Below are positions 1-64,000 of a stretch of DNA of 64,000 nt, in pieces. Below the pieces are notes generated by a model. That model saw only the letters and a list, made by a program, of their open reading frames with translations. It searched no databases and was not told where the DNA came from. The translations under genes and the position numbers were made by a program. Position 1 is the first letter of the stretch. The number at the start of each line of letters is the position of its first letter. The DNA is from Sphingomonas sp. So64.6b (GTDB lineage Bacteria > Pseudomonadota > Alphaproteobacteria > Sphingomonadales > Sphingomonadaceae), in assembly GCF_014171475.1 (NCBI RefSeq), contig NZ_CP048817.1, forward strand, positions 868,001 through 932,000, in the 5' to 3' direction.

Positions 1-979
1 TCAGCTTCGCCGTACCCGCCACGACGCCCTCCGGCCGCTCAGTCGTCTCGCGCATGACCAGCACAGGCTTGCCCAGCGCCGGCGCTTCCTCCTGCACACC
101 GCCCGAGTCGGTCAGCGCGATGTCGCACAGGCCCAGCGCGCGCACGAAGTGAGGATAATCGAGGGGGTCGACCCTGGCGACATTGGCCCGGTCGCCGAGC
201 ATTTCGTCCATGACCGACACGACATTGGGGTTGGGGTGCACCGGAAACAGGATCGCGGTGTCGTCGCGGTCGGCGATGCGACCGATCGCGCGCGCGATAT
301 TGGCCATGCCGTCGCCGAAATTCTCGCGCCGGTGCGTGGTGACCAGGACGATGCGCTTGCCGGCGAAGCGTACGGCGATCTCGTCCAGTCCAGCCGCCAT
401 CAGCGGGTCGGCGGCGAGCTTTGCCTGAGTCGCGTAGAGTGCATCGATGACGGTATTGCCAGTGACATGGATCGTAGCGGGATCGATATTCTCGCGACGC
501 AGCGCTTCGGCGGAGGTTTCGGTCGGGGCGAAATGCTGATCGGCGATCGGCGCGACGATGCGGCGATTCACTTCTTCGGGCCAGGGTTGATAGATATTGC
601 CGGAGCGCAGGCCGGCTTCGACATGGGCGACGGATATCTTGCGATAATAGGCCGTCAGCGCGCCGACCATTGCAGTCGCGGTGTCGCCTTGGACGATCAC
701 CCGATCGGGTTTCTCGGCATCCATCACCTCCCCAAGCCCGGTGAGCAGGCGCGCGGTCAAGCGGTCGAGCGACTGACCCGGCTCCATGATGTCGAGATCG
801 ATATCGGGCGTGATACCGGCGATCGCCAGGACCTGGTCGAGCAGCCCGCGGTGCTGCGCGGTGACGCATGTACGGACATCGAGCCCCGGTGTCTGCTTGA
901 GCGCCGCGATGACGGGAAACAGCTTGATGGCCTCGGGGCGCGTGCCGAAGACGAGCAGGACTTTGCGTTTATCGGCCAC
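1..979 (-). CDS. wecB: UDP-N-acetylglucosamine 2-epimerase (non-hydrolysing), C-terminus cut by window edge
   Basis: Interconverts UDP-GlcNAc and UDP-ManNAc in the cytoplasm, supplying ManNAc-type sugars for surface polysaccharide. The N-terminus reads VADKRKVLLVFGTRPEAIK, the classic nucleotide-sugar epimerase start. It continues with VQGDTATAM and HVEAGLRSGN, both diagnostic of the WecB/MnaA family. About 326 codons are visible of a usual 370-390, so the C-terminus lies beyond base 1. A GTG start at 979 is chosen because an in-frame stop lies two codons upstream (983-985) and GGGA precedes it. It is the last gene of the left block, separated from the moeB-like gene by 57 bases. The family assignment is firm; which polysaccharide it serves is unknown. 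Confidence 0.93.
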   Translation of the reverse strand, partial: MADKRKVLLVFGTRPEAIKLFPVIAALKQTPGLDVRTCVTAQHRGLLDQVLAIAGITPDIDLDIMEPGQSLDRLTARLLTGLGEVMDAEKPDRVIVQGDTATAMVGALTAYYRKISVAHVEAGLRSGNIYQPWPEEVNRRIVAPIADQHFAPTETSAEALRRENIDPATIHVTGNTVIDALYATQAKLAADPLMAAGLDEIAVRFAGKRIVLVTTHRRENFGDGMANIARAIGRIADRDDTAILFPVHPNPNVVSVMDEMLGDRANVARVDPLDYPHFVRALGLCDIALTDSGGVQEEAPALGKPVLVMRETTERPEGVVAGTAKL

Positions 980-1036
980 CAACTATTCCCATTTTCATTC
1001 GCGCGGAACGAATAACGGGAGTTGTTTAAGGTCGCG

Positions 1037-1792
1037 CTAACCGGCTCCGCATCCCGAACATCCGGGATCCTTCGGCAAGATGATCGTGCGGAAGCGGAAG
1101 GCGAGGGCGTCGGCGAGCAGCAATTTTCCCGCGCTGTCATCACCGAACCCGACGATCGTGCGCATCGCTTCCAGCGCGGCGAGGCTGCCGAGCACGCCGG
1201 TCATCGCGCCGAGCACTCCCTGTTCGGCGCAACTCGCCTCGGCGCGATCGGGGTCGCTGCCGACGAAACAGCGATAACAGGGCTTGTCCGCTTCCCAGCC
1301 GCGAAACACGCCAAGCTGCCCTTCGAACTGGCCGACAGCGGCCGAGATCAGCGGGATATGAGCGGCGAACGCGGCATCCGCGACCGCGAGGCGAGTCAGG
1401 AAATTATCGCAACCATCGAGTACGACATCGGCGCCAGCGAGTAATGAGCCCGCGTTGCCGGAATTGATCCGCACCGTATGGGTTTCGACGTTGACGTTCG
1501 GGTTGAGCCGCGACACCGCAATCGCCGCGGCGGCGACCTTGGGCTGACCGATATCGTCGCTGCCGAACAATGTCTGGCGTTGAAGGTTGGACAGGTCGAC
1601 CGCGTCGTCGTCGATCACAATCAGCCGCCCGACGCCCGCCGCAGCGAGATATTGGATCGCCGGGGACCCGATTCCGCCCGCGCCGACGACCGCTACAGTG
1701 GCGCTGTGCAGCTTGAGCTGCCCCGCGCCGCCGACTTCTTTCAGCACGATATGGCGAGCGTAGCGCTCCAGTTCCGCGTCGGTCAGTGACAT
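1037..1792 (-). CDS. moeB: ThiF/MoeB/HesA-family adenylyltransferase
   Basis: An E1-like enzyme that adenylates the C-terminal glycine of a ubiquitin-fold sulfur carrier (MoaD or ThiS type), activating it for sulfur transfer in molybdopterin or thiamine synthesis. The 251 residues match the usual MoeB length without a rhodanese domain. Visible features are the dinucleotide loop GAGGIGS near residue 38, the IDDDAVDLSNLQRQ segment, the SCAEQGVLG region, and two zinc CxxC pairs (CYRC near 192 and CSGC at the C-terminus). It is the last gene of the run coaC-coaB-dut-moeB. MoeB versus ThiF cannot be settled from sequence alone because no carrier protein gene is adjacent. Confidence 0.88.
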   Translation of the reverse strand: MSLTDAELERYARHIVLKEVGGAGQLKLHSATVAVVGAGGIGSPAIQYLAAAGVGRLIVIDDDAVDLSNLQRQTLFGSDDIGQPKVAAAAIAVSRLNPNVNVETHTVRINSGNAGSLLAGADVVLDGCDNFLTRLAVADAAFAAHIPLISAAVGQFEGQLGVFRGWEADKPCYRCFVGSDPDRAEASCAEQGVLGAMTGVLGSLAALEAMRTIVGFGDDSAGKLLLADALAFRFRTIILPKDPGCSGCGAG

Positions 1793-1817
1793 CGCTTCAG
1801 AACCAAAACCGTAAGGG

Positions 1818-2225
1818 TCATTTTTCCCAGTTATAGCTCATGCTGGTGCGGTACCAGGTGTCTGTGGCGGGCGATCCCTTGATATTATCGCGCGCCATAC
1901 TGAGCACGAGGCCCGCGCTATATTGTTCAACAGTCGGGCAATCGATCGCCTGGGGGACGATGCGCTTCACCGTGCCACCCGGCACGACCAGCACGGCCAG
2001 GGAAATGTCGATCCGCTTTTGTCCGTCGATGCGTTTCGGCGGCACGCAGCGGCCAGCCTTGACCTCGTCGGCCACGAAGGTCGTCAGCCCGGCGGCATAA
2101 TCGGGCTGTTTGGTGAAAGATAAAGGCGCGAGTGCCGACCAGTCCTTTGGCGGGCCGAGGTCGGGCACGGTCAGGACCGGGGCCGCCGCCTGCAAGGCAA
2201 GCGCGACGATCAGTGAAATCATCAT
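1818..2225 (-). CDS. Small secreted protein of unknown function
   Basis: A 135-residue protein I do not recognise. It begins with a short hydrophobic signal-like segment ([16 protein letters not shown]), suggesting export to the periplasm. The mature part has two cysteines (RCVPP and IDCPTVEQ) that could form a disulfide. Its start overlaps the stop of dut by four bases (ATGA), so it is probably translationally coupled to dut. The final residues SYNWEK lie 25 bases before moeB. The arrangement of a conserved secretory start, coupled start and clean fit between two genes supports a real gene. No enzymatic motif is visible. Confidence 0.72.
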
Positions 2226-2668
2226 CGTCCTGTCGATCCAAAGCCCCCGCTACCGCGCACAGTATCGTCAAGCTCGGCCAACTCGTCCAGAACTGCGCGT
2301 TGGACCGGGGCCGGAACGAGTTGGGCGATCCGGTCGCCGCGCGCGATGACGAAGGGCTCCGCACCGAGATTGGCAAGGATCACCTTCACTTCGCCACGAT
2401 AATCGCTGTCGATCGTACCGGGCGTGTTGAGACAAGTGACGCCATGTTTAAGCGCAAGGCCGGAACGTGGCCGGACCTGCACCTCATAGCCCGCAGGGAT
2501 GGCGATGGCGAAGCCGGTGGCGACGGCGGCGCGGCCGCCCGGCGCAAGGGTCAGATCTTCGGCGGAAACGATGTCCATGCCCGCAGCGCCGTTGGTCGCG
2601 TAAGCGGGCAGAGGGAGGTCTATGCCGTTAGGCAGGCGCTTCAGCGCGATGGTGATCGGAGTCGTCAT
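2222..2668 (-). CDS. dut: Deoxyuridine 5'-triphosphate nucleotidohydrolase (dUTPase)
   Basis: Hydrolyses dUTP to dUMP and PPi, keeping uracil out of DNA and supplying dUMP for dTMP synthesis; trimeric cytoplasmic enzyme. All five dUTPase motifs are present in order: AAGMDI (1), RSGLALKHG (2), the motif-3 block ending TIDSDYRGE with its catalytic Asp, RIAQLV (4), and the C-terminal [10 protein letters not shown]-loop-like motif (5). The ATG at 2668 is chosen over an upstream ATG at 2686 because GAAGG lies about five bases before it; the protein is then 148 residues, normal for bacteria. It sits downstream of the coaC/coaB pair, as is common for dut. Confidence 0.96.
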
Positions 2669-2769
2669 GCGCCCTTCAATAACCATCGCTGATGGCTTGT
2701 CGAAGAGGTGTTCTGCTTTTGCTAGGTAAAGGATGGCTGACAGGATGGTGAAACTCCGGCAACCGCAGA

Positions 2770-3093
2770 TTACAATCTGAAATCACGCAAACCTTTCTCG
2801 TAGGCGGCTTCGGCTTCGGCAAATTCTGTTTTCCGCCGTCGAAGATTGCGCCGGCGCCATTCGGTCATCGCTGCGATGAACAACGCCGCGCATGCCGACA
2901 TCAACGCGAGTCGTCGTTGACCGCCCATCGCGGCAAAAACGCACCCCCAGCCGGTGGCCATGGCGCTCAACCAACCGAGCGCCGTGTGAAACCTAGCAAC
3001 GCGCCACTCCAGTGGAGCTTCAGGGCGTCCGCTGCGTGCGTTGCAGCTGAAGCCCTTCGTGTCATCGAACATATGCAGGAGTCGCGGGAGCAT
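2770..3093 (-). CDS. Hypothetical small membrane protein
   Basis: A 107-residue protein of unknown function. Two hydrophobic stretches (about residues 37-55 and 60-76) are followed by a highly basic stretch ([12 protein letters not shown]) and an acidic/alanine-rich tail, so it may be a small inner-membrane protein with a cytoplasmic tail. It lies eight bases downstream of coaB and 101 bases upstream of dut on the same strand. The start is uncertain: a second ATG at codon 8 is also possible. Composition and the conserved operon position make a real gene likely, but there is no recognised domain. Confidence 0.5.
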
Positions 3094-3101
3094 GATGGAT
3101 C

Positions 3102-3746
3102 CTAACCGATGGTAGCCACGAGCACATCGGCAATTCGATTCGCCAACCGGGCCGCTACATCCTTCTTGGGCAACTTATCCCAGCTTTCGACCCCCGTTTC
3201 GGTGACGATATGCACGGTGTTCGACTCGCCACCCATCACATCGCCCGACACGTCGTTGGCGACGATCCAATCAACCTGCTTGCGCAGTCGCTTGGCGGTG
3301 GCGTGTTCGATCACCTTTTCCGTTTCGGCGGCGAAGCCGATCAGCAATGCGGGGCGGCGCGGGCTCTTCGCCAGCCCCGCCAGGATGTCCGGATTTTCGA
3401 CCAGATGAAGGACGGGCGGGGATCCGTCCTTCTTGATCTTCTGTCCTGCGCTCTCGACGCGCCAGTCGGCGACGGCGGCGACCATCACCGCGGCATCGGC
3501 GGGTAAAGCTCTATCCACTGCGTCCGACATCTGCAGCGCGGTTTCGACATCGACACGATCCACTCCTGCGGGCGTATCGAGCGTCACTGGTCCGGCGATC
3601 AACGTCACGCGCGCGCCCAGTTTCGCCAGCGCACCGGCAATGGCGAAGCCCTGCCGCCCGGACGAGCGATTGGCGAGATAACGGACCGGGTCGATCGGCT
3701 CATGCGTCGGTCCCGCGGTGACGAGGATATGCTTGCCGGTCAGCAT
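3102..3746 (-). CDS. coaB: Phosphopantothenate-cysteine ligase (CoaB half of a split CoaBC)
   Basis: Joins 4'-phosphopantothenate and cysteine in CoA synthesis (CTP-dependent in most bacteria). The 214 residues start at the usual CoaB boundary with GKHILVTAGPTHEPIDPVRY, followed by the nucleotide-binding NRSSGRQGFAIA. Later come KIKK and the AETE segment typical of the CTP-site region. In most bacteria this domain is fused behind CoaC. Here the ATG follows the CoaC stop codon with no intervening base and is in the same reading frame. It may be expressed by termination-reinitiation. Confidence 0.93.
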   Translation of the reverse strand: MLTGKHILVTAGPTHEPIDPVRYLANRSSGRQGFAIAGALAKLGARVTLIAGPVTLDTPAGVDRVDVETALQMSDAVDRALPADAAVMVAAVADWRVESAGQKIKKDGSPPVLHLVENPDILAGLAKSPRRPALLIGFAAETEKVIEHATAKRLRKQVDWIVANDVSGDVMGGESNTVHIVTETGVESWDKLPKKDVAARLANRIADVLVATIG

Positions 3747-4280
3747 TCAAGCGGAAAGATGATGCTGGATCGCGGCGAGGATCGCTTCGGGCTCGGGCAG
3801 GCGACCGGGGCCATATTCGCCGCATGCCATCGCGCCTTCGTCAGGTTCGAGCACCGTCACGCCATCACCGCGCAGCGTGGCGATGTTGCGGCGCGTCGCG
3901 GCATGGCCCCACATACGCACGTTCATCGCCGGCGCGGCGAGCACCGGCTTGTCGGTGGCGAGCAACAGGGTCGTCGCCAGATCGTCGGCGATGCCGGCCG
4001 CCATCTTCGCCATCAGATCGGCGGTGGCGGGGGTGATGACGACCAGGTCGGCCTCGCGGCTGAGCTGAATATGGCCCATTTCAGCTTCGTCCTTGAGATC
4101 CCACAATGTCGTATAGACCTGATTTTCCGACAGGGCGGCGAGAGTCATCGGCGTGACGAAATGCTGTCCACCGGCGGTCAGCACGCATTTCACCTCGATC
4201 CCCGCCTTGCGGCACAGGCGGATCAGCTCGCATGCCTTATAGGCCGCGATGCCGCCGCCGACGATGAGCAGAATCTTCAT
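3747..4280 (-). CDS. coaC: Phosphopantothenoylcysteine decarboxylase (CoaC half of a split CoaBC)
   Basis: FMN-dependent decarboxylase that converts 4'-phospho-N-pantothenoylcysteine to 4'-phosphopantetheine, the step after CoaB. It shows the HFCD flavoprotein pattern: GGGIAAYKACELIR at the N-terminus, the VITPATADLMAKMAAGIADD block, PAMN (APAMNVRMW) and the ACGEYGPGRL loop, whose Cys is the catalytic one. The 177-residue protein ends with TGA at 3749-3747, exactly where fused CoaBC proteins continue into CoaB. A readthrough product would be a normal-length fusion of about 392 residues. Four bases separate it from the upstream membrane protein gene. Confidence 0.93.
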   Translation of the reverse strand: MKILLIVGGGIAAYKACELIRLCRKAGIEVKCVLTAGGQHFVTPMTLAALSENQVYTTLWDLKDEAEMGHIQLSREADLVVITPATADLMAKMAAGIADDLATTLLLATDKPVLAAPAMNVRMWGHAATRRNIATLRGDGVTVLEPDEGAMACGEYGPGRLPEPEAILAAIQHHLSA

Positions 4281-4284
4281 CGGG

Positions 4285-5409
4285 TCAGCCCCCTCTTGTC
4301 AGTCTGGTCACCGTGATCTTGCGCCGCTCGGTCGCCGCGCTGATCAGGTCGCGCACGCCATCGGGCGCGAAAGCGAGTCCGACCAGGATCGTGGGCGCGA
4401 TCATCAATCCCCAATAGAAGGTATCGACCCGTCCGAACAGGCCAAGCAACGCAGCATAGCTGGCGAAGATCGCCAGCGCGCGTAGCGCCAGCGCGTCGTT
4501 CCAGGCCGCCCATCCGAACAGAGCCAGCCCGATGAGCAGCGCGGCGATCCAGGCCGGCGCGAGGTTGAGTGCGGTCGAGAGCGTCATCGTCTTCACGAAG
4601 AAGCCGAATCCAAGCATGCCGGCCCAGCCCGGCGAGCCCGGATCGAGTGGCCGGACGACTTGCGCAACGGCATGAGCATGAAGAACGACGACGACCGCCA
4701 GCACGCCGACCGGCACGCACCAGCCCAAAGCTTCGCGGCGATGCCCCTCGGCAAAGGCGAGAACCGCCATGATCCCCACATACAGCGCCGCCGTTTCGCG
4801 GATCAGCATCGCGATCAGGCCAAAGGCTGCTGCCTCGATCCAGCGATCGGGCCGGCGCAACGCCAGCGACAGCGCGATCAGCAGGCCCGCCCAAACCTCA
4901 TGAAAATTGGCCAGTTCGGGCTGAACGAACACGACCATCCCCGCGGCGAGCAGGATCAGCGCGATGGCGAAGGGCGGCGCGCGCGCAAAGGCCGGGCGCA
5001 GCCGGATGAACCAGGCGAGCATCACCGCCGCTGCAAGCAGATAAAGCAACACGACGGTTACCCCGTCGGGAAGGGCTGCCTGCACCATCGCCAGGGTCGG
5101 CAGGCGGAATGTGACGAAGGGCTTGAGCGGATAATTGCCGGTGCGGAGCGCATAGGCGGTGACGGTATAATAATTGCCGCCCGCGCGGACGCCTGAGACG
5201 ATCGATTCGTAAAGCACGACATCGGCCTGATCATCGGCTCGCTGCGCCGGGTCGTGGCTGACCGGTGGCGGCCCCGGAGAGGCAAGGGCGGTCAGCGTCG
5301 CGGCAAGGAGCAGGGCAAGCACAGCGAGGCCGAAACGGGCCATGGGTGCTCTGAGACCGGCGAAGCGGCTTGGCATGGTCAGCCAGAGTGGGGTGAGGGG
5401 ACGGGGCAT
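4285..5409 (-). CDS. Polytopic membrane protein, possibly glycosyltransferase-like
   Basis: A 374-residue inner-membrane protein with roughly nine hydrophobic helices (clear ones near residues 26-43, 118-138, 147-165, 170-186, 200-220, 233-250, 285-303, 310-325 and 330-350). Early residues include an acidic DDQADVVLYES stretch in the first external loop, as in some dolichyl-phosphate-sugar-dependent glycosyltransferases, but no DxD or other firm family motif is visible. The start is ambiguous; in-frame ATGs exist at 5409, 5376 and 5343. It ends four bases before coaC and so may be cotranscribed with it. Function unknown. Confidence 0.7.
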   Translation of the reverse strand: MPRPLTPLWLTMPSRFAGLRAPMARFGLAVLALLLAATLTALASPGPPPVSHDPAQRADDQADVVLYESIVSGVRAGGNYYTVTAYALRTGNYPLKPFVTFRLPTLAMVQAALPDGVTVVLLYLLAAAVMLAWFIRLRPAFARAPPFAIALILLAAGMVVFVQPELANFHEVWAGLLIALSLALRRPDRWIEAAAFGLIAMLIRETAALYVGIMAVLAFAEGHRREALGWCVPVGVLAVVVVLHAHAVAQVVRPLDPGSPGWAGMLGFGFFVKTMTLSTALNLAPAWIAALLIGLALFGWAAWNDALALRALAIFASYAALLGLFGRVDTFYWGLMIAPTILVGLAFAPDGVRDLISAATERRKITVTRLTRGG

Positions 5410-5434
5410 TTCTTCAGCCCCTCCCTTTTAAGAG

Positions 5435-5609
5435 TTCGGCAGCAGCCCTGCCCCCCGGGCAGGGCCAAGGGCTGCCGAACCGGGTTGGGATGGGTGCGCG
5501 CGTCTGCGCGCCTAAAAAGACTCGTTGCGTCAGGCGTAAAGCCCAAAGGGGGGCATCGAGCCCCGCTTTGGGCTGACCCACCCCTAGCCCCTCCCTCAAG
5601 AGGGAGGGG
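5435..5609. repeat. Three stacked palindromes in the ubiB / membrane-protein intergenic region
   Basis: The gap between 5410 and 5631 holds three consecutive hairpin-forming sequences: 5435-5479 (arms TTCGGCAGC / GCTGCCGAA with an inner CCCTGCCC / GGGCAGGG), 5540-5574 (arms AGCCCAAAG / CTTTGGGCT) and 5588-5609 (arms CCCCTCCCT / AGGGAGGGG, loop CAAG). No coding potential is convincing here. They could act as terminators or as REP-type interspersed elements downstream of ubiB. No T-run follows, which argues against simple intrinsic terminators. Confidence 0.7.
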
Positions 5610-5631
5610 ATGAAAAAGAAGCGCGCTTGCG

Positions 5632-7167
5632 TCACCCCAACACCAGCCATACCACCGCCGCGCTCGCCAGTGCGCTGACCACCGCGACAGCGACATAACG
5701 CCATCCGCCACCGATCCGCACCACCTCGATCTCACGCAACGGTGGCGCCGGTGGGGCGCCGCCCGGCGCCGGATAACGTCGCTCGATATTGCGGATCAGG
5801 TCAGGCAGCCGTGCCAGCGTGCGCAGGTCGGTGATGAGGCGGTCGGCGATCGCCGCTTCGGGGCCGAGCTCGGTCCTGATCCATTCACGCACGAACGGCG
5901 CGGCCGATTCCCACAGGTTGATATCGGGGTCGAGGCTGGTCGCAACACCCTCGACCATCACCATGGTCTTTTGCAGCAGCAGCAGATGCGGCTGGGTCTG
6001 CATGTCGAAGTCGCGTGTGATGTTGAACAAGCCGTCGAGCATCATGCCGATCGACATGTCCTTGACCGCCAGCCCGCGCATCGGCTCGCCCACCGCGCGG
6101 AGTGCCGTGGCGAACTCCGCGACATTGTGATGCGCGGGGACATAACCCGCCTCGAAATGGATTTCCGCCACGCGTTTGTAATTGCCGGTGATCAGGCCGT
6201 AGAGAATCTCCGCCAGCCACACCCGCGCGCGCCGGTCGATCCGGCCCATGATGCCGAAATCGATCGCCGCGATCTTGCCGTCGGGCAGCGCGAACAAATT
6301 TCCCTGATGCATGTCAGCATGAAAAAAGCCCTCCGCGATTGCCTGGCGCAGAAAGGCATGGACGAGCGTATCGGCGAGCTTCTTTCGATCATAGCCCGCC
6401 GCAATTAGCGCATCGCGATTGGACAGCTTGATGCCGTCGACCCATGCGAGCGTCAGCACCTTGGTTGTAGTGCGCTGCCAGTCGATCGTTGGGATGAAGA
6501 AGTCCGGCTCGGCGGTCATCGCCTCGGCCAGTTCGGACGCTGAAGCGGCCTCACGTCGCAGATCGAGTTCACGCAGCGTCCAGCGCTTGAACGTTTCGAT
6601 CACGAGGCGCGGGCGTAGTCGTGACAATTCGCCACCCATCGCCTCGATCTGCGCCGCCGCCCATTGATAGGTATCGATTGCGTGCGCGAATTCCTCCTCG
6701 ACGCCGGGCCGCAGCACCTTGACCGCGACCTGGCGGCCATCGGTGGTAACCGCACGGTGAACCTGGGCGATCGACGCGGCGCCGACCGGGACCGGATCGA
6801 TCGACTGGAACAGTTCGGCCGGGTCACGACCGAATGCACGAGTCATCGCGGCGTGGATCGTCTCGTACGGGACCGGCGGCAGCGCATCCTGCAGGCGGAG
6901 CAGGTCATGCGCCGCGACATCCCCGACGATATCGGGCCGGGTCGCCAGCGTCTGCCCCAGCTTGATCGCGGCAGGACCGATCGCCTGCAGCGCATCGGCA
7001 TAGGCCGGCACCTTAGGTACGCGCGCGCCAATCCGTAAGGCGCGCACTGCGCGACGAAGAGACGCCGGCGTGTTGGGGTCGCGCTCGATGCCGCGTAGCG
7101 CCCCGTGACGTGCCAGGATGCGGCCCCATTTGAAGAGGCGCCAGAGATGAACTGCTGGAGCGGTCAC
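5632..7167 (-). CDS. ubiB: Ubiquinone biosynthesis atypical kinase UbiB (ABC1/ADCK family)
   Basis: Membrane-anchored atypical kinase/ATPase needed for ubiquinone biosynthesis. The 511 residues contain the family signature KLGQ (AAIKLGQTLATRPD near residue 70), the alanine-rich loop segment VGAASIAQVH, VAVKVLRPG, HADMHQGN and DFGIMG. The C-terminus carries a hydrophobic helix (VAVAVVSALASAAVVWLVLG), the usual UbiB anchor. It starts six bases downstream of ubiE on the same strand, the standard ubiE-ubiB arrangement in alphaproteobacteria. Confidence 0.96.
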   Translation of the reverse strand: MTAPAVHLWRLFKWGRILARHGALRGIERDPNTPASLRRAVRALRIGARVPKVPAYADALQAIGPAAIKLGQTLATRPDIVGDVAAHDLLRLQDALPPVPYETIHAAMTRAFGRDPAELFQSIDPVPVGAASIAQVHRAVTTDGRQVAVKVLRPGVEEEFAHAIDTYQWAAAQIEAMGGELSRLRPRLVIETFKRWTLRELDLRREAASASELAEAMTAEPDFFIPTIDWQRTTTKVLTLAWVDGIKLSNRDALIAAGYDRKKLADTLVHAFLRQAIAEGFFHADMHQGNLFALPDGKIAAIDFGIMGRIDRRARVWLAEILYGLITGNYKRVAEIHFEAGYVPAHHNVAEFATALRAVGEPMRGLAVKDMSIGMMLDGLFNITRDFDMQTQPHLLLLQKTMVMVEGVATSLDPDINLWESAAPFVREWIRTELGPEAAIADRLITDLRTLARLPDLIRNIERRYPAPGGAPPAPPLREIEVVRIGGGWRYVAVAVVSALASAAVVWLVLG

Positions 7168-7172
7168 GCCCG

Positions 7173-7904
7173 TTAGATCTTCCAGCCGCTATGGATCGCG
7201 ACCAGCCCGCCGAGCATCGGCTCGACCTGGGTCTGCACGAAGCCGGCCTCGGCGATCATGCCCTTGAATTTCTCCATGTCGGGGAAGCGGCGGATCGATT
7301 CGATCAGATAACGATAGCTGTCCTCGTCCTGTGCCAGCAGCTTGCCGACCTTGGGTACGATCTTGTGTGAATAGGTGTCATAGATTTCGCCGAAGCCGGG
7401 CCACAGCGTCGTCGAGAATTCGAGGCAATAGAAACGGCCGCCGCGGCGCAGCACCCGGTGCGCCTCGCGCAGCGCCTTGGGAATATCGGTCACGTTGCGG
7501 ATGCCGAAGGCGATCGTATAGGCATCGAAGAAGCGGTCGGGAAAGGTCAGTACCTCGGCATTGGCCTCAGTCCAGACCAGCCCGTCTATGCCGCGCTTGG
7601 CGGCGCGCTCCATGCCGACCTCGAGCATTGCGGGATTGATATCGGCGACCGTTACCGCCGCGTCGCTTGCCGCAAGCCGAAAGGCGATGTCGCCCGTGCC
7701 GCCCGCCATGTCGAGAATCTGTTCGCCCTCGCGCGGTTTTACCCGGCGCACGAAACGGTCCTTCCACAAGCGGTGCATGCCACCAGACATCGCATCGTTC
7801 ATTAGGTCGTATTTCGACGCGACGCTGGTGAACACACCGCCAACGCGGGCGGTCTTTTCGGAAGCGGCAATGTCTTCATAGCCAAAAGAGACGGTGTCGG
7901 TCAT
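7173..7904 (-). CDS. ubiE: Demethylmenaquinone/2-methoxy-6-polyprenyl-1,4-benzoquinol methylase
   Basis: SAM-dependent C-methyltransferase of ubiquinone (and menaquinone) synthesis. The 243-residue protein starts MTDTVSFGYEDIA. It has the family block VASKYDLMNDAMSGGMHRLWK, the SAM-binding loop DMAGGTGDIAF, and the C-terminal FGIRNVTD and YLIESIRRFP motifs. The ATG at 7904 is chosen because homologues start here; a longer open frame to 8135 would run into the repeat and mutM. It is followed immediately by ubiB. Confidence 0.96.
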   Translation of the reverse strand: MTDTVSFGYEDIAASEKTARVGGVFTSVASKYDLMNDAMSGGMHRLWKDRFVRRVKPREGEQILDMAGGTGDIAFRLAASDAAVTVADINPAMLEVGMERAAKRGIDGLVWTEANAEVLTFPDRFFDAYTIAFGIRNVTDIPKALREAHRVLRRGGRFYCLEFSTTLWPGFGEIYDTYSHKIVPKVGKLLAQDEDSYRYLIESIRRFPDMEKFKGMIAEAGFVQTQVEPMLGGLVAIHSGWKI

Positions 7905-7959
7905 GGGGGCCGCTCTAGCTAAGCATCGGCTCAAGCGCAAAGCCGCGTTGACCCTTATT

Positions 7960-8021
7960 GTCATTCCCGCGAAAGCGGCAATCCCGCTGCCCTGGCGTTC
8001 GATGGCCCGTGCGGGGATGAC
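7960..8021. repeat. Interspersed palindromic element abutting mutM
   Basis: Imperfect inverted repeat with outer arms GTCATTCCCGC (7960-7970) and GCGGGGATGAC (8011-8021), containing an internal CGCGAAAGCGG hairpin. Such GTCATTCCCGCGAAAGCGG-type elements are common repeats in sphingomonads. Its right edge ends one base before the GGAG ribosome-binding site of mutM, so it fills the whole ubiE/mutM divergent gap and may influence either transcript. Confidence 0.6.
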
Positions 8022-8030
8022 GGAGACCGG

Positions 8031-8843
8031 ATGCCTGAACTTCCCGAAGTAGAAACCACGGTGCAGGGGCTGCGTCCCGTCCTCGAAGGGCAACGACTGG
8101 CCAATGTCGAGACGCGGCGTGGTGACCTGCGCCATGCCTTCCCGGTCGACCTACGCCAACGGATGACGGGCGCCGTCGTGACGAGTCTCGGACGCCGCGC
8201 CAAATACGGCATGATCGACACCGATCGCGGCGATACGATGATCTTTCATCTCGGCATGTCGGGGCGATGGCGAGTCGATCCAGGCGAATTGCTGCCGCAC
8301 GACCATCTGCTGATCGATACCGAGGCGGGTCGGCGGCTGGCGCTCAACGACGCGCGGCGATTCGGTTTCGTCGATCTGGTGCTGACGGACGAACTGGATC
8401 TCTATCCGCCATTTGCCGCGATGGGGCCGGAACCGCTCGGGCCCGATTTGACCGCGGATCGTCTGCTCAAGGCGCTGACCGGGCGCAAGGCGTCGATCAA
8501 GCTGATGCTGCTCGACCAGCGGATCGTCGCGGGCCTCGGCAATATCTATGTCTGCGAGGCACTGTTTCTCGCGCAAATCTCGCCGAAACGCGAGGCGGGG
8601 CGGATTTCGCTGCCCCGGCTCGAACGGCTGGTCGAAGCGATTCGGACTGTGCTGGAGGCGGCGATCGAGGCGGGCGGATCGAGCTTGCGCGACTATGCCC
8701 GACCGGACGGCGAACTCGGCTATTTCTCGAAACAATTCGCCGTCTATGGCCGTGAAGGCGAGCCGTGTGGATGTGGCGGAACGGTCAAGCGCTACACCGA
8801 AGGTGGTCGTTCGACCTTCTGGTGCCCGAAATGCCAGCGCTGA
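8031..8843 (+). CDS. mutM: Formamidopyrimidine-DNA glycosylase
   Basis: Bifunctional glycosylase/AP lyase that removes 8-oxoguanine and formamidopyrimidines. The N-terminus MPELPEVETT provides the catalytic Pro2 (after Met removal) and Glu3. The beta-F finger lysine region (HLGMSGRW) and the helix-two-turn-helix block (LDQRIVAGLGNIYVCEALF) are intact. The C-terminal zinc finger is complete, with C-x-C (CGCG) and CPKC pairs. Length of 270 residues is normal. GGAG lies upstream of the ATG at 8031. It is divergent from ubiE. Confidence 0.97.
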   Translation: MPELPEVETTVQGLRPVLEGQRLANVETRRGDLRHAFPVDLRQRMTGAVVTSLGRRAKYGMIDTDRGDTMIFHLGMSGRWRVDPGELLPHDHLLIDTEAGRRLALNDARRFGFVDLVLTDELDLYPPFAAMGPEPLGPDLTADRLLKALTGRKASIKLMLLDQRIVAGLGNIYVCEALFLAQISPKREAGRISLPRLERLVEAIRTVLEAAIEAGGSSLRDYARPDGELGYFSKQFAVYGREGEPCGCGGTVKRYTEGGRSTFWCPKCQR

Positions 8844-8940
8844 CGGTTGACCGACGGGGCTGTCTTGAGTAATGAGCGCGCTTTCCGGGGCCGTGGGCTT
8901 TTCCGCCTGCGCCCTTTTCTATTTTAGATCAGAGGGCTTC

Positions 8941-9204
8941 ATGGCGAACACGCCACAGGCGAAAAAGCGTATCCGTCGCAACGATCGTCGCGCGGAAGTA
9001 AACGGCAACCGGGTTGGTCGCATCCGCACCTTCATCAAGAAGGTCGAATCGGCGATCGCGGCTGGCGACAAGGACACCGCCGCCACTGCACTGGCAGCGG
9101 CGCAGCCTGAACTGGCGCGCGGCGTCGCCAAGGGCGTGTTCCACAAGAACACCGCGTCGCGCAAGTTCGCGCGCCTGACCAAGGCGGTCACCGCACTCGG
9201 CTAA
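8941..9204 (+). CDS. rpsT: 30S ribosomal protein S20
   Basis: Binds 16S rRNA in the small ribosomal subunit. The 87-residue protein starts [17 protein letters not shown], typical of S20, and ends with [14 protein letters not shown], the conserved C-terminal helix. The ATG at 8941 is preferred over an upstream in-frame ATG at 8872 because S20 proteins begin [17 protein letters not shown] strong intrinsic terminator follows. It lies between mutM and dnaA, a conserved position in related genomes. Confidence 0.97.
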
Positions 9205-9227
9205 GCCTTTATGGCTTCGCGAAAAAC

Positions 9228-9258
9228 GCCCGCCGGGACATGTTCCGGCGGGCTTTTT
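9228..9258 (+). terminator. Intrinsic terminator of rpsT
   Basis: Perfect nine-base stem GCCCGCCGG (9228-9236) / CCGGCGGGC (9244-9252 region), loop GACATGTT, followed directly by TTTTT (9254-9258). It lies 24 bases after the rpsT stop codon. Confidence 0.9.
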
Positions 9259-9675
9259 GTCGTCCCCTCGACCGTTTGCGGTAACCATGTGAGGCCGCGG
9301 AACGTGCTGCGGCGCACCCTGAAAATCGGCTGACGGAACATATATAGAAACGTCAGGATTCACCGCGATTCGCACAGGCACGATTCTATCGGTATCTGAG
9401 TTAATCGCGTTATTACAGTGACTTGTAAGATTTCTGACGGGAATCCTTGGCTCATGCGGAGTCAACCGGATTATTTCAATTTTCTGACAGCCTCAGGCCT
9501 TGATCGACTCGCTGCGATCTTCATAATCAGACCTTCGCCACGACGATATCAGTCGTGCGCGCCAATGCGAAAGCTTTGCTGTCGGCGGACCTTGATTCCG
9601 ACTGCGGGATGTTTTTGCCGGTCGAAATCAGGCGATGCGGGGGCAGAAACCAGCATCGCGCGGAGGGGGTAGTGC
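9259..9675. other. Non-coding region upstream of dnaA
   Basis: About 417 bases without a convincing gene. It is less GC-rich than its surroundings (for example around 9340-9350 and 9460-9485). It contains a perfect six-base dyad CACGAC-N7-GTCGTG at 9539-9557, about 120 bases before dnaA. No exact TTATCCACA DnaA box was seen, so there is no support for an origin here. It presumably carries the dnaA promoter; GGAGG at 9662-9666 serves as the dnaA ribosome-binding site. Confidence 0.5.
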
Positions 9676-11064
9676 GTGACGGGGATGGATAACGGGTCAG
9701 CCAATCGACCCGGGCATCAGAATGAGAGTGCGAAGGCATGGGCAACCGTGCGTGGCCATTTGCGCGAATCGGCGGGGGTGCGCCTGTTCGACCAGTGGCT
9801 GAAGCCAATCGAACTGATCGAAAGCGGCGAGACCGATACGATTCGCCTCGCGCTGCCGTCCGCCTTCATGACCAACTGGGTCCGCAACCATTACGCCGAC
9901 CGCCTTGTCGCGGAATTCCGCGCTATCCTGCCCGAAGTCCGCAGCGTGTCGATCGAGACTCGCACCGCCTCGGTGGCGCCGGCCGTACTAACGGTCGAAT
10001 CGTCAAGCGCACCGGTGGCCAAACCAGCAGTGCCGTCCGCGCGTCCGTCGCTCGATTCGCGCTTTACCTTCGACCGATTCGTCGTCGATCAATCGAACAA
10101 GGTCGCGTTCAACGCGGCCAAGGCGCTGGCCGAGCCGGGCAAGCCTCGGTTCAGCCCGCTGTTCCTCCATAGCGGTACGGGGCAGGGCAAGACCCATCTG
10201 ATGCACGCGATCGGCCATGCCTATCTCGCTGCATGCCCCGACGCCTCGATCATCCTGATGTCGGCCGAACGCTTCATGTTCGACTTCGTCTCGGCGATGC
10301 GCGCCAAGGATACGCACGCTTTCAAGACGCGGCTGCGCTCCGCCGATATGCTGATGATCGACGATCTGCAGTTCATCGCCGGCAAGGATGCGACGCAGGA
10401 AGAATTCTTTCACACCATCAACGAAGTGATGGGCGCGGGCCATCGCCTGGTGATTAGCGCCGATCGCTGCCCGCAAGGGCTTGATGGGGTCGAAACGCGG
10501 ATCACGTCGCGGCTGTCGGTCGGTCTGGTCGCCGACATCAAGACGCCCGATCTGGCGCTGCGCCGCGCGGTGCTCGATCGCAAGCTCGCCGACCTGCCCG
10601 AAGCGAAAGTGCCGGCCGAGGTACTCGACCTGCTCGCGTCGCGCATCACCGCGAACATCCGCGATCTCGAAGGATCGCTTAACCGGCTCGTCGCTTATGC
10701 GCAGCTGACCGGCGAGGCGATCGACCTGGATTTCGCAGTGGCGACGCTCGGCGATGTACTGCGCGGTGCCGAACGCCGTGTGACGATCGATGAAATCCAG
10801 AAAGCGGTCTCGGCGCATTTTGAGATCAAGCCGATCGACCTGGTTTCAGCGCGCCGCGCGGTGGTCGTTGCGCGCCCGCGCCAGATCGCGATGTATCTGG
10901 CCAAGCGCCTGACCACTCGCTCGCTGCCGGAGATTGGCCGCAAGTTCGGCGGCCGCGATCACTCCACCGTGATCCATGCGGTGCGCCGGATCGAGGCACT
11001 GCGCGACACCGACCGCGAGATCGATGGCGCGGTGCGGATGCTGCTCCGGGAGCTGGAGGGCTAA
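9676..11064 (+). CDS. dnaA: Chromosomal replication initiator protein DnaA
   Basis: AAA+ initiator that binds DnaA boxes at oriC and opens the duplex. The 462 residues show domain I at the N-terminus, a short linker (about residues 95-125), the AAA+ core with Walker A GTGQGKTHLM, Walker B MLMIDDLQFIAGK and sensor region ISADRCPQGLDG. Domain IV carries the DnaA signature GGRDHSTVIHAVRRIE. The GTG at 9676 is chosen over the ATG at 9685 because GGAGG sits nine bases before the GTG. Domain II is short, as usual in this group. Confidence 0.97.
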   Translation: MTGMDNGSANRPGHQNESAKAWATVRGHLRESAGVRLFDQWLKPIELIESGETDTIRLALPSAFMTNWVRNHYADRLVAEFRAILPEVRSVSIETRTASVAPAVLTVESSSAPVAKPAVPSARPSLDSRFTFDRFVVDQSNKVAFNAAKALAEPGKPRFSPLFLHSGTGQGKTHLMHAIGHAYLAACPDASIILMSAERFMFDFVSAMRAKDTHAFKTRLRSADMLMIDDLQFIAGKDATQEEFFHTINEVMGAGHRLVISADRCPQGLDGVETRITSRLSVGLVADIKTPDLALRRAVLDRKLADLPEAKVPAEVLDLLASRITANIRDLEGSLNRLVAYAQLTGEAIDLDFAVATLGDVLRGAERRVTIDEIQKAVSAHFEIKPIDLVSARRAVVVARPRQIAMYLAKRLTTRSLPEIGRKFGGRDHSTVIHAVRRIEALRDTDREIDGAVRMLLRELEG

Positions 11065-11070
11065 CGCTTC

Positions 11071-11310
11071 CTAAAGGCCAGGCCGTTTCGGGAAATCGTA
11101 TGGCTTGCGCCTCTCGATCTCTCCGACTGGGCCGAGTGCCCGCAAAGCTTCCATCAACTCGGTAAGCTTGCGCTTCTCCGGAGAGGGGGCCGCTTGGGTA
11201 GCGTGTTTTGCATTCGATATATTTGCGTCAGGCTCCAGCGAGCGTCAATCACGCCACGAATATTCGCCCGACACATTCTGGAGCAACGCCCGGACCGGAT
11301 CGAATGACCC
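11071..11310 (-). pseudogene. Possible degenerate small ORF between dnaA and trpS
   Basis: On the minus strand one reading frame from about 11310 to the TAG at 11071-11073 is open except for a single TGA (11245-11247). The first part would read SFDPVRALLQNVSGEYSWRD. The second is a 57-codon segment ending YDFPKRPGL with no ATG near its start. The upstream edge meets the palindromic repeat at 11315. This may be a decayed gene or chance open frame in GC-rich DNA; I do not recognise a family. The remainder of the 11065-11433 gap is the repeat and short spacer. Confidence 0.2.
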
Positions 11311-11314
11311 CACC

Positions 11315-11402
11315 CCGTTCGTGCTGAGCTTGTCGAAGCACCGCTCTTCTTTTCCCACCACAGGAAAGAAGAACGGCCCATCGACAAGCTCAGGGCGAAC
11401 GG
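11315..11402. repeat. Palindromic repeat, family copy 1 (dnaA/trpS gap)
   Basis: Inverted repeat with outer arms starting CCGTTCGTGCTGAGCTTGTC and ending GACAAGCTCAGGGCGAACGG, with an inner TCTTCTTTT / AAGAAGAA pairing. It lies between the convergent 3' ends of dnaA and trpS. A second related copy is at 14043-14129, showing it is a dispersed family. Confidence 0.85.
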
Positions 11403-11433
11403 AGGTTAGCGGATTAGCAGCTCGACAGCCGCC

Positions 11434-12438
11434 TCACACGTTCAGCCCCACGGCACGTTGCGCCTCGGCCAGCGTCGGTGCGGCCAGCGCGGTGGCCCGG
11501 GCGGCCCCCTTCACCAGCGCATTCTCCACCGCTGTGCGATCGTCTAGCAGGCGCGTCAACTGGTCACGGATCGGACCAAGCTTGGCAACCGCCAGATCGG
11601 CCAGCGCCGGCTTGAACGCCCCAAAGCCCTTGCCGGCGAAGTCGCTCATCACCGCGTCCGGCGATGCATCCGACAGTGCCGCATAGATCGTCACCAGATT
11701 CTTCGCCTCCGGCCGGTCGACCAGGCCGGCGAAGCTATCGGGCAGCAAATCGCCATCGGACTTCGCTTTTTTCAGCTTCTGGACGATCGTGTCGTCGCTA
11801 TCGATCAGATTGATGCGCGATCCGTCCGACGGGTCGGACTTGGACATCTTCGTCGATCCGTCGCGCAACGACATGATGCGTGGCGCGGCGGCCGAGATCA
11901 ACGGATCGGGTAGCGGGAACAGCTCGACACCGAAATCCTGGTTGAACTTGGTCGCGATGTCGCGTGCGAGTTCCAGGTGCTGCTTCTGATCATCGCCTAC
12001 CGGCACATGCGTCGCCTTGTAGAGCAGCACATCCGCCGCCTGCAGCACCGGATAGGTGTAGAGGCCGACACTAGCGCCCTCGCGGTTCTTGCCCGCCTTG
12101 TCCTTCCACTGCGTCATGCGGTTCAACCAGCCGGTGCGCGCGGTGCCGCCCAGGATCCAGGCGAGCTCGCTATGTTCGCGCACGCGCGCCTGATTGAACA
12201 GGATCGCACGGTCCGGATCGATGCCGGCGGCGAGCAGTGTCGCCGCCATTTCGATCGTGTTGGAATTCAGTTCCTTAGGGTCGATCGCAACGGTCAGCGC
12301 ATGGAGATCGGCGAGGAAGAACAGGCAGTCTTCACCGGACCCCATCGCATCCTGCATCGCAACCCATTGCTTGATCGCGCCGAGATAATTGCCGAGGTGG
12401 AGATTGCCGGTTGGCTGGATGCCGGAGACGACGCGCAT
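11434..12438 (-). CDS. trpS: Tryptophanyl-tRNA synthetase
   Basis: Class I aminoacyl-tRNA synthetase charging tRNA-Trp. The 334-residue protein starts MRVVSGIQPTGNLHLGNYLG, containing the HIGH-like HLGN; the KMSKS loop is intact (STKMSKSDPSDGSRINL). Length fits the short bacterial TrpRS. The ATG at 12438 is chosen over one five codons upstream because homologues begin MRVVSGIQPTG. It lies 16 bases downstream of murJ on the same strand, likely cotranscribed. Confidence 0.97.
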   Translation of the reverse strand: MRVVSGIQPTGNLHLGNYLGAIKQWVAMQDAMGSGEDCLFFLADLHALTVAIDPKELNSNTIEMAATLLAAGIDPDRAILFNQARVREHSELAWILGGTARTGWLNRMTQWKDKAGKNREGASVGLYTYPVLQAADVLLYKATHVPVGDDQKQHLELARDIATKFNQDFGVELFPLPDPLISAAAPRIMSLRDGSTKMSKSDPSDGSRINLIDSDDTIVQKLKKAKSDGDLLPDSFAGLVDRPEAKNLVTIYAALSDASPDAVMSDFAGKGFGAFKPALADLAVAKLGPIRDQLTRLLDDRTAVENALVKGAARATALAAPTLAEAQRAVGLNV

Positions 12439-12454
12439 TGGAACTTCTTTCAAA

Positions 12455-14020
12455 TCAAACGGGCTTGCGACGCAGCAGCGCGCGCAGATCGGCGGGGCGA
12501 TAGGCGCGCAACACGAAGCAGGCGACCGCGTAGACCAGCCCGCCGGTGCCGACCAGTATGAACATCGCCGCCCAGCGTGTCAGGCTTGGCCCGGTGGTGT
12601 AGGGCGTGAACAGATCGTCGAGGAAATACATCGCGATCCCCATGACCAGCGCTGCGCCGAGCAAACGGATCGCGCGGTGACGCAGCCGCAGGTCGGCGAC
12701 GAAATGGCCGCGCTTCTTGAGCGCCAGATAGAGCAGCACGACATTGACGCAGCTCGCCAGCGCGGTTGCCAGTGGTGGTCCGAGATGCTGCAGCGGCACG
12801 ATAAAGGCCAGGTTGAGTATCAGATTGATACCGATCGCGATCGTCGCGAAGCGTACCGGCGTCTTGGTATCGGATCGGGCGTAGAAGCCCGGCGTCAGCA
12901 CCTTGACCAGAATATAGGCGGGCAGTCCGATCGAGAAAGCAGCGAGCGCACCGGCGGTCGCCAGTGTATCGGCGCTGGTGAAGGCGCCGTGCTGGAACAG
13001 GGCTGAAATGATCGGCACGCCGCACACGATCAGCGCGACGGTGGCGGGCAGGGTGAAAAACAGCGCCAGTTCCATGCCGCGGTTCTGCGTTTCCATCGCC
13101 TCGGCCTCATGCCCCTTGCCCAGCTGACGCGAAATGGTCGGCAGCAGGACGGTGCCAAGGCCGATACCGATCAGGCCGAGTGGCAACTGATTTAGCCGGT
13201 CGGCATAATAGATATAGGACACCGACCCTTCGGGCAGCAGGCTGGCGGCAAGCGCGGTCGAGATGACGAGGTTGATCTGTACCGCGCCGGCGCCAGCCGC
13301 GGCGGGCCAGATCAGCGACAGCAGGCGCTTCACATCGGGATTGAGCCGCGGGCGTTTGAGCTTGAGCTTCACGCCGGCACTGCGGCACGCCCAGATCAGC
13401 CAGAGCAGTTGCAGCACGCCGGACAGCGTCACCGCGATCGCCTGGTTGCGCGCGGTGCCGAGCGGGTTGGTGTGGAAGAACAGCAGAGCGGCGATCAGTG
13501 TCGCGTTGAGCAGGATCGGCGCGGCGGCATTGATCCAGAAACGGTGCAACGAGTTGAGGATTCCGCCGAGCAACGAGACCAGGCTGATCAGCAGCAGATA
13601 GGGGAAGGTGATCCGCGACAATTCCACCGCGAATTCGAATTCGGCCGTCGAAATGCCGTTGAAGCCGCCAGATAACGCCCAGGTTACGGGATAAGCGGCC
13701 AGCTCCATCACGACCGTCATGACGATCAGGATCGGCAGCAGCACTGACAACGCATCCTCGGCGAAGGACACACCCTTGACCAGGCTGCCTTCCTCGTCCT
13801 CTGCCATCTTGCGATTGAACATCGGAATGAACGCAGCGGAAAACGCGCCTTCGGCGAAAAGCGCGCGGAACATGTTGGGCAGGCGAAACGCGATCAGAAA
13901 CGCATCCGACGCGAAACTCGCGCCGATAAAGCGCGCGAACAGCGAATCGCGGACCAGCCCGAGCACCCGACTGGCCAGCGTCAGCCCGCCGACCGATCCG
14001 AGTGCACGGGTAAGGTTCAT
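12455..14020 (-). CDS. murJ: Lipid II flippase MurJ
   Basis: Translocates lipid II across the inner membrane for peptidoglycan assembly (MOP superfamily). The 521-residue protein begins MNLTRALGSVGGLTLASRVLG, typical of MurJ/MviN. It contains RDSLFARFIGAS, the conserved GAFSAAFIP segment, and 13-14 hydrophobic helices along its length. The PEGSVSYIYYADRLNQLPLG region is also characteristic. It is followed by trpS. Confidence 0.96.
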   Translation of the reverse strand: MNLTRALGSVGGLTLASRVLGLVRDSLFARFIGASFASDAFLIAFRLPNMFRALFAEGAFSAAFIPMFNRKMAEDEEGSLVKGVSFAEDALSVLLPILIVMTVVMELAAYPVTWALSGGFNGISTAEFEFAVELSRITFPYLLLISLVSLLGGILNSLHRFWINAAAPILLNATLIAALLFFHTNPLGTARNQAIAVTLSGVLQLLWLIWACRSAGVKLKLKRPRLNPDVKRLLSLIWPAAAGAGAVQINLVISTALAASLLPEGSVSYIYYADRLNQLPLGLIGIGLGTVLLPTISRQLGKGHEAEAMETQNRGMELALFFTLPATVALIVCGVPIISALFQHGAFTSADTLATAGALAAFSIGLPAYILVKVLTPGFYARSDTKTPVRFATIAIGINLILNLAFIVPLQHLGPPLATALASCVNVVLLYLALKKRGHFVADLRLRHRAIRLLGAALVMGIAMYFLDDLFTPYTTGPSLTRWAAMFILVGTGGLVYAVACFVLRAYRPADLRALLRRKPV

Positions 14021-14042
14021 CGCTAAAGCCTAACCAAATTGT

Positions 14043-14129
14043 CCGTTCGGACTGAGCCTGTCGATGCCTTGTTCTCCCCTCCGGCAATTAAGAGGAAGAA
14101 CGGTCCTTCGACAGGCTCAGGACGAACGG
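14043..14129. repeat. Palindromic repeat, family copy 2 (secB/murJ gap)
   Basis: Inverted repeat with arms CCGTTCGGACTGAGCCTGTC and GACAGGCTCAGGACGAACGG and an inner TTGTTCTC / GGAAGAA region. Closely related to the copy at 11315-11402. It fills most of the 129-base gap between secB and murJ. Confidence 0.85.
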
Positions 14130-14149
14130 GGAGTGAGACGCGCCCCCGA

Positions 14150-14662
14150 TCAGGCTGTGCCGGTTTCCCCGGTGGTGACCGCAGGCTGGCCGTCGGCGGC
14201 TGCCTGTTGCTGATAGAGCGCGGCGAAATCGATCGGCTCGAGCATCAGCGGCGGGAAGCCGCCATCGCGGATCGCATCGGCCAGGACCCGGCGTGCGAAG
14301 GGGAAGATCAGGCGCGGCGCTTCGCCGAGCAGGAAAGGCTGGATATGTTCGGTCGGCACGTTGCGGATACCGAAGAGTCCGGCATAAGCGAGCTCGGCGA
14401 TGAAGGCGACCTGGCCATCGGCCTCGGCGCGGACGTCGATGCGCAGGATGACTTCGTGCACATCCTCACCGACCTGACCCGATCCGATGTTGAACTGGAC
14501 GTCGATCTGCGGCTGGTTCGGGTTCTGATAGACCGCCGGCGCGTTCGGATTTTCGAACGAGAGATCTTTCACATATTGCGAGATCAGGCCGACGGCGGGC
14601 AGCGTGTCCTCGCCATTCGCATAGGGCTCGCCGCCGGTCGCAATATTGTCCTGCTCGTCCAT
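14150..14662 (-). CDS. secB: Protein-export chaperone SecB
   Basis: Cytosolic tetrameric chaperone that keeps preproteins unfolded and delivers them to SecA. The 170 residues contain the conserved YVKDLSFENPNAP block near residue 30, then INPV-type VQFNIGSG and the FPFARRVLADAIRDGGFPPLMLEPIDF C-terminal region. The last 20 residues are Ala/Gln/Gly-rich, as in alphaproteobacterial SecB. It is divergent from the Tim44-domain gene, with a 203-base shared upstream region. Confidence 0.96.
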   Translation of the reverse strand: MDEQDNIATGGEPYANGEDTLPAVGLISQYVKDLSFENPNAPAVYQNPNQPQIDVQFNIGSGQVGEDVHEVILRIDVRAEADGQVAFIAELAYAGLFGIRNVPTEHIQPFLLGEAPRLIFPFARRVLADAIRDGGFPPLMLEPIDFAALYQQQAAADGQPAVTTGETGTA

Positions 14663-14865
14663 CGAAACTTGATCCTCTTATATCCGTAAAGAATGTAGGC
14701 GTTGCGTCCTGTCGCGAAAGGGCGCGTGCCGGTGGGGCGCGACTAGCAGGGGGCGGCGGGTTGTTCAACGGGCGCGACGCAAGCGGATTGCAACACCGTG
14801 CGCATCATTTGAAACATTCGCGCGTTGTGCCTATGTAGTCCGTTAGCCGAATATCGGAGACCCGA

Positions 14866-15510
14866 GTGTTTTACGTAGTTCTTCTCGCGATGGTGGCAGG
14901 TTTCCTTGCGCTGCGTCTGTATATGGTGCTCGGCAAGCGGACCGGTCATGAACAGCCCTTGCCCAAGGCGGCTGAGGATCGTCTGCCGATCACTACGCTG
15001 CCGCGCCCGATCGAGGCAGCGCCGGAGCCGCGTGAACTGGTCAATCGGAACATCGATCCGAAGGCCGAAGCTGGTCTGCGCGCGATCGTCTCGGCGGAAG
15101 CCGGCTTCGATGTCGGCCAGTTCGTCGAAGGTGCGCAAAGCGCCTATCGCATGATTCTGGAGGCTTATTGGAAGGGCGACGAGGAATCGCTCGGCTGGCT
15201 GGTCGAGGATGAGGTCAAACAGGCATTCGCCGACGCGATCGCCGCGCGCCGTGACGCCGGGCATGTGCTCGACAACCGCCTCGTATCGATTGAACGTGCG
15301 ATCATCGCCGATGCCGCACTCGATGGCCGCAATGCGCGGATCACGGTGCGGTTCGATGCCGATATCGCCGCAGTGACGCGTGATGCCGAGGGCAATCTCG
15401 TCGCCGGGTCGATGAGCGACGCGGTTGAGACGCATGATGTATGGACCTTCGCGCGGACGCTGAAGAGCAGCGATCCGAACTGGAAGCTTGCCGACACCGA
15501 CGAAGCCTGA
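14866..15510 (+). CDS. Tim44/TimA-family domain protein
   Basis: A 214-residue inner-membrane-anchored protein related to the mitochondrial import factor Tim44. It has an N-terminal helix (FYVVLLAMVAGFLALRLYMVLG), a linker, and a Tim44 domain from about residue 70 (FDVGQFVEGAQSAYRMILEAYWKGD), ending in DPNWKLADTDEA. The GTG at 14866 is used. Its location divergent from secB and upstream of mltA and smr is a conserved alphaproteobacterial arrangement. Membrane association is visible; the exact role in bacteria is not established. Confidence 0.88.
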   Translation: MFYVVLLAMVAGFLALRLYMVLGKRTGHEQPLPKAAEDRLPITTLPRPIEAAPEPRELVNRNIDPKAEAGLRAIVSAEAGFDVGQFVEGAQSAYRMILEAYWKGDEESLGWLVEDEVKQAFADAIAARRDAGHVLDNRLVSIERAIIADAALDGRNARITVRFDADIAAVTRDAEGNLVAGSMSDAVETHDVWTFARTLKSSDPNWKLADTDEA

Positions 15511-15545
15511 TTTGGGCTTGAACTAGGTTTGAAGGGGATTTGAGC

Positions 15546-16787
15546 ATGCGCCGCTGGGGGGTGGCCGCGCTGGCCTTGATGCTGGGCGCGTGCGGTGGGC
15601 AGATGGTCCCGCCGTCCAATCCGTCTTCCGAGCCGCCGGTGCGTCAGCCGGTCGCCGCCAAGCCGATCGCCGCGGCACCCGTGACTGCATCGACCGGTGC
15701 CCTTACCGCGGCAGTTGCGGGCGCGATCGCCGGTCCGCCAATCTATTCGCTACCCATCACCGATGCGCAGGCGGCGCACGCGCTGGTGGCATTCCGCCTG
15801 AGCTGTCCGTCGCTGATCAAGCGCACCGACACGTCGGGCCTGACGCGCGGCGCTGACTGGCAATCGGCATGCGCTGCTGCGGCCACGGCACGAGCCGGAG
15901 AGGCCCGGGCGTTTTTCAATCAATGGTTCGAAAGCGTCCAGGTCGGCGACGGCCGCGCCTTTGCGACCGGCTATTACGAACCGGAGATCGCCGGTTCGCG
16001 CGATCGCCGCACTGGCTATGACGTCCCAATTTACGGCCGTCCTGGCGACTTGATCGAAGCCGATCTTGGTCAATTCGTCGAAGACCTGAAAGGCAAGAAG
16101 ATCCGCGGCCGGCTCGATCGGGGTGCGCTGGTGCCCTATTATGATCGCACGCAGATCGAAACCGGCGCGCTCACCGGTCGCGCGCCGATCATTGCATGGG
16201 CAGCAGACCCGGTCGAGATTTTCTTCCTGCAGATTCAGGGGTCGGGCAGGCTCAAACTGCCCGACGGCTCGGTGATGCGGATCGGCTATGATACCCAGAA
16301 TGGGCGCCCCTATACCGGGATCGGCGCACTGATGAAGGAACGCGGCCTGCTCAAGCCTGGTCAGACGTCGATGCAGGGTATCGTCGCCTGGCTGCACGAT
16401 AATCCCGTGCAGGGCCGTGACATCATGCGCGAGAATAAGAGTTTCGTGTTTTTCCGCGAACAAAGCGGTGCACCGATCGGCGCGATGGGCCTGCCGGTGA
16501 CCGGCCAGGTCAGTGCGGCCGCCGACCCGAAATTCATGCCGATGGGCGCGCCGGTCTTCCTCTCGCTCGATCGTACCGATGCGACCGGCCTGTGGGTCGT
16601 CCAGGATACCGGCGGCGCGATCCGGGGCAGCAACCGGATCGACACATTCTGGGGTGCGGGCAGCGAGGCCCGCGCAATTGCCGGCGGCATGAGCGCGCGA
16701 GGGTCGGCGTTCCTGTTTCTGCCGATCGGTACATTGACGCGGCTGGCGGGGGAGGCCGCGCGTGGCGGAGCGGCCGTTAAGCCCTGA
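15546..16787 (+). CDS. mltA: Membrane-bound lytic murein transglycosylase A (lipoprotein)
   Basis: Cleaves the MurNAc-GlcNAc bond of peptidoglycan forming 1,6-anhydroMurNAc. The 413-residue protein starts MRRWGVAALALMLGAC; LGAC is a lipobox, so it should be a lipoprotein. A Pro/Ala-rich linker precedes the MltA domain (FATGYYEPEIAGS, VEIFFLQIQGSGRL) and the C-terminal 3D domain WVVQDTGGAIRGSNRIDTFWG, which carries the catalytic Asp. The ATG at 15546 is preferred over a TTG two codons upstream. It overlaps the smr gene by 26 bases. Confidence 0.94.
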   Translation: MRRWGVAALALMLGACGGQMVPPSNPSSEPPVRQPVAAKPIAAAPVTASTGALTAAVAGAIAGPPIYSLPITDAQAAHALVAFRLSCPSLIKRTDTSGLTRGADWQSACAAAATARAGEARAFFNQWFESVQVGDGRAFATGYYEPEIAGSRDRRTGYDVPIYGRPGDLIEADLGQFVEDLKGKKIRGRLDRGALVPYYDRTQIETGALTGRAPIIAWAADPVEIFFLQIQGSGRLKLPDGSVMRIGYDTQNGRPYTGIGALMKERGLLKPGQTSMQGIVAWLHDNPVQGRDIMRENKSFVFFREQSGAPIGAMGLPVTGQVSAAADPKFMPMGAPVFLSLDRTDATGLWVVQDTGGAIRGSNRIDTFWGAGSEARAIAGGMSARGSAFLFLPIGTLTRLAGEAARGGAAVKP

Positions 16788-17397
16788 TGAAGCCGCGTTA
16801 TGGGCGCGCGTGCTTGAGACGGTGCGGCCCATGCGCGTGGCAAAGACCCCGGTAAAGGCGGTGGCACCGGTCGCTAAGGCCGCTCTTCCCGTGGCGGATC
16901 GCGACCTCAAGCCACGGCCTGCACCGCCGGCAAAGATGCCGAAAAAGGCACCTGTGGCTCAACTTCGCATTCCCGTGGCACCCCCGCCGCCCAAAAAAAC
17001 GGTGAGCAAGGAGCACGCCACGCTCGACGGATCCTGGGATCGCCAGCTGTCGCGTGGAGCGATCGCGCCGGATCGGGCGATCGACCTTCACGGACATAAT
17101 TTGTCCACCGCCTACACGACGCTCGACAGCGCGCTCGACCGGGCGATCCGCGATGGCGACCGGGTTGTGCTGCTCGTCACCGGCAAGCCGCCACGCCCTG
17201 AAAGCGAGCGTCCCCATGCGCGCGGTGCGATCCGGGCTGCGGTTGGTGACTGGTTGGCCGGGTCGCGTCACGCCGCCGCAATCGCCGCAGTACGCGGCGC
17301 ACATCCGCGCCATGGCGGGACCGGTGCGCTCTATATCATCCTGCGAAAACCGGCCCCGAAACCGGCCCCTAAACCGATGGGTACGAGGAAAAATTAA
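16762..17397 (+). CDS. Smr-domain protein
   Basis: A 211-residue protein with a C-terminal Smr (small MutS-related) domain, often a DNA or RNA endonuclease module. The domain is visible as AIDLHGHNLSTAY near residue 108, LLVTGK and the GGTGALYIILRK end; the motif LDLHG is present as IDLHG. The N-terminal half is a basic, Pro/Lys/Ala-rich low-complexity segment. It starts with GTG inside the end of mltA and shows GGGGGAGG upstream, so it is translationally coupled. In vivo role is unknown. Confidence 0.9.
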   Translation: MAERPLSPDEAALWARVLETVRPMRVAKTPVKAVAPVAKAALPVADRDLKPRPAPPAKMPKKAPVAQLRIPVAPPPPKKTVSKEHATLDGSWDRQLSRGAIAPDRAIDLHGHNLSTAYTTLDSALDRAIRDGDRVVLLVTGKPPRPESERPHARGAIRAAVGDWLAGSRHAAAIAAVRGAHPRHGGTGALYIILRKPAPKPAPKPMGTRKN

Positions 17398-17468
17398 CCT
17401 ATTGCGCGCAATGTCCGCCTTTGGACCGGAATGGCGGGATTGCCACCGCGGGGGGATCTATAATCGCG

Positions 17469-19145
17469 ATGGAAGGCGTATCGCTGAAGAGTCGTGCCAT
17501 CGCTTTTGCGATGTGCGCGGGCGCGGTCGCGTTCATCCTCGCGTTGGTCGCGACCTCCAGCGGTAATATCGATATCGCCAATATATCGCGCGCGCTGATC
17601 CCGGCGATCGTGTGCGCCGTAATGTGCTGGGCATCGGCGGAACGGGCGATATCGACCACTGCCTCGTCGATCGATTCCGCCATCGCACGGCTGACGCGCG
17701 CCGCACATGGCGACCTGGATGGCGAGATTCCTTCTGAAATCGCTGAAAACGTGCCGCAGCTGGCCAGCGCGATGCGCGGTTTGTTTCAACAACTTGGCGC
17801 CAATCTGGAAAGCGTCCATCGCCTCGCGATGTTCGACCCGGTAACGGCGCTGCCCAACCGCACTAATTTTCGCCGCACCTGCGAACGGGTACTCAGCGAT
17901 ATGCCACAGGGCACCGACGCGGCCCTGTTCTTTATCGATCTCGATCGTTTCAAGGTGGTCAACGACACGATGGGCCATGCGATGGGCGACATGCTGCTCG
18001 GCATGGTCGCGAACCGCCTGCGCGCGGTGGCGGACCGGGTGGTGACGGAGATCGGTACCTCCCAACCGTTGATTGGCCGGCTCGCTGGCGATGAGTTCAC
18101 CATCTTCTTTTCCGACCTGCGCGATCCCGCCGACGCCGCGCGGATCGGCCGCGGCATTTTGTTCGCGCTTGCCGAAGCGTTCGATCTGGCCGGTACGGAA
18201 GTTGAGATCGGCGCTTCGATCGGCATCGCGATGCGACCCGAACATGGCATCAACCTGACTGACCTGATGCGTGCGGCCGATGCCGCAATGTACCATGCCA
18301 AGGCGAACGGGCGCGGGCGCACGGAGTTTTTCAGTGTCGCGCTGGCCGAACAGATCGCCGACCGTGCCCAGCTCGAAAGCGACCTGCGCGAGGCGATCGA
18401 ACAGAATCAATTCACGCTCGTCTTCCAGCCGCAGATCGGCTTGCCGGCCGGGCGGATTGTTGCCGCCGAGGCGCTGTTGCGCTGGCGTCACCCGCGTGAC
18501 GGGCTAAGGTTGCCCGGCACTTTCATCAAGCGCGCCGAGGAGACCGGCCTGATCGTCGAGATTGGCGAATGGGTTATCGCAACTGTCGCCGACACCATTG
18601 CGCGCTGGGGCAAGATGGGGATCGAGCAACGCCTGGCGATCAACATCTCGCCGCGTCAGCTCGACCATGCGGCGTTCTTCCGCCGCCTGCGTGCGGCGAT
18701 GAAGGCAGCGAACGCCCCGGCGCATCTGCTTGAGCTCGAGATTACCGAGACGCTGGCGATGCATTGCAGCAGCGAGGTGATCGAAGCGATCGCTCAATTG
18801 CGCGCCGATGGCGCGACGATCTCGATCGACGATTTCGGCACCGGCTATTCCAATCTCGCGCGGTTGCGCGATCTGCCGGTCGACCGGGTCAAGCTCGACC
18901 GCAGCCTGATCGAACATATCGCCGACAGCAACGAGGCCCGCACGATCGCACACGCGGTGATCGGGCTGATTCATGGCCTTGGCTGCGAGGCGGTGGGCGA
19001 GGGGATCGAAACCCAGGCACAGGCGGACGTGTTGCGCGTGATTGGCTGCGACGTGATCCAGGGATATGCCATCGCCCTGCCGATGGATGAGGAAGCCTTT
19101 ATCGCCTGGTCGCGCACTGACGAGCGGCGCGCGCTCGCGGGGTAA
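17469..19145 (+). CDS. Membrane GGDEF-EAL protein (cyclic-di-GMP signalling, probable phosphodiesterase)
   Basis: A 558-residue protein with two N-terminal hydrophobic helices (about residues 10-32 and 40-55), a HAMP-like linker, a GGDEF domain (FDPVTALPNRTNF to AMYHAKANGRGR) and an EAL domain. The GGDEF signature is AGDEF (LAGDEF), so cyclase activity is uncertain though AGDEF cyclases exist. The EAL domain is intact: AEALLRW, NISPRQL, ELEITET, DDFGTGYSNL and EGIETQAQ, so it should hydrolyse c-di-GMP. The ATG at 17469 is chosen; an in-frame upstream TTG is possible. It follows smr by 71 bases. Confidence 0.92.
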   Translation: MEGVSLKSRAIAFAMCAGAVAFILALVATSSGNIDIANISRALIPAIVCAVMCWASAERAISTTASSIDSAIARLTRAAHGDLDGEIPSEIAENVPQLASAMRGLFQQLGANLESVHRLAMFDPVTALPNRTNFRRTCERVLSDMPQGTDAALFFIDLDRFKVVNDTMGHAMGDMLLGMVANRLRAVADRVVTEIGTSQPLIGRLAGDEFTIFFSDLRDPADAARIGRGILFALAEAFDLAGTEVEIGASIGIAMRPEHGINLTDLMRAADAAMYHAKANGRGRTEFFSVALAEQIADRAQLESDLREAIEQNQFTLVFQPQIGLPAGRIVAAEALLRWRHPRDGLRLPGTFIKRAEETGLIVEIGEWVIATVADTIARWGKMGIEQRLAINISPRQLDHAAFFRRLRAAMKAANAPAHLLELEITETLAMHCSSEVIEAIAQLRADGATISIDDFGTGYSNLARLRDLPVDRVKLDRSLIEHIADSNEARTIAHAVIGLIHGLGCEAVGEGIETQAQADVLRVIGCDVIQGYAIALPMDEEAFIAWSRTDERRALAG

Positions 19146-19183
19146 TCCAACCTTCGCTCGAAACGAACGGGAAAGGGGAACGA

Positions 19184-19654
19184 TCACGCGATCCCTTCGA
19201 CCAGCTTCCGATAGACGATGAAGCCGCTATCTTCGCCGACTTGATCGTACAGACGTCTGGCTACCGCGTTGCTCTCATGCGTTTGCCAATAGACCCGACC
19301 AGAGCCGGCGATCCGCGCGCGGTCATGGACCGCAGTGATCAGCGCGGAACCGATACCCCGACCGCGCGCAGCTTCGGTGGTGAAGAGATCCTGAAGGTAA
19401 CAGGTATCGGCGATCGCCGTCGTGCTGCGGTGAAAGAGATAATGCGCCAGGCCGAGCAATTGCCCGTCATCCTCCGCCACCAGAGCATGGACCGGCTCCG
19501 CGGTATCATGGAAGCGGCCCCAAGTTGCCTGTGTGATCGCCGGAAAAAGTGCGGTCGGACCGGCCCTGCCGTAAAAGGCGTTATAACCATCCCATAACGG
19601 AAGCCAGGCATGGAAGTCGGCCAGCGTCACCGGGCGTATGCGAATGTCGGCCAT
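19184..19654 (-). CDS. GNAT-family N-acetyltransferase
   Basis: A 156-residue acetyltransferase starting MADIRIRPVTLADFHAWLPL. The acetyl-CoA-binding motif A is present as RGRGIGSALI near residue 100, preceded by YLQDLFTTEAA. The C-terminal NAVARRLYDQVGEDSGFIVY is typical of small-molecule GNATs. The ATG at 19654 is used; a longer open frame overlaps dapE and is not credible. It lies 13 bases after dapE on the same strand. Substrate unknown. Confidence 0.88.
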   Translation of the reverse strand: MADIRIRPVTLADFHAWLPLWDGYNAFYGRAGPTALFPAITQATWGRFHDTAEPVHALVAEDDGQLLGLAHYLFHRSTTAIADTCYLQDLFTTEAARGRGIGSALITAVHDRARIAGSGRVYWQTHESNAVARRLYDQVGEDSGFIVYRKLVEGIA

Positions 19655-19667
19655 TGTCAGCCCTTTC

Positions 19668-20828
19668 TTATATCTGTCCGGTTCCGGTTGCCGGTTCGGC
19701 CAGCGCCCGCTGGAGGATGTCGGCATAGATGTCACGCAAGGCGAGGAGGTCGTCGAGCGCGACCGCTTCGTCGAGCTTATGCATTGTCGCATTGACCAGC
19801 CCGAACTCCACCACCGGGCAAAGCGCGGACAGGAAGCGTGCGTCGGACGTGCCGCCGGTAGTCGACAGTTCCGGGCGTGTACCGATATGGGCCTCGATCG
19901 CGTCGCCGATCAGGGTCGAGAAAGCGCCAGGCGGCGTCAGGAAGGCCTCACCGGAGATGCGCGCGATCAGCTTACCCTCCGGTGCATGAGCATGGACAAT
20001 GGCTTCGATCCGCTCGACCAGATCCTCGCCACGTTGCAGATCGTTGAAGCGGATGCTGAGCCGGGCCGAGGCATGGGCTGGAATGACGTTGGTCGCGGGG
20101 TTGCCGACGGTGATATCGGTCACTTCGATATTCGACGGCTGGAACCAGTCACTGCCGGCATCGAGGGTGATCGCATCGACGTCCGACAGGATCGACACGA
20201 GTCGGCGGATCGGATTGTCGGCCAGGTGCGGATAGGCGACATGGCCCTGCTTGCCGGGGATATCGATCCACATATTGACCGATCCGCGCCGCCCGATCTT
20301 GATCATATCACCGAGCCGAGCCGCGCTGGTCGGCTCACCGACCAGGCACAAATCGGGTTTCAGCCCGCGCTCGGCCATGCGCTCGATGATCGCCACGGTG
20401 CCATAGGTCGCGGGTCCTTCCTCGTCGCCGGTGATGATCAGGCTGATAATGCCGTCGGCTTCAGCGGGGATCGCCGCCACAAAGGCGGCGATCGCGCCCT
20501 TCATATCGACCGCGCCGCGTCCATGGAGCAGGCCGCCGCGGATTTCGGGCTCGAACGCACCACTGGTCCAGCCACTGCCCGGCGGTACGACGTCGAGATG
20601 GCCCGCAAAAGCGAAGTGTTTGCCCGACGCGCCGCGTACCGCGAGCATATTCTCGACTGGTCCGTCGGGCGCTTCGCCGGTCACGAAGCGCTCCACGTCG
20701 AAGCCCAGTGGAACCAGCGCCGCTTCGAGTACATCGAACACCGTGCCACGGGCGGGGGTTACGCTGTCGCAGGCGATCAGCGCCTTGGTAAGGGCGACGA
20801 CTTCGGGCAGATTGTCTTCAGTTTGCAT
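19668..20828 (-). CDS. dapE: Succinyl-diaminopimelate desuccinylase
   Basis: Zinc metallopeptidase of the M20 family that hydrolyses N-succinyl-LL-diaminopimelate in the lysine/meso-DAP pathway. The 386 residues contain the metal-binding motifs GHLDVVPPG (near residue 65), GRGAVDMKG, and TGDEEGPATYGT with the catalytic Glu pair, plus the dimerisation-domain sequence GRRGSVNMWIDIPGKQGHVAYPH and the final TGGTSDARF and FGLVNATMHKLDE. The ATG at 20828 overlaps the opposite-strand ATG of the cupin region. Confidence 0.96.
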   Translation of the reverse strand: MQTEDNLPEVVALTKALIACDSVTPARGTVFDVLEAALVPLGFDVERFVTGEAPDGPVENMLAVRGASGKHFAFAGHLDVVPPGSGWTSGAFEPEIRGGLLHGRGAVDMKGAIAAFVAAIPAEADGIISLIITGDEEGPATYGTVAIIERMAERGLKPDLCLVGEPTSAARLGDMIKIGRRGSVNMWIDIPGKQGHVAYPHLADNPIRRLVSILSDVDAITLDAGSDWFQPSNIEVTDITVGNPATNVIPAHASARLSIRFNDLQRGEDLVERIEAIVHAHAPEGKLIARISGEAFLTPPGAFSTLIGDAIEAHIGTRPELSTTGGTSDARFLSALCPVVEFGLVNATMHKLDEAVALDDLLALRDIYADILQRALAEPATGTGQI

Positions 20829-20838
20829 GGAGGGGACA

Positions 20839-21285
20839 TTGCCCAAGCTCGATCTCGATACAATCCCGCAGACCAATGCGACGGGCTATCCGCCCGAATA
20901 TGCGCGGCCGGTTCAGGGCCGTTGGTACAGGCGTCTGGCACCCGCGAGCGGGCTTTCCGACTATGGCGTCAGCCATGTCACGCTGGAACCCGGCGCCTGG
21001 TCGTCGCAGCGCCATTGGCATGAGTGCGAGGACGAATTCGTCGTGATGATTTCTGGCGAAGCGGTTCTGGTCGACGATGCAGGCGAGCAGATCATGCGCG
21101 CTGGCGACTGCGCTTCATTTCCGAAGAACGACGGCAACGGTCATGTGCTGCAGAATCGCAGCACCCGGCCTTGCGTGTTTGTCGCTGTCGGACGTCCCAA
21201 TGCCGGCGATTGCCACTACCCCGATATCGACATGCACATCGCCGATGGCGGCGGTTTCACGCGCAAGGACGGCAGCGCCTTCTGA
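20839..21285 (+). CDS. Cupin-domain protein
   Basis: A 148-residue single-domain cupin starting (T)TG-PKLDLDTIPQTNATGYP. The cupin metal motif 1 is seen as WSSQRHWHECEDEFVVMISGEA, with three His/Glu ligands, and motif 2 includes CASFPKNDGNGHVLQN. The family is common in alphaproteobacteria and of unknown function. A TTG start at 20839 is favoured because GGAGG (20829-20833) lies five bases upstream; an ATG at 20827 is in frame but has no ribosome-binding site. It diverges from dapE. Confidence 0.82.
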   Translation: MPKLDLDTIPQTNATGYPPEYARPVQGRWYRRLAPASGLSDYGVSHVTLEPGAWSSQRHWHECEDEFVVMISGEAVLVDDAGEQIMRAGDCASFPKNDGNGHVLQNRSTRPCVFVAVGRPNAGDCHYPDIDMHIADGGGFTRKDGSAF

Positions 21286-21453
21286 CTCCTCTCCCGGCCA
21301 AGGGCAGGTTTCGACCGAGCAAGCCCTTGTCTGCACACTGTTCAGGACGGCACCGTCACCCCGGCGTCGCGGTGCCGCCGGTTGCCGCAAACCCAGCAAT
21401 CGCCGCGTCTCCGGCTGCGCTTTCCGCCGAACGGGTGACGACGCCTTGCGAAT

Positions 21454-21475
21454 CACATAAGTACGTGCTTATGTG
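21454..21475 (+). promoter_or_regulatory. Dyad operator overlapping the arsR leader
   Basis: Perfect eight-base inverted repeat CACATAAG-TACGTG-CTTATGTG ending five bases before the ATG of the ArsR-family gene at 21481. Position and symmetry fit an autoregulatory ArsR operator. Because it covers the region where a ribosome-binding site would be, the transcript may be leaderless or the operator may overlap the start site. Confidence 0.7.
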
Positions 21476-21480
21476 TCGGC

Positions 21481-21795
21481 ATGATAGAGAATGACATATT
21501 CAAGGCTCTGGCTGACCCCACCCGCTGCGCGATCTTCGAGAAGCTGGCGACCGGCAGCATGAACGCCAGCGCTTTGCGCAACGGCATGAAGATCAGTCAG
21601 CCTGCCATGTCCCAACACCTCTCGGTTCTGCGGAGCGCGAGACTGGTGCGGGAGGAACGACAGGGGCGCTTTGTGAACTACGAGGTCGATCCAGACGGCT
21701 TGGCACTCATAGCTGGATGGCTGGCCAAGTATCGCGCCTATTGGCCCGCGCGCATCGGCGCTCTCAAAGCCTTGCTGAAGGATATGGATCAATGA
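21481..21795 (+). CDS. ArsR-family winged-helix transcriptional regulator
   Basis: A 104-residue repressor of the ArsR/SmtB type. The pattern is clear: IFKALADPTRCAIFEKLATG at the N-terminus, the recognition helix block QPAMSQHLSVLRSARLV, and the beta wing EERQGRFVNYEVD. No paired cysteine metal-site (CxC in alpha3) is present, so it may sense something other than metal; ArsR proteins paired with SRPBCC (AHSA1) genes are common. Its TGA overlaps the next ATG (ATGA), so the two are translationally coupled. A dyad operator lies directly upstream. Confidence 0.92.
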   Translation: MIENDIFKALADPTRCAIFEKLATGSMNASALRNGMKISQPAMSQHLSVLRSARLVREERQGRFVNYEVDPDGLALIAGWLAKYRAYWPARIGALKALLKDMDQ

Positions 21796-22151
21796 CCGAC
21801 GGAAAGACCGACGACCATGACAAGGGCATTGAGCTTGAGTATGAAATCGATGAGCCGCCGCATAAGGTCTGGCGCGCAATAAGCATTCCGGAATTCCGGG
21901 AGAACTGGCTGCCGAAAGAGGCATTGGCCGATCCGGAGGCGACCTCTCTCATGCCGGGGCACGAGGTCCGCTACCGCATGCGCGAAAGCGATCCGCCATT
22001 TCTGGAAAGCGTGGTCACCTTTCGGATCTCCCCCAACGCGACGGGCGGAACCAGTCTGCGGATCATTCACGAACTTACGGATATGAGGTTCGATCGGATG
22101 ACCCGCGCCGCCGCAAACAATAACGGCCTGATCCTCATGCTCGCCGCCTGA
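21792..22151 (+). CDS. SRPBCC (AHSA1-like) domain protein
   Basis: A 119-residue START-like fold protein. Hallmarks are the N-terminal IELEYEIDEPPHKVWRAISIPEFRENWL, typical of the Aha1/SRPBCC helix-grip family, and the C-terminal beta strands with SLRIIHELTD. It likely binds a hydrophobic ligand; the actual ligand is unknown. It starts within the stop of the arsR gene and precedes clpP by 42 bases, so all three form one operon under ArsR control. Confidence 0.85.
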   Translation: MTDGKTDDHDKGIELEYEIDEPPHKVWRAISIPEFRENWLPKEALADPEATSLMPGHEVRYRMRESDPPFLESVVTFRISPNATGGTSLRIIHELTDMRFDRMTRAAANNNGLILMLAA

Positions 22152-22193
22152 CGCGGCGAGCCCCCTTAAATTCTGGAAGACTGGAATTCGCCG

Positions 22194-22811
22194 ATGCGCG
22201 AAGCGATGCAACTCGTCCCTATGGTCGTAGAGCAATCAAGCAGAGGGGAGCGATCATTCGATATCTATTCCCGCCTTCTTCGTGAAAGGATCATCTTCCT
22301 CAACGGCGAAGTGAACGACACAGTGTCTGCGCTCGTGTGCGCGCAATTGTTGTTCCTCGAAGCGGAAAATCCCAAGAAGCCAATCAGCCTCTATATCAAT
22401 TCCCCCGGCGGCATGGTGACGAGCGGCCTCGCGATGTATGATACCATGCGCTACATTCGCGCTCCGGTGCATACGCTCTGTATGGGGACAGCCCGCTCGA
22501 TGGGATCGTTCCTGCTGATGGCGGGTGAACCCGGACAGCGGGCGACACTGCCCAATGCGAGCATCCTCGTCCATCAGCCATCCGGTGGCTTTCAGGGGCA
22601 GGCATCGGACATGCTCATCCATGCCGAGGAAATCAAACGGACCAAGCACCGATTGACGCGCCTTTATGCCGAGCATTGCGGACGCAGCTATGAGGAATTT
22701 GAACGCGCGATGGATCGCGACCGCTTCATGACCGCGGAGGAATCTCTGGAATGGGGTTTGGTCGATCGCATCCTACAGGTCCGTGAAGAAAATCTGGACG
22801 CAACGGCATAA
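22194..22811 (+). CDS. clpP: ATP-dependent Clp protease proteolytic subunit, second copy
   Basis: Serine protease subunit that forms the barrel fed by ClpX/ClpA. The 205-residue protein carries the [16 protein letters not shown] block, the catalytic Ser in [18 protein letters not shown] (usual GxAAS(M/A)), His in [10 protein letters not shown] and Asp in [20 protein letters not shown] instead of the usual QAASM marks it as a divergent paralogue. No clpX or clpA is adjacent and the gene sits behind an ArsR regulator, so it is likely an inducible accessory ClpP rather than the housekeeping copy. Confidence 0.93.
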
Positions 22812-22933
22812 GCATCGCCCCGGATTTAAATGGTCTGTTCATGCGTAGATTGGTTGGAAGAACGCCTCCAGCCGCCCGCGCACGTTGCCTGTCCGCCTCC
22901 GTCAAAACGAAGGAGGAGTTGGTGTCCCAACGC

Positions 22934-24886
22934 TTATTTAGCCAGCGTCGCCGATTGATCGACCGGCACCACAGGCAGCCACACGCGGCTCGGTGTCGCG
23001 CCGCCACGCTCGATCGTGACCGTGGCTTTCCGATAGTCCGATTTCTTGGCGAGGAAGATGTTCGGCACATAGGCCTGAGGGTTGCGGTCGTAGAGCGGGA
23101 ACAGGCTCGATTGCACCTGCACCATGATACGGTGGCCGGGCTGGAACACATGGTTCACCGTTGGCAAGCGGAACTTGTATTCCTGCACCTTGCCGGCCGG
23201 GATCGCCGATGGTTTTTCCAGGCTGTCGCGATAGCGCCCACGGAAGATGTCGAGGCTGATCGGTAGCTGATATCCGCCCATTTTGGGGTCGGACGCGACC
23301 TGATCGGGATAAACGTCGATCACCTTGACCACGAAGTCGCCGTCCGTGCCGGTTGTCTTGGCGAAGATATCGGCGATCGGCGCGCCCGACACGCGCACCG
23401 CGTCGGTCAGCGCCGGCGTCTGATAGGTCATCACGTCGGGCCGCCCATCGACCCCGCGCTGATCGCTGACCAGCCAGTCGCCCCAACGGCCATCGCCGAA
23501 ATTCACCGGCCGCGGCAGATGCGGCACTGGCTTGGCCGGGTCGGAGACATAGGAATCGCCGCCGGCTTGCGCCTTTTCGAAGCCGAGGCCGCCATCGTCC
23601 TGCAGGTAGATCGGGGTCAGCGGCGCGGCACAGCCCTGCTTGCAGGCGAGCGGCCAGTTGCTGAACCGGTCCCAGTGATTCTCGCCGGTATTGTAGATTG
23701 CGGCGGCGGGCAGGTTCGCCGGCGGGCCGTCCTTCAGATACTGGTTAAACAGCGGCAGGACCATCTCGTCGCGATATTGCTCGGCGGTATCGCCATTCCA
23801 CTCGAACACGCCGAGCGAGCGGCCTTCGCGGTTGATCTGGCTATGGCGCCACGGGCCCATGACGAGGAAGTTATTGCCCATCTTGCCCTTGGCCTTCAGC
23901 GCCTCCCAAGCGGTGATCGCGCCATATATATCCTCCTGATCCCACAATCCCTGTTCCCAGATGGTCGGCACGTTGGATAGATTGGCCGCGATCAGCTTGT
24001 CGAGCGCCTGGCCCTGCCAGAACGCGTCATAGGACGGATGCGATACCATGCGCTGCCAATAGGGCAGTTGATCATAGCCCGACTTTTTCGCCCAATCGCC
24101 GGCCGAGCCGATGTTGCGGAAATTGTCGTAATCGTCATAGCCGCCGGTCGGCGGTGCCTTGCCGTCGCCCTTGTAGCCGGTTTGCGCGCCGAGCCAGGCG
24201 ATGTTGGCGAGCCGGAACGCGCCGTTATGCAGCCAGTCGTCGCCCATCCAGCCATCGATCATCGGACTTTGCGGCGCGGCGACCTTGAGCGCGGGATGCG
24301 GGGCGAGCAGCGCCATCACGACGGTGAAGCCCTCATAGGACGATCCGATCATGCCGACCTTGCCGTTCGATTGGGGCAAGTTGGCCTTGTTCACCAGCCA
24401 GTCGATCGTGTCATAGGCGTCGGTGACATGATCGACTTTGGTCGGGTTGAGCGGGCCGATCACCGGGCGAGTCACGACATAATCACCCTCCGACCCGTAT
24501 TTGCCGCGAATGTCCTGATAGACGCGGATATATCCCGCCTTGACGAAGCTTTCATCGGCCAGGTTCAGCGTCGAGAGCATGCTCGGGCTGTCCATCCGCA
24601 TCGCGCGGCCTTTGGCGTCGTACGGGGTGCGCGTGAGGATGATCGGCGCATTGGTCGCGTTCTTGGGGATGACGATCACGGTGTAGAGTTTGGTCCCGTC
24701 GCGCATCGGGATCATTTCCTGGCGCTTGATGTAATCATTCTGCGCGTTGGGCGGGGTGAACCTGGCCGGGATGTCTCCGCCGGTCGTGGAGCGGTTTTCA
24801 GCGGTTTTGGCCGGGGGTGAATCCTGTGCGACGGCGGGAGACAGAGCGAGCGCAGCCGCTGCTGTGAGCAGCATCGGTTTCATCAT
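22934..24886 (-). CDS. CocE/NonD-family alpha/beta hydrolase (X-Pro dipeptidyl-peptidase-like), secreted
   Basis: A 650-residue exported hydrolase with signal peptide (MMKPMLLTAAAALALSPAVA, cleavage before QDSP). The N-terminal alpha/beta-hydrolase domain carries the nucleophile motif GSSYEGF near residue 178 and the GPWRHSQ His region near residue 360; the C-terminal half is the jelly-roll X-Pro domain ending VERGGATPSRVWLPVVP. This family includes glutaryl-7-ACA acylases, cocaine esterases and alpha-amino-acid ester hydrolases; the substrate cannot be told. It converges with clpP. Confidence 0.9.
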   Translation of the reverse strand: MMKPMLLTAAAALALSPAVAQDSPPAKTAENRSTTGGDIPARFTPPNAQNDYIKRQEMIPMRDGTKLYTVIVIPKNATNAPIILTRTPYDAKGRAMRMDSPSMLSTLNLADESFVKAGYIRVYQDIRGKYGSEGDYVVTRPVIGPLNPTKVDHVTDAYDTIDWLVNKANLPQSNGKVGMIGSSYEGFTVVMALLAPHPALKVAAPQSPMIDGWMGDDWLHNGAFRLANIAWLGAQTGYKGDGKAPPTGGYDDYDNFRNIGSAGDWAKKSGYDQLPYWQRMVSHPSYDAFWQGQALDKLIAANLSNVPTIWEQGLWDQEDIYGAITAWEALKAKGKMGNNFLVMGPWRHSQINREGRSLGVFEWNGDTAEQYRDEMVLPLFNQYLKDGPPANLPAAAIYNTGENHWDRFSNWPLACKQGCAAPLTPIYLQDDGGLGFEKAQAGGDSYVSDPAKPVPHLPRPVNFGDGRWGDWLVSDQRGVDGRPDVMTYQTPALTDAVRVSGAPIADIFAKTTGTDGDFVVKVIDVYPDQVASDPKMGGYQLPISLDIFRGRYRDSLEKPSAIPAGKVQEYKFRLPTVNHVFQPGHRIMVQVQSSLFPLYDRNPQAYVPNIFLAKKSDYRKATVTIERGGATPSRVWLPVVPVDQSATLAK

Positions 24887-25012
24887 GGGGAGGCATCCTG
24901 CGACTATCGTTGATGGCGCAGTGGTGCAGCCGGCAGATGGCGAATGCAACCGCCTGGCAGGGATTTATCGAGGGAGGGTATAGGTTGAAGGCAACCCCAT
25001 GACATTGCGTCG

Positions 25013-26293
25013 TCAAGCTGTCGAAGTGGCGGGTCCGGGGAGAAGGCCTGGCGCGGTCAGGGTGGTCCTGCCCGCCTGGTGTTCGCGCTGCTCGGCCAGG
25101 GCCTCGCGGTACAGCGTCACATTGGCCTGGGCAAAGCGGACCCATGGCAATTTCGCGGCGCGGTCGAGCCCGCGCTGACGCAGCGCGGCGCCAAGGCCTG
25201 GCTCGCTCACGACGCGATGCAGCGCCGCGGCGATACTGGCGATCTGGTTGGGATCGATCAGCACTGCCGCGCCGCCGGTGACTTCGGGCATTGCCGACAC
25301 GTTGCTGGTCACCACCGGGCATCCGCATGCCATCGCCTCGGCGATGGGATTGCCGAACCCTTCGTAGAGCGAGGGATGACACAGCGCGAGTGCGCCATTG
25401 TAGAGTACGATGAGCTGTTCGCGGTCGAGATGGGGGACGAACAGCACGCGATCCGCCACGCCCAACGCGGCAGCGCGCGGGAGCAATACGGCGGCGCCAT
25501 CGCCCTGCCGCTGGACGAAGACCAGCGCGATATCGGGATCGCCGCGGAACGCCATTGCGAACGCCTCGAGCGCGGCGATATGATTCTTGTACGGCGCATA
25601 TTGTCCGACCGTCAGGATGTAGCGACGACCAGCCAGCGCGGGCAGGGCGATCGCGCCACCATCCTGCGTGGCCAGCCGGCGGAAATCGGGCGCGACGCCC
25701 GATGGCGTGACACTGGTCCGTTCCGCCGCCACCGGGTCGATCGTGGCGATCTCGTCGCGGGTCGCCTGACTGACCGTCGCGATCCGTGTCGACCGATCGA
25801 GCGCATGTTTCAGGCCATGGCGGTAAAAGGCGCGATCAATGCGCCCACGCAGGCCCGGTTTCGCCGCCCAGTCGGGGTGCTTCAGCCACATCACGTCATG
25901 CACCGTGGTGATGCTTGGCATGGGTAGGCCATGGGGCAGGATGTTGGCGGGCGCGTGGAACAGGTCAACGTCACTCAGGTCGGTCAGGCGCGACATCATC
26001 CACATCGTTGCCGGCCCGTTGGCGGCGAACGTCACCGTGCGCTCGGTCACGTTCGGCGCGGCCGACAGGATCGCGGGAGCTTCGAGGTGTTTGAGCAGCA
26101 GGAAGCGCAGTTCGGGCGCCAGCGCCGGGGCGTGATCGACCAGTGCCTGCACCACTTCGCCAATCCCGCTCGGCCGCTCGCGAATATAGCGGCAATCGAT
26201 GCACACCAGCGGCGCCTTGATGACCGGATCGGGATTATCTGCGGTGGCGAGAGGGATGGTGGGATGACCTTCAGTCGAGGAGTCGATCGGCAT
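25013..26293 (-). CDS. Group 1 (GT4-type) glycosyltransferase
   Basis: A 426-residue retaining GT-B glycosyltransferase. It has the N-terminal GIGEVVQAL acceptor-domain loop and a typical C-terminal Glycos_transf_1 domain: ILTVGQYAPYKNH, VLFVPHLDREQLIVLYNGALALCHPSLYEGFGNPIAEAMACGCPVVTSN, with the EGFGNPIAEAM EX7E motif. Homologues act in polysaccharide or lipopolysaccharide assembly. It is the downstream member of a pair with the GST gene, 31 bases apart. The start is the first in-frame ATG; the first ~25 residues are not conserved-looking and the true start could be later. Confidence 0.9.
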   Translation of the reverse strand: MPIDSSTEGHPTIPLATADNPDPVIKAPLVCIDCRYIRERPSGIGEVVQALVDHAPALAPELRFLLLKHLEAPAILSAAPNVTERTVTFAANGPATMWMMSRLTDLSDVDLFHAPANILPHGLPMPSITTVHDVMWLKHPDWAAKPGLRGRIDRAFYRHGLKHALDRSTRIATVSQATRDEIATIDPVAAERTSVTPSGVAPDFRRLATQDGGAIALPALAGRRYILTVGQYAPYKNHIAALEAFAMAFRGDPDIALVFVQRQGDGAAVLLPRAAALGVADRVLFVPHLDREQLIVLYNGALALCHPSLYEGFGNPIAEAMACGCPVVTSNVSAMPEVTGGAAVLIDPNQIASIAAALHRVVSEPGLGAALRQRGLDRAAKLPWVRFAQANVTLYREALAEQREHQAGRTTLTAPGLLPGPATSTA

Positions 26294-26324
26294 GCCATGG
26301 CTTGGCGGATGGGTGAATCGACAC

Positions 26325-26990
26325 TCAGTCGGCGGGAACCTCGAACTTCTCGATCACCCATTCCTCTTCCTGCGCGGCCGCGATCCAGTCCTGCATGAAG
26401 GGGTGCTGGATCACCGCATCCATATAACCGGCGGCGAAGCGCGCGATCGGCAGGCTGTAGGTAACAATGCGGGTCACGACCGGCGCGAACATGATGTCCG
26501 CCGCGCCGAACTGGCCGAACAGGAATTCGCCGTCGCCGCCGAAGCGCGCACGCGCCTGCGCCCAAAGCTCCATGATCCGGCCGAGATCGGCGAGCACATC
26601 CTCGTCCGGGTGCTTGGGCGGAAAGGCTTGCCTGATGTTCATGCTGTGCTTGCGGCGCAGCGCGGTGAAGCTGGAATGCATCTCCGCCGCCATCGATCGC
26701 GCCATCGCGCGTGGCGCATCGTCTTCCGGCCAGAATTTGGCCCGCTCGGTCTTTTCGGCGAGGTATTCGACGATCGCCAGGCTGTCCCAGACCACCGCAT
26801 CGCCATCCCAGAGGATCGGCACCTTGCCCGATGACGGCGCGAACTCGTCGCCCTCGCGGCGTTTGTCCCATTGCTCGTCATAGAGCGGAACGACGACCTC
26901 CTCGAACGGCAGCCCTGACTGCTTGCACGCGAGCCAGCCGCGCAGCGACCAGGATGAATAGGCCTTGTTGCCGATGATGAGCTTAAGCAT
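26325..26990 (-). CDS. Glutathione S-transferase family protein
   Basis: A 221-residue GST. The N-terminal thioredoxin-fold domain begins MLKLIIGNKAYSSWSLRGWLA, with a catalytic Ser candidate in SSWS, followed by the cis-Pro KVPILWDG and the glutathione-binding WDSLAIVEYLAEK (usual ESxAI). The C-terminal helical domain contains FGAADIMFAPVVTRIVTY with the N-capping Asp. Glutathione conjugation or a related thiol reaction is likely; the substrate is unknown. Confidence 0.92.
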   Translation of the reverse strand: MLKLIIGNKAYSSWSLRGWLACKQSGLPFEEVVVPLYDEQWDKRREGDEFAPSSGKVPILWDGDAVVWDSLAIVEYLAEKTERAKFWPEDDAPRAMARSMAAEMHSSFTALRRKHSMNIRQAFPPKHPDEDVLADLGRIMELWAQARARFGGDGEFLFGQFGAADIMFAPVVTRIVTYSLPIARFAAGYMDAVIQHPFMQDWIAAAQEEEWVIEKFEVPAD

Positions 26991-27035
26991 GGGGCCGGGG
27001 GATAGACGGGCAGGCGGCGGGCGGCAATCCTCACA

Positions 27036-27066
27036 AATTCCTCCCTCGCGCAGCGGGGGAGGAATT
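27036..27066. repeat. Perfect palindrome between oxidoreductase and GST genes
   Basis: Ten-base arms AATTCCTCCC / GGGAGGAATT around CTCGCGCAGCGGG-type loop sequence. It lies just upstream of the stop codon side of the oxidoreductase gene (end 27075) and downstream of the GST start region. The arms resemble the CCCTCCCT-type palindrome at 5588-5609. Confidence 0.6.
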
Positions 27067-27074
27067 AGGCTTTT

Positions 27075-28205
27075 CTACAGGCCCTTGCTTGGGTTGATCA
27101 GGAATTTCTCGCCGGTCGCCTTTTTCGCATAGGCGGCGATGATGTCGGGCTGCAGCGCCTCGGCGAGCGAGATTTCCGACGTGTAGTGGCTGGCGAAGGT
27201 GGTGGTCAGTTCGGCGGCGACGCGCGCGCGCATGCGCTGGCCGACTTCGGCACCGGCCTTCATCAGGAAATAGGTCAGCAGGAACCCGCCAATGCCCCAG
27301 GCCATCCCGGTGTTGCGACCGATCTCGGTCGGGCGCAGGTCAAGCACGCCATAGATATAGACCTGCTTGTGCGTGGTCGAACCATAGCGGCTGTAATCGG
27401 TCATTTTCCGCGTCGCGGCGACTTCCATCGCGGCGATGATCTGGCCGGCGAGCGGACCGCCGCCGACCGCGTCGAACGCCAGCGTCGCGCCGGTTTCCAT
27501 TAGCGCGTCGATCAGTTTTGCGCGGAAATCGGGCGCGGTGCTGTCGACGACATATTTCGCACCGATATCGCTCAGGATCTTCGCTTGCGCTTCGCTGCGC
27601 ACGATGTTCACCAGCGCCACGCCATCGGCAATGCAGATGCGGTTGAGCATCTGACCGAGGTTCGACGCGGCGGCGGTGTGGACCAAAGCGGTATGACCTT
27701 CGGCGCGCATCGTCTCGACCATGGCGAGCGCGGTCAACGGATTGACGAAACAGGAGGCACCCTGTGCTGCAGTGGTGCCTTCGGGCAGGACCAGTGCGTC
27801 GGATGCCTTCATCACGCGGTACTGCGAATACATCGACCCGCCGAGCAGCGCGACGGTGCGGCCGATCAGGTGCTTCGCGTCGTCACCCGCGTCGACCACG
27901 ACGCCGGCGCCTTCATTGCCCACAGCCATCGCCTCGCCAAGCCGTGCCTGGAGCGAGGGGAGGATCGCCGGAGCGACCGAGGCGGTCACGGTCGGGCGCT
28001 CGGCGGTGCCGCCGGCCTGGATCGTCGACAGATCGGCAGGGCCGAGCAGCAGGCCGAGATCGGAAGGGTTGAGCGGCGATGCCTCGATCCGCACGACGAC
28101 CTGGTCAGCGCGCGGCGCGGGGATCGCGACATCGTCGAGCGACAGGCGCAATTCACCCTCAGGCGTAATCAGCGAGCTGAGCTGGAGTCCGGTAGTGATC
28201 GTCAT
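27075..28205 (-). CDS. Zinc-binding alcohol dehydrogenase/quinone oxidoreductase family protein
   Basis: A 376-residue MDR-superfamily enzyme, probably NADPH-dependent. Features are GroES-like N-terminal ASPLNPSDLGLLLG, GNEGAGVVVDAG near residue 105, and the Rossmann block VHTAAASNLGQMLNRICIADG, where the usual GGxGxxA is modified. AFDAVGGGPLAGQ follows. No zinc-binding cysteine cluster is present, as in quinone oxidoreductases. The ATG at 28205 is preferred over an upstream one because it matches the family start. Substrate unknown. Confidence 0.88.
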   Translation of the reverse strand: MTITTGLQLSSLITPEGELRLSLDDVAIPAPRADQVVVRIEASPLNPSDLGLLLGPADLSTIQAGGTAERPTVTASVAPAILPSLQARLGEAMAVGNEGAGVVVDAGDDAKHLIGRTVALLGGSMYSQYRVMKASDALVLPEGTTAAQGASCFVNPLTALAMVETMRAEGHTALVHTAAASNLGQMLNRICIADGVALVNIVRSEAQAKILSDIGAKYVVDSTAPDFRAKLIDALMETGATLAFDAVGGGPLAGQIIAAMEVAATRKMTDYSRYGSTTHKQVYIYGVLDLRPTEIGRNTGMAWGIGGFLLTYFLMKAGAEVGQRMRARVAAELTTTFASHYTSEISLAEALQPDIIAAYAKKATGEKFLINPSKGL

Positions 28206-28367
28206 CGCTTGTTCTCCGATATTTGCGTAGCGATATGCAACGGAACGGTCGTGAGGGCGAGGGGAATTTGCCGACAACAGGCCAGACGCTCTCCGGCGTG
28301 CGACGAAGAGGACAATCCGGCAGTCGCGATCTTTTTATTCGATGGCATGGATATCGACATCATTTGA

Positions 28368-28619
28368 TGGCTGACCAAACTCGACCTCAGCCGGCCTCTC
28401 GAATTCCACAGCTACGGCATTCAGGATCGCGCCGCGTTCGTCGCGCCGTTCGCCGCGGACCAAGACCGGCGCGAAATCCGCATCCCGTTCAGCGCGTTCC
28501 GCAGCAGGGATGAGCATGCGGCACTCGACCTGGCGCGGCTCCGTGCGCTGATCGTGCAGCTTGACGGCGAGCCGGGCGGCAAGGCCTGGCTCGAACTGGC
28601 CAATGTGCGCTTTTATTAA
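28368..28619 (+). pseudogene. C-terminal remnant of a carbohydrate-binding-like protein
   Basis: The 28206-28625 gap contains an open plus-strand frame after a TGA at 28365-28367. It has no usable ATG/GTG/TTG near its 5' end. The translation begins LTKLDLSRPLEFHSYG and ends DGEPGGKAWLELANVRFY, a pattern like the C-terminus of galactose-binding-like/CIA30 domains of secreted glycosidases. It is next to GH10 genes, so it is likely the leftover 3' end of a deleted glycosidase. The remaining 150 bases of the gap show nothing recognisable. Confidence 0.4.
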
Positions 28620-28625
28620 GCGCGT

Positions 28626-29426
28626 TCAGAATTTGAACCACAGCCCGGTGTAGACGCCCCGCTCACGCAGCGCATTGCGCCCGGACACCGTCGCCAGGCC
28701 GCCCAGTTGCAGTGACACGCGATCGGTCAGATCATAGACGCCGCCAGCGTATATGTTGCTGTAGCGATAGGAAGGAAAAATTCCACCGCCCCGGCCGTCC
28801 GACCAGGTATTGAACGAATTGCCGATGAACATCAGCCGTTTGGTCGCGTGCAGCCCAAGGGTAAAGTCGCCATTGACTTCGTTGGGCTGGTCGCCCGCGC
28901 GGTAGCGATAACCGCCCTCCGCGCTGACAAAACCGTCGAGCTTGCCGATCTTGAATCCGTATCCGGCCTGCGCACGCGCGTCATATTGCGGATCGGTGCT
29001 GCCGATCTGCGCAACGACATCGCGCCGCCGGACACCTGGGATGAAGCCGCTGCCCTGTAACGAGACGACGAACCCGTCCTTGTCGATCAGCTTATAGCGC
29101 GCGCCGATCTCGGTATAACCCAGGCCGGTGCTGTCATCGCCTTGCTCGACCGTCACCCGCCTCAGGCTCGGTGTGAACAGCAGGGTAAGGTCGTCGGTTA
29201 TGCCAAACTCCGTCTGGAAATAGGCTTGGTACTGGTCGTAGTCGGGCGCTTGCCTCGCTTCCCCCGACGCATCGTAACTTTCGCCAGCGTGCGAATAGAT
29301 TGCGCTCACGATCACCCGGCCATCGCCCTTTGCCATGGTCCATGGCCCAGCCTTGGCCGGGGTCGGAACGAGCAGCGCAAATAGCGCAAGGGATGGTCCG
29401 GACCACAGCCCAGTTGGCACGCGCAT
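28626..29426 (-). CDS. Outer-membrane beta-barrel protein
   Basis: A 266-residue protein with signal peptide (LALFALLVPTPAKA, cleavage before GPWT), alternating hydrophobic/polar beta strands with many aromatic residues, and a terminal Phe (YTGLWFKF), the hallmark of Bam-inserted outer-membrane proteins. It is likely a 12-strand small porin or channel. It is divergent from the first GH10 gene with only 50 bases between the starts, suggesting shared regulation and a role in carbohydrate export or uptake, but the family is not known to me. Confidence 0.8.
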   Translation of the reverse strand: MRVPTGLWSGPSLALFALLVPTPAKAGPWTMAKGDGRVIVSAIYSHAGESYDASGEARQAPDYDQYQAYFQTEFGITDDLTLLFTPSLRRVTVEQGDDSTGLGYTEIGARYKLIDKDGFVVSLQGSGFIPGVRRRDVVAQIGSTDPQYDARAQAGYGFKIGKLDGFVSAEGGYRYRAGDQPNEVNGDFTLGLHATKRLMFIGNSFNTWSDGRGGGIFPSYRYSNIYAGGVYDLTDRVSLQLGGLATVSGRNALRERGVYTGLWFKF

Positions 29427-29476
29427 ATCTTCTCCAGGTAATGGCTTCGATTACACAACGCGCCTAGATAGGGGAA

Positions 29477-30592
29477 GTGCCCGACGATCCAGCACTCGCC
29501 GCAACCGATGCGCGAAAGGCCGCTTTTTCCCGCCGCTCGGTGCTCGCTGGCGTCGCGGCTGTGCCTTTGGTCGCGGCGGTTCCGGTTGGGTCACCGACGC
29601 TGCAGGAAGCCGCCGGGCGCGCCGGCATGTTGTTCGGCGCCGCCATGCGCGCAAACGTGATCGCGTCCGATGCGGCGTTGCGCACCGCCGTCGCGCGTGA
29701 ATGCGGTGTCATAACGCCTGAACTCGAACTGAAATGGGCCTGGATCGAACCGCAACAGGGGCGGTTCGTGTTTCGCGATGCCGACCGCATCGCCGCCTTC
29801 GCCAGCACCACCGGCAAGACGATGCATGGCCATGCTTTGCTATGGCATCAAAGCATTCCGCCCTGGGTCGCGCAGGTGTTGGCGGATCGACCCGATTGGA
29901 CGATCATGCGTCGTTTCATGGCTGCGGTCATGCCGCGCTACGCCGCGACTGTCCGGACCTGGGATGTCGTCAACGAGCCGATGGAGATGGGCCACCGCAT
30001 GGACGGACTCCGTCCGTCGCCATTCCTGCAGGCATTCGGCCCCGACTATATCCACCGCGCGCTCGACGAAGCTCGTCAGGCCGCCCCGCGAGCGACGCTG
30101 TTCATCAATGAATATGGCCTCTCCCATGATCTGCCCTGGCAGCGGGATAAACGCTATCTGCTGCTCAAATTGCTCGAGGGGTTGAAACGCGCGGGCGCGC
30201 CGGTCGACGGTGTCGGTATCCAGGCGCATCTCGAGTTGGTCGATCAATCGTCGTTTCGCGAGCGGGTGCTGGCCGATTTTCTCGACGAACTCGGCAATCT
30301 CGGGCTCCAGGTCCGGATCAGCGAACTTGATGTCAAAGAGGCCGATCTGACCGCAACGGTTCCCGTGCGCGACCGGCGTGTCGCCGACGCGGTCGGTGCT
30401 TATCTGGATGTCGCGCTCGACAACAGGGCGGTTGGCAGCGTGACTTGCTGGGGCCTGACCGATCGATATTCCTGGCTCGACGAAGGTCGCAATGTCGGCA
30501 ACCGCGGCTTGCCGCTCGATCGCGATTTTGTCCCCAAGCCGGTTTATGACGCGATCCGCCGCGCCTTTGAACGAAGACTGGTAAATGATTGA
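29477..30592 (+). CDS. GH10 endo-1,4-beta-xylanase family protein, Tat-exported
   Basis: A 371-residue glycoside hydrolase family 10 enzyme. A Tat signal is visible (SRRSVLAGVAAVPLVA). GH10 landmarks are intact: GHALLWHQSIPPWV near residue 120, the acid/base Glu in WDVVNEP near 165, GIQAHLE, the nucleophile Glu in ISELDVKE near 280, and CWGLTDRYSWL. It should cleave beta-1,4 xylan-like or glucan chains in the periplasm or outside. The GTG at 29477 is the first possible start, an in-frame TAG lying four codons upstream. It is paired with a second GH10 gene 79 bases downstream. Confidence 0.93.
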   Translation: MPDDPALAATDARKAAFSRRSVLAGVAAVPLVAAVPVGSPTLQEAAGRAGMLFGAAMRANVIASDAALRTAVARECGVITPELELKWAWIEPQQGRFVFRDADRIAAFASTTGKTMHGHALLWHQSIPPWVAQVLADRPDWTIMRRFMAAVMPRYAATVRTWDVVNEPMEMGHRMDGLRPSPFLQAFGPDYIHRALDEARQAAPRATLFINEYGLSHDLPWQRDKRYLLLKLLEGLKRAGAPVDGVGIQAHLELVDQSSFRERVLADFLDELGNLGLQVRISELDVKEADLTATVPVRDRRVADAVGAYLDVALDNRAVGSVTCWGLTDRYSWLDEGRNVGNRGLPLDRDFVPKPVYDAIRRAFERRLVND

Positions 30593-30671
30593 TAAACCAC
30601 GCCTGATGCGCCGGTTTTAAGCGAGCCCGCCGTAACGTTCCCGTCCAACAACGGGTTTGGACCGGCATATC

Positions 30672-31805
30672 ATGGACATCGGCGCGTCACGGCGCGATTT
30701 ATTGGCGACGATGTGCATCCTGCCCTTGGTCGCAATAAGTGGTTCGCGCGGTTTCGCGGCGGTGCCGCCGCTTCCGTTATCGGTTCCACCGGTACCGGTG
30801 CCGATACCATTGCGTGCGGGTCGCTTTGGCACCGCCGTTCGGCCTGATCAGCTGGTCGAAGCATCCCCCCTGCGCGACGCGATCACGGCCGATTGCGACC
30901 TGATCGTCCCGGAATATCATGGCCAGTGGAGCGCGGTGGAATGGCGTCGCGGCGATCCCTGGTATGGAAATTATGATGCGATCACGGAATTCGCATCGGC
31001 GCACGGCAAACGCGTGCGCGGCCATTCGCTGATCTGGGAACAAATGACTCCGGACTGGGCGCGTGAGGAGATGCGCGACAAGGGAGATTGGCGCACGATC
31101 GAACGGCATTTCGCGACGTTGTTGTCGCGGTATCGTGGGACGATCGGAGAATGGATCGTGGTCAACGAGATGATCGATACTGAAAACGGTCATGGTGATA
31201 TGCGGCGCACCGGTTTCCAACGCGCCTATGGCAATGACTATGTTCGTCGCGCGCTTGAGACGGCGCATGGGTTCGACCCTGGCGCGCGACTGATGATCAA
31301 CGATTATAGCCTGTGCCACGACAATCCGGTCGATGAAGCGCGGCGGATCGCGCTGTTGAAGCTGGTCGAGCGTCTTAAGCACGATGGCGCGCCGCTGCAT
31401 CTCGTCGGGTTGCAGGGCCATCTCGAGCTCGCCAAGGGCAAGCTGCCGCAAGCGCGGCTGGCGCGCTTTCTCGCCGAACTTGCCGCGATGGAGGTCGAGA
31501 TCTCGATTACGGAGCTCGACGTTCTGGAGGCCGACCGCACGCTGCCGGTGGCGCAGCGCGACCGTAACGTCGCCGACGCGATTACTGCCTTGCTTGACGT
31601 CGCACTGGATCAACCCGCGCTGACCAGTGTGGTGACCTGGGGGCTGAGCGATCGCGATAGCTGGCTGCAGGACTGCGCGCCTCAGACCAAAGAGGCACAG
31701 ACCTGCACACCGGTCGATTGTGGCCGGCTCAACCGCGGGCTGCCTTATGACGGCGAGATGGCCGCCAAGCCGGTGCGAGAGGTGCTGGGTCGGGCGATGA
31801 CCTGA
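30672..31805 (+). CDS. Divergent GH10 family glycoside hydrolase, Tat-exported
   Basis: A 377-residue GH10 protein in tandem with the previous one. It has a Tat signal (SRRDLLATMCILPLVA) followed by a Pro/Leu-rich linker. The acid/base Glu lies in WIVVNEM and the nucleophile in ITELDVLE, both present. Two normally conserved residues differ: WDVVNE is WIVVNE and the subsite -1 WH pair is WE (LIWEQ). This suggests altered substrate or activity. ATG at 30672 is chosen over a TTG five codons upstream. Its end is one base from the epimerase end on the other strand. Confidence 0.9.
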   Translation: MDIGASRRDLLATMCILPLVAISGSRGFAAVPPLPLSVPPVPVPIPLRAGRFGTAVRPDQLVEASPLRDAITADCDLIVPEYHGQWSAVEWRRGDPWYGNYDAITEFASAHGKRVRGHSLIWEQMTPDWAREEMRDKGDWRTIERHFATLLSRYRGTIGEWIVVNEMIDTENGHGDMRRTGFQRAYGNDYVRRALETAHGFDPGARLMINDYSLCHDNPVDEARRIALLKLVERLKHDGAPLHLVGLQGHLELAKGKLPQARLARFLAELAAMEVEISITELDVLEADRTLPVAQRDRNVADAITALLDVALDQPALTSVVTWGLSDRDSWLQDCAPQTKEAQTCTPVDCGRLNRGLPYDGEMAAKPVREVLGRAMT

Positions 31806-31806
31806 C

Positions 31807-32946
31807 TCAAACGAGCAGCTTGCCCCGCTCCAGAGCGGCCATGCTCTCACCCGAACGGTCCGCCGGCGTGTCGCCGGTCCGGACCCAGTCGATCAGTTCG
31901 GCCATGCCGGTCTCAAATCCGCGCTGCGGCCTAAAGCCGAATACGCGATCGATCTTTGCGATATCGGCGAAGCAGTGACGAATATCGCCGACGCGGTAGC
32001 GACCGAGGATTTCCGGCGCGATATTTTTGCCCAGCAGGCGGGCAAGCGTCTGCGCAATCTCTCGTACCGTCACCGAATGGCCGCTGCCGATGTTGAACGA
32101 GTCCCAGATTCGTGCCTTGCTTTCGAGCACGACCGCGAATGCCTCCGCGACATCAGCGACATGGACAAAGTCGCGGCGTTGCTCGCCGTCCTCGAAAACC
32201 AACGGCGGCGCGTCGTTAAGCAAGCGTGACACGAAGATCGCCGCGACACCGGTATAGGGATTGCTCAGTGCCTGGCGTGAGCCATAAGCGTTGAACAGCC
32301 GAAGTGCGACTGTCGGGATATCGAGCGCGCGACCGACCGTCAGGAACATCTCCTCATGGTCGCGCTTGTTGATGGCATAGATCGAGCCGGGCTGGAGTGG
32401 TTTCTCTTCCGTGGTCGCAAGCGGCTCCAGCAGTTCGTCATCGTCCGCGGGCTCCCATTGCTGCAGGCGCAACTGGTCGATCGACCGAGGCAGCGGCGCC
32501 ACCCGTGCGCCGGTTGCCGGGTGCCGATACGCGCCTTCGCCATAGATCGACATCGAGGACGCGACCGCGATCCGCTCGACCTTGTGATCGGCCTGATTGA
32601 GTACTTCCAGCATGGTTGCCGCGCCCATCACATTGTTGCGGGTATAGTCGACGATGTCGGTCATGCTCTGCCCGACCCCGACCGAAGCCGCGAGGTGGAC
32701 AAGGTGGGTGACGCCGTCGAGCGCATCGGTAAAAAGCTCGCCATCCAGTACCGACCCGCGAATGCGCCGCGCCTCTCGGTTCAAATAGGTCGGCCAGCCC
32801 TCGGCATCGACCGGCACGTCGGCATGGACCTGGGGCAGCAGCGCATCGAGCACCGTTACCTCAAATCCCCGCGCGATCAGCGTGTCGGTTAGATGAGATC
32901 CGATGAACCCGGCGCCGCCGGTGATCAATGCGTGTCGACTGGACAT
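31807..32946 (-). CDS. NAD-dependent sugar-nucleotide epimerase/dehydratase
   Basis: A 379-residue extended SDR enzyme. The Rossmann fingerprint GGAGFIGSH is at residues 10-18, SSMSIYG in the middle and the catalytic YxxxK as YAINK near 210; the C-terminal VRVGDIRHCFADIAKIDRVFGF region is typical of UDP-glucose 4-epimerase/dTDP-glucose dehydratase relatives. It probably makes the activated sugar used by the neighbouring GT2 synthase. It follows the GT2 gene by 10 bases and is the last gene of that operon. The exact reaction is unknown. Confidence 0.9.
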   Translation of the reverse strand: MSSRHALITGGAGFIGSHLTDTLIARGFEVTVLDALLPQVHADVPVDAEGWPTYLNREARRIRGSVLDGELFTDALDGVTHLVHLAASVGVGQSMTDIVDYTRNNVMGAATMLEVLNQADHKVERIAVASSMSIYGEGAYRHPATGARVAPLPRSIDQLRLQQWEPADDDELLEPLATTEEKPLQPGSIYAINKRDHEEMFLTVGRALDIPTVALRLFNAYGSRQALSNPYTGVAAIFVSRLLNDAPPLVFEDGEQRRDFVHVADVAEAFAVVLESKARIWDSFNIGSGHSVTVREIAQTLARLLGKNIAPEILGRYRVGDIRHCFADIAKIDRVFGFRPQRGFETGMAELIDWVRTGDTPADRSGESMAALERGKLLV

Positions 32947-32956
32947 GGTATCTCCC

Positions 32957-34384
32957 TTAAATTTCATGCGTGATGCGGCGGACAAGCGATGCGTTGGCGT
33001 CAACCTTTTCGGTTCGTTCCCAGATCAGCCCGCCGTCGCGCCGGTACATCCGCCAGCCGATCCACAGCGGCACGATCCACACCAGACCCCAGATCATCAG
33101 TGCGACCGGATTGCAGCGCAGGAGGTAGCGTAGCCGGTCGCGGCGCCGTTCGAGCACCAGTGCGGTGCGTTGCCAGATGGATCGATAGAGCAGGCACAGC
33201 GACAGCACCCAGATGGTGACGTTCGCCGCCGACAGGATGATCGTCCAGGTCGGCAGCGGCCCAGAGCCTGACACCAGTCGCCACATCGCCCAGGCGCCGA
33301 CCGGCAGCCCGATCGGATTGATCCAATAGCTGAGGCAGGGGATCAGGATCATCCATGCCTTGACCCGGCTCTGCCACGAATAACCGAGCGCCTTGAGCGG
33401 CACATCGAGACTCTGGAAGAAACCGGCGACCCAGCGTTTGCGCTGCGTGATGCCGTGGCCAAAGGTCGTCGGCACCTCTTCGATCAGCGGGTTGTCGATA
33501 TAGCCGAGGCGCTTGCCATTAGCCCAGAAACGCAGACCGACTTCGGGATCCTCGATCGTGATCCAGGGATGGAAACCACCCAGTGCGAGAAGGTCGGAGG
33601 CCTTGAAGAACAGGCCTTTGCCGAGCACCCAGAAAGGCTGGCGGCCGCCGGCGGTCAGATGCTTATATTTGCGCCCGTCCCACGCCATATGGTCGAATGC
33701 GTGCCAGCTTGCCGCCAGCGTATCATTGAGATTGCCGGCGATGTTGCTCGCCTGCAGCACATCGAACCGTCTGATGCCGATCGCCGCGGCGATCAGGTGA
33801 TCGGGCGGCGGGCAGCTGTCGGCGTCGATATAGTTGACCAGGAAATCGCTGCCGCCCCGCTCGCGTGCGGCGAGCGTATAAAAGGCATAGATCAACTGAC
33901 GCGTTTTTTTAGGCGGCAGGTCGCGGTTTTCGGCGCGAGAGCCCTGATGCCACCAATAGCATTTCGGATTTTCCGACCAGGCGTCCCAAACCGTCGACCA
34001 TGACGGATCGCTGGTCGCCGGAATCTCCATTATCTCGAGGAAATCGAACTCCTGCTGGAGCCGGCGCAAACTGGCGATCGTTTCCAGATCATTGGAATTG
34101 GGAATCGACATGACGCGAAACAGGCCGGCTGGATAGCGCAGGTGGCGCAGGCTGAGAAAGGTGGTGCGCATTGTCCCCTCGAGCTCGCGCAGCACCGGAT
34201 AGAACAGGACGATGCGCGGATAATCGCCCGGCTCCAGATCCTGTTCTTCCGTCATGTCGACGCGATCGACCGGCAGGCGGAACAGGTAGATATCGATCAT
34301 GGATGCAAGCGCGTAGAGGATCTGCGTGCCGATAAAGAGCGCGCACAACAAAACGGTCACGGATTCCCCGTAAAGCATCATCAC
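32957..34384 (-). CDS. Processive GT2 membrane glycosyltransferase (BcsA-like, no PilZ domain)
   Basis: A 475-residue inner-membrane synthase. One helix at the N-terminus (LLCALFIGTQILYALASMI), a GT-A catalytic core with NSND, DAD (YIDADS), TIEDPE, and QRKRW (Q/RxxRW) near residue 315, then three or four C-terminal helices. This set of motifs marks processive beta-glycan synthases such as cellulose or hyaluronan synthases. The C-terminus ends before any PilZ domain, so c-di-GMP control would not act through it directly. Its substrate and polymer are unknown. It is downstream of the BcsB-like gene with a 22-codon ORF between. Confidence 0.88.
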   Translation of the reverse strand: MMMLYGESVTVLLCALFIGTQILYALASMIDIYLFRLPVDRVDMTEEQDLEPGDYPRIVLFYPVLRELEGTMRTTFLSLRHLRYPAGLFRVMSIPNSNDLETIASLRRLQQEFDFLEIMEIPATSDPSWSTVWDAWSENPKCYWWHQGSRAENRDLPPKKTRQLIYAFYTLAARERGGSDFLVNYIDADSCPPPDHLIAAAIGIRRFDVLQASNIAGNLNDTLAASWHAFDHMAWDGRKYKHLTAGGRQPFWVLGKGLFFKASDLLALGGFHPWITIEDPEVGLRFWANGKRLGYIDNPLIEEVPTTFGHGITQRKRWVAGFFQSLDVPLKALGYSWQSRVKAWMILIPCLSYWINPIGLPVGAWAMWRLVSGSGPLPTWTIILSAANVTIWVLSLCLLYRSIWQRTALVLERRRDRLRYLLRCNPVALMIWGLVWIVPLWIGWRMYRRDGGLIWERTEKVDANASLVRRITHEI

Positions 34385-34389
34385 GCGGC

Positions 34390-34458
34390 CTAGCGGACAG
34401 GCACGACGCGGCGGCGTCGCACCTGATTTCCCTCAGCAACGTAATAATAGGCCGTCAT
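34390..34458 (-). CDS. Candidate 22-codon ORF coupled to the BcsB-like gene
   Basis: The ATG (34456-34458) overlaps the TGA stop of the BcsB-like gene by ATGA, and the product starts MTAYYYVAEGNQ and is very basic at the end. The stop is followed eight bases later by the GT2 start. The overlap suggests translation by coupling; it may be a small protein, a coupling device, or chance. Confidence 0.25.
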   Translation of the reverse strand: MTAYYYVAEGNQVRRRRVVPVR

Positions 34459-36317
34459 GCCGCGTCCTGCCCCGGCTTGGACTTCCTGACCGAGGGCCGG
34501 AACGACCAGGCGGTAATCAGCGACACGGCCAGCACGGCCGCGAGGATCAGCAACAGGCGTTGGTTTTGTTGCCACCAGGACGGTGCATTCACCGCTGTGG
34601 CGATCGCCAGGCGTGGCCGGGTCGATGAGATCGGCGTCACCGTTCCATCATCGGCGACCAACGCGACATCACCCTGATCAAGCCACATCGTCGCCGGCGG
34701 ACCGGTCCGCGCCGGACGGATCCACAGGATCGGCCGTCCGTCCGCCTGCACCAGTTGGACGATCGTCGCATCGTGTGAGTCCGGCAGATCGAACGCCACT
34801 TCGCTACTCGCTCCGGTCAGCGTCAATCGGCCGCCCAGCATCACGAGCGGCGCGGTTGCGCCGGGTGGCGGTGTATCGGCGATTAGAATTACCGGTCCTG
34901 CGGCGGGCATTTGCCGCCATGAAACCGTGATCGGCACGCGACCATCGAGCAGCCCCGCCACGGCCTTGGCGGCAAGCGGTAATGCGTCGGGGCCGGGCAA
35001 TACGACCGTGACGCCGGCATGGCTTGCTGCGGCAAAGTCATGAAAGTCACGAACCGGACCGGCGCCGCCCAACCGCACCATGCTCGATCCCAGCAATTGC
35101 GCTGGCCAGCCGCGCGGTATGTCGCCGCAATCGTCGCGGCGGCCACGCGTGATCCGCACCGCGATACCGTTCAGGCTGTGCATCAGGCCATCCGGCGCGT
35201 CGACATTCAAGCGGGTCCGGCCCGACCGGTCGAGCGGCGCGCTGCCCAGTAATGTGTCGTTGAGCCAGGCCGAGACGCTGTCCGACGGATCGGTCGAGAG
35301 CGCGGCGACATCGATCGATAGCCCGACAATGGTCTTGCCGATGGGCAGGCGTGACGCCGGGACCGCGAGCGCCCAGCCACCCTCGCCGGCGATCGATGTC
35401 GGGCTGAGATCGGCGCCCAGATCGGCGAAGGTCAAAGTGTCGGGTATATTTGGCGTGATGGCGAGATGATCGATCTTGGGGGCCGCAAGCGTGTCTCCGA
35501 CGCGCGAGAAAATCGCCCGCGCCGTCGTTGCGGGATCGCGCCCGCCGATCGTCAGCGCAATCATATTGCCGTTGCTGGTTGCACTGAGTTCCGGATCGCC
35601 AACATTACCGATCCGGATATAGCGAGCGGGCGCGGGGGGTGTCGTTGTGACCAGCGCACCTCCACCACGCGCGGCGATCACCGTCAGTGCCGCCGCTGCC
35701 TGGGCAGCGTTGATGCGCGCAGGAAGCACCACGCTCGGCGCGGTACCAATCAGCGCGGCGGCCGCGCCCGCTGGCATGGTCGCACCGGGGACAATATCGA
35801 GCGCGAGGCCGCCTGCCGGATCGAGTCGTAAATGGTCGGCTGCAGTCCTGCGGTCGAAACAACGATTGGGCGTCGCGCCGCCGCTATAGATAAGCGTGAG
35901 GTGCAGCGTCCCACCAGCGATCGCGTCGCGCGGAACCGGCAGGTCGATCATGCCGTTGGCACCGATTGCCACCTGCCCGAGGACCCTGTCACGCGCCATG
36001 ATGGTCAGGGTTCGCGCGACCGGTGTCGCGGCCACCGCGTCGAACGGCAGGATCAGCCGGGTGACAGTAAACCAGGAACCGTGAGGCACGCGGAAGAATA
36101 GTTCCTGGCGTCCCTCCAGCCCGGAAAAACTGACGCCATCACGATAACCGATCGAGGCCAATGACAGCATCGGTGCGGCCGCACTGGATGTTTCGATACG
36201 ACCGGATGCCGCGGCTGGGCGGGTGTCCGCCTGGCCAATTGCGGCCCCGTTCATTGTCATCAATGATACTAAACTGCAGGTGGTGATTACGCACCTGACA
36301 ACACGGCTTACCGCCAT
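34455..36317 (-). CDS. BcsB-like periplasmic protein (cellulose-synthase regulatory subunit family)
   Basis: A 620-residue protein with a signal peptide (MAVSRVVRCVITTCSLVSL ... AAIG) and one C-terminal transmembrane helix (LLLILAAVLAVSLITAW) followed by a short basic tail, exactly the BcsB layout. The beta-rich repeated domains and GGATPNRCFDRRTAADHLR segment fit the BcsB family, where such proteins guide the nascent glycan through the periplasm. It lies just upstream of the GT2 synthase and would be its partner. A hairpin GCCGAG/CTCGGC (36346-36362) lies in its leader. Divergent from the SRPBCC gene. Confidence 0.78.
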   Translation of the reverse strand: MAVSRVVRCVITTCSLVSLMTMNGAAIGQADTRPAAASGRIETSSAAAPMLSLASIGYRDGVSFSGLEGRQELFFRVPHGSWFTVTRLILPFDAVAATPVARTLTIMARDRVLGQVAIGANGMIDLPVPRDAIAGGTLHLTLIYSGGATPNRCFDRRTAADHLRLDPAGGLALDIVPGATMPAGAAAALIGTAPSVVLPARINAAQAAAALTVIAARGGGALVTTTPPAPARYIRIGNVGDPELSATSNGNMIALTIGGRDPATTARAIFSRVGDTLAAPKIDHLAITPNIPDTLTFADLGADLSPTSIAGEGGWALAVPASRLPIGKTIVGLSIDVAALSTDPSDSVSAWLNDTLLGSAPLDRSGRTRLNVDAPDGLMHSLNGIAVRITRGRRDDCGDIPRGWPAQLLGSSMVRLGGAGPVRDFHDFAAASHAGVTVVLPGPDALPLAAKAVAGLLDGRVPITVSWRQMPAAGPVILIADTPPPGATAPLVMLGGRLTLTGASSEVAFDLPDSHDATIVQLVQADGRPILWIRPARTGPPATMWLDQGDVALVADDGTVTPISSTRPRLAIATAVNAPSWWQQNQRLLLILAAVLAVSLITAWSFRPSVRKSKPGQDAA

Positions 36318-36588
36318 AGATACCCCTACGCCTACACGCAGGGAGGCCGAGCTCGTCTCGGCTTCTTATCCGTGTTGAGGTATCGGCTTCGCATCCGCAT
36401 TGATTGGTAAACAATACATTAGCACCGATTCGGTTGCATCTCAATCGAAACATATTCTCGGGTTTCGAGGTAAATCTTGCTTAAATCACGGTCGTCCGAA
36501 TGTCGCGCATCACGTATGTGCAGAGGAAGTCTATGGCAAAACCTGTTCGAACGTATATTTTTGAGGTCGAAGCAAAGGAGGATGCGTA

Positions 36589-37053
36589 TTGGATATCCGT
36601 ATCGACACCGCGTCGCGTATTATTAGCGCATCGCCGCAAACCCTCTACCACGCCTTTCTCGACCGCGACGCCTGGCTCGATTGGCTGCCACCCGAGGGCA
36701 TGACTGGCACGATCGATTTGTTCGAACCTTGGGAGGGCGGCTGCTATCTCATGACGCTCCACTACGACGTGCCGCACCCCGAAACGCCGGGCAAGGCGTC
36801 CGACGATAGCGATATGGTTCGCGGGCGCTTCGTCGCGCTGGTGCCGGATGAGCGTGTCGTGCAGGTGGTCGAGTTCGAGTCTGACGATCCTGCCTATGCG
36901 GGAGAGATGACCATGACCTGGGCGCTGGCGCCGGTGGCGGGCGGGACCGAGGTGCGCATCTCATGCGAAAATGTGCCATCGGGTATCAGCCCGGAAGACC
37001 ATGCGCTCGGCCTGGCATCCACGCTCGATAATCTGGCGGCGTTCACCGAATAA
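36589..37053 (+). CDS. SRPBCC-family (START/Bet v1-like) protein
   Basis: A 154-residue protein of the AHSA1/SRPBCC helix-grip family: DIRIDTASRIISASPQTLYHAFLDRDAWLDWLPPEGM at the N-terminus is typical, with a TRP-rich hydrophobic-ligand pocket, and the C-terminal LASTLDNLAAFTE helix. The start is a TTG at 36589, decided by the strong GGAGG at 36577-36581, seven bases upstream; no ATG in frame is near. It stands alone between the BcsB-like gene and the PhyH gene. Ligand unknown. Confidence 0.85.
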   Translation: MDIRIDTASRIISASPQTLYHAFLDRDAWLDWLPPEGMTGTIDLFEPWEGGCYLMTLHYDVPHPETPGKASDDSDMVRGRFVALVPDERVVQVVEFESDDPAYAGEMTMTWALAPVAGGTEVRISCENVPSGISPEDHALGLASTLDNLAAFTE

Positions 37054-37066
37054 ACCCGATCCCGCT

Positions 37067-37903
37067 CTAGACATAATGCGGCTCGCCATGTTCGCGCAGC
37101 GCTTCGTAGTGAACCAGTGCAGGCTCCGGGCCGAATGCGGCGGGCTTGCCGTCGCGGAACGCCCATTCGCCCCGGTCGCAATCCTCGGCACGGACATAAC
37201 CGTTGATGTACAGCCGGCGCTGATGGTTCGACCGGTTGGTGCCCGATCCATGCACAAGGTAAGGACTCCACAGCGCGAGGTCGCCGGGACCAAGCACCAC
37301 GTCGATCGCATCCTCGGGCGACAGGTCGGCAGAGAGCAGGGCGGAATCGCTCATCGACCGGCCGAGGACTTCGACCGAAACGTCCAGGTCGATATCGCCG
37401 CGCACGTGGCTCCTGGGAATGAACCGCATGCAGCCGGTTTCGGGTGTATGCGGATCGATCGCAAGGCCAGTCTGGATATAGGAGGTGCCAAGGTTGCGGT
37501 ACGCTTTGTCGGGCTTGCGAAAGCGCGAATCCTGATGCCAGGCGAAATCACCCTGACCACCCGGTGCCTTCCAGTGGAGCTGGTTGATGATCTGCTTCAG
37601 GTCGCGCCCGATCAGTGGCGCGAGAATCTCCACGATACGCGGATCCGTCCGCACGCCGTTGAGCACTGCTTGATGATAGGATGGCCATTGCGTCATCCGC
37701 ACTTGCGGCCCGCTCGGTCCCTCGGCGACATTGTAGAACAGATTGCCGTGCCGGAAGCTGCGGCCGTGCGCGACGCCCTCGGCATGGACCTGATCGATAG
37801 CGGCGCCGATCATCTCGATCTCGGCCGAGGAAAAGACACCGCGCACGATCGCATAACCGTCACGCTGATAGCTGGTGCGGAACTCGCTATCGATACTCGC
37901 CAT
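37067..37903 (-). CDS. Phytanoyl-CoA dioxygenase (PhyH) family Fe(II)/2-oxoglutarate oxygenase
   Basis: A 278-residue 2OG oxygenase. The iron-binding facial triad is seen as HQD (WHQDSRF, near residue 130) and the distal His in LVHGSGTN; an Arg nearby (NQRRLY) likely binds 2-oxoglutarate. The ATG at 37903 is chosen over one at 37930 because GGAG precedes it and the longer form overlaps the symporter gene. As last gene of the D-amino-acid operon it may hydroxylate an amino-acid or acyl-amino-acid, but the substrate is unknown. Confidence 0.88.
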   Translation of the reverse strand: MASIDSEFRTSYQRDGYAIVRGVFSSAEIEMIGAAIDQVHAEGVAHGRSFRHGNLFYNVAEGPSGPQVRMTQWPSYHQAVLNGVRTDPRIVEILAPLIGRDLKQIINQLHWKAPGGQGDFAWHQDSRFRKPDKAYRNLGTSYIQTGLAIDPHTPETGCMRFIPRSHVRGDIDLDVSVEVLGRSMSDSALLSADLSPEDAIDVVLGPGDLALWSPYLVHGSGTNRSNHQRRLYINGYVRAEDCDRGEWAFRDGKPAAFGPEPALVHYEALREHGEPHYV

Positions 37904-37926
37904 GTCCACTCCTTCCATCGGCCGCG

Positions 37927-39177
37927 TCAATCGTCGTTCGGCGACCGGTAAATCTCTTCGTCCAACTCACCCTCCCAGCGCGCGACCGTGGTCGCGACGG
38001 TAAGGTTGGCGCTTGCGCTCGGCACGGTGCGCGTCATGTCGAGCAGCCGGTCGAAGGGCAGCACGAAGCCGACCACCAACGCGGTCTGTTCTGGCGCTAC
38101 ACCGACCGCCGAGAGTACCGCGGCGAGCATGAACAAGGAGGCTGAGGGGACGGGTGCGGTACCGAAAGCGGCGAGCGCGCCGGTCAGCAGCACCAGGCCG
38201 TAGACGCCGGGGGTGAGCGGGGTACCGAACGCCTGCAGCGCGAACATGCTGAGCAAGCCGACATACATCGCCGTGCCGTCCTTGCCGATGCTCGCGCCCA
38301 AAGGCAGCACGGTCGAGAAGACCGGGCGTCCGACACCAAGATTCTTCTCCGCAACGCGCATTGCGACCGGCAGGGTCGCCGAGCTCGACGCGGTCGAAAA
38401 GGCGACGACCAGCGCGTCGACGATACCGCGAAAGAAGGGCAATACCGGCAAGCGCGCGGCGAAACGCAGCAACAGGCTGTGCACCACAACGATCTGGATC
38501 AGCGAGCCGATCACGACCGCGAGTGCGAGCCAGCCGACATGCACGAACACCGCCGCGCCATTGGCCGCAACCGCGCCGGCGATCAGCGCGAAGACGCCGA
38601 ACGGCGTCGCCTCCATGACGATGCCGACGATCCGCAGCAGCACCGCCGAAAGCGACTGGAGCAAGGCGGCGAAGGGTTTGCCCGCTTCGCCCGCGACCAC
38701 CGTGCCGACCCCGAACAGGATCGCGACGAAGATCAAGGCGAGCATGTCGCCCTTGGCCAGCGCCTCGACGATGTTGAGTGGGATGATCCCGATCAGCTGG
38801 TCATAGGGCGTGACCGGATCGCCCAGCGGATGCGCGACCGCAGTGCCGATCGGCGCGCCGATCCCCGGCCGCACGAGTGCCGCGACCGCCATGCCGACCG
38901 ACACGGCAATGGCGGTGGTGAAGGCGAACAGTCCGATGGTCCGCGCGCCGAGCCCGCCGAGCCGCTTGGGATCGGCCAGCGCGGTAATGCCCGAAGCGAT
39001 CGTTACCAGCACAATCGGCGCGACCAGCATGCGGATCGCGCGCACGAACAGATCGCCCATGAACGCAACCGCCGGGGTCGCCGACGGCAACACCAAAGCG
39101 AAGATCAGCCCCAGCGCCAGCGCGCCGAGTACGCGTTTCCACAGGGCGATCGCAAACCAGGTGCGCAGCACGTTCAA
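37927..39177 (-). CDS. DAACS-family dicarboxylate/amino acid:cation symporter, variant
   Basis: A 416-residue secondary transporter with about eight transmembrane helices and two re-entrant loops. Family landmarks: STASSSATLPVAM (HP1 serine-rich loop), DGTAMY in TM7, and the DRLLDMTR in TM8. Two normally conserved Na+-site elements differ: NMDGT is GKDGT, and NVTGD in TM8 is SASAN, so coupling to Na+ may be lost or changed to H+. The context suggests import of D-glutamate or N-acyl-D-amino acids. The ATG overlaps the D-aminoacylase stop (ATGA). Confidence 0.88.
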   Translation of the reverse strand: MNVLRTWFAIALWKRVLGALALGLIFALVLPSATPAVAFMGDLFVRAIRMLVAPIVLVTIASGITALADPKRLGGLGARTIGLFAFTTAIAVSVGMAVAALVRPGIGAPIGTAVAHPLGDPVTPYDQLIGIIPLNIVEALAKGDMLALIFVAILFGVGTVVAGEAGKPFAALLQSLSAVLLRIVGIVMEATPFGVFALIAGAVAANGAAVFVHVGWLALAVVIGSLIQIVVVHSLLLRFAARLPVLPFFRGIVDALVVAFSTASSSATLPVAMRVAEKNLGVGRPVFSTVLPLGASIGKDGTAMYVGLLSMFALQAFGTPLTPGVYGLVLLTGALAAFGTAPVPSASLFMLAAVLSAVGVAPEQTALVVGFVLPFDRLLDMTRTVPSASANLTVATTVARWEGELDEEIYRSPNDD

Positions 39178-40742
39178 GGGCAGGAACCGGGCGTCGGTTT
39201 GTGCGGGAGCGCGCGTCCCGCCGCGCGGCGCGTTAGCACGCCCTTGTCGACCGTCAGGACGCCGTTGACGATCACCGTGCCGACCCCGACGGTCAGTAGC
39301 GTCGGCTGTTCATAGGTCGCGCGCGGCGCATAGCGTTTCGGGTCAAACACCACGACATCGGCGAACGCGCCGGGCTTCAGGTGTCCGCGTCCCTCGAGAT
39401 GGAAGGTGTCCGCCGTCAGTGCCGAACTGCGCTCGATGAACTCGCGCAAGCTGATGACCTTATCGGCAACGACATATTTCGCATATTTGCGCGCGAAGGT
39501 CGCATAGACTCGCGGATGCCCGGTCGAGGCGTCGGATCCGGTCATCACCCAAGGCTGTTTCATGAAAGCGGCGATGTCGGGCTCGATCTGGTTGAATGAT
39601 GCAACCGACGGATCGTGCAGACGGATCAGCGCGATTGCGGCGGCGAGCGGGTCCTGTTTGCGCGCCTTGGCGATCTCAGCCAGGGTACGGCCCTTGAACT
39701 GCCCCTCGGTGATCAGCAGCGATGCCGCGCCGCCGCGCTTGCGCAGATTCTCCGTCATGCCGGTGCGCAACCGCTCGGCAAGCTTTGGATCGTCGAAGCG
39801 CTTGAGCAACGCGACGCGTCCGCCGTCCTGCGCCCAGAGCGGGATCAGCGATGCGACCAGACTCGTGCCCGATGCCGACCAGGGATATTGATCGGCGGTG
39901 ACGTCCTGTCCCGAACGGCGTGCCGCCTCGACCTTGGCGATTATTGCGCCGGACTGCCCCTGCACATCGACGCCGAGTGCCTTGATGTGCGAGATATGCA
40001 CCGGCAATCTGCCGAGCCGCCCGATTTCGATCGCTTCGTCGATCGCCGCGGCGAGGCCGACCGTATAGCTCGATTCGTCGCGGATATGGCTGTCATAGAT
40101 GCCGCCGCGCTTGCCCGCCTCGGCGGCGAGCGTGCCCACTTCTTCGGTCCTGGCGAAGCTCTGAGGTGCGTAGAACAAGCCGGTCGAAAACCCCATCGCG
40201 CCCTGACACATGGCGCTTGCGGTCAGCGCCTTCATCCGGGCCAGTTCGGCGGCGGTCGGTGCGCGGTCCACCGCGCCGATCACGCGCCCGCGGATCGCAC
40301 CGAAGCCGGCATAGGCGGCGAAGTTGATCCCGACCGGCAGCGTCTTCGCGCTGGCCAGCACCTTTGCGACATTCGGATCGCCACCGCCGTCATTGCCGAT
40401 AAATGCAGTGGTCACGCCCTGCATCAGGAACGGAGCGATCAGGCGCGTCGCGGCCGACCGGTCGGTCAGCGATTTTTCGATATGAGTGTGCGGGTCGATG
40501 AAACCCGGCGCGACGATCATGCCGGTCGCATCGATCGTGCGTTTGGCGGTCACATTGGCATGGCGCCCGACGATGCGAATGCGGTCGCCGCTGATCGCGA
40601 CGTCGCCGACGAACGGCGCATCCGATCCGGTATAGACGGTGCCGCCGCGGATCAGCATATCGACCCCTTGCGGCGCCGGTGCCGCGCCGGGTGCCAGGGC
40701 GGCGGCGGTTCCCACGGCGATGATGCGCGCGATGCGTTTCAT
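39174..40742 (-). CDS. N-acyl-D-amino-acid deacylase (D-aminoacylase), exported
   Basis: Hydrolyses N-acyl-D-amino acids to D-amino acids. The 522-residue amidohydrolase-superfamily protein has a signal peptide (ARIIAVGTAAALAPGAA), so it likely acts in the periplasm. Metal-binding motifs are present: PHTHIEK near residue 82, YDSHIRDES, and HISHIKALG, plus the SDAST loop at about 400. Homologues act on N-acyl-D-Glu, D-Asp or neutral D-residues. It overlaps dgcA and the symporter gene by four bases each, so the set is co-translated. Confidence 0.9.
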   Translation of the reverse strand: MKRIARIIAVGTAAALAPGAAPAPQGVDMLIRGGTVYTGSDAPFVGDVAISGDRIRIVGRHANVTAKRTIDATGMIVAPGFIDPHTHIEKSLTDRSAATRLIAPFLMQGVTTAFIGNDGGGDPNVAKVLASAKTLPVGINFAAYAGFGAIRGRVIGAVDRAPTAAELARMKALTASAMCQGAMGFSTGLFYAPQSFARTEEVGTLAAEAGKRGGIYDSHIRDESSYTVGLAAAIDEAIEIGRLGRLPVHISHIKALGVDVQGQSGAIIAKVEAARRSGQDVTADQYPWSASGTSLVASLIPLWAQDGGRVALLKRFDDPKLAERLRTGMTENLRKRGGAASLLITEGQFKGRTLAEIAKARKQDPLAAAIALIRLHDPSVASFNQIEPDIAAFMKQPWVMTGSDASTGHPRVYATFARKYAKYVVADKVISLREFIERSSALTADTFHLEGRGHLKPGAFADVVVFDPKRYAPRATYEQPTLLTVGVGTVIVNGVLTVDKGVLTRRAAGRALPHKPTPGSCP

Positions 40743-41728
40743 ATCGTTCCCCAGAAACCTTGTGCCGGAGGGGTGAGCATGCCGCTCTCGTCCCCGACGC
40801 CACCCGACCGATCCTCTCTGAGCCAGATCGGACCGTCAAGGTCGACAAAGTCCGACAGCCGCGCGATGTGCAGGGCAGGGGCGATCGACAGTGACGAACT
40901 GACCATGCATCCGGTCATCAGCCCAAGCCCGCGCGCGCGCGCGGCCTGAGCCAGTTCGAGCGCGGCGGTCAGGCCACCGGACTTATCGAGCTTGACGTTC
41001 ACATGGCTGTAGCGCCGCGCGATCATGTCCAGATCTGCAGCGACATGCACCGATTCATCGGCGCAGATCGCGATGGATGACTTGAAGCCTTCGAGCCATG
41101 CATCGTCATCGGCCGGAACAGGCTGTTCGAGCAAATCGACTCGCGCCTCGATCAACACCGCCTGCATCGTTTCGACGAGCGCCTGATTCCAGCTCTCATT
41201 GGGATCGACAATCAGTGCAGCATTGGGTGCAGCATGTCGCACCGCGCGAATCTGTGCGGCGGGGTCGTTCGCGTCGACCTTGACCTTGAGCAACGGCGAG
41301 TCCGCGACCGCCGCCGCGGCCCGGGCCATTGCCTCCGGCGTGTCGATCACGATGGTCAGTGCGCTGGCCAGTCGTTCCGGCTCGGGATTGCCGATCAAGC
41401 TCGCGACGCTCCGGCCCGACCGCCGCGCTTCCAGGTCCCAGAGCGCGCAGTCGATCGCGTTGCGTGCGGCGCCGGGCAGGAGCAGCGCCAGCAGATCCTG
41501 CCGCGTCGCGCCCCGCTCGATCACTGGACTGACATCGTCAATTGCCGCGAGCGCTTTCTCGATGCTCTCGCCATAGCGCGGATAAGGCACGCCCTCTCCA
41601 CGGCCGACCAAATCGCCATCAGTGATCGTCACCGTCACGACATCTGCTGCAGTCTTGACGCCGCGCGAGATGCGGAACGGCGCGATCAGGTCGAACCGGT
41701 CATGCTGCGCGTGGAGAGACAGCGTCAT
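40739..41728 (-). CDS. dgcA: N-acetyl-D-glutamate racemase DgcA (enolase superfamily)
   Basis: A 329-residue enolase-superfamily enzyme. Visible signature residues are the acid/base K-x-K (LLKVKVDAND), metal ligands Asp (VDPNES), Glu (LEQPV) and Asp (ADES), and the second Lys in NVKLDKSGG. The family includes L-Ala-D/L-Glu epimerase, but the overlap with dgcN (ATGA) points to the DgcN/DgcA D-glutamate pathway, where it inverts N-acetyl-D-Glu to N-acetyl-L-Glu. Dipeptide epimerase activity is the alternative reading. Confidence 0.86.
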   Translation of the reverse strand: MTLSLHAQHDRFDLIAPFRISRGVKTAADVVTVTITDGDLVGRGEGVPYPRYGESIEKALAAIDDVSPVIERGATRQDLLALLLPGAARNAIDCALWDLEARRSGRSVASLIGNPEPERLASALTIVIDTPEAMARAAAAVADSPLLKVKVDANDPAAQIRAVRHAAPNAALIVDPNESWNQALVETMQAVLIEARVDLLEQPVPADDDAWLEGFKSSIAICADESVHVAADLDMIARRYSHVNVKLDKSGGLTAALELAQAARARGLGLMTGCMVSSSLSIAPALHIARLSDFVDLDGPIWLREDRSGGVGDESGMLTPPAQGFWGTI

Positions 41729-42723
41729 GCGAGCAATCGGTCGATCACGCTCTCGACCCCGAAGCGCATCGGATCGGTGCAGGGCAGGCCAAGTTGCGCG
41801 GCGGTGTCATCGCACTGCGCCCGTGCTGCTTCGGGCGTCATCGCCGAGGTGTTGAGGCACACACCGACCGCGCGCACCGCCGGGCTGGTGAGCCGCGCGA
41901 CCTGCAGGTTCATCGCCAGGCATTCCTCGATGCCGGGAAGCGCCCGCCCCGGAATGCCGCGCATATCGGTGCGCATCGGATCGTGACACATCACGATCGC
42001 CTCGGCCTGGGCACCGTGGAGCAAGCCGGTCGAGACACCGGCAAAGGACGGGTGGAACAGCGAACCCTGTCCTTCGATCAGGTCCCAGCCGTCATCGTTG
42101 CGCGCCGGCGCAAGCTGCTCGATCGCACCTGAGATGAAATCGGCGACAACCGCATCGACCGGCACCCCGCCGCCCGCGATCAGGATGCCGGTCTGCCCGG
42201 TGGCGCGGAAGTCGGCGGCGACGCCGCGAGCCCGCAGCGCGGTGGTCAGCGCCAGCGTGGTGTACATCTTGCCGACCGAGCAATCGGTGCCGACGGTCAG
42301 CAGGCGATGGCCGGCACGGGCATAACCATTGCCGACGACGAGGTCCGCCGGCGGATCGCGCACGTCGAACAATTGCAATCCGCGTTGCTCGGCGAGCAGA
42401 GCAAGCTGCGGCACGTCGCGCAGCCGTTGATGCAGGCCGGCCGCGACGTTCATGCCCACCTCAAGCGCGGCGACGGCATCGGCGATCAAGTCGTCGCCCA
42501 TCTTGCCGCCGGAATTGGCGATGCCGAGGACCAAAGTCCGCGCACCTGCCGCAGCGCCTTCGGCCATGCTCATGCGCGGCAGGTCGAGGGTGAACGGGCA
42601 ATCGTCGTAACGGAACTCGCCGACACAGGCGTCGCGGCGGAACACGGCAAGGCCGCGCGAGGTCTTGATGCCGACGGCGTCGGTGCTGTGACCGAGATAC
42701 AGGAGATAGGGTGCAGGGATCAT
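41725..42723 (-). CDS. dgcN: D-glutamate N-acetyltransferase DgcN (DUF1611 family)
   Basis: A 332-residue protein of the DUF1611 family, including an N-terminal Rossmann-like part (PAPYLLYLGHSTDAVGIKTSRG) and a C-terminal P-loop-like domain with LLTVGTDCSVGKMYTTLAL and ATGQTGILIAGGGVPVDAV. In the described DgcN/DgcA route it acetylates D-Glu with acetyl-CoA. ATG at 42723 is preferred; an upstream in-frame ATG at 42762 exists. It follows lysR by 69 bases and overlaps dgcA by four. Confidence rests on the family match plus the dgcA neighbour. Confidence 0.88.
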   Translation of the reverse strand: MIPAPYLLYLGHSTDAVGIKTSRGLAVFRRDACVGEFRYDDCPFTLDLPRMSMAEGAAAGARTLVLGIANSGGKMGDDLIADAVAALEVGMNVAAGLHQRLRDVPQLALLAEQRGLQLFDVRDPPADLVVGNGYARAGHRLLTVGTDCSVGKMYTTLALTTALRARGVAADFRATGQTGILIAGGGVPVDAVVADFISGAIEQLAPARNDDGWDLIEGQGSLFHPSFAGVSTGLLHGAQAEAIVMCHDPMRTDMRGIPGRALPGIEECLAMNLQVARLTSPAVRAVGVCLNTSAMTPEAARAQCDDTAAQLGLPCTDPMRFGVESVIDRLLA

Positions 42724-42792
42724 CCGGGAGATCGTATCGCCGCCCTGTGCCGTATCCGGCATAGTGAGTGCGCGGCTGGCTATAGCTTCGCG

Positions 42793-43677
42793 TTATGGAG
42801 TGTCGATCACGCGCGCCAGCGTGTTGAGGAAATCGGTCGCCAGTGCGGTCGGTGGGCGGTTGACCAGGAACATGGCATGCACGTCGAACGTCAGCTGTGG
42901 TTTGAGCGGCCGGATCGACAGGCCGGGCGCAAGCGACGCCTGTGCGGTGAAGCTGTCGACCACCGTCATGCCGACGCCTTGTCGCACCAGGGCCGCAGCG
43001 ATGTAAAAGGTCCGCGCCGACACCATTTCATCGAGTTCGAGATCGAGGCGCTGTAGTTCCTGCGCGAAGAGATGTCCCATCGGCCCGCTGCCCGCCAGGC
43101 TGATGAAACGCCGTCCACGCAACGCCTCAAGTTCGATCCGCGGCGGTGCGTCGGGCATATCCTGTTCGCGGTACAGCACGACCAGTTCACCTTCGCCGAG
43201 CCAGCGATGGCTGATCGGCGTTGCCGGCGGCACCTCAAAGGCGAGCGCGATATCGGTCTCGCGCTCGTACAGCTTGCGCAGCAAATCGTCGTGATGGACC
43301 GTTTGCAGGTCGAAGCGCACTTTTTCACGAGTGCGAAGGAAACGCGATACCGCGGTCGGCAGCGCGTCGAGCGCGAGCGACGGCAATGCGGAGATGCGCA
43401 GCATGCCGGTCGCGCCACGCTTCAGATTGCGCCCCGCCTCGCGCAGCGCATAGACCCGGTCCTGGATCTCGCTCACTTCGGCGAACAGGCTATGCGCGTC
43501 TTCGGTCGCGACCAGGCCGGCATTGGTGCGCTGGAACAGCTGGAAGCCGAGAAGCGATTCCGCATGGCGCAGCATTTTCGATACCGATGGCTGCGACACG
43601 TTAAGCGCGCGCGCGGCTGCGCTGACCGAGCCGTTGACGTACACGGCGTGGAAGATTTCAATATGGCGCAGGTTCAT
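42793..43677 (-). CDS. LysR-family transcriptional regulator of the D-amino-acid operon
   Basis: A 294-residue regulator. The N-terminal winged helix is canonical: MNLRHIEIFHAVYVNGSVSAAARALNVSQPSVSKMLRHAE, with the substrate-binding domain from about residue 90. It precedes dgcN on the same strand, which is unusual for LysR genes (usually divergent), so it may be part of its own regulated transcript. Two TTTG-N9-CAAA dyads (43716-43732, 43964-43980) fit the T-N11-A LysR motif and lie upstream of it. Inducer unknown, likely a D-amino acid or acyl derivative. Confidence 0.9.
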   Translation of the reverse strand: MNLRHIEIFHAVYVNGSVSAAARALNVSQPSVSKMLRHAESLLGFQLFQRTNAGLVATEDAHSLFAEVSEIQDRVYALREAGRNLKRGATGMLRISALPSLALDALPTAVSRFLRTREKVRFDLQTVHHDDLLRKLYERETDIALAFEVPPATPISHRWLGEGELVVLYREQDMPDAPPRIELEALRGRRFISLAGSGPMGHLFAQELQRLDLELDEMVSARTFYIAAALVRQGVGMTVVDSFTAQASLAPGLSIRPLKPQLTFDVHAMFLVNRPPTALATDFLNTLARVIDTP

Positions 43678-43715
43678 CGGTGGCCAGCTTTCGACATAGG
43701 ATCAGCCTAGGGAGA

Positions 43716-43732
43716 TTTGGCGATCATGCAAA
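43716..43732. promoter_or_regulatory. LysR-type dyad, proximal copy
   Basis: TTTG-GCGATCATG-CAAA, a TTTG-N9-CAAA dyad (T-N11-A), about 40 bases upstream of the lysR start. It is part of a 26-base direct repeat (43717-43742) that recurs with three mismatches at 43965-43990. Confidence 0.5.
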
Positions 43733-43963
43733 CCGGCGGCTGGCCATCCCTATCGGCGGGATCGGACGGTGTTTGAATCGCAACGCAGGGGTGGGAGCGA
43801 GAGGAGATATGGGACACCGGATGTGCAGTATCTTTGGTGCCGGACGATGGACGGTATCAAGCACGAGAATCTACAGAAAATATCCTATGTTCAATAGGTT
43901 GATTGCCCTTCTGCATTTCGCAGGGCTACTGGCCGAAATAGATATCGTGTCCCCACAACAGGC

Positions 43964-43980
43964 TTTGGTGATCATGCAAA
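43964..43980. promoter_or_regulatory. LysR-type dyad, distal copy
   Basis: TTTG-GTGATCATG-CAAA, same dyad as at 43716, 248 bases further from lysR. Paired distant sites are typical of LysR autoregulation. The intervening sequence of the 43678-44046 gap has no convincing gene; a 103-codon plus-strand frame there was not accepted. Confidence 0.45.
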
Positions 43981-44012
43981 CGGCCGGCTGATCGTTGTCG
44001 ATCGGCCGGCCG
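43981..44012 (-). terminator. Terminator-like hairpin downstream of the DLH-like gene
   Basis: Plus-strand CGGCCGGCTGATCG / CGATCGGCCGGCCG with loop TTGT and a single mismatch. On the minus strand, the stem lies about 35 bases past the stop of the gene ending at 44047 and is followed by TTTG, a weak T-run. Confidence 0.5.
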
Positions 44013-44046
44013 CTGGTATTGGCTGCAATGATGCTGCTGGAAAGTC

Positions 44047-44556
44047 TCAGGCCTGGGCGCCGATCACCCGGACATGGCCATTACCGTGCGCCATGCGCTT
44101 CAGGCCGGGAACGGCAGTCATCACATCGGCGAGCATCGCGCCGCGACCGGCAAGCGCAGCGACGCCACTGGTCGCCTTGAGATCGGGCACGATCGCGAGA
44201 TAACCATCAAGCGCATGGCGACGCGCTTCATTCTCGGTTTCGGCGTCGAGCGTGTCGCCCTTGGGCATGACCAGCACGACGTTGAGCTTGGTCTTACCGC
44301 GCGGCGAGGCAAAATAGCCGTCGATGATCTTGCCATTGGCAAGCGCATAACGGCCCTTGAAGATGCTGAGGCGACGATCGGTCGGGTCGATGGTCGCTGC
44401 CATTGCGGGCGCGGCCATGGCTGGTGCGCTGAGGCCGGCGACTGCCGAGGTCGCGATCGGCACTGCGGCTATTCCGCCGACTACGCTGCGGCGGTTAAGC
44501 GGCTTTGCAACGATGCTTTCAACCGGTGCTGCACCAAGATCAGTTTCGTTCGACAT
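44047..44556 (-). CDS. Truncated dienelactone-hydrolase-like protein with Tat signal
   Basis: A 169-residue protein with an N-terminal stretch, a twin-Arg motif (NRRSVVGGIAAVPIATSAVAG) and an A/P-rich linker. The rest resembles the N-terminal half of dienelactone hydrolases (GYFASPRGKTK, VVLVMPKGD, ALDGYLAIVPDLKA). It ends with VRVIGAQA, at the beta strand where DLH proteins have their nucleophile elbow (GxCxG), so no catalytic triad can form. It may be a non-catalytic descendant. It is downstream of virB11 but has its own upstream region with a strong dyad. Confidence 0.65.
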   Translation of the reverse strand: MSNETDLGAAPVESIVAKPLNRRSVVGGIAAVPIATSAVAGLSAPAMAAPAMAATIDPTDRRLSIFKGRYALANGKIIDGYFASPRGKTKLNVVLVMPKGDTLDAETENEARRHALDGYLAIVPDLKATSGVAALAGRGAMLADVMTAVPGLKRMAHGNGHVRVIGAQA

Positions 44557-44597
44557 GCTGGCCCCCAAAATGTCGCCACAACGGCATTATCGACAGC

Positions 44598-44621
44598 GTA
44601 ACGATACATTCGGATCGTTAC
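44598..44621. promoter_or_regulatory. Perfect 8-base dyad upstream of the DLH-like gene
   Basis: GTAACGAT-N8-ATCGTTAC, 42-65 bases before the ATG at 44556 and 37 bases after the end of virB11 (44658). No T-run follows, so an operator is more likely than a terminator. No cognate regulator is adjacent. Confidence 0.6.
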
Positions 44622-44657
44622 AACCATTTGCTCTACCCAATTGCTGCCCCGGCAATC

Positions 44658-45650
44658 CTATCGGGCGAGCATCACCTCGTCGATGTGGCGCCGGCCGCCG
44701 GAGCGGGCGAGTTGCACGAACACATCGACGGTGCTGCGGACATAATGATGCACATCCTCGCGGCCAAGCTGGGTGCCGGTTTGCAACACGAGCAGGGTGA
44801 TCTGTTCGATCGCGCGTTCGGTGCTGTCGGCATGGACCGTGGTCATCGATCCGGGATGCCCGGTATTGACCGCGCGCAGGAAGGTATAAGCCTCATTACC
44901 GCGCAACTCGCCGACTATGATGCGGTCGGGCCGCATGCGCAGCGACGCGGCGAGCAGGTCGTCGGCGGTCACCCTCGCTTCGCCGAGCTCACCGCGCGCG
45001 GCGAGCAGGCCGATCGCATTCTCGTGGCGCAGCTTCAATTCGGGTGTGTCTTCGATCAGGATCAGCCGCTCATCCTCGGGGATTTCGCGCAGCAGCGCGT
45101 TGAGGAAAGTGGTCTTGCCGGTCGATGTGCCGCCGGACACCAGGATATTCTTGCGCGATCGCACCGCCAGCGCGAGCATCGCGGCAATGTCGCCCGCGTC
45201 GAGCAGGGCCGCGAGCTTGATGTCGATCTCGCTGCGCGCCGACAGGTCGCCATGCCGCGTATCGGCGAATGCGCCGGCCGCGACATAATCGTCGAGCGTC
45301 AGGTCGGGTGAGACATGCTTGCGGATCGCCAGCGCCAGGCCAGACCGGGTCGCCGGCGGGATGACGATCTGCACCCGTGCACCGTCGGGCAGCGATGCGG
45401 AAAGCAGGGGGTGTTCGCGGCTGATCCCCTGGTTGGACAACGCCGCGATCTGCCGCGCGAGCCGCGCCAATGTCGCTTCGTCGAGGCCGGGAGCATCATG
45501 GCGCTCGATCGCGCCCGCCATGCTCTCGATCCACACTTCGCCCGGACGATTGACATAGATGTCGGTGATATCGGGACGGATCAGATATTCGGCGAGCGGC
45601 GCGAGATAGCTTTGCAGATAAAGCGGCCGATCGCTGGCAATGGCGCTCAT
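44658..45650 (-). CDS. virB11: Type IV secretion ATPase VirB11
   Basis: Hexameric traffic ATPase of the T4SS inner membrane. The 330 residues carry Walker A SGGTSTGKTTFLN near residue 170, the Asp box ILIEDTPEL, Walker B/His box VGELRGNEAYTFLRAVNTGHPGSMTTVHAD, and the N-terminal domain with DIYVNRPGEVWIE. Length is normal for VirB11. The start overlaps virB10 stop (ATGA). It is the last gene of the virB cluster. Confidence 0.95.
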   Translation of the reverse strand: MSAIASDRPLYLQSYLAPLAEYLIRPDITDIYVNRPGEVWIESMAGAIERHDAPGLDEATLARLARQIAALSNQGISREHPLLSASLPDGARVQIVIPPATRSGLALAIRKHVSPDLTLDDYVAAGAFADTRHGDLSARSEIDIKLAALLDAGDIAAMLALAVRSRKNILVSGGTSTGKTTFLNALLREIPEDERLILIEDTPELKLRHENAIGLLAARGELGEARVTADDLLAASLRMRPDRIIVGELRGNEAYTFLRAVNTGHPGSMTTVHADSTERAIEQITLLVLQTGTQLGREDVHHYVRSTVDVFVQLARSGGRRHIDEVMLAR

Positions 45651-46741
45651 CTGCGCCCCTCGACCCCAGTGAAATCGAGATCGCGCGCGACGAACACGCT
45701 GATCGCGGTGCCCTGGCGCACGCGCAGGGTCGGTTGGATCTGCGAGCCGTTGGTCAGCGGCGCGGCGCTGTTCTGCACTGCGCCGGGCAAAGCGACCACG
45801 ACCGCGGAGTTGTTGCCGCCGACGCGCGATGCGAGATTGACCCCGACATCCAGCGTCGATTGCAGGATCGCGGCGCCGAAACGCGCGAGGAAATGGCTGT
45901 TGACCTTGCCCTTGATACCTACCTGGCCGAGTGGGTCAGCGGCGGGTGAATTGAGCGCGATGGTCACGCCGTCGGGACGCACCAGCCGGGTCCACATGAC
46001 CAATGCCCGATTCTGCCCGGGCTGCAGGTCGGCCTTGTACTCGCCGATCAGGCGACTGCCGCGCTGGATCAATATCTTGCTGCCGTCGAAGCCGCGCACA
46101 TCATTCTGCACCAGCGCGCGGGCGAGGCCCGGCCGTGTCGAATCGAGAGCGGTTTCGAGCACCGCCGGGATCAGCGCGCCTTGCGGCACGGTGGTCGCAC
46201 GATTGCGCATATAGCCGGCGCGGACACTGGCACCACCAACTGCGCTTGCCGCGCTGGCGCCATCGGGTGCCGGGGCCGCTGCCTCGCCACTGCCGAGATC
46301 GACCACCAGCACGGGGTCCGCCGAGCTACGCGGTGCCGCTGGCGGTGTGGGGGGCGGCTGATATTGCGGCGGCATCTGCTGCATCGGCGGCGGCATATAG
46401 ATGATGCGCGGCTGCGGCACGGGCCGGTTTGGTGGCGGGGCGGGCGTCGGCGCGACCAAGGGCTGGCGCGCGGCGAGAACCACGTCGGGCGGGATATAGA
46501 GCGGCGCGGGCTGAACCGCTGCGCCACCCGACAAATCGGAGGCGCGTGCCTTGGTCGCGGGCGCGGTGAGCGCGCGGCGCCGGCCATCAAGGATCGTAAA
46601 CAGCAGCACCGCGGCGATCACGATGCCGGCGCCGATCACCCAGATCGGCAAGCCCGATGACGGCATCGCGACCACCGGGCGGATGTCAGCCTCACGCTGG
46701 CCGGCGATGCGGGGATCGCCACCGGGTGACCGGGTCGCCAT
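45647..46741 (-). CDS. virB10: T4SS core protein VirB10 (TrbI-like)
   Basis: Spans both membranes and forms the core complex with VirB9. A cytoplasmic N-terminus precedes one transmembrane helix (LPIWVIGAGIVIAAVLLFTI, about residues 30-50), a long Pro-rich linker (about 100-160), and the conserved C-terminal barrel: RPGLARALVQNDVRGFDGSKILI, RGSRLIGEY, and GIKGKVNSHFLARFG. 364 residues, slightly short. Its start codon overlaps the virB9 stop by one base (TAATG). Confidence 0.94.
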   Translation of the reverse strand: MATRSPGGDPRIAGQREADIRPVVAMPSSGLPIWVIGAGIVIAAVLLFTILDGRRRALTAPATKARASDLSGGAAVQPAPLYIPPDVVLAARQPLVAPTPAPPPNRPVPQPRIIYMPPPMQQMPPQYQPPPTPPAAPRSSADPVLVVDLGSGEAAAPAPDGASAASAVGGASVRAGYMRNRATTVPQGALIPAVLETALDSTRPGLARALVQNDVRGFDGSKILIQRGSRLIGEYKADLQPGQNRALVMWTRLVRPDGVTIALNSPAADPLGQVGIKGKVNSHFLARFGAAILQSTLDVGVNLASRVGGNNSAVVVALPGAVQNSAAPLTNGSQIQPTLRVRQGTAISVFVARDLDFTGVEGRR

Positions 46742-47427
46742 TAGTTCTTGGCCTTGATGCGTTCGGCGCGGGCGATCTTCTTGTCGAAGCGGAAGACCAG
46801 TTTTTGCTGCACACTGTCGATGACATAGATCCCGTCGCGCATCGCGCCGTCGACCAGCGTTTCGCGCTTCTTCGAATCAAGCGCGAACACGGCCGGCAAT
46901 GCGCCGTTGGTCGGCCAGGAAATGAAGGTCTTTTCGCCATCGTCATCGATCGCGCTTGGCCAGATGTCCTTCGCGCCGCTCAGCTTGTAGCGCCCGGGCT
47001 GTTTTTCGGCCGTGGTCGCGACGGTCGCGACGGCGGGCGTGGGGTAAGTGAAGCGCACGGTGAACGCCATGTCGGGCAGCGGGCCATAGAGCGGCAGTAG
47101 CTCGAAATTATAACTCCGCGCATCGGTCACCACCGTCATGTTGGTCGACACGCCGTTCTGCAATGCCTTGATGAACAGATGGTCGCCGCGCTTGTTCGGC
47201 GTGACCTGCCACGCACCGCTATCGCCGACTGCGACATTCTCGATCCGCTCGCCGGGGCCGAATTCGACGGTCAATTGATAACCGCTCGCGACTTGCAGCG
47301 AGACGACTTGCGCCGCGTCGTACGCGATTGTCTGGATTCGCGGGTCGCCGGGGCCCGGTACCGGGCGTGTCTGTGCCGTGGCCGCGATCGGGGCAGCGAG
47401 GAGTGACAGGGCGAGCAACAGCCTCAA
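46741..47427 (-). CDS. virB9: T4SS outer-membrane core protein VirB9 (TrbG)
   Basis: Periplasmic/outer-membrane component of the T4SS core. Signal peptide (RLLLALSLLAAPIAATA, cleavage before QTRP), then DPRIQTIAYDAAQVVSL typical of VirB9, NMTVVTDARSYNFEL in the middle, and the C-terminal GIYVIDSVQQKLVFRFD. At 228 residues it is somewhat shorter than many VirB9 proteins. It overlaps virB8 and virB10 at each end. Confidence 0.92.
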   Translation of the reverse strand: MRLLLALSLLAAPIAATAQTRPVPGPGDPRIQTIAYDAAQVVSLQVASGYQLTVEFGPGERIENVAVGDSGAWQVTPNKRGDHLFIKALQNGVSTNMTVVTDARSYNFELLPLYGPLPDMAFTVRFTYPTPAVATVATTAEKQPGRYKLSGAKDIWPSAIDDDGEKTFISWPTNGALPAVFALDSKKRETLVDGAMRDGIYVIDSVQQKLVFRFDKKIARAERIKAKN

Positions 47428-48254
47428 AGCGTGACCTCGATGCCGTCTGATCGCCGACGTGTGGGCTGCCGCTGGGGAACAGTATCGGGATAGCTTCGTA
47501 TGCCACTCGTCGGCGCTGACCCTTGCGGGATCACCACTGCCCCCGGCGGAACGACGACTACCGGATCGGCCGGCGCCAGCGCCTCGGCGTCGCGGCGATA
47601 GCGCAGCACCTGGAAGCCGAGCGGGTTCACGAAACGGTCTTCGCGCTGCATCGGCTCGCCTGAGAAGCGGTAGCGGATGATCGACACCCAGGCCTGGGGC
47701 GGCTTCGCCTGCCCGCCGGCATCGCGTCGTTGCGTTTCGAACCGGACCAATGCGGCATTGCCGCCAAGCGGGGAGATGCTTTTCACGCGAGTCGAGATGA
47801 CCGTCGATTTCGGCAAGCGGGCGAGCGGACTGTCGGGGTTCGAATATTGGACGCTCGATACATATTCCGATCGTGCCGGATCGGCCGACCAGAGCGACGT
47901 CTTGCGGTAATTGGATTGCAGTGCGTCGCTATCGAAGCTTTCACGCGCGATGACATATTGCACCAGAAACGACTGGGTCAACGCCTTGTCCGGCGCGATC
48001 GTCGCGGCGTCGAGTGGCTTCAGCGTCTCGACAAAGCCGGTATTGCGATCGACCAGCAGCGTATAAGGCACGACCGTTTTCAGCGGCATCAATATGATCA
48101 GCGCGATCGCCTCGAACAGGGCGATCACCACCGCCGCCGTCGCGACGATCCACGCCACCTTACGCGACGCGCGCAGCGCTTCCTGCTGGTCGTTGGCCCA
48201 GGTCTCTGCGGCCTGATAATAGCCTTCGCGCGGTATCTTCGTGGTCTTGTTCAT
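47424..48254 (-). CDS. virB8: T4SS inner-membrane protein VirB8
   Basis: Bitopic inner-membrane scaffold. A short cytoplasmic N-terminus, a helix (VAWIVATAAVVIALFEAIALIILMPL, residues 33-58), then the NTF2-like periplasmic domain with VPYTLLVDRNTGFVE and YVIARESFD, a pattern typical of VirB8. The C-terminal ~55 residues are Pro-rich and extend beyond the usual domain. Overlaps virB6 and virB9 genes by four bases each. Confidence 0.92.
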   Translation of the reverse strand: MNKTTKIPREGYYQAAETWANDQQEALRASRKVAWIVATAAVVIALFEAIALIILMPLKTVVPYTLLVDRNTGFVETLKPLDAATIAPDKALTQSFLVQYVIARESFDSDALQSNYRKTSLWSADPARSEYVSSVQYSNPDSPLARLPKSTVISTRVKSISPLGGNAALVRFETQRRDAGGQAKPPQAWVSIIRYRFSGEPMQREDRFVNPLGFQVLRYRRDAEALAPADPVVVVPPGAVVIPQGSAPTSGIRSYPDTVPQRQPTRRRSDGIEVTL

Positions 48255-49522
48255 CTGTTCCCGTCCCGCCGCGCGGCCCCGGCCGACACGCGCCCCCTGG
48301 TGCGGCGGCGATTGCTTTGACCGAGCGGCGTCGCCGCCGCCACCGGAATGTCACGCGATACCGCCTGGCTGCCGATCCGCGCGCCGATTTGCGTCACTGG
48401 CGGCGGCGGCGCGGCGGCGTCGCGCCGCTGGCTCGCGGCGACCGCATCGGCGATCGCGATTGCGCGCGAACGGGGTTCGTCGGCAACGGCCGATCGGCTT
48501 GGCGCGGGCAGCAAGGCCTGGCGCCGATCCTGACCGGACAGCGCATCGGCGAGGCGGGCAGGGGATAGCCGCCATGTATCGGGAATGCGGAAGCCATGCG
48601 CGACTTTCGCCACGGCGATCAGCGTGGCGATCAGCGTCAGCGCGAACACCAGAGTCATGACGAGCAATTCGACCGGTGCGGCCGGCGTCGCTATATCGGC
48701 GTAGCGCTGAGTCAGGACATTCGCCAGCCACGGCTCGATCAGCGCGAGTTCGACACCGAGGATGATCGCCGTCGACAGCGCACCGAGCGTCGCGCCGACC
48801 AGGCCGCGCACCCATCCCTCGAACAGCCCGCGTGTCGCATCGAACAGCAGGAACAAGGCGAACAGCGGCCCCAAAGCGAGCAACAGCCCGGCGACGAGGC
48901 GCACCGAGGCGAAGCCGGCGATCGCGCCGGTCAGGTAGAGCGTGCGCGCCTGGCCGAGCCGGTCATTATCCTTGGCGGGGTCCCAGCGCGGACGTTGCAG
49001 GCCGCGCTGCAGTCTTTGCTGCTCCTGCTGTTGTTGTTGCGGGGTGAGCGTCTGGGTCGGACCGGCGATCACGTCGGCATCGTCCGGCTTGCCCGTGCCG
49101 ATCGCGATCAAGGCCGCGATATTATTGTCGACGCCTTGCAACCGCGAGATCAGCCCGCCGCCGGAGCCCGGCAGACCCGCCGGCTGGCCGATATTGGCGG
49201 CGAGCTGCGCCGGGCCATGCATCGCGACATTATAGGCAAGCGTGCGGAACGCCGGCCAGCTTGTCGCCAGCACCAGCACCAGCCCGATCTTGACCACCGC
49301 CGCGACACCATCGCGCGCATCGGGTGTCTGGCCCAGGATCATGCGATAACCGAACAGCGCGATGAACAAGGTCAGCACGCCGCCGAGCATCAGCGAAACG
49401 CCTGATCCCGGCGTCGCCAGCGCCTGATATCCACCCTGGCCGATCGCTTGCGCCTGGCAATCGACATAGTTGAGCACGCCCGCGAGGAATGCGTCGCCGG
49501 AATAGATCGAAGGACATGCCAT
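48251..49522 (-). CDS. virB6: T4SS polytopic membrane protein VirB6 (TrbL-like)
   Basis: Polytopic inner-membrane channel component. The 423-residue protein begins MACPSIYSGDAFLAGVLNYVD, has six or more hydrophobic helices between residues 40 and 330 and a long Gln/Arg-rich cytosolic or periplasmic loop (QQQQQEQQRLQRGL, about residues 150-170). The C-terminal ~90 residues form a low-complexity, Ala/Pro/Arg-rich tail. The ATG overlaps the virB4 stop (ATGA). Confidence 0.88.
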   Translation of the reverse strand: MACPSIYSGDAFLAGVLNYVDCQAQAIGQGGYQALATPGSGVSLMLGGVLTLFIALFGYRMILGQTPDARDGVAAVVKIGLVLVLATSWPAFRTLAYNVAMHGPAQLAANIGQPAGLPGSGGGLISRLQGVDNNIAALIAIGTGKPDDADVIAGPTQTLTPQQQQQEQQRLQRGLQRPRWDPAKDNDRLGQARTLYLTGAIAGFASVRLVAGLLLALGPLFALFLLFDATRGLFEGWVRGLVGATLGALSTAIILGVELALIEPWLANVLTQRYADIATPAAPVELLVMTLVFALTLIATLIAVAKVAHGFRIPDTWRLSPARLADALSGQDRRQALLPAPSRSAVADEPRSRAIAIADAVAASQRRDAAAPPPPVTQIGARIGSQAVSRDIPVAAATPLGQSNRRRTRGRVSAGAARRDGNR

Positions 49523-51894
49523 CAGGCGCGCTCGAGCAATTTGGGAATCCAGTCGACCGGGTCGTCGCCGCTGGTCTCGCGGATCTCGTCGAGCAACCGC
49601 ACCGTGCGCTCGCGTCCCGACAGGATGGTCAACAGGTCGCGCTCGCCGGTCAGGTTGAGCCTTGCGACGACGCTGTCGGTGCCGTGCTTGACCAGGAAGC
49701 AATGCGCATCGTCGGGCAGCGTCCGCACAAGTTCATATTCGTGCGGGGTCAGCCCGAAGCCGTCGATATAATCCGCCGCCCGCGCCTTGGGATTGGTCAT
49801 GAAGATCTGCGTCGCGGCCTGTTCGATGATCGCGCTGGCGATCTTGCTTTCAAGCGCGTCCTGCGCGCTTTGCGTGGCGAAGCCGACAATGCCGTTGCGT
49901 TTGCGGATCGTCTTTTCCCAATCCTTGATGCGGCGCACGAACACGTCGTCGTCGAGCGCTTTCCACCCTTCGTCGACGACGATGATCGCCGCCGTGCCGT
50001 CGAGCCGTTCCTCGACGCGGTGGAACAGATACATCATTGCCGGCGTCCGCACGATCGGATCGTCGAGGATCGCGGTCATGTCGAAGCCGACCGCTTCCGC
50101 CGACAGATCGGTCAGGTCGCGCTCGTTGTCGAACAGCCAGGCACGTTCGCCGTCGCCCCACCATGGCCGCAGCCGTGCCCACATATCGGCAGCATGAGGG
50201 CGATGCCCGCCGCGGAACAGCTCGGCGAGATGGCGCAGGCGCCGATGCCCGATCGGTTGCGCGAAATTGGCGTCGATCGCGTCCTTGATCTTCGCCACAT
50301 CATCGATGTCCGCGCCGCCGACGAGCATCGCGACCCAGTCGATCAGGAATTGCCGGTTGGCCGGATTGTCGTCGATCTGCAGCGGATTGAGTCCCGACGC
50401 GGTGCCGGGACGCAGCAAGTCGTAACGCCCGCCGATCGCGCGGATGAACAGTTCCGCACCGCGATCCTTGTCGAAGAAGATGATCCGCGGCCGGAATTTC
50501 CGCGCCTGGGCAAGCAGGAAGTTAAGCACCACGGTCTTGCCCGAACCCGACGGGCCGATGACGGTGAAATTGCCCAGGTCGCCCTGGTGGAAGTTGAAAT
50601 GATAGGGGCCGGCCGCGGTCGTCTCGAGCAAGGTCACCGCATCGCCCCAATGATTGCCCTGCGCGCGCCCGAGCGGGAAATTATGGCTGCTGGCGAGGCC
50701 GGCGAAATTGCCCGTAGAGACCAGCCCACGTCGCGCGATATATTTGAAATTACCCGGAAATTGCGCCCAGAAAGCGGGTTCGAGCGCAATCTCCTCGCGC
50801 ACCGCGATGATGCCGAGATCGGCGAGCGATGCCTGCACTTCGGCGACGCCGTCATCGACCTCGCCCGGCGTGCTGCCGCGCACCGCGATGGTCATGTGAT
50901 GTTCGCCATAACCGGCGCGACCGGCGGCGACTTCGTCTTTCGCGGAGGACAATTCGGCGCGCAGGCTGACCGCTTCATCCTCCGCCGATTTCATGCGGCG
51001 CATCGCCAGGTTCATCTTGCCCAGCGCGGCGTTGCGATCGACGAAGCCGAACGACTGCGACACGGTCAGTTCGAATGGCAGGCGCAGCAATTCGTCGAAC
51101 ATGCCCGGCGCGGTCTGACCGGGGTAATCCTTGATCGATACCATGCCGACAAAAGCGCGCGGGGCATTGCCGGCGGGCGCCAGTTCGACCGTGTCCTGGC
51201 CGAAGCTGATCCGCCGATAAGGCAGGTAATCGCCGGCATCCTGCATCGGCAGCAGCACCGGGCGCATCTCGCCATTGTACAGCGAGGAGAGGAATTCGAG
51301 CGGTTCGGAACAGGGCCCTTGCGCGGTGTCGTAGACGCCAAGCAGACGCGGCGCATAGCTGCCGAGCTGCGCCAGCAGCGCGTCGCGTGCGGCATCGAGC
51401 TGGCGCAACTCATGGATCGATTCATCGTTCGCCGTCGTCACAGTGCGGCCGAGCAGGCCACGCACCCGGTCGGCAATGCCGACGCGGCCCTGCAATGGCC
51501 GGCGGATCAGCGTCAGGAACAGCTCATTGACGTATAACTGCTTGGCATCGAGCCGCGCGCGCCATGCCGCATCGAGTTGTTCGGAGAAGGCGTCGGGGAA
51601 TTCGGCAACCATGTCGGTGTCGACGCGGCGACGTACGACATGATGGTAAAGCGCGAAGCGCGACGAGCCGATCGCCTGCAGCATCGCGTCGCGCAGGCCC
51701 TTGCGGTAATTGATCTCGTCCGTGTCGGCAGTCTCGAACAACAGGCCGCGCAGATGGATCACCTGCATGAGCATCCCGTCGCGGGTCGCGATCGTGTGAT
51801 CGTCGACATGCCGCGCATAAGGGAGGTGATGGCCGGCCGGTTTCTCTCGTGCTGCCGCCTTCGGGTCCTGGCTCAGGGGCGGTAAGAGTTGCAT
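49522..51894 (-). CDS. virB4: T4SS ATPase VirB4
   Basis: Large cytoplasmic ATPase that energises T4SS assembly and transfer. The 790-residue protein has the N-terminal VirB4 domain, Walker A GPSGSGKTVVLN near residue 435, and Walker B IIVVDEGWKAL near residue 645, with FATQSAQD and YELVRTLPDDAHCFLVKHG in the C-terminal part. ATG at 51894 is chosen because the longer frame would overlap virB3 by more than 80 bases; the chosen start overlaps it by 22. Confidence 0.95.
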   Translation of the reverse strand: MQLLPPLSQDPKAAAREKPAGHHLPYARHVDDHTIATRDGMLMQVIHLRGLLFETADTDEINYRKGLRDAMLQAIGSSRFALYHHVVRRRVDTDMVAEFPDAFSEQLDAAWRARLDAKQLYVNELFLTLIRRPLQGRVGIADRVRGLLGRTVTTANDESIHELRQLDAARDALLAQLGSYAPRLLGVYDTAQGPCSEPLEFLSSLYNGEMRPVLLPMQDAGDYLPYRRISFGQDTVELAPAGNAPRAFVGMVSIKDYPGQTAPGMFDELLRLPFELTVSQSFGFVDRNAALGKMNLAMRRMKSAEDEAVSLRAELSSAKDEVAAGRAGYGEHHMTIAVRGSTPGEVDDGVAEVQASLADLGIIAVREEIALEPAFWAQFPGNFKYIARRGLVSTGNFAGLASSHNFPLGRAQGNHWGDAVTLLETTAAGPYHFNFHQGDLGNFTVIGPSGSGKTVVLNFLLAQARKFRPRIIFFDKDRGAELFIRAIGGRYDLLRPGTASGLNPLQIDDNPANRQFLIDWVAMLVGGADIDDVAKIKDAIDANFAQPIGHRRLRHLAELFRGGHRPHAADMWARLRPWWGDGERAWLFDNERDLTDLSAEAVGFDMTAILDDPIVRTPAMMYLFHRVEERLDGTAAIIVVDEGWKALDDDVFVRRIKDWEKTIRKRNGIVGFATQSAQDALESKIASAIIEQAATQIFMTNPKARAADYIDGFGLTPHEYELVRTLPDDAHCFLVKHGTDSVVARLNLTGERDLLTILSGRERTVRLLDEIRETSGDDPVDWIPKLLERA

Positions 51895-52157
51895 CGCCAG
51901 ATCGCATGGTTGCGGACGCGCGGGCAGCGCGACACGCGGGTCAGCCACAGGTCGAAGATGCGTGGTTCGCGCAGGCACAACAGCACACCTGCGACATGCA
52001 CGACGAGCGCCACCGCCAGTACCCAGATCGAATGGAAGATCAGGAACAATTCGGTCGCGACGACCGCATTGACCACAAAATAACTATAGGTGACGCCGGC
52101 GAACATCTGCGGCCGGGTGAGGGCGACGAACACCGTATCGCGCTCCAGCCCGGTCAT
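51873..52157 (-). CDS. virB3: T4SS protein VirB3
   Basis: Small inner-membrane protein of 94 residues, beginning MTGLERDTVFVALTRPQMFAG, the typical VirB3 start (xxVFVALTRPxMxxG), with two adjacent hydrophobic helices (YSYFVVNAVVATELFLIF and VLAVALVVHVAGVLLCL), ending EPRIFDLWLTRVSRC. Often fused to VirB4; here separate, with a 22-base overlap. Confidence 0.93.
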   Translation of the reverse strand: MTGLERDTVFVALTRPQMFAGVTYSYFVVNAVVATELFLIFHSIWVLAVALVVHVAGVLLCLREPRIFDLWLTRVSRCPRVRNHAIWRCNSYRP

Positions 52158-52159
52158 GC

Positions 52160-52486
52160 TCAGTTACCCAGGCCGGCGGTCGACTGAATGCCCGCGACGA
52201 TGCTCGCCGCGCCGAACAGGATGAAACAACCCAGGATCACCGTCGCGCCGTAACGCCAGTTGATCCGCCCGGTCAGCATCATGAACCCAACCACCGCGAC
52301 CGCGATCACCGCACAGACGGTGGCGACGGTACCGAGCAACGTGCCCTGCATCCATTGCACGGCGGACACGAGTACGCCGGAGCCGGCCGGATCGGCGAGC
52401 GAATCCTGCGCCATGGCGGCGCTCGATTGAACTGCGGCAGCGATGCTCGCCAGCCAGATTGACGCTGTTGAACGTTGAAACTTCAC
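52160..52486 (-). CDS. virB2: T4SS major pilin VirB2 (TrbC-like)
   Basis: A 108-residue prepilin. The long signal sequence (KFQRSTASIWLASIAAAVQSSAAMAQ) precedes two hydrophobic helices (VATVCAVIAVAVVGFMML and GATVILGCFILFGAASIVAGI) separated by a basic loop (TGRINWRY), the usual VirB2 hairpin. GTG at 52486 is favoured because a purine-rich GGGGTAATC precedes it; a longer frame to 52558 lacks any support. It is the first gene of the virB operon, and the intergenic sequence 52487-52615 presumably holds the operon promoter. Confidence 0.88.
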   Translation of the reverse strand: MKFQRSTASIWLASIAAAVQSSAAMAQDSLADPAGSGVLVSAVQWMQGTLLGTVATVCAVIAVAVVGFMMLTGRINWRYGATVILGCFILFGAASIVAGIQSTAGLGN

Positions 52487-52615
52487 GCGATTACCCCACC
52501 CGGTCTTTTCGTCACCAGAATCGATCCGGACATTGCGCGTTCGCCTGCCGCTTGCCAATCCCTGTTTAAATTTTGGCCCCGTTGACGATCTGGGTAGCGG
52601 TGCGATCGGTGCGGT

Positions 52616-53215
52616 TCAAGCGGCTGCGCGCAGCATGTCCGCCAGCCAGTCATTGACCTCGCAATCGATGACGAGATGGACGCGATCCTCGGTGCCGCGA
52701 TTGGCGACACGATGCGGGTCGGCGAGGCGCAAATACCACGCGCTGCCCGGCGCCATTGCGACCGGAATGCCGTTGAGCATGAATTCGACATCCGGATTGG
52801 TCGTGATCGGGATATGGATCCGCGCCTTGCCCCAATCGGCGGCAAGGTCATGATCATTATGTTCCTTGATCACCGAGCCAGGCGTCAGCCGCATCAGCCG
52901 CGCCGCGTGCATTGGGCATTTAAAGCTCGCCAGCACCGCGGTCAGATAGGCCGACGCGGCGAGATTCGGCCCATCGACGAATTCGGTCGCGGTCGGATCG
53001 GCATAGATCATCTTGATCGGATGCGTCGCGCCCTTGGCGAAACGCAGCGGCAGCACGCTCCAGTCGCCCTCGTAATTCTGCGGCACATAATGCCTGGTCC
53101 ATGCATCTCGTTCGAGGCGTTCGAGATCGGCACGCAACTGAGCCGGATCAAACGAGAAGGGCAGGCACAGCCGATCAGCGTAACTATGGGCGGATTGTTG
53201 CAGCACATCGAGCAT
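52616..53215 (-). CDS. Aspartyl/asparaginyl beta-hydroxylase family Fe(II)/2OG oxygenase
   Basis: A 199-residue member of the aspartyl/asparaginyl beta-hydroxylase family. The iron-binding HxD is in KEHNDHDL near residue 120, the distal His and 2OG Arg follow in DPHRVANRG, and LVIDCEVNDW closes the fold. It is divergent from the sulfotransferase gene with 91 bases between starts. The neighbourhood suggests a peptide side-chain substrate, but the actual substrate is unknown. Confidence 0.86.
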   Translation of the reverse strand: MLDVLQQSAHSYADRLCLPFSFDPAQLRADLERLERDAWTRHYVPQNYEGDWSVLPLRFAKGATHPIKMIYADPTATEFVDGPNLAASAYLTAVLASFKCPMHAARLMRLTPGSVIKEHNDHDLAADWGKARIHIPITTNPDVEFMLNGIPVAMAPGSAWYLRLADPHRVANRGTEDRVHLVIDCEVNDWLADMLRAAA

Positions 53216-53306
53216 GATAGGCGGACACCCTTGACCGGGATCGACCCCCGATATCCGATCAGCCTATCGGCCGCGAGGGCGGTTGGAAAGACGGCGTGCG
53301 CGATTC

Positions 53307-54524
53307 ATGACCACCGATACCGACACCTGCAATGTTCCGGCATTACTCGATCGTTTTCGCCAGTATCTGATGACCGACGGCCCGCTTCAGCAGCGTCTGG
53401 CCCCGCTGTACGATGACAATGTCTTCGCAGCGGCGGCAGCCGAGACTGCCGCCGCAGCCGGCATTCCGCTGTCGAGCGAGGATTTGAAGGCCTGTTTCCA
53501 GCCCGATCCGCTGGGCCTGTCGCGCTTCGACGATCGGCCGGCAAACGATATCGCCTGGCCGGGCAAGCATTGGCTTCCCTCGGCCATGGTCGCGGCCGGG
53601 CCGGAGTTCGTCGTCGATTGGATGCACTTCGCGGGACGGCGCCTTGCCGATCCGTTTTTCAATGAATCGCTGATGCACGCACGCGCCTTGCCGTTCAATC
53701 GGCTGATGCTGTACCGCACGCCGCTCGGCGCCTTTGCGCAAGGCGCCGCAGGCGAGGAACTGACCGTTCCGAACGGGTTTATCTTCCATCTTTCGCGCTG
53801 CGGCTCGACCCTGGCGGCGCAGATGCTCACCGCAATGGATGATACCATCGTCATATCCGAACCGCCGCCACTCGATGCGGTCGTCCAACTCACCCATATA
53901 CGCAAGGACGTGCCGCTCGAAACACGGGTCGATCTGTTGCGCACCATGGTCGGTGCGCTGGGCCGCGACTGGACCGGCACGGCGCGCAATTATGTGGTGA
54001 AGCTCGACAGCTGGCATACGCTTGAACTGCCGCTGTTCCGTCAGGCATTTCCCGATACGCCCTGGATCTTCCTTTATCGCGATCCAGTCGAGATAATGGT
54101 GTCGCACCGGCGCATGCGCGGCCTGCAGGCTGTGCCGGGCGGCACAACGGTCGATTTCGGCATTGTCGATGGCGACCATATGCCGTTCGAAGAATTCACC
54201 GCCCGTGTTTTGCGCAGTGTCAGCAATGCAGTGATCGAGCATCACGGTCTGGGCGGCGGCCTGGTGATCAATTATGATTCGCTGCCGGGCGCGATCGAGA
54301 CGCAGGTCCTGCCCCATTTCGGGATCGCGCACGATGCCAAGGGACTCGCCGCGCTGCATGCCGCGAGCGAACGCGATGCGAAGGCCCCAAGACAGGGTTT
54401 CACCCGCGATACAGAACGCAAGCAGCAGGATGCGACGCCGGAGATCCGCGCCGCGGCGGCCGAGTTTCTCGCCGAACCTTATCGTCAGCTCGAAGCGCTG
54501 CGTCTGGCGCAGGGCGCGGCGTGA
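53307..54524 (+). CDS. Sulfotransferase-like protein with Nif11-like N-terminal segment
   Basis: A 405-residue protein. Residues 1-70 (LLDRFRQYLMTDGPLQQRL and AETAAAAGIPLSSEDLKAC) resemble Nif11-like leader segments found in peptide-maturation loci. Residues 150-400 form a sulfotransferase-like domain: 5'-PSB loop FIFHLSRCGSTLAAQML and 3'-PB pattern WIFLYRDPVEIMVSHRR. The PAPS-binding residues are plausible, so sulfation is possible; a divergent, non-sulfating role cannot be excluded. ATG at 53307 is chosen over 53283. It precedes the asparagine-synthetase-like gene by 13 bases, so they are an operon. Confidence 0.82.
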   Translation: MTTDTDTCNVPALLDRFRQYLMTDGPLQQRLAPLYDDNVFAAAAAETAAAAGIPLSSEDLKACFQPDPLGLSRFDDRPANDIAWPGKHWLPSAMVAAGPEFVVDWMHFAGRRLADPFFNESLMHARALPFNRLMLYRTPLGAFAQGAAGEELTVPNGFIFHLSRCGSTLAAQMLTAMDDTIVISEPPPLDAVVQLTHIRKDVPLETRVDLLRTMVGALGRDWTGTARNYVVKLDSWHTLELPLFRQAFPDTPWIFLYRDPVEIMVSHRRMRGLQAVPGGTTVDFGIVDGDHMPFEEFTARVLRSVSNAVIEHHGLGGGLVINYDSLPGAIETQVLPHFGIAHDAKGLAALHAASERDAKAPRQGFTRDTERKQQDATPEIRAAAAEFLAEPYRQLEALRLAQGAA

Positions 54525-54537
54525 TCGCGACGCCACG

Positions 54538-56448
54538 ATGAGCGCGATCTTCGGCGTTATCCGGACCGATGGCGGAACGGTGTCGGAACGCGAGCTTGGT
54601 CGCATGGCCAACACGCTCGCGCATCGCGGACCCGATGGCCGGCATATCGAGGTGAATGACGGTGTCGGTCTGGGACACTGCCTGTTGCGGGTCAATCGCG
54701 AGGACTGGTATGAGGCGCAGCCGATTCGCGACGGCGCGATCACGCTGGTCGCCGATCTCCGGCTCGACAATCGCGAGGCGCTGGCTGCAGCGCTCGGCAT
54801 CGGCGAGGCGGTGCTCCGCGATATGCCCGACAGTGTGTTGCTGCTCGCCGCGTATCGCGAATGGGGCGCGGATTGCACCGATCGCCTGCTCGGCGATTTC
54901 GTCTTTGCGATCTGGGACGGCGCGTCGCGCAAGCTCACGCTCGCGCGTGACCATATGGGCCAGCGCGGCGTGTTCTTTCACCATGGCGCAGGGCTGTTCG
55001 TATTCGCCAGCGAGCCCAAGGCGTTATGGGCGGTCGAAGGCGTGCCGCGCCGACTATCCGAAGAAGCGATCGGCCAGCGCCTGCTTTTTCCGGTCGACCA
55101 CACACTTGGTGCAACGCTGTACGAGGGGATCGAGATTCTGCCGGGCGGGCACGTGCTGACGCTGGCGGCTGACGGCGCTCGAGCCACCCGCGCCTATTGG
55201 CAACCTCGCGCGACGCCTGAGCATCTCGGCCGGGACGAGGCCTACTATGTCGACGCCTATCGCCGGATACTTGGCGAGGCGGTGGTCTGCCGAGTGCGCC
55301 GGCTCGGGCGTCCGCCCGCTTTGTTGTTCAGCGGGGGGTTTGACAGTGGCGCGATCGCTGCGCTCACCGCGCCGGTCATGACCGAGCAGGGGCGTCGCGT
55401 CGTCGCGCTATGCTCGGCGCTGGCCGAGGACGCGCCACCGCCGGTGCACGACGCACGCGCCGCGGCGGAGGCGTTCCGCGACTATCCGCACATCGATCTG
55501 CGGTATTTCGTGCGCACGGACGAAACGCCGTTCAGCGATATCGAAACGAGTTTCGCCGCGACCGATGACAGTGCGGGCACCGCTTATGTCCGGCGCGGAT
55601 TATATCGCATGGCCTCGGCGGCGGACACCCGGCTGGTGCTGGATGGGATGGGCGGCGATCTCACGCTCAATGTGCGGAGCGGCGCGATGCTCGGCCGCGT
55701 ATTGCTGGGCGGGCGCGTACCGAGCTTCCTGCGCGAGTTGCGCGCACGCCGCCACGCGACCGGGCGGTCGATGCTGCATATCCTGCGCGAGGATGTTATG
55801 CCGGCCCTTACGCCGTTGTGGCTGTCGGCGGCGATTCGCTCTTGGCGGCGGCGTGGCGTGCCGATGTGGCGGATGCGGCCGATCGCTGCGCGCTTCGCAC
55901 AGCAATTGTTCGACCAGGAGGCAATCGACCCCGACCGCCTGACCGTGCCTGGCCCTGCCTATTATCGCTGGGAAGCGCGGCGGCTTGATTTCCTGTGCAA
56001 GGCGGCATGGGGGCAGCCGAACGAAACGATCCTGGCGGCGAGCGAGGGTCTTGAGCTTTCCCGCCCGTATTTTGACCGTCGCGTTGTCGAATTCGCGCTG
56101 GCGATTCCGGATACATTGCATTTGCGGTTCGGCAATGAACGCCATCTGGCGCGCATCGCGCTGGCCGAACATTTGCCTGTGCGGTTACTGCTCAGCGGTC
56201 CCGGCAATGTATCGGAAAGTCCCGATATGTACCGCGCGACGCGCGACAGCGCGCCCGAAGCATTGGTCGCCGTGCGGGCGCTGGATCATGATGGCCGCTT
56301 GTCGCGTTATATCGATTTCAAGGCGCTGGCGCATTCGATCGAGACGATCGATCCATCGGAACGCAAGGGCCTCCGCGCGCTGCACCGCGCGTCGCGCACG
56401 ATCGCGCTGGCGCGCTTCATCGCCTGGTTCGACGACCGCAATCGCTGA
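54538..56448 (+). CDS. Asparagine-synthetase-like amidotransferase, glutaminase Cys absent (lasso-cyclase-like)
   Basis: A 636-residue AsnB homologue. It starts MSAIFGVIRTDGG where true AsnB has MCGI, so the glutaminase nucleophile Cys2 is replaced by Ser; the rest of the N-terminal Ntn domain (LAHRGPDGRH, LRLDNREAL) is present. The synthetase domain keeps the PP-loop SGGFDSG near residue 264 and DGMGGDLTL. Loss of Cys2 with an intact synthetase domain is seen in lasso-peptide cyclases (LasC/McjC) and related beta-lactam-type enzymes, which activate a carboxylate and form an amide without glutamine. Other explanations include a plain decayed AsnB paralogue. Confidence 0.85.
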   Translation: MSAIFGVIRTDGGTVSERELGRMANTLAHRGPDGRHIEVNDGVGLGHCLLRVNREDWYEAQPIRDGAITLVADLRLDNREALAAALGIGEAVLRDMPDSVLLLAAYREWGADCTDRLLGDFVFAIWDGASRKLTLARDHMGQRGVFFHHGAGLFVFASEPKALWAVEGVPRRLSEEAIGQRLLFPVDHTLGATLYEGIEILPGGHVLTLAADGARATRAYWQPRATPEHLGRDEAYYVDAYRRILGEAVVCRVRRLGRPPALLFSGGFDSGAIAALTAPVMTEQGRRVVALCSALAEDAPPPVHDARAAAEAFRDYPHIDLRYFVRTDETPFSDIETSFAATDDSAGTAYVRRGLYRMASAADTRLVLDGMGGDLTLNVRSGAMLGRVLLGGRVPSFLRELRARRHATGRSMLHILREDVMPALTPLWLSAAIRSWRRRGVPMWRMRPIAARFAQQLFDQEAIDPDRLTVPGPAYYRWEARRLDFLCKAAWGQPNETILAASEGLELSRPYFDRRVVEFALAIPDTLHLRFGNERHLARIALAEHLPVRLLLSGPGNVSESPDMYRATRDSAPEALVAVRALDHDGRLSRYIDFKALAHSIETIDPSERKGLRALHRASRTIALARFIAWFDDRNR

Positions 56449-56470
56449 CGCGTGCGGTCGCCCGTATCAA

Positions 56471-56677
56471 TCAGGAGCCGAAGGGGCCGTAGACCGGCGT
56501 GTTCGTGTCCGTTCCGAAGCCAACGGTATAGGCTTCGGTCTGTTGTTTGGTGCTCGCCGCGAAAACCATCGGCGTGGTCCAGGGTTTGCGCTGGCCAACG
56601 GCGAAATCGTCCGACTGCGTGACGTCGCAAATTGGCAAGTCCGCGGACATCCCAGCCGTTAAGTTATATGCCTTCAT
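56471..56677 (-). CDS. Candidate RiPP (lasso-type) precursor peptide
   Basis: A 68-residue ORF convergent with the asparagine-synthetase-like gene, 22 bases from its end. The leader-like segment has KPWTTPMV, similar to the YxxPxL leader motif of lasso precursors, and QQTE, with Thr at -2 of a possible core. The putative core would start AYTVGFGTD, placing Asp at position 9, the spacing of a nine-residue lasso ring, with a tail rich in Thr, Asn, Pro and Gly ending VYGPFGS. GGGGGAG lies about 11 bases before the ATG. No B1/B2 protein genes are in view, so assignment is a hypothesis. Confidence 0.45.
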   Translation of the reverse strand: MKAYNLTAGMSADLPICDVTQSDDFAVGQRKPWTTPMVFAASTKQQTEAYTVGFGTDTNTPVYGPFGS

Positions 56678-56996
56678 GATTTCAGCCGCTCCCCCAGGCC
56701 CCTGCGCCCTACTTTAGGGCTTTGAGGATGGCAGAACCGTTTTGCTTTCGCAACATGTTGGTAGCGTCGAGATGCGCCGGAATTGCGATGGCCATTTGGC
56801 TGCGTGCATAGCGCAGTGCTTTTCCAGGTATTTTATTGACTTGTTACAGTCGGATAAGACCGATGCAGGGTATGTGCCATATCGGTTGCGAAATATTTTC
56901 CTGTTGTGTGCGGTCGCGAATCGATCCATCCATGTCGCTCACTAACCGGGGGCGGGTAGCTGACGGCAACGCCCGCGACAGAATTGGGGGGATTCC
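56678..56996. other. Leader region before the first tail-collar block
   Basis: About 319 bases, lower in GC than the neighbourhood, with no convincing gene. The last 125 bases share blocks with the region before the second collar block (58663-58918): GCGAAATAT, TGTTG, CGATCCATCC and GGGGGCG-GT-GCTG in the same order. Likely 5' leader and promoter of the first collar operon. Confidence 0.55.
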
Positions 56997-57521
56997 GTGG
57001 CGCAACCATTTCTTGGCCAGATTGTCATGACCGGCTTTAATTTTGCGCCGCGCTTTCACGCCACATGCGACGGGCAGCTTCTGTCGATCGCGCAGAATAC
57101 GGCGTTGTTCTCCCTGCTCGGGACGACTTATGGCGGTAACGGAACCACGACTTTCCAACTGCCCGATCTTCGCGGTCGTACGCCGGTCCATCGCGGTCAG
57201 GGGCCAGGGCTGCCAAATGTTACGCTGGGCGAGTCTGACGGCCAGGAAAAAGTGACTCTGCTAACCACCGAGATTCCCGCGCACCAACATGACATGATCG
57301 GCACGTCGAATCCCGGCGACAGGCGGCCTGCGAGCGGTAACACGCAAGCGCCGGATTCGCGCGCCGATGTGCAATTCTATTCGCCCGCGACCAATCTGGT
57401 GCAACTCTCGCCATCCGCGCTCGGTACGGTCGGGACCAATGCCGGGCACGAGAATATGCAACCGTTCGGCGTCATCAATTTCGCCATCGCGCTGTCGGGC
57501 ATCTTCCCCTCGCGCAACTGA
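56997..57521 (+). CDS. Tail-collar domain protein, type A copy 1 (MdpB-like)
   Basis: A 174-residue phage tail-collar (microcystin-dependent protein-like) protein. It shows the shared family blocks FNFAPRF, CDGQLLSIAQNTALFSLLGTTYGGNG, LPDLRGRTPVHRGQGPG, and the end GIFPSRN. Type A is marked by DSRADVQFYSPATNLV. No signal peptide is visible. It starts with GTG at 56997 after a G-rich stretch. The family is widespread in bacteria outside phages; a surface or adhesion role is suspected, not shown. Confidence 0.88.
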   Translation: MAQPFLGQIVMTGFNFAPRFHATCDGQLLSIAQNTALFSLLGTTYGGNGTTTFQLPDLRGRTPVHRGQGPGLPNVTLGESDGQEKVTLLTTEIPAHQHDMIGTSNPGDRRPASGNTQAPDSRADVQFYSPATNLVQLSPSALGTVGTNAGHENMQPFGVINFAIALSGIFPSRN

Positions 57522-57557
57522 TGCGGTCCCATTCGCCCGAGCGGCGTGGAGAATGAC

Positions 57558-58103
57558 ATGAGTGACCCTTTTCTTGGTGAGATCCGGATTTTCGCGGGGA
57601 ATTTCGCGCCGCGTGGCTGGCAATTTTGTGATGGAACGCTGCTGTCGATCGCGCAGGACAGCGCGCTCTATGCGTTGCTCGGCACGACCTATGGCGGCGA
57701 TGGCGTGACCACCTTCGGTGTACCCGATCTGCGCGGCCGGGTGCCGGTGCATCAGGGGACGGGCCCCGGCCTGACCACGCGCCCTATCGGGCAAAAGGCG
57801 GGGCAGGAAACCGTCACGCTGACGACGGCGGAACTTCCCGCTCATACCCATGCGGCGTATGCATCGACGACGCCGGCGACGCTCGATGGACCGGCCAATG
57901 CTGTCGCGGGCACCGTCAACCCGACCGCGTCCCAATATTCCTTCTACGTCAACACGGTCGGCACCAGCACCGCGACGCTGGCGCCGCTCGCCGCCACCAG
58001 CGTCACGTCGGCGGGCAACAGTGAGCCGCACGACAATCTGATGCCGACGACGACGCTGTCGTACATAATCTCTCGTGAGGGCATCTTCCCTTCGCGCAAC
58101 TAA
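57558..58103 (+). CDS. Tail-collar domain protein, type B copy 1
   Basis: A 181-residue collar protein starting MSDPFLGEIRIFAGNFAPRGW. Besides the family core (CDGTLLSIAQ, LLGTTYGGDG, PDLRGRVPVHQGTGPG), type B is defined by ASTTPATLDGPANAVAGTVN and TASQYSFYV. The start at 57558 follows GGAG by six bases; it is 36 bases behind the type A gene. Its closest relative in the window is the type B gene at 59462, not its neighbour. Confidence 0.88.
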   Translation: MSDPFLGEIRIFAGNFAPRGWQFCDGTLLSIAQDSALYALLGTTYGGDGVTTFGVPDLRGRVPVHQGTGPGLTTRPIGQKAGQETVTLTTAELPAHTHAAYASTTPATLDGPANAVAGTVNPTASQYSFYVNTVGTSTATLAPLAATSVTSAGNSEPHDNLMPTTTLSYIISREGIFPSRN

Positions 58104-58119
58104 TTCCGGAGTCTGGACC

Positions 58120-58662
58120 ATGTCCTCGCCATTCCTCGCCGAAGTGCGCATCTTTCCCTATAATTTCGCGCCGCGCGGCTGGGCCGCTTGCGACGGGCAG
58201 ATTTTAGGGATTGCGCAGAACACCGCGTTGTTCTCGCTGCTCGGTATCACTTATGGCGGTAACGGCCAGACAACTTTCGCGCTGCCCGACCTGCGTGGGC
58301 GCGCCACCAACAGCAGGGGGCAGGGGCCGGGCCTTTCGCCCTACGATCTCGGCGAACAGTTCGGTACGCCTACGGTCACCCTCGGGCTCAACCAGATGCC
58401 GGCGCATCGGCATCCGCTGAATGCCGCTACGCTGTCGCCGCTCAATCAAGCGCAGAATGTGCCGACGCCCAGCGGGACCACCGTGATGGGCATTTCCAAC
58501 CCCGGCACCGCCTATTCCAGCGTGCCGACACCGGCCGTTGCAATGGCGACGGAAGCAATTCAGGGCGTCGTCGGCGGCAACCAGCCGCACAAAAATGATC
58601 AGCCCTATCTCGCATTCACCTTTTGCATTGCGATGGAGGGCATCTTTCCGACGCGTAACTAA
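58120..58662 (+). CDS. Tail-collar domain protein, type C copy 1
   Basis: A 180-residue collar protein starting MSSPFLAEVRIFPYNFAPRGW. Type C is marked by AATLSPLNQAQNVPTPSG and GISNPGTAYSSVPTPAV, ending GIFPTRN. ATG at 58120 is used (GGAG upstream), 16 bases after the type B gene. It is the last gene of the first block. Confidence 0.88.
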   Translation: MSSPFLAEVRIFPYNFAPRGWAACDGQILGIAQNTALFSLLGITYGGNGQTTFALPDLRGRATNSRGQGPGLSPYDLGEQFGTPTVTLGLNQMPAHRHPLNAATLSPLNQAQNVPTPSGTTVMGISNPGTAYSSVPTPAVAMATEAIQGVVGGNQPHKNDQPYLAFTFCIAMEGIFPTRN

Positions 58663-58918
58663 GTTTCGTCGGATAACGTCCCGCTATTTCTGTTCGACGG
58701 GTATTGGACACTCCCAGCCAAGTTGTGGCCCTTTCTCTTCGATCGCATGTGATCTGACAGGTGTTGCGTTGCTGCTCGCGCATGGAACAACAAGGCATTC
58801 GTACCGGATGCGAAATATCTGTTGAGTCCTGACGCAAAACGATCCATCCCAGCAACTCAACACTTGGGGGCGAGTGGCTGGTAGCTTCTTTTCCCCGAAA
58901 GAAGCTTGAGGGGCTGGC
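58663..58918. other. Leader region before the second tail-collar block
   Basis: About 256 bases with no gene accepted. The sequence near 58805-58890 shares with the region before 56997 the blocks GCGAAATAT, TGTTG, CGATCCATCC and GGGGGCG-GT-GCTG, in the same order. This suggests a duplicated leader/promoter for the second block. Confidence 0.55.
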
Positions 58919-59428
58919 ATGGGCAATCCGTACCTGGGTGAAATTAAGCTTTGCTCGTTCAATTTTGCGCCGAAGGCCTACGCGCAATGCAATGGGCAAT
59001 TGCTCCCGATAAATCAGAATCAGGCGCTCTTCTCGCTGCTCGGGACGATGTATGGCGGCGACGGCCGGGTGAACTTCGCGCTTCCCGACCTGCGCGGCCG
59101 CACCCCGATCTCCTTTGGTAATGGACATACGCAGGGCGAGCGCGGCGGGCAGGAAAGCCACACGCTGACCATCCCTGAAATGCCGCAGCATCTTCATCAG
59201 CTGAACGGTACGTCCGCCGTGGGCGATAAGCGGCCGGCCAACGGCGCCACGCTGGCTGCGGATTCGCGCAACGATGTGCAATTCTATTCGCCGCCGGCCA
59301 ATTTGATTCCGCTGGCGCCGGCGTCGGTCGGCAACCGAGGCGGGAGCCAGCCGCATAATAATCTGCAGCCTTATCTCGCCATCATGTTCGTCATCGCGCT
59401 GCAGGGCATCTTCCCCTCGCGCACCTGA
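58919..59428 (+). CDS. Tail-collar domain protein, type A copy 2
   Basis: A 169-residue collar protein starting MGNPYLGEIKLCSFNFAPKAY. It matches the first type A gene (56997) in DSRNDVQFYSPPANLIPL and overall plan; core CNGQLLPINQNQALFSLLGTMYGGDG and LPDLRGRTPI, ending GIFPSRT. It opens the second block after a leader region like that of the first. Confidence 0.88.
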   Translation: MGNPYLGEIKLCSFNFAPKAYAQCNGQLLPINQNQALFSLLGTMYGGDGRVNFALPDLRGRTPISFGNGHTQGERGGQESHTLTIPEMPQHLHQLNGTSAVGDKRPANGATLAADSRNDVQFYSPPANLIPLAPASVGNRGGSQPHNNLQPYLAIMFVIALQGIFPSRT

Positions 59429-59461
59429 TTCATCGTTCGGCCAATCGGCACGGAGAATTTT

Positions 59462-60004
59462 ATGTCGCAACCCTATGTCGGTGAAATTCGCATGTTCGGG
59501 GGCAATTTTGCGCCCGCTGGATGGGCATTCTGTGACGGCCGTCTATTGCCAATCTCGGAAAACGACGTGTTGTTCGTCCTGATCGGTACGACCTATGGCG
59601 GTGATGGCCAGGAGACCTTTGCTCTGCCCGATTTGCGGGGTCGGTTGCCGATACATGCGGGGACCGGACCGGGCTTGTCGGCCTATGCTCAGGGCCAGGC
59701 TGCGGGCACCGAAAGCGTCACGCTGACGCTCAACCAGATGCCGCAGCACAGCCACACGCTGATGGCATCGACCACCCCGGCGACATTGCCTTCGCCCGCC
59801 AATGCCGTACCGGGCACGGTCAATCCGACCGCGTCGTCATACTCGATGTATGTCGTACCGGGAACCAGCACCATGGTTCCGGCGCCGATGGCTGCAACGA
59901 GCATTTCACCGCAGGGCGGCAGCCAGCCACATGAGAATCGGATGCCGGCGCTGGCCGTATCCTTTATCATCTCGCTGTTCGGTATCTTCCCTTCACAGAA
60001 TTGA
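59462..60004 (+). CDS. Tail-collar domain protein, type B copy 2
   Basis: A 180-residue collar protein starting MSQPYVGEIRMFGGNFAPAGW. It pairs with the type B gene at 57558: ASTTPATLPSPANAVPGTVN and TASSYSMYV. Core CDGRLLPISEN and LIGTTYGGDG, ending GIFPSQN. 33 bases behind the type A gene. Confidence 0.88.
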   Translation: MSQPYVGEIRMFGGNFAPAGWAFCDGRLLPISENDVLFVLIGTTYGGDGQETFALPDLRGRLPIHAGTGPGLSAYAQGQAAGTESVTLTLNQMPQHSHTLMASTTPATLPSPANAVPGTVNPTASSYSMYVVPGTSTMVPAPMAATSISPQGGSQPHENRMPALAVSFIISLFGIFPSQN

Positions 60005-60020
60005 TCAGGAGTCCCGGGCG

Positions 60021-60560
60021 ATGTCTTCTCCTTTTGTTGCCGAGATCCGCATCTTCGGCTTTAATTTCCCGCCCACAGGATGGGCGTATTGTGCAGGCCA
60101 GCTCCTGCCGATCTCCCAGAACACGGCGCTTTTCTCGTTGCTCGGCACGACTTATGGCGGCAATGGCACGACGACATTCGCGCTGCCCGACTTCCAGGAC
60201 AGGGCCGCCATGTCGAGCGGGCAGGGGGCTGGTCTTAGCGAGTATGTTCTCGGCGAAGAAAGCGGGATTGATAACGTCACCTTGTTGACCAGCGAGATTC
60301 CCGCGCACGACCACGCGCTGGTCGCCGCGACACTCAGTCCAATCAACCCGTCCCAGAATGTGCCGACCCCGATCAGCGGCGCGCAGCTGGGCATCTCCAA
60401 TCCCGGCAACGCTTATTCGACCGTCGCGACGCCAGTGGCGGCATCGGCTCCACAAGCGCTCCAGCCGCAGGGTGGATCTCAGCCGCACAATAATATGCAG
60501 CCTTATCTCACGCTGAATTTCTGCATTGCGATGCAGGGCGTCTTTCCGGCGCGTAACTAG
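60021..60560 (+). CDS. Tail-collar domain protein, type C copy 2
   Basis: A 179-residue collar protein starting MSSPFVAEIRIFGFNFPPTGW. It pairs with the type C gene at 58120: AATLSPINPSQNVPTPISG and GISNPGNAYSTVATPVA. The LPDLRGR motif is changed to LPDFQDR. It ends GVFPARN. ATG at 60021 is used; it is 16 bases after the type B gene, the same spacing as in the first block. Confidence 0.88.
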   Translation: MSSPFVAEIRIFGFNFPPTGWAYCAGQLLPISQNTALFSLLGTTYGGNGTTTFALPDFQDRAAMSSGQGAGLSEYVLGEESGIDNVTLLTSEIPAHDHALVAATLSPINPSQNVPTPISGAQLGISNPGNAYSTVATPVAASAPQALQPQGGSQPHNNMQPYLTLNFCIAMQGVFPARN

Positions 60561-60568
60561 GCGCGCCG

Positions 60569-61102
60569 ATGATCGCGAGTGCCGGTTTTCCGTTCGACCT
60601 GCCGGCGACACTCGTCGCGCAGGGCTTTTCGCTGCGCCCCGAAGCCGACGCGGATGTGCCGTTCGCGATGCGGCTCTATGCCTCGACGCGCGAGGATGAA
60701 CTGGCACAGGTCTCTGGCTGGAGCGAGGAGCAGAAATCCCTGTTCCTGGCGCAACAATTCACCGCCCAGCGCCACCATTACAAGACGCAATTGGCATGCG
60801 ATTTCCATGTCATCGAGCATCATGGAGAGCCGGTCGGGCGACTCTATCTCGAGCGCCGCGAGACCATCGTATCAATCGTCGACATCGCGCTGATGCCCGA
60901 GGCGCGGGGCAAGGGGACGGGGCGCTTCATCATCGAGGCATTGATCGAGGCGGCGGCGCAAACCGGGCGCGGCGTCGGCATTTTCGTTGAAAAATTCAAT
61001 CCCGCGCTTCACCTCTATCAGCGGCTCGGCTTCACCATGGTCCGTGAGCTTGAGGTCTATCTCGAAATGGAAAGAGTCAGCACTCCGGCTTCGGCTAGCT
61101 GA
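60569..61102 (+). CDS. GNAT-family N-acetyltransferase next to the collar genes
   Basis: A 177-residue acetyltransferase. Motif A is visible as PEARGKGTGRFIIEALIEAA, with IVDIALMPE before it and NPALHLYQRLGFTMV at the C-terminus, all typical of GNAT enzymes. It lies eight bases after the last collar gene and probably belongs to the same operon. The position suggests it acetylates a surface component or the collar proteins, but no substrate is known. Confidence 0.85.
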   Translation: MIASAGFPFDLPATLVAQGFSLRPEADADVPFAMRLYASTREDELAQVSGWSEEQKSLFLAQQFTAQRHHYKTQLACDFHVIEHHGEPVGRLYLERRETIVSIVDIALMPEARGKGTGRFIIEALIEAAAQTGRGVGIFVEKFNPALHLYQRLGFTMVRELEVYLEMERVSTPASAS

Positions 61103-61397
61103 AGCACGCTTCGTACGTCACGCCGCTCTCGTCCTTGGCTACCGGCACCAGGAAAATGTGCTGGTCGCCCATTGCCGCGTGCTGCAGCAAATAGCTGAAC
61201 TGCGGCCGGACGATACCGTCGGCCGCCTTGAACTGCAGCGAGAAGGGCTCGCGCGGCGCATCGGCTCGCTTGAGCGAGCTCTGGGCTACTGCGTCGGTCA
61301 ATACCAGTTCGGTCGTCGCGCCCTCGGGATCGACCAGCGTGAAGCTCGTGCCCAGATGAGCGGTGAAATCCTCACATGCCAGAATGCCGTCGACCAT
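61095..61397 (-). CDS. DUF6916-like protein
   Basis: A 100-residue protein starting MVDGILACEDFTAHLG. The pattern of small beta strands and the ending GVTYEACFS resemble DUF6916 proteins, which accompany tail-collar genes in other genomes. The ATG at 61397 is chosen. It converges with, and overlaps by eight bases, the end of the GNAT gene. Function unknown. Confidence 0.65.
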   Translation of the reverse strand: MVDGILACEDFTAHLGTSFTLVDPEGATTELVLTDAVAQSSLKRADAPREPFSLQFKAADGIVRPQFSYLLQHAAMGDQHIFLVPVAKDESGVTYEACFS

Positions 61398-61523
61398 GTC
61401 CTTCTTGCTCCCCCTTGTTCGTCGAATTGATGCGTGGCCGATCAAATGCCGACAATCAAGCGACAGCATACTCCTGGGCTAACTTGGGTTTAAATTTCCA
61501 GGCTGGTTTGTCGCCGCTCAAGA

Positions 61524-62327
61524 TCAGGCGAAGATATCCGATAGAGCATCGGTCGCGGGGCCGTCTTTCCAGTCGCGCAACTCGACATATATCGATGTCT
61601 GGATCGTAGTCGAAATCGCGGTCGAGACGGTCGATATGACGGAGGAGACGATCAGGTACCAGATCGGCAGGCCTTGCGCGAATGCGCCAGCGACGCCTTG
61701 CAATCCGTAGATCGCAAAAAGGGCCGCACCGAGCAACGCGGCAAACGCCCACATGATCACCACAAGAAGCAGGTTGATGCCGAATACCGGCCAACGCGCG
61801 CCGCTTGTGAGGTAGCGGCTCCTACCGAATGCCGCGAAAATGCCGCTGCGCTCTTCGACCAGGACCGGCCCGGCGACCGACCACATGATATAGAGCATGA
61901 TGCCGGGCACGATCAGCAGGATCAGGCCGAACATGACCGCCAGTCCGAGCAGAAGTCCGACAATGAAAAGCGGCACGATGACTTGCAGGCCGGCCAGCGC
62001 GGATTCGCCAAAGCCGGCTTCGCGGCCCTGGCTGTGCGCGACCGTGGCCCGGACCAATGCGCCCTGGACGATCATCGCCAAAGCGATCCCGATCACGACC
62101 TGCGCGATCGGCAGCGCAATCGACCATGCGGTAAAATTCGGTGCCGTTGCCACTGACGTTCTTAAGCTCTGACCGAGATAGGCCATCGCTACACTGGGGA
62201 GCGCACCAAACAGGAATGCGATGCCAAATACGGTTAGCGGATTGCTGCCAATCGTCGAAAACGCGCGGCTGAACACGCGGCCGACTGAAACACTGCGGTC
62301 GGTCGAACCGCCGATATTGGTCGCCAT
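61524..62327 (-). CDS. Polytopic membrane protein (YciC/DUF975-type)
   Basis: A 267-residue inner-membrane protein with six or seven hydrophobic helices (clear at about 30-50, 70-95, 110-145, 150-165, 180-210 and 220-240), GY-type short loops, and MLYIMWSVAGPVLVEERSG, a sequence typical of the glycerophosphodiester-phosphodiesterase membrane-domain/YciC family. Function unknown. It is divergent from the DUF4129 gene. Confidence 0.7.
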   Translation of the reverse strand: MATNIGGSTDRSVSVGRVFSRAFSTIGSNPLTVFGIAFLFGALPSVAMAYLGQSLRTSVATAPNFTAWSIALPIAQVVIGIALAMIVQGALVRATVAHSQGREAGFGESALAGLQVIVPLFIVGLLLGLAVMFGLILLIVPGIMLYIMWSVAGPVLVEERSGIFAAFGRSRYLTSGARWPVFGINLLLVVIMWAFAALLGAALFAIYGLQGVAGAFAQGLPIWYLIVSSVISTVSTAISTTIQTSIYVELRDWKDGPATDALSDIFA

Positions 62328-62487
62328 GATCTTTTCCTCGTAACTTTCGCCGGTTGCGTCGGTTCCCTCGCATGGCTTTTTTCAGATTGGCGGTACGGCT
62401 TTGCGATGTCCAGAGGCCATTGGCGATTGCGCGGCGGCCCATATCCGCTAATCTGCACGCTGGCGCGCGGGGCTGCCGGGGAATGAT

Positions 62488-63186
62488 GTGAGCGCGGGGA
62501 ATACGCATCAGGCGGCTGCCGATGGTTTTGCGGCTGCCCATGCGGCGCTGAAGGCCGACGCGTCGACTCAGTTCACCCTCGGACCGGCCCCGAAACGACC
62601 GCCACCGCCGCAATGGCTGGAGGATTTCTTCAATTGGCTCGGCCATGCGTTAGGGCCGGTCGGCCGATTCTTCCAATGGGTCAGCAGCTTCATGCCCAAC
62701 GCGCCCTATGCGCGTATCTTTCTGTGGTCGGTCATCGCGCTCGCCGCAGCGACGCTGCTCTGGATGGCCTGGCAGCGCATTCGTCATGGCGAATGGCGGC
62801 TGCCGCGACGACGTGCTGCGGCACCGCCAAAGATCGGCACGGTCGAGGATGAATGGGAGCCCGATGCGGCGCCGGTCCGTTCCTGGCTGCGTGAAGCTGA
62901 TGCGATGGCTGAGCAGGGCCGCTTTGCCGAGGCGGTGCACCATTTGCTGTTCCGCTCGGTCGAGGACATTGCACGCCGCCGCCCGCGCCTCGTCCGGCCC
63001 GCGCTGACCAGCCGCGAATTGGCCGCTGCGGAGGCGATACCGCCTTCTGCGCGGGACCTGTTCGCCGGCATCGCGCGGCTGGTCGAGAAGAGCTTGTTTG
63101 GTGGTCGGCCGGTCGTCGCCGAGGATTGGCAGTCGGCGCGCGCTGCCTATGCCGATTTCGCCTTGCCGGGCACGTGGCGCGCATGA
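62488..63186 (+). CDS. DUF4129-family membrane protein
   Basis: A 232-residue protein with one transmembrane helix (IFLWSVIALAAATLLWMAW, about residues 75-95) and a C-terminal DUF4129 domain (RSWLREADAMAEQGRFAEAVHHLLFRSVEDIARR, then RPALTSRELA). Start is GTG at 62488. Such proteins sit with a DUF4350 protein and a MoxR ATPase/DUF58 set; the DUF4350 gene overlaps it here. Function of the set is not established. Confidence 0.8.
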   Translation: MSAGNTHQAAADGFAAAHAALKADASTQFTLGPAPKRPPPPQWLEDFFNWLGHALGPVGRFFQWVSSFMPNAPYARIFLWSVIALAAATLLWMAWQRIRHGEWRLPRRRAAAPPKIGTVEDEWEPDAAPVRSWLREADAMAEQGRFAEAVHHLLFRSVEDIARRRPRLVRPALTSRELAAAEAIPPSARDLFAGIARLVEKSLFGGRPVVAEDWQSARAAYADFALPGTWRA

Positions 63187-64000
63187 GCGATATCGTCATC
63201 GGCAAGGGCAGCGGCGAGGAGACCTTCCGGACGCGGACGGTGGTGCTCATCCTTGCTGTCGGCATTCTTGGGTTTATCGCGACATTGGTGCTCGGCGCCT
63301 TCGCGCCCGATCTGCGCTCAGGCCGCAATGGCGGCGCACATGCATTGTCGACATCGGCCACCGGCTATAGCGGCATCGTGCGTCTCGCCAAGGCAACCGG
63401 TCGCAATCCTCAGGTGACGCGCGACGAACATCTGCTCAACACGAAAAGCCTCGTCATCCTGACACCCGAAAAGGGCGCGACCGACATGTCCGGTGTGCTG
63501 GCGCAACGCGGCAAGCGGCCCACACTCGTCATCCTGCCGAAATGGGATACTTTGGTCGATCCGCTGCACAGCGGTTGGGTCCATTACACTGGGCTGAAAC
63601 CGACCTTCGAGGCCGATGGTGTACTCGCGCCGGCGGACAAGCTCACCACCGTGCGTCACCCGAGCGGCGGCCGCCCTTTGCGCATCTCGACCGACTTGCC
63701 GCAGACCATCCGCCTGTTCGCGCCGCGCCCGCTGCAGACCATTTCCGGACGGGGAATCGTTCCGTTGATCACCGACCAGGACGGGCGCATCGTGCTTGCC
63801 CGACTGCCCGGCCGCGATCTGTTCGTGCTGGCCGATCCGGATCTGTTGTCGAACATTGGCATGGCTAACGCCACCCAGGCGAAATCGGCGCTCGAATTGC
63901 TCGATTCGCTGAATTATGCCGACCGGGAATCGATCCTGTTCGATGTCACGCTGAATGGTTTTGGTCATTCGCGCAGTCCGCTTAAATTGCTGTTCGAACC
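63183..64000 (+). CDS. DUF4350-domain protein, C-terminus cut by window edge
   Basis: Starts MSDIVIGKGSGEETFRTR, with a helix (VVLILAVGILGFIATLVLGAF) and the DUF4350 domain (ALSTSATGYSGIVRLAKATGR through VILPKWDT). Its ATG overlaps the DUF4129 stop (ATGA). About 272 codons are visible. Downstream a MoxR ATPase gene would be expected if the usual neighbourhood is conserved. Confidence 0.82.
   Translation, partial: MSDIVIGKGSGEETFRTRTVVLILAVGILGFIATLVLGAFAPDLRSGRNGGAHALSTSATGYSGIVRLAKATGRNPQVTRDEHLLNTKSLVILTPEKGATDMSGVLAQRGKRPTLVILPKWDTLVDPLHSGWVHYTGLKPTFEADGVLAPADKLTTVRHPSGGRPLRISTDLPQTIRLFAPRPLQTISGRGIVPLITDQDGRIVLARLPGRDLFVLADPDLLSNIGMANATQAKSALELLDSLNYADRESILFDVTLNGFGHSRSPLKLLFE

What the first reader, a model, noticed from the sequence alone, without database searches (positions are those of the whole stretch)
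52616..56677. Possible RiPP (lasso-like) locus with Asp hydroxylase, sulfotransferase and glutaminase-dead asparagine synthetase
Seen: an Asp/Asn beta-hydroxylase, a sulfotransferase-like protein with Nif11-like N-terminus and an AsnB homologue lacking Cys2 lie together, with a small ORF on the opposite strand. Known: lasso cyclases are AsnB-like with a non-functional glutaminase, and Fe/2OG hydroxylation of Asp occurs in other lasso pathways. Inferred: a peptide could be cyclised, hydroxylated and sulfated. No B1 or B2 (leader protease) gene is in this window, so if it is lasso-like, those genes would have to be elsewhere or replaced.
Basis: partly seen in the sequence, partly recalled or inferred. 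Interest (0 to 1): 0.8.

Follow-up and report, generated by a model that had tools for sequence, protein, structure and literature searches.

The report
Split lasso-peptide locus with tail-collar genes
This bacterium, probably a Sphingomonas, appears to make a knotted (lasso) peptide with genes scattered over its chromosome, and the peptide gene sits beside genes for phage-tail-like collar proteins, a pairing that recurs in relatives and hints at an unexplored role for such peptides.

Summary
The AsnB-like protein is a lasso cyclase by profile (322 bits, against 166 for AsnB; two true AsnBs of the genome score the other way) and by tree. The small ORF is a conserved precursor: W..P.V leader motif, Thr(-2), Asp9, C-terminal Ser; 28 of 31 collected precursors fit lasso architecture, shuffles mean 7. 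The missing B1 and B2, with a kinase and another sulfotransferase, form an operon 1.28 Mb away that is under purifying selection and holds no cyclase; four precursor-cyclase pairs of this genome lack a B2 of their own, so B2 probably works in trans. Beyond the finding: the cyclase lies beside T4 gp12-like collar genes at 9 of 13 assessable loci, a link that needs at least four changes on the cyclase tree. The hydroxylase and the tyrosylprotein-sulfotransferase-like protein occur almost only in genomes with collar genes (19 of 21 and 17 of 18) and were found at none of the sphingomonad cyclase loci examined that lack them. Whether they modify the peptide is open; a Tyr test gave no support. A new variant of kinase-type lasso systems; the collar's role is unknown.

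The parts
52616..53215 (-). Aspartyl/asparaginyl beta-hydroxylase family protein (HYD), 199 aa
   Evidence: PF05118 9.6e-14; in 21 of 150 relatives; weak PDB match to L-proline cis-4-hydroxylase 4p7w, E 1.6e-4
53307..54524 (+). Sulfotransferase-like protein (SULF), 405 aa, with Nif11-like N-terminal region
54538..56448 (+). Lasso cyclase (LasC), AsnB-like, 636 aa, Ser instead of Cys2, PP-loop SGGFDS kept
   Evidence: NF033535 322 bits vs TIGR01536 166; controls reversed; tree; alignment
56471..56677 (-). Lasso precursor (A), 68 aa, convergent with LasC
   Evidence: conserved homologues; architecture test; dN/dS 0.23 against ERG5
56534..56677 (-). Predicted leader (48 aa) with RKPWTTPMV motif and Thr(-2)
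   Evidence: cleavage site inferred
56474..56533 (-). Predicted core AYTVGFGTDTNTPVYGPFGS: ring Ala1-Asp9, C-terminal Ser20
   Evidence: inferred
56997..57521 (+). Collar-domain protein 1
   Evidence: PF07484 2.9e-26; genome match
57546..58103 (+). Collar-domain protein 2
   Evidence: T4 gp12 short tail fibre 1ocy E 9.3e-6
58120..58662 (+). Collar-domain protein 3
   Evidence: ATG chosen inside the listed GTG ORF
58919..59428 (+). Collar-domain protein 4 (start of second triplet)
59462..60004 (+). Collar-domain protein 5
60021..60560 (+). Collar-domain protein 6
   Evidence: start chosen by likeness to the other collar proteins
60569..61102 (+). GNAT acetyltransferase
   Evidence: PF13508 6.5e-12; present in 13 of 13 LasC loci with a collar triplet, window included
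61095..61469 (-). DUF6916 protein
   Evidence: PF21880 7.6e-24; in 9 of the same 13 loci

Best explanation
The locus makes a kinase-type lasso peptide by a split pathway. The 68-aa precursor and its cyclase are encoded here. The leader-binding protein B1 (PqqD-like), the leader peptidase B2, an HPr-kinase-like protein and a PF00685 sulfotransferase are supplied in trans by an operon at C1:2199696-2202271, about 1.28 Mb away. Steps: B1 binds the W..P.V leader motif; the kinase phosphorylates the C-terminal Ser; B2 cuts two residues after Thr(-2); LasC adenylates Asp9 and joins it to the new N-terminus (Ala1), giving a 9-residue ring. Shown here: gene content, conservation, family assignment, purifying selection, co-occurrence of LasC and B2. 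Inferred: every chemical step, the cleavage site, trans action. The collar, GNAT and DUF6916 genes are taken as functional partners of the peptide (recurrent linkage), mechanism unknown. HYD and SULF are taken as a tailoring pair of the collar-containing versions; their substrate is not settled.
For: LasC vs AsnB profile scores with controls; tree with three AsnB-type controls apart (100*). Precursor: 28 of 31 have T/S(-2) with first acidic residue at core 7-9, shuffles mean 7.1, highest 16 in 2000. B1 PF05402 2.7e-19 and B2 NF033537 82.9 bits (cut-off 33) in the distant operon. One B2 of this family in the genome, and PqqD only there and at L018, while four precursor-cyclase pairs (window, L016, L017, L018) have no PF13471 gene nearby. 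B2 in 12 of 12 LasC genomes and 26 of 150 overall. Synteny MFS-GH1-TonB-[LasC]-B2-B1-ST-kinase: LasC present in G046, absent in own genome and ERG5. dN/dS own vs ERG5: B1 0.02, B2 0.10, ST 0.13, kinase 0.12. In G042, G084 and G010 (and G065, with a distant B2) the collar-LasC block and kinase-ST-B2 lie together. Paenibacillus loci found with this cyclase have C-A-kinase-B1-B2-NTP-ABC. Kinase action on C-terminal Ser: PMC9266682, PMC8498205 (passages).
Against: The cyclase is below NCBI's cut-off (322 of 525 bits), though a Paenibacillus cyclase in a full cluster scores only 363. The kinase matches known models weakly (TIGR04352 47.9 of 200). Two other PF13471 genes exist in the genome, so which B2 serves this precursor is inferred; a weak tblastn B2 hit (28%) 8 kb from the L016 pair is not borne out by PF13471. 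Core position 1 is variable, often not Gly. Three of 31 precursors do not fit and several allow two registers; the 31 include near-copies and were picked by eye. No product is known.
Confidence: 0.77

Rival explanations
1. HYD and SULF do not modify the lasso peptide but the collar proteins or an envelope or polysaccharide substrate; their place beside LasC reflects the shared collar module.
For: At cyclase loci without collar genes (L016, L018, L080, L081, L085, L033, and the short L032 and L034) neither was found. All 17 genus genomes with SULF are among the 33 with collar genes (p 7e-10, not corrected for kinship), and 19 of 20 with HYD. Beside collar genes without LasC: L136 and L157 (both), L116 and L158 (SULF). 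Lone pair beside a ManC-like nucleotidyltransferase gene in L170-L173 (profile checked for L170). Tyr in the core does not track SULF.
Against: The pair sits at 9 LasC loci and one of the two at 3 more. SULF and HYD also co-occur with LasC (p 3e-6, 1e-5) and SULF with B2 (14 of 18). HYD loci all have Asp, not Glu, as ring acceptor (10 of 10, others 10 of 14). PqqD-like genes stand near HYD in L136 and L176. Outside the sphingomonads one collar-less cyclase locus, L065 of Paenibacillus, has a weak SULF match (29%; 1 of 37 loci), and sulfotransferase genes in Firmicutes lasso clusters are in print (PMC8498205). G030 and G123 have HYD, and G123 SULF, without collar genes. L136 is on a cut contig of a genome whose LasC lies on another short contig.
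Confidence: 0.5
2. The collar, GNAT and DUF6916 genes merely lie in the same genomic hot spot and have nothing to do with the peptide.
For: 44 of 54 further collar clusters have no LasC, HYD or SULF nearby. Collar genes occur in 42 of 150 relatives.
Against: 9 of 13 assessable LasC loci have collar genes against about 0.2% expected per 20 kb (based on 64 listed clusters, the list was cut). All 9 collar matches of the window's genome lie beside LasC-type genes. At least 4 changes of the collar label on the LasC tree, one of them resting on the long-branched L156. The GNAT tree keeps many lasso-linked members together, e.g. window-L067-L073, L074-L077, L078-L079 as in the LasC tree, but needs 5 label changes.
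Confidence: 0.25
3. The AsnB-like enzyme makes another peptide modification (unthreaded macrolactam or side-chain amide), not a lasso.
For: Below the curated lasso cyclase cut-off; unusual residue 1; threading cannot be read from sequence.
Against: Leader motif, Thr(-2), acidic residue at 7-9, B1 and B2 partners, kinship to cyclases of kinase-B1-B2 loci.
Confidence: 0.13
4. Ordinary AsnB paralogue beside an unrelated ORF.
For: PF13537 and PF00733 domains.
Against: No Cys2; profile scores and tree; conserved precursor.
Confidence: 0.02

Closest known systems
Phosphorylated lasso peptides: paeninodin (PadeK), ThcoK, SyanK of Sphingobium yanoikuyae (PMC9266682, PMC8498205, passages seen)
   Same: AsnB-like cyclase, PqqD-like B1, B2 peptidase, HPr-kinase-like protein, precursor with W/Y..P.L/V motif, Thr(-2), acidic residue at 7-9 and C-terminal Ser; a sulfotransferase gene is reported in some Firmicutes clusters (PMC8498205)
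   Different: Here A and C are unlinked from B1, B2 and kinase; collar, GNAT, DUF6916, HYD and SULF genes are present; residue 1 is often not Gly
Canucin A and CanE, Fe/2OG lasso hydroxylase (PMC8498205, PMC9266682, passages seen)
   Same: A hydroxylase gene in a lasso locus
   Different: CanE acts on a C-terminal Asp; here the cores end in Ser and usually have a single acidic residue, the ring acceptor. Homology of HYD to CanE was not tested
T4 gp12 short tail fibre collar domain; microcystin-dependent-protein type proteins (second name recalled)
   Same: PF07484 domain; sequence matches to tail fibres 8kec, 1ocy, 1pdi; HxH in 141 of 143 collected
   Different: Encoded as chromosomal triplets with GNAT and often DUF6916, beside lasso genes; phage neighbours were not searched for
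Tyrosylprotein sulfotransferases TPST1 and TPST2; bacterial RaxST (PMC6637879, search listing only)
   Different: 14-16% identity in the top seven rows, an extra N-terminal Nif11-like region, substrate unknown; RaxST was not compared
Sphingocin spgABC of Sphingomonas BPH (PMC11006600, passages seen)
   Same: Sphingomonad lasso operon with AsnB-like cyclase and B2
   Different: Three-gene operon, benenodin family, Gly1, core ends in Asp

Membership tests
Lasso peptide biosynthetic system | AsnB-like cyclase C with non-functional glutaminase | tested here: met
   NF033535 is the best profile, 322 vs 166 bits, controls reversed; Cys2 replaced by Ser. Curated cut-off 525 not reached; a Paenibacillus cyclase in a full cluster has 363
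Lasso peptide biosynthetic system | Precursor with leader motif, Thr(-2), Asp/Glu at core 7-9 | tested here: met
   window fits; 28 of 31 collected
Lasso peptide biosynthetic system | B1 (RRE) and B2 (leader peptidase) in the same locus | tested here: not met
   no PF13471 or PF05402 match in the window
Lasso peptide biosynthetic system | B1 and B2 somewhere in the genome | tested here: met
   L013: PF05402 2.7e-19, NF033537 82.9 bits
Lasso peptide biosynthetic system | Threaded lariat product | not testable with these tools
   needs MS/NMR
Phosphorylated (kinase-type) lasso peptides | C-terminal Ser in precursor | tested here: met
   window and its four homologues P0002-P0005; 31 of 31 collected, but a Ser filter or picking by eye helped to choose many of these
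Phosphorylated (kinase-type) lasso peptides | HPr-kinase-like gene | tested here: inconclusive
   Hpr_kinase_C 26.7 bits (cut-off 33.3), TIGR04352 47.9 (200); stands with B1 and B2, and its homologues stand with cyclase, B1 and B2 in the Paenibacillus loci
Asparagine synthetase B (ordinary) | Cys2 and grouping with AsnB | tested here: not met
   Ser2; AsnB-type controls on a separate branch, 100*
Tyrosylprotein sulfotransferase | Sulfotransferase fold | tested here: met
Tyrosylprotein sulfotransferase | Sulfation of Tyr in a peptide or protein | not testable with these tools
   indirect Tyr test not significant, p 0.41
Graspetides | ATP-grasp ligase | not tested
   no dedicated search

The most novel reading that the evidence does not exclude
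Lasso peptide and collar triplet form one unit: the kinase-type lasso peptide is made to work with gp12-like trimeric collar proteins, for instance as a ligand, plug or warhead carried by a secreted or surface fibre, with HYD, SULF and GNAT tailoring the pair. This would be a new use of lasso peptides and a new class of non-phage collar system, assembled several times independently, with B1, B2 and kinase shared in trans by several precursor-cyclase pairs of one genome.
Probability: 0.27. Interest if true: 0.85.

Novelty: new variant of a known kind. Interest (0 to 1): 0.6.

Why it matters
Genome mining that expects A, B and C genes together would miss a split system in which one B1-B2-kinase operon serves remote precursor-cyclase pairs. 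The recurrent link to gp12-like collar triplets gives a testable lead to the function of both. The hydroxylase and sulfotransferase pair offers two candidate tailoring reactions whose substrate could be settled by one expression experiment.

Tried and rejected
Ordinary AsnB paralogue: rejected. Chance small ORF: rejected. Exclusive link of collar genes to lasso genes: rejected, 44 of 54 further clusters have no LasC, HYD or SULF (4 of the 44 have a kinase-like gene with an AsnB-type one). These 54 were taken from the matches that one search listed; more were not listed. The tree (quick method) has long branches (L052, L068, L156). Rows dropped before it: L066, L070, L072, L084; from the 48 proteins. 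The fold search tested mainly residues 150-403 of SULF; the N-terminal region was not searched alone. Literature: 10 searches. None of the held papers has lasso peptide with tail collar, with microcystin dependent protein, or with sulfotransferase, kinase and Sphingomonas together; none of the 12 listed has collar domain; 14 hold lasso peptide, phage tail and gene cluster (12 listed, by title bacteriocin reviews and genome papers, not read). The library lacks most subscription papers, e.g. the paeninodin paper, so absence from print is not shown.

Full report
What is there. The four ORFs of the finding exist as described, with a likelier start for the sulfotransferase at 53307. The locus is larger: six collar-domain genes (two triplets), a GNAT gene and a DUF6916 gene follow directly. 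The window is C1:868001-932000 of a 5.06-Mb single-contig genome. It is probably a Sphingomonas: near named relatives are Sphingomonas sp. ERG5 and Sphingomonas sp. UYAg733; this is inference.

The cyclase. Against NCBIfam the AsnB-like protein scores 322 bits for lasso cyclase and 166 for AsnB. Paralogues in the same genome behave alike: L016 325 vs 196, L017 233 vs 139, L018 206 vs 149; two MCG-type AsnB controls give 194 vs 368 and 240 vs 485. None of these lasso-type ones reaches the curated 525, nor does a Paenibacillus cyclase in a full C-A-kinase-B1-B2-NTP-ABC locus (363); an Acidobacteria one does (686). In a tree of 44 proteins the three AsnB-type controls stand apart (100*) and the window sits in a starred clade of ten proteins from its genus and ERG5. 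The PP-loop SGGFDS is kept, Cys2 is Ser. The nearest solved structures by sequence are a hydroxyamidotransferase (7ylz) and AsnB (1ct9).

The precursor. Four homologues are all 68 aa. Counterparts lie at ERG5 and at all 9 collar-linked LasC loci, and at most of the other loci looked at; none was found for L080, and L034 and L083 are short contigs. I collected 31 by the W..P motif, small size and place near LasC (L075 lies 3 kb away), partly by eye and partly with a Ser-ending filter; acidic residues were no filter. 28 of 31 have a T or S from which the core starts two residues on, with its first acidic residue at 7-9; shuffled cores give a mean of 7.1 and at most 16 in 2000. The misses are L033b, L032b and L085. 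Several of the 28 allow two registers, and near-copies are among them. All end in Ser, the site phosphorylated by known lasso kinases (PMC9266682, PMC8498205; passages). The published motif spans positions -17 to -12 with T at -2 (PMC10368454, passages); in the window W is at -16.

The missing enzymes. PF13471 occurs three times and PqqD (PF05402) twice in the genome, all outside the window. One place, L013, is an operon of kinase, PF00685 sulfotransferase, PqqD-like B1 and B2. The other PqqD match is at L018, which has precursor, cyclase, sulfotransferase and kinase-like gene but no PF13471 match. So four precursor-cyclase pairs (window, L016, L017, L018) have no B2 of their own, and the genome has one B2 of this family; the other two PF13471 genes stand beside a different cyclase type. 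ERG5 has the syntenic operon between TonB receptor and ABC-F genes, also without a cyclase; G046 has it with a cyclase between TonB and B2. Contig length ties G046 to Sphingomonas alpina (inference). Own vs ERG5 dN/dS is 0.02-0.13 for the four genes, so they are kept without a cyclase in cis. B2 lies away from the collar-linked LasC in G000 and G046, on other contigs of drafts in ERG5, G052, G089 and G039, and away from LasC in G082. In G042, G084, G010 and G065 it lies in the same stretch. The second pair, L016, has no hydroxylase, sulfotransferase or kinase match beside it.

The collar link. Of 15 LasC matches in relatives, own genome included, 13 are on stretches long enough to judge; 9 have collar genes in the fetched stretch, against about 0.2% expected per 20 kb from 64 listed collar clusters in 150 genomes (lower bound, the list was cut). 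In the window's genome 9 of 9 collar matches lie in two clusters, both beside LasC-type genes of 28-29% mutual identity. On the LasC tree the collar label needs 5 changes, at least 4 by starred branches, one of them resting on the long-branched L156. From the other side, of 54 further collar clusters fetched from the listed matches, 6 have LasC (L120, L133, L134, L135, L141, L156), 4 have HYD or SULF without LasC (L116, L136, L157, L158) and 44 have neither. So collar triplets are a wider family that lasso loci recruit. GNAT is present at 13 of 13 LasC loci with a collar triplet, DUF6916 at 9 of 13. A GNAT tree keeps many lasso-linked members together but needs 5 label changes.

Verdict. A real lasso-type locus, a new variant: split biosynthesis plus a recurrent collar module. 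The lasso assignment is strong, trans action likely, collar partnership likely but without mechanism, HYD and SULF substrate open.

Noticed in passing
window about 56905-56965 and 58823-58885; also L067 and L073: A conserved DNA stretch (around CGATCCATCC, then a G-rich part) lies upstream of both collar triplets of the window and of the triplets in L067 and L073; the six collar genes look like a duplicated triplet.
   Followed up: partly
window 44658-52558 (-): Type IV secretion genes (T2SSE, TrbI, VirB8, CagE_TrbE_VirB, TrbC pilin) end directly before the hydroxylase, so the locus borders a conjugation-type region.
   Followed up: partly
L017 1113-9214 (C1:302000-316000): Second lasso-collar locus in the same genome: NTP_transf_5, GNAT, three collar genes, precursor, cyclase, ABC transporter; G046 has the same (L120).
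   Followed up: partly
L014, L015, L018: Further lasso-type loci in this genome: two with a longer B2 protein and a different cyclase type, and L018 with sulfotransferase, kinase-like gene and PqqD gene but no B2.
   Followed up: partly
L176 9616-10543: A PqqD gene (PF05402 8.6e-18; 48% to the lasso B1) stands beside a hydroxylase of this family among genes that read like polysaccharide genes, with no LasC found in the stretch.
   Followed up: partly
L138, L147, L152, L161: Near collar and GNAT genes, a match to the lasso HPr-like kinase (45-48%) beside a protein closest to the true AsnB controls.
   Followed up: no
G074 (L126-L132): One relative has 29 collar matches, seven clusters of which were fetched, and no LasC at 1e-60.
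   Followed up: no
precursor core position 1: Residue 1 varies (A, H, N, Q or R, S, G, K or T, L, Y, F in the predicted registers), where Gly is said to be typical (PMC11006600 passage).
   Followed up: partly
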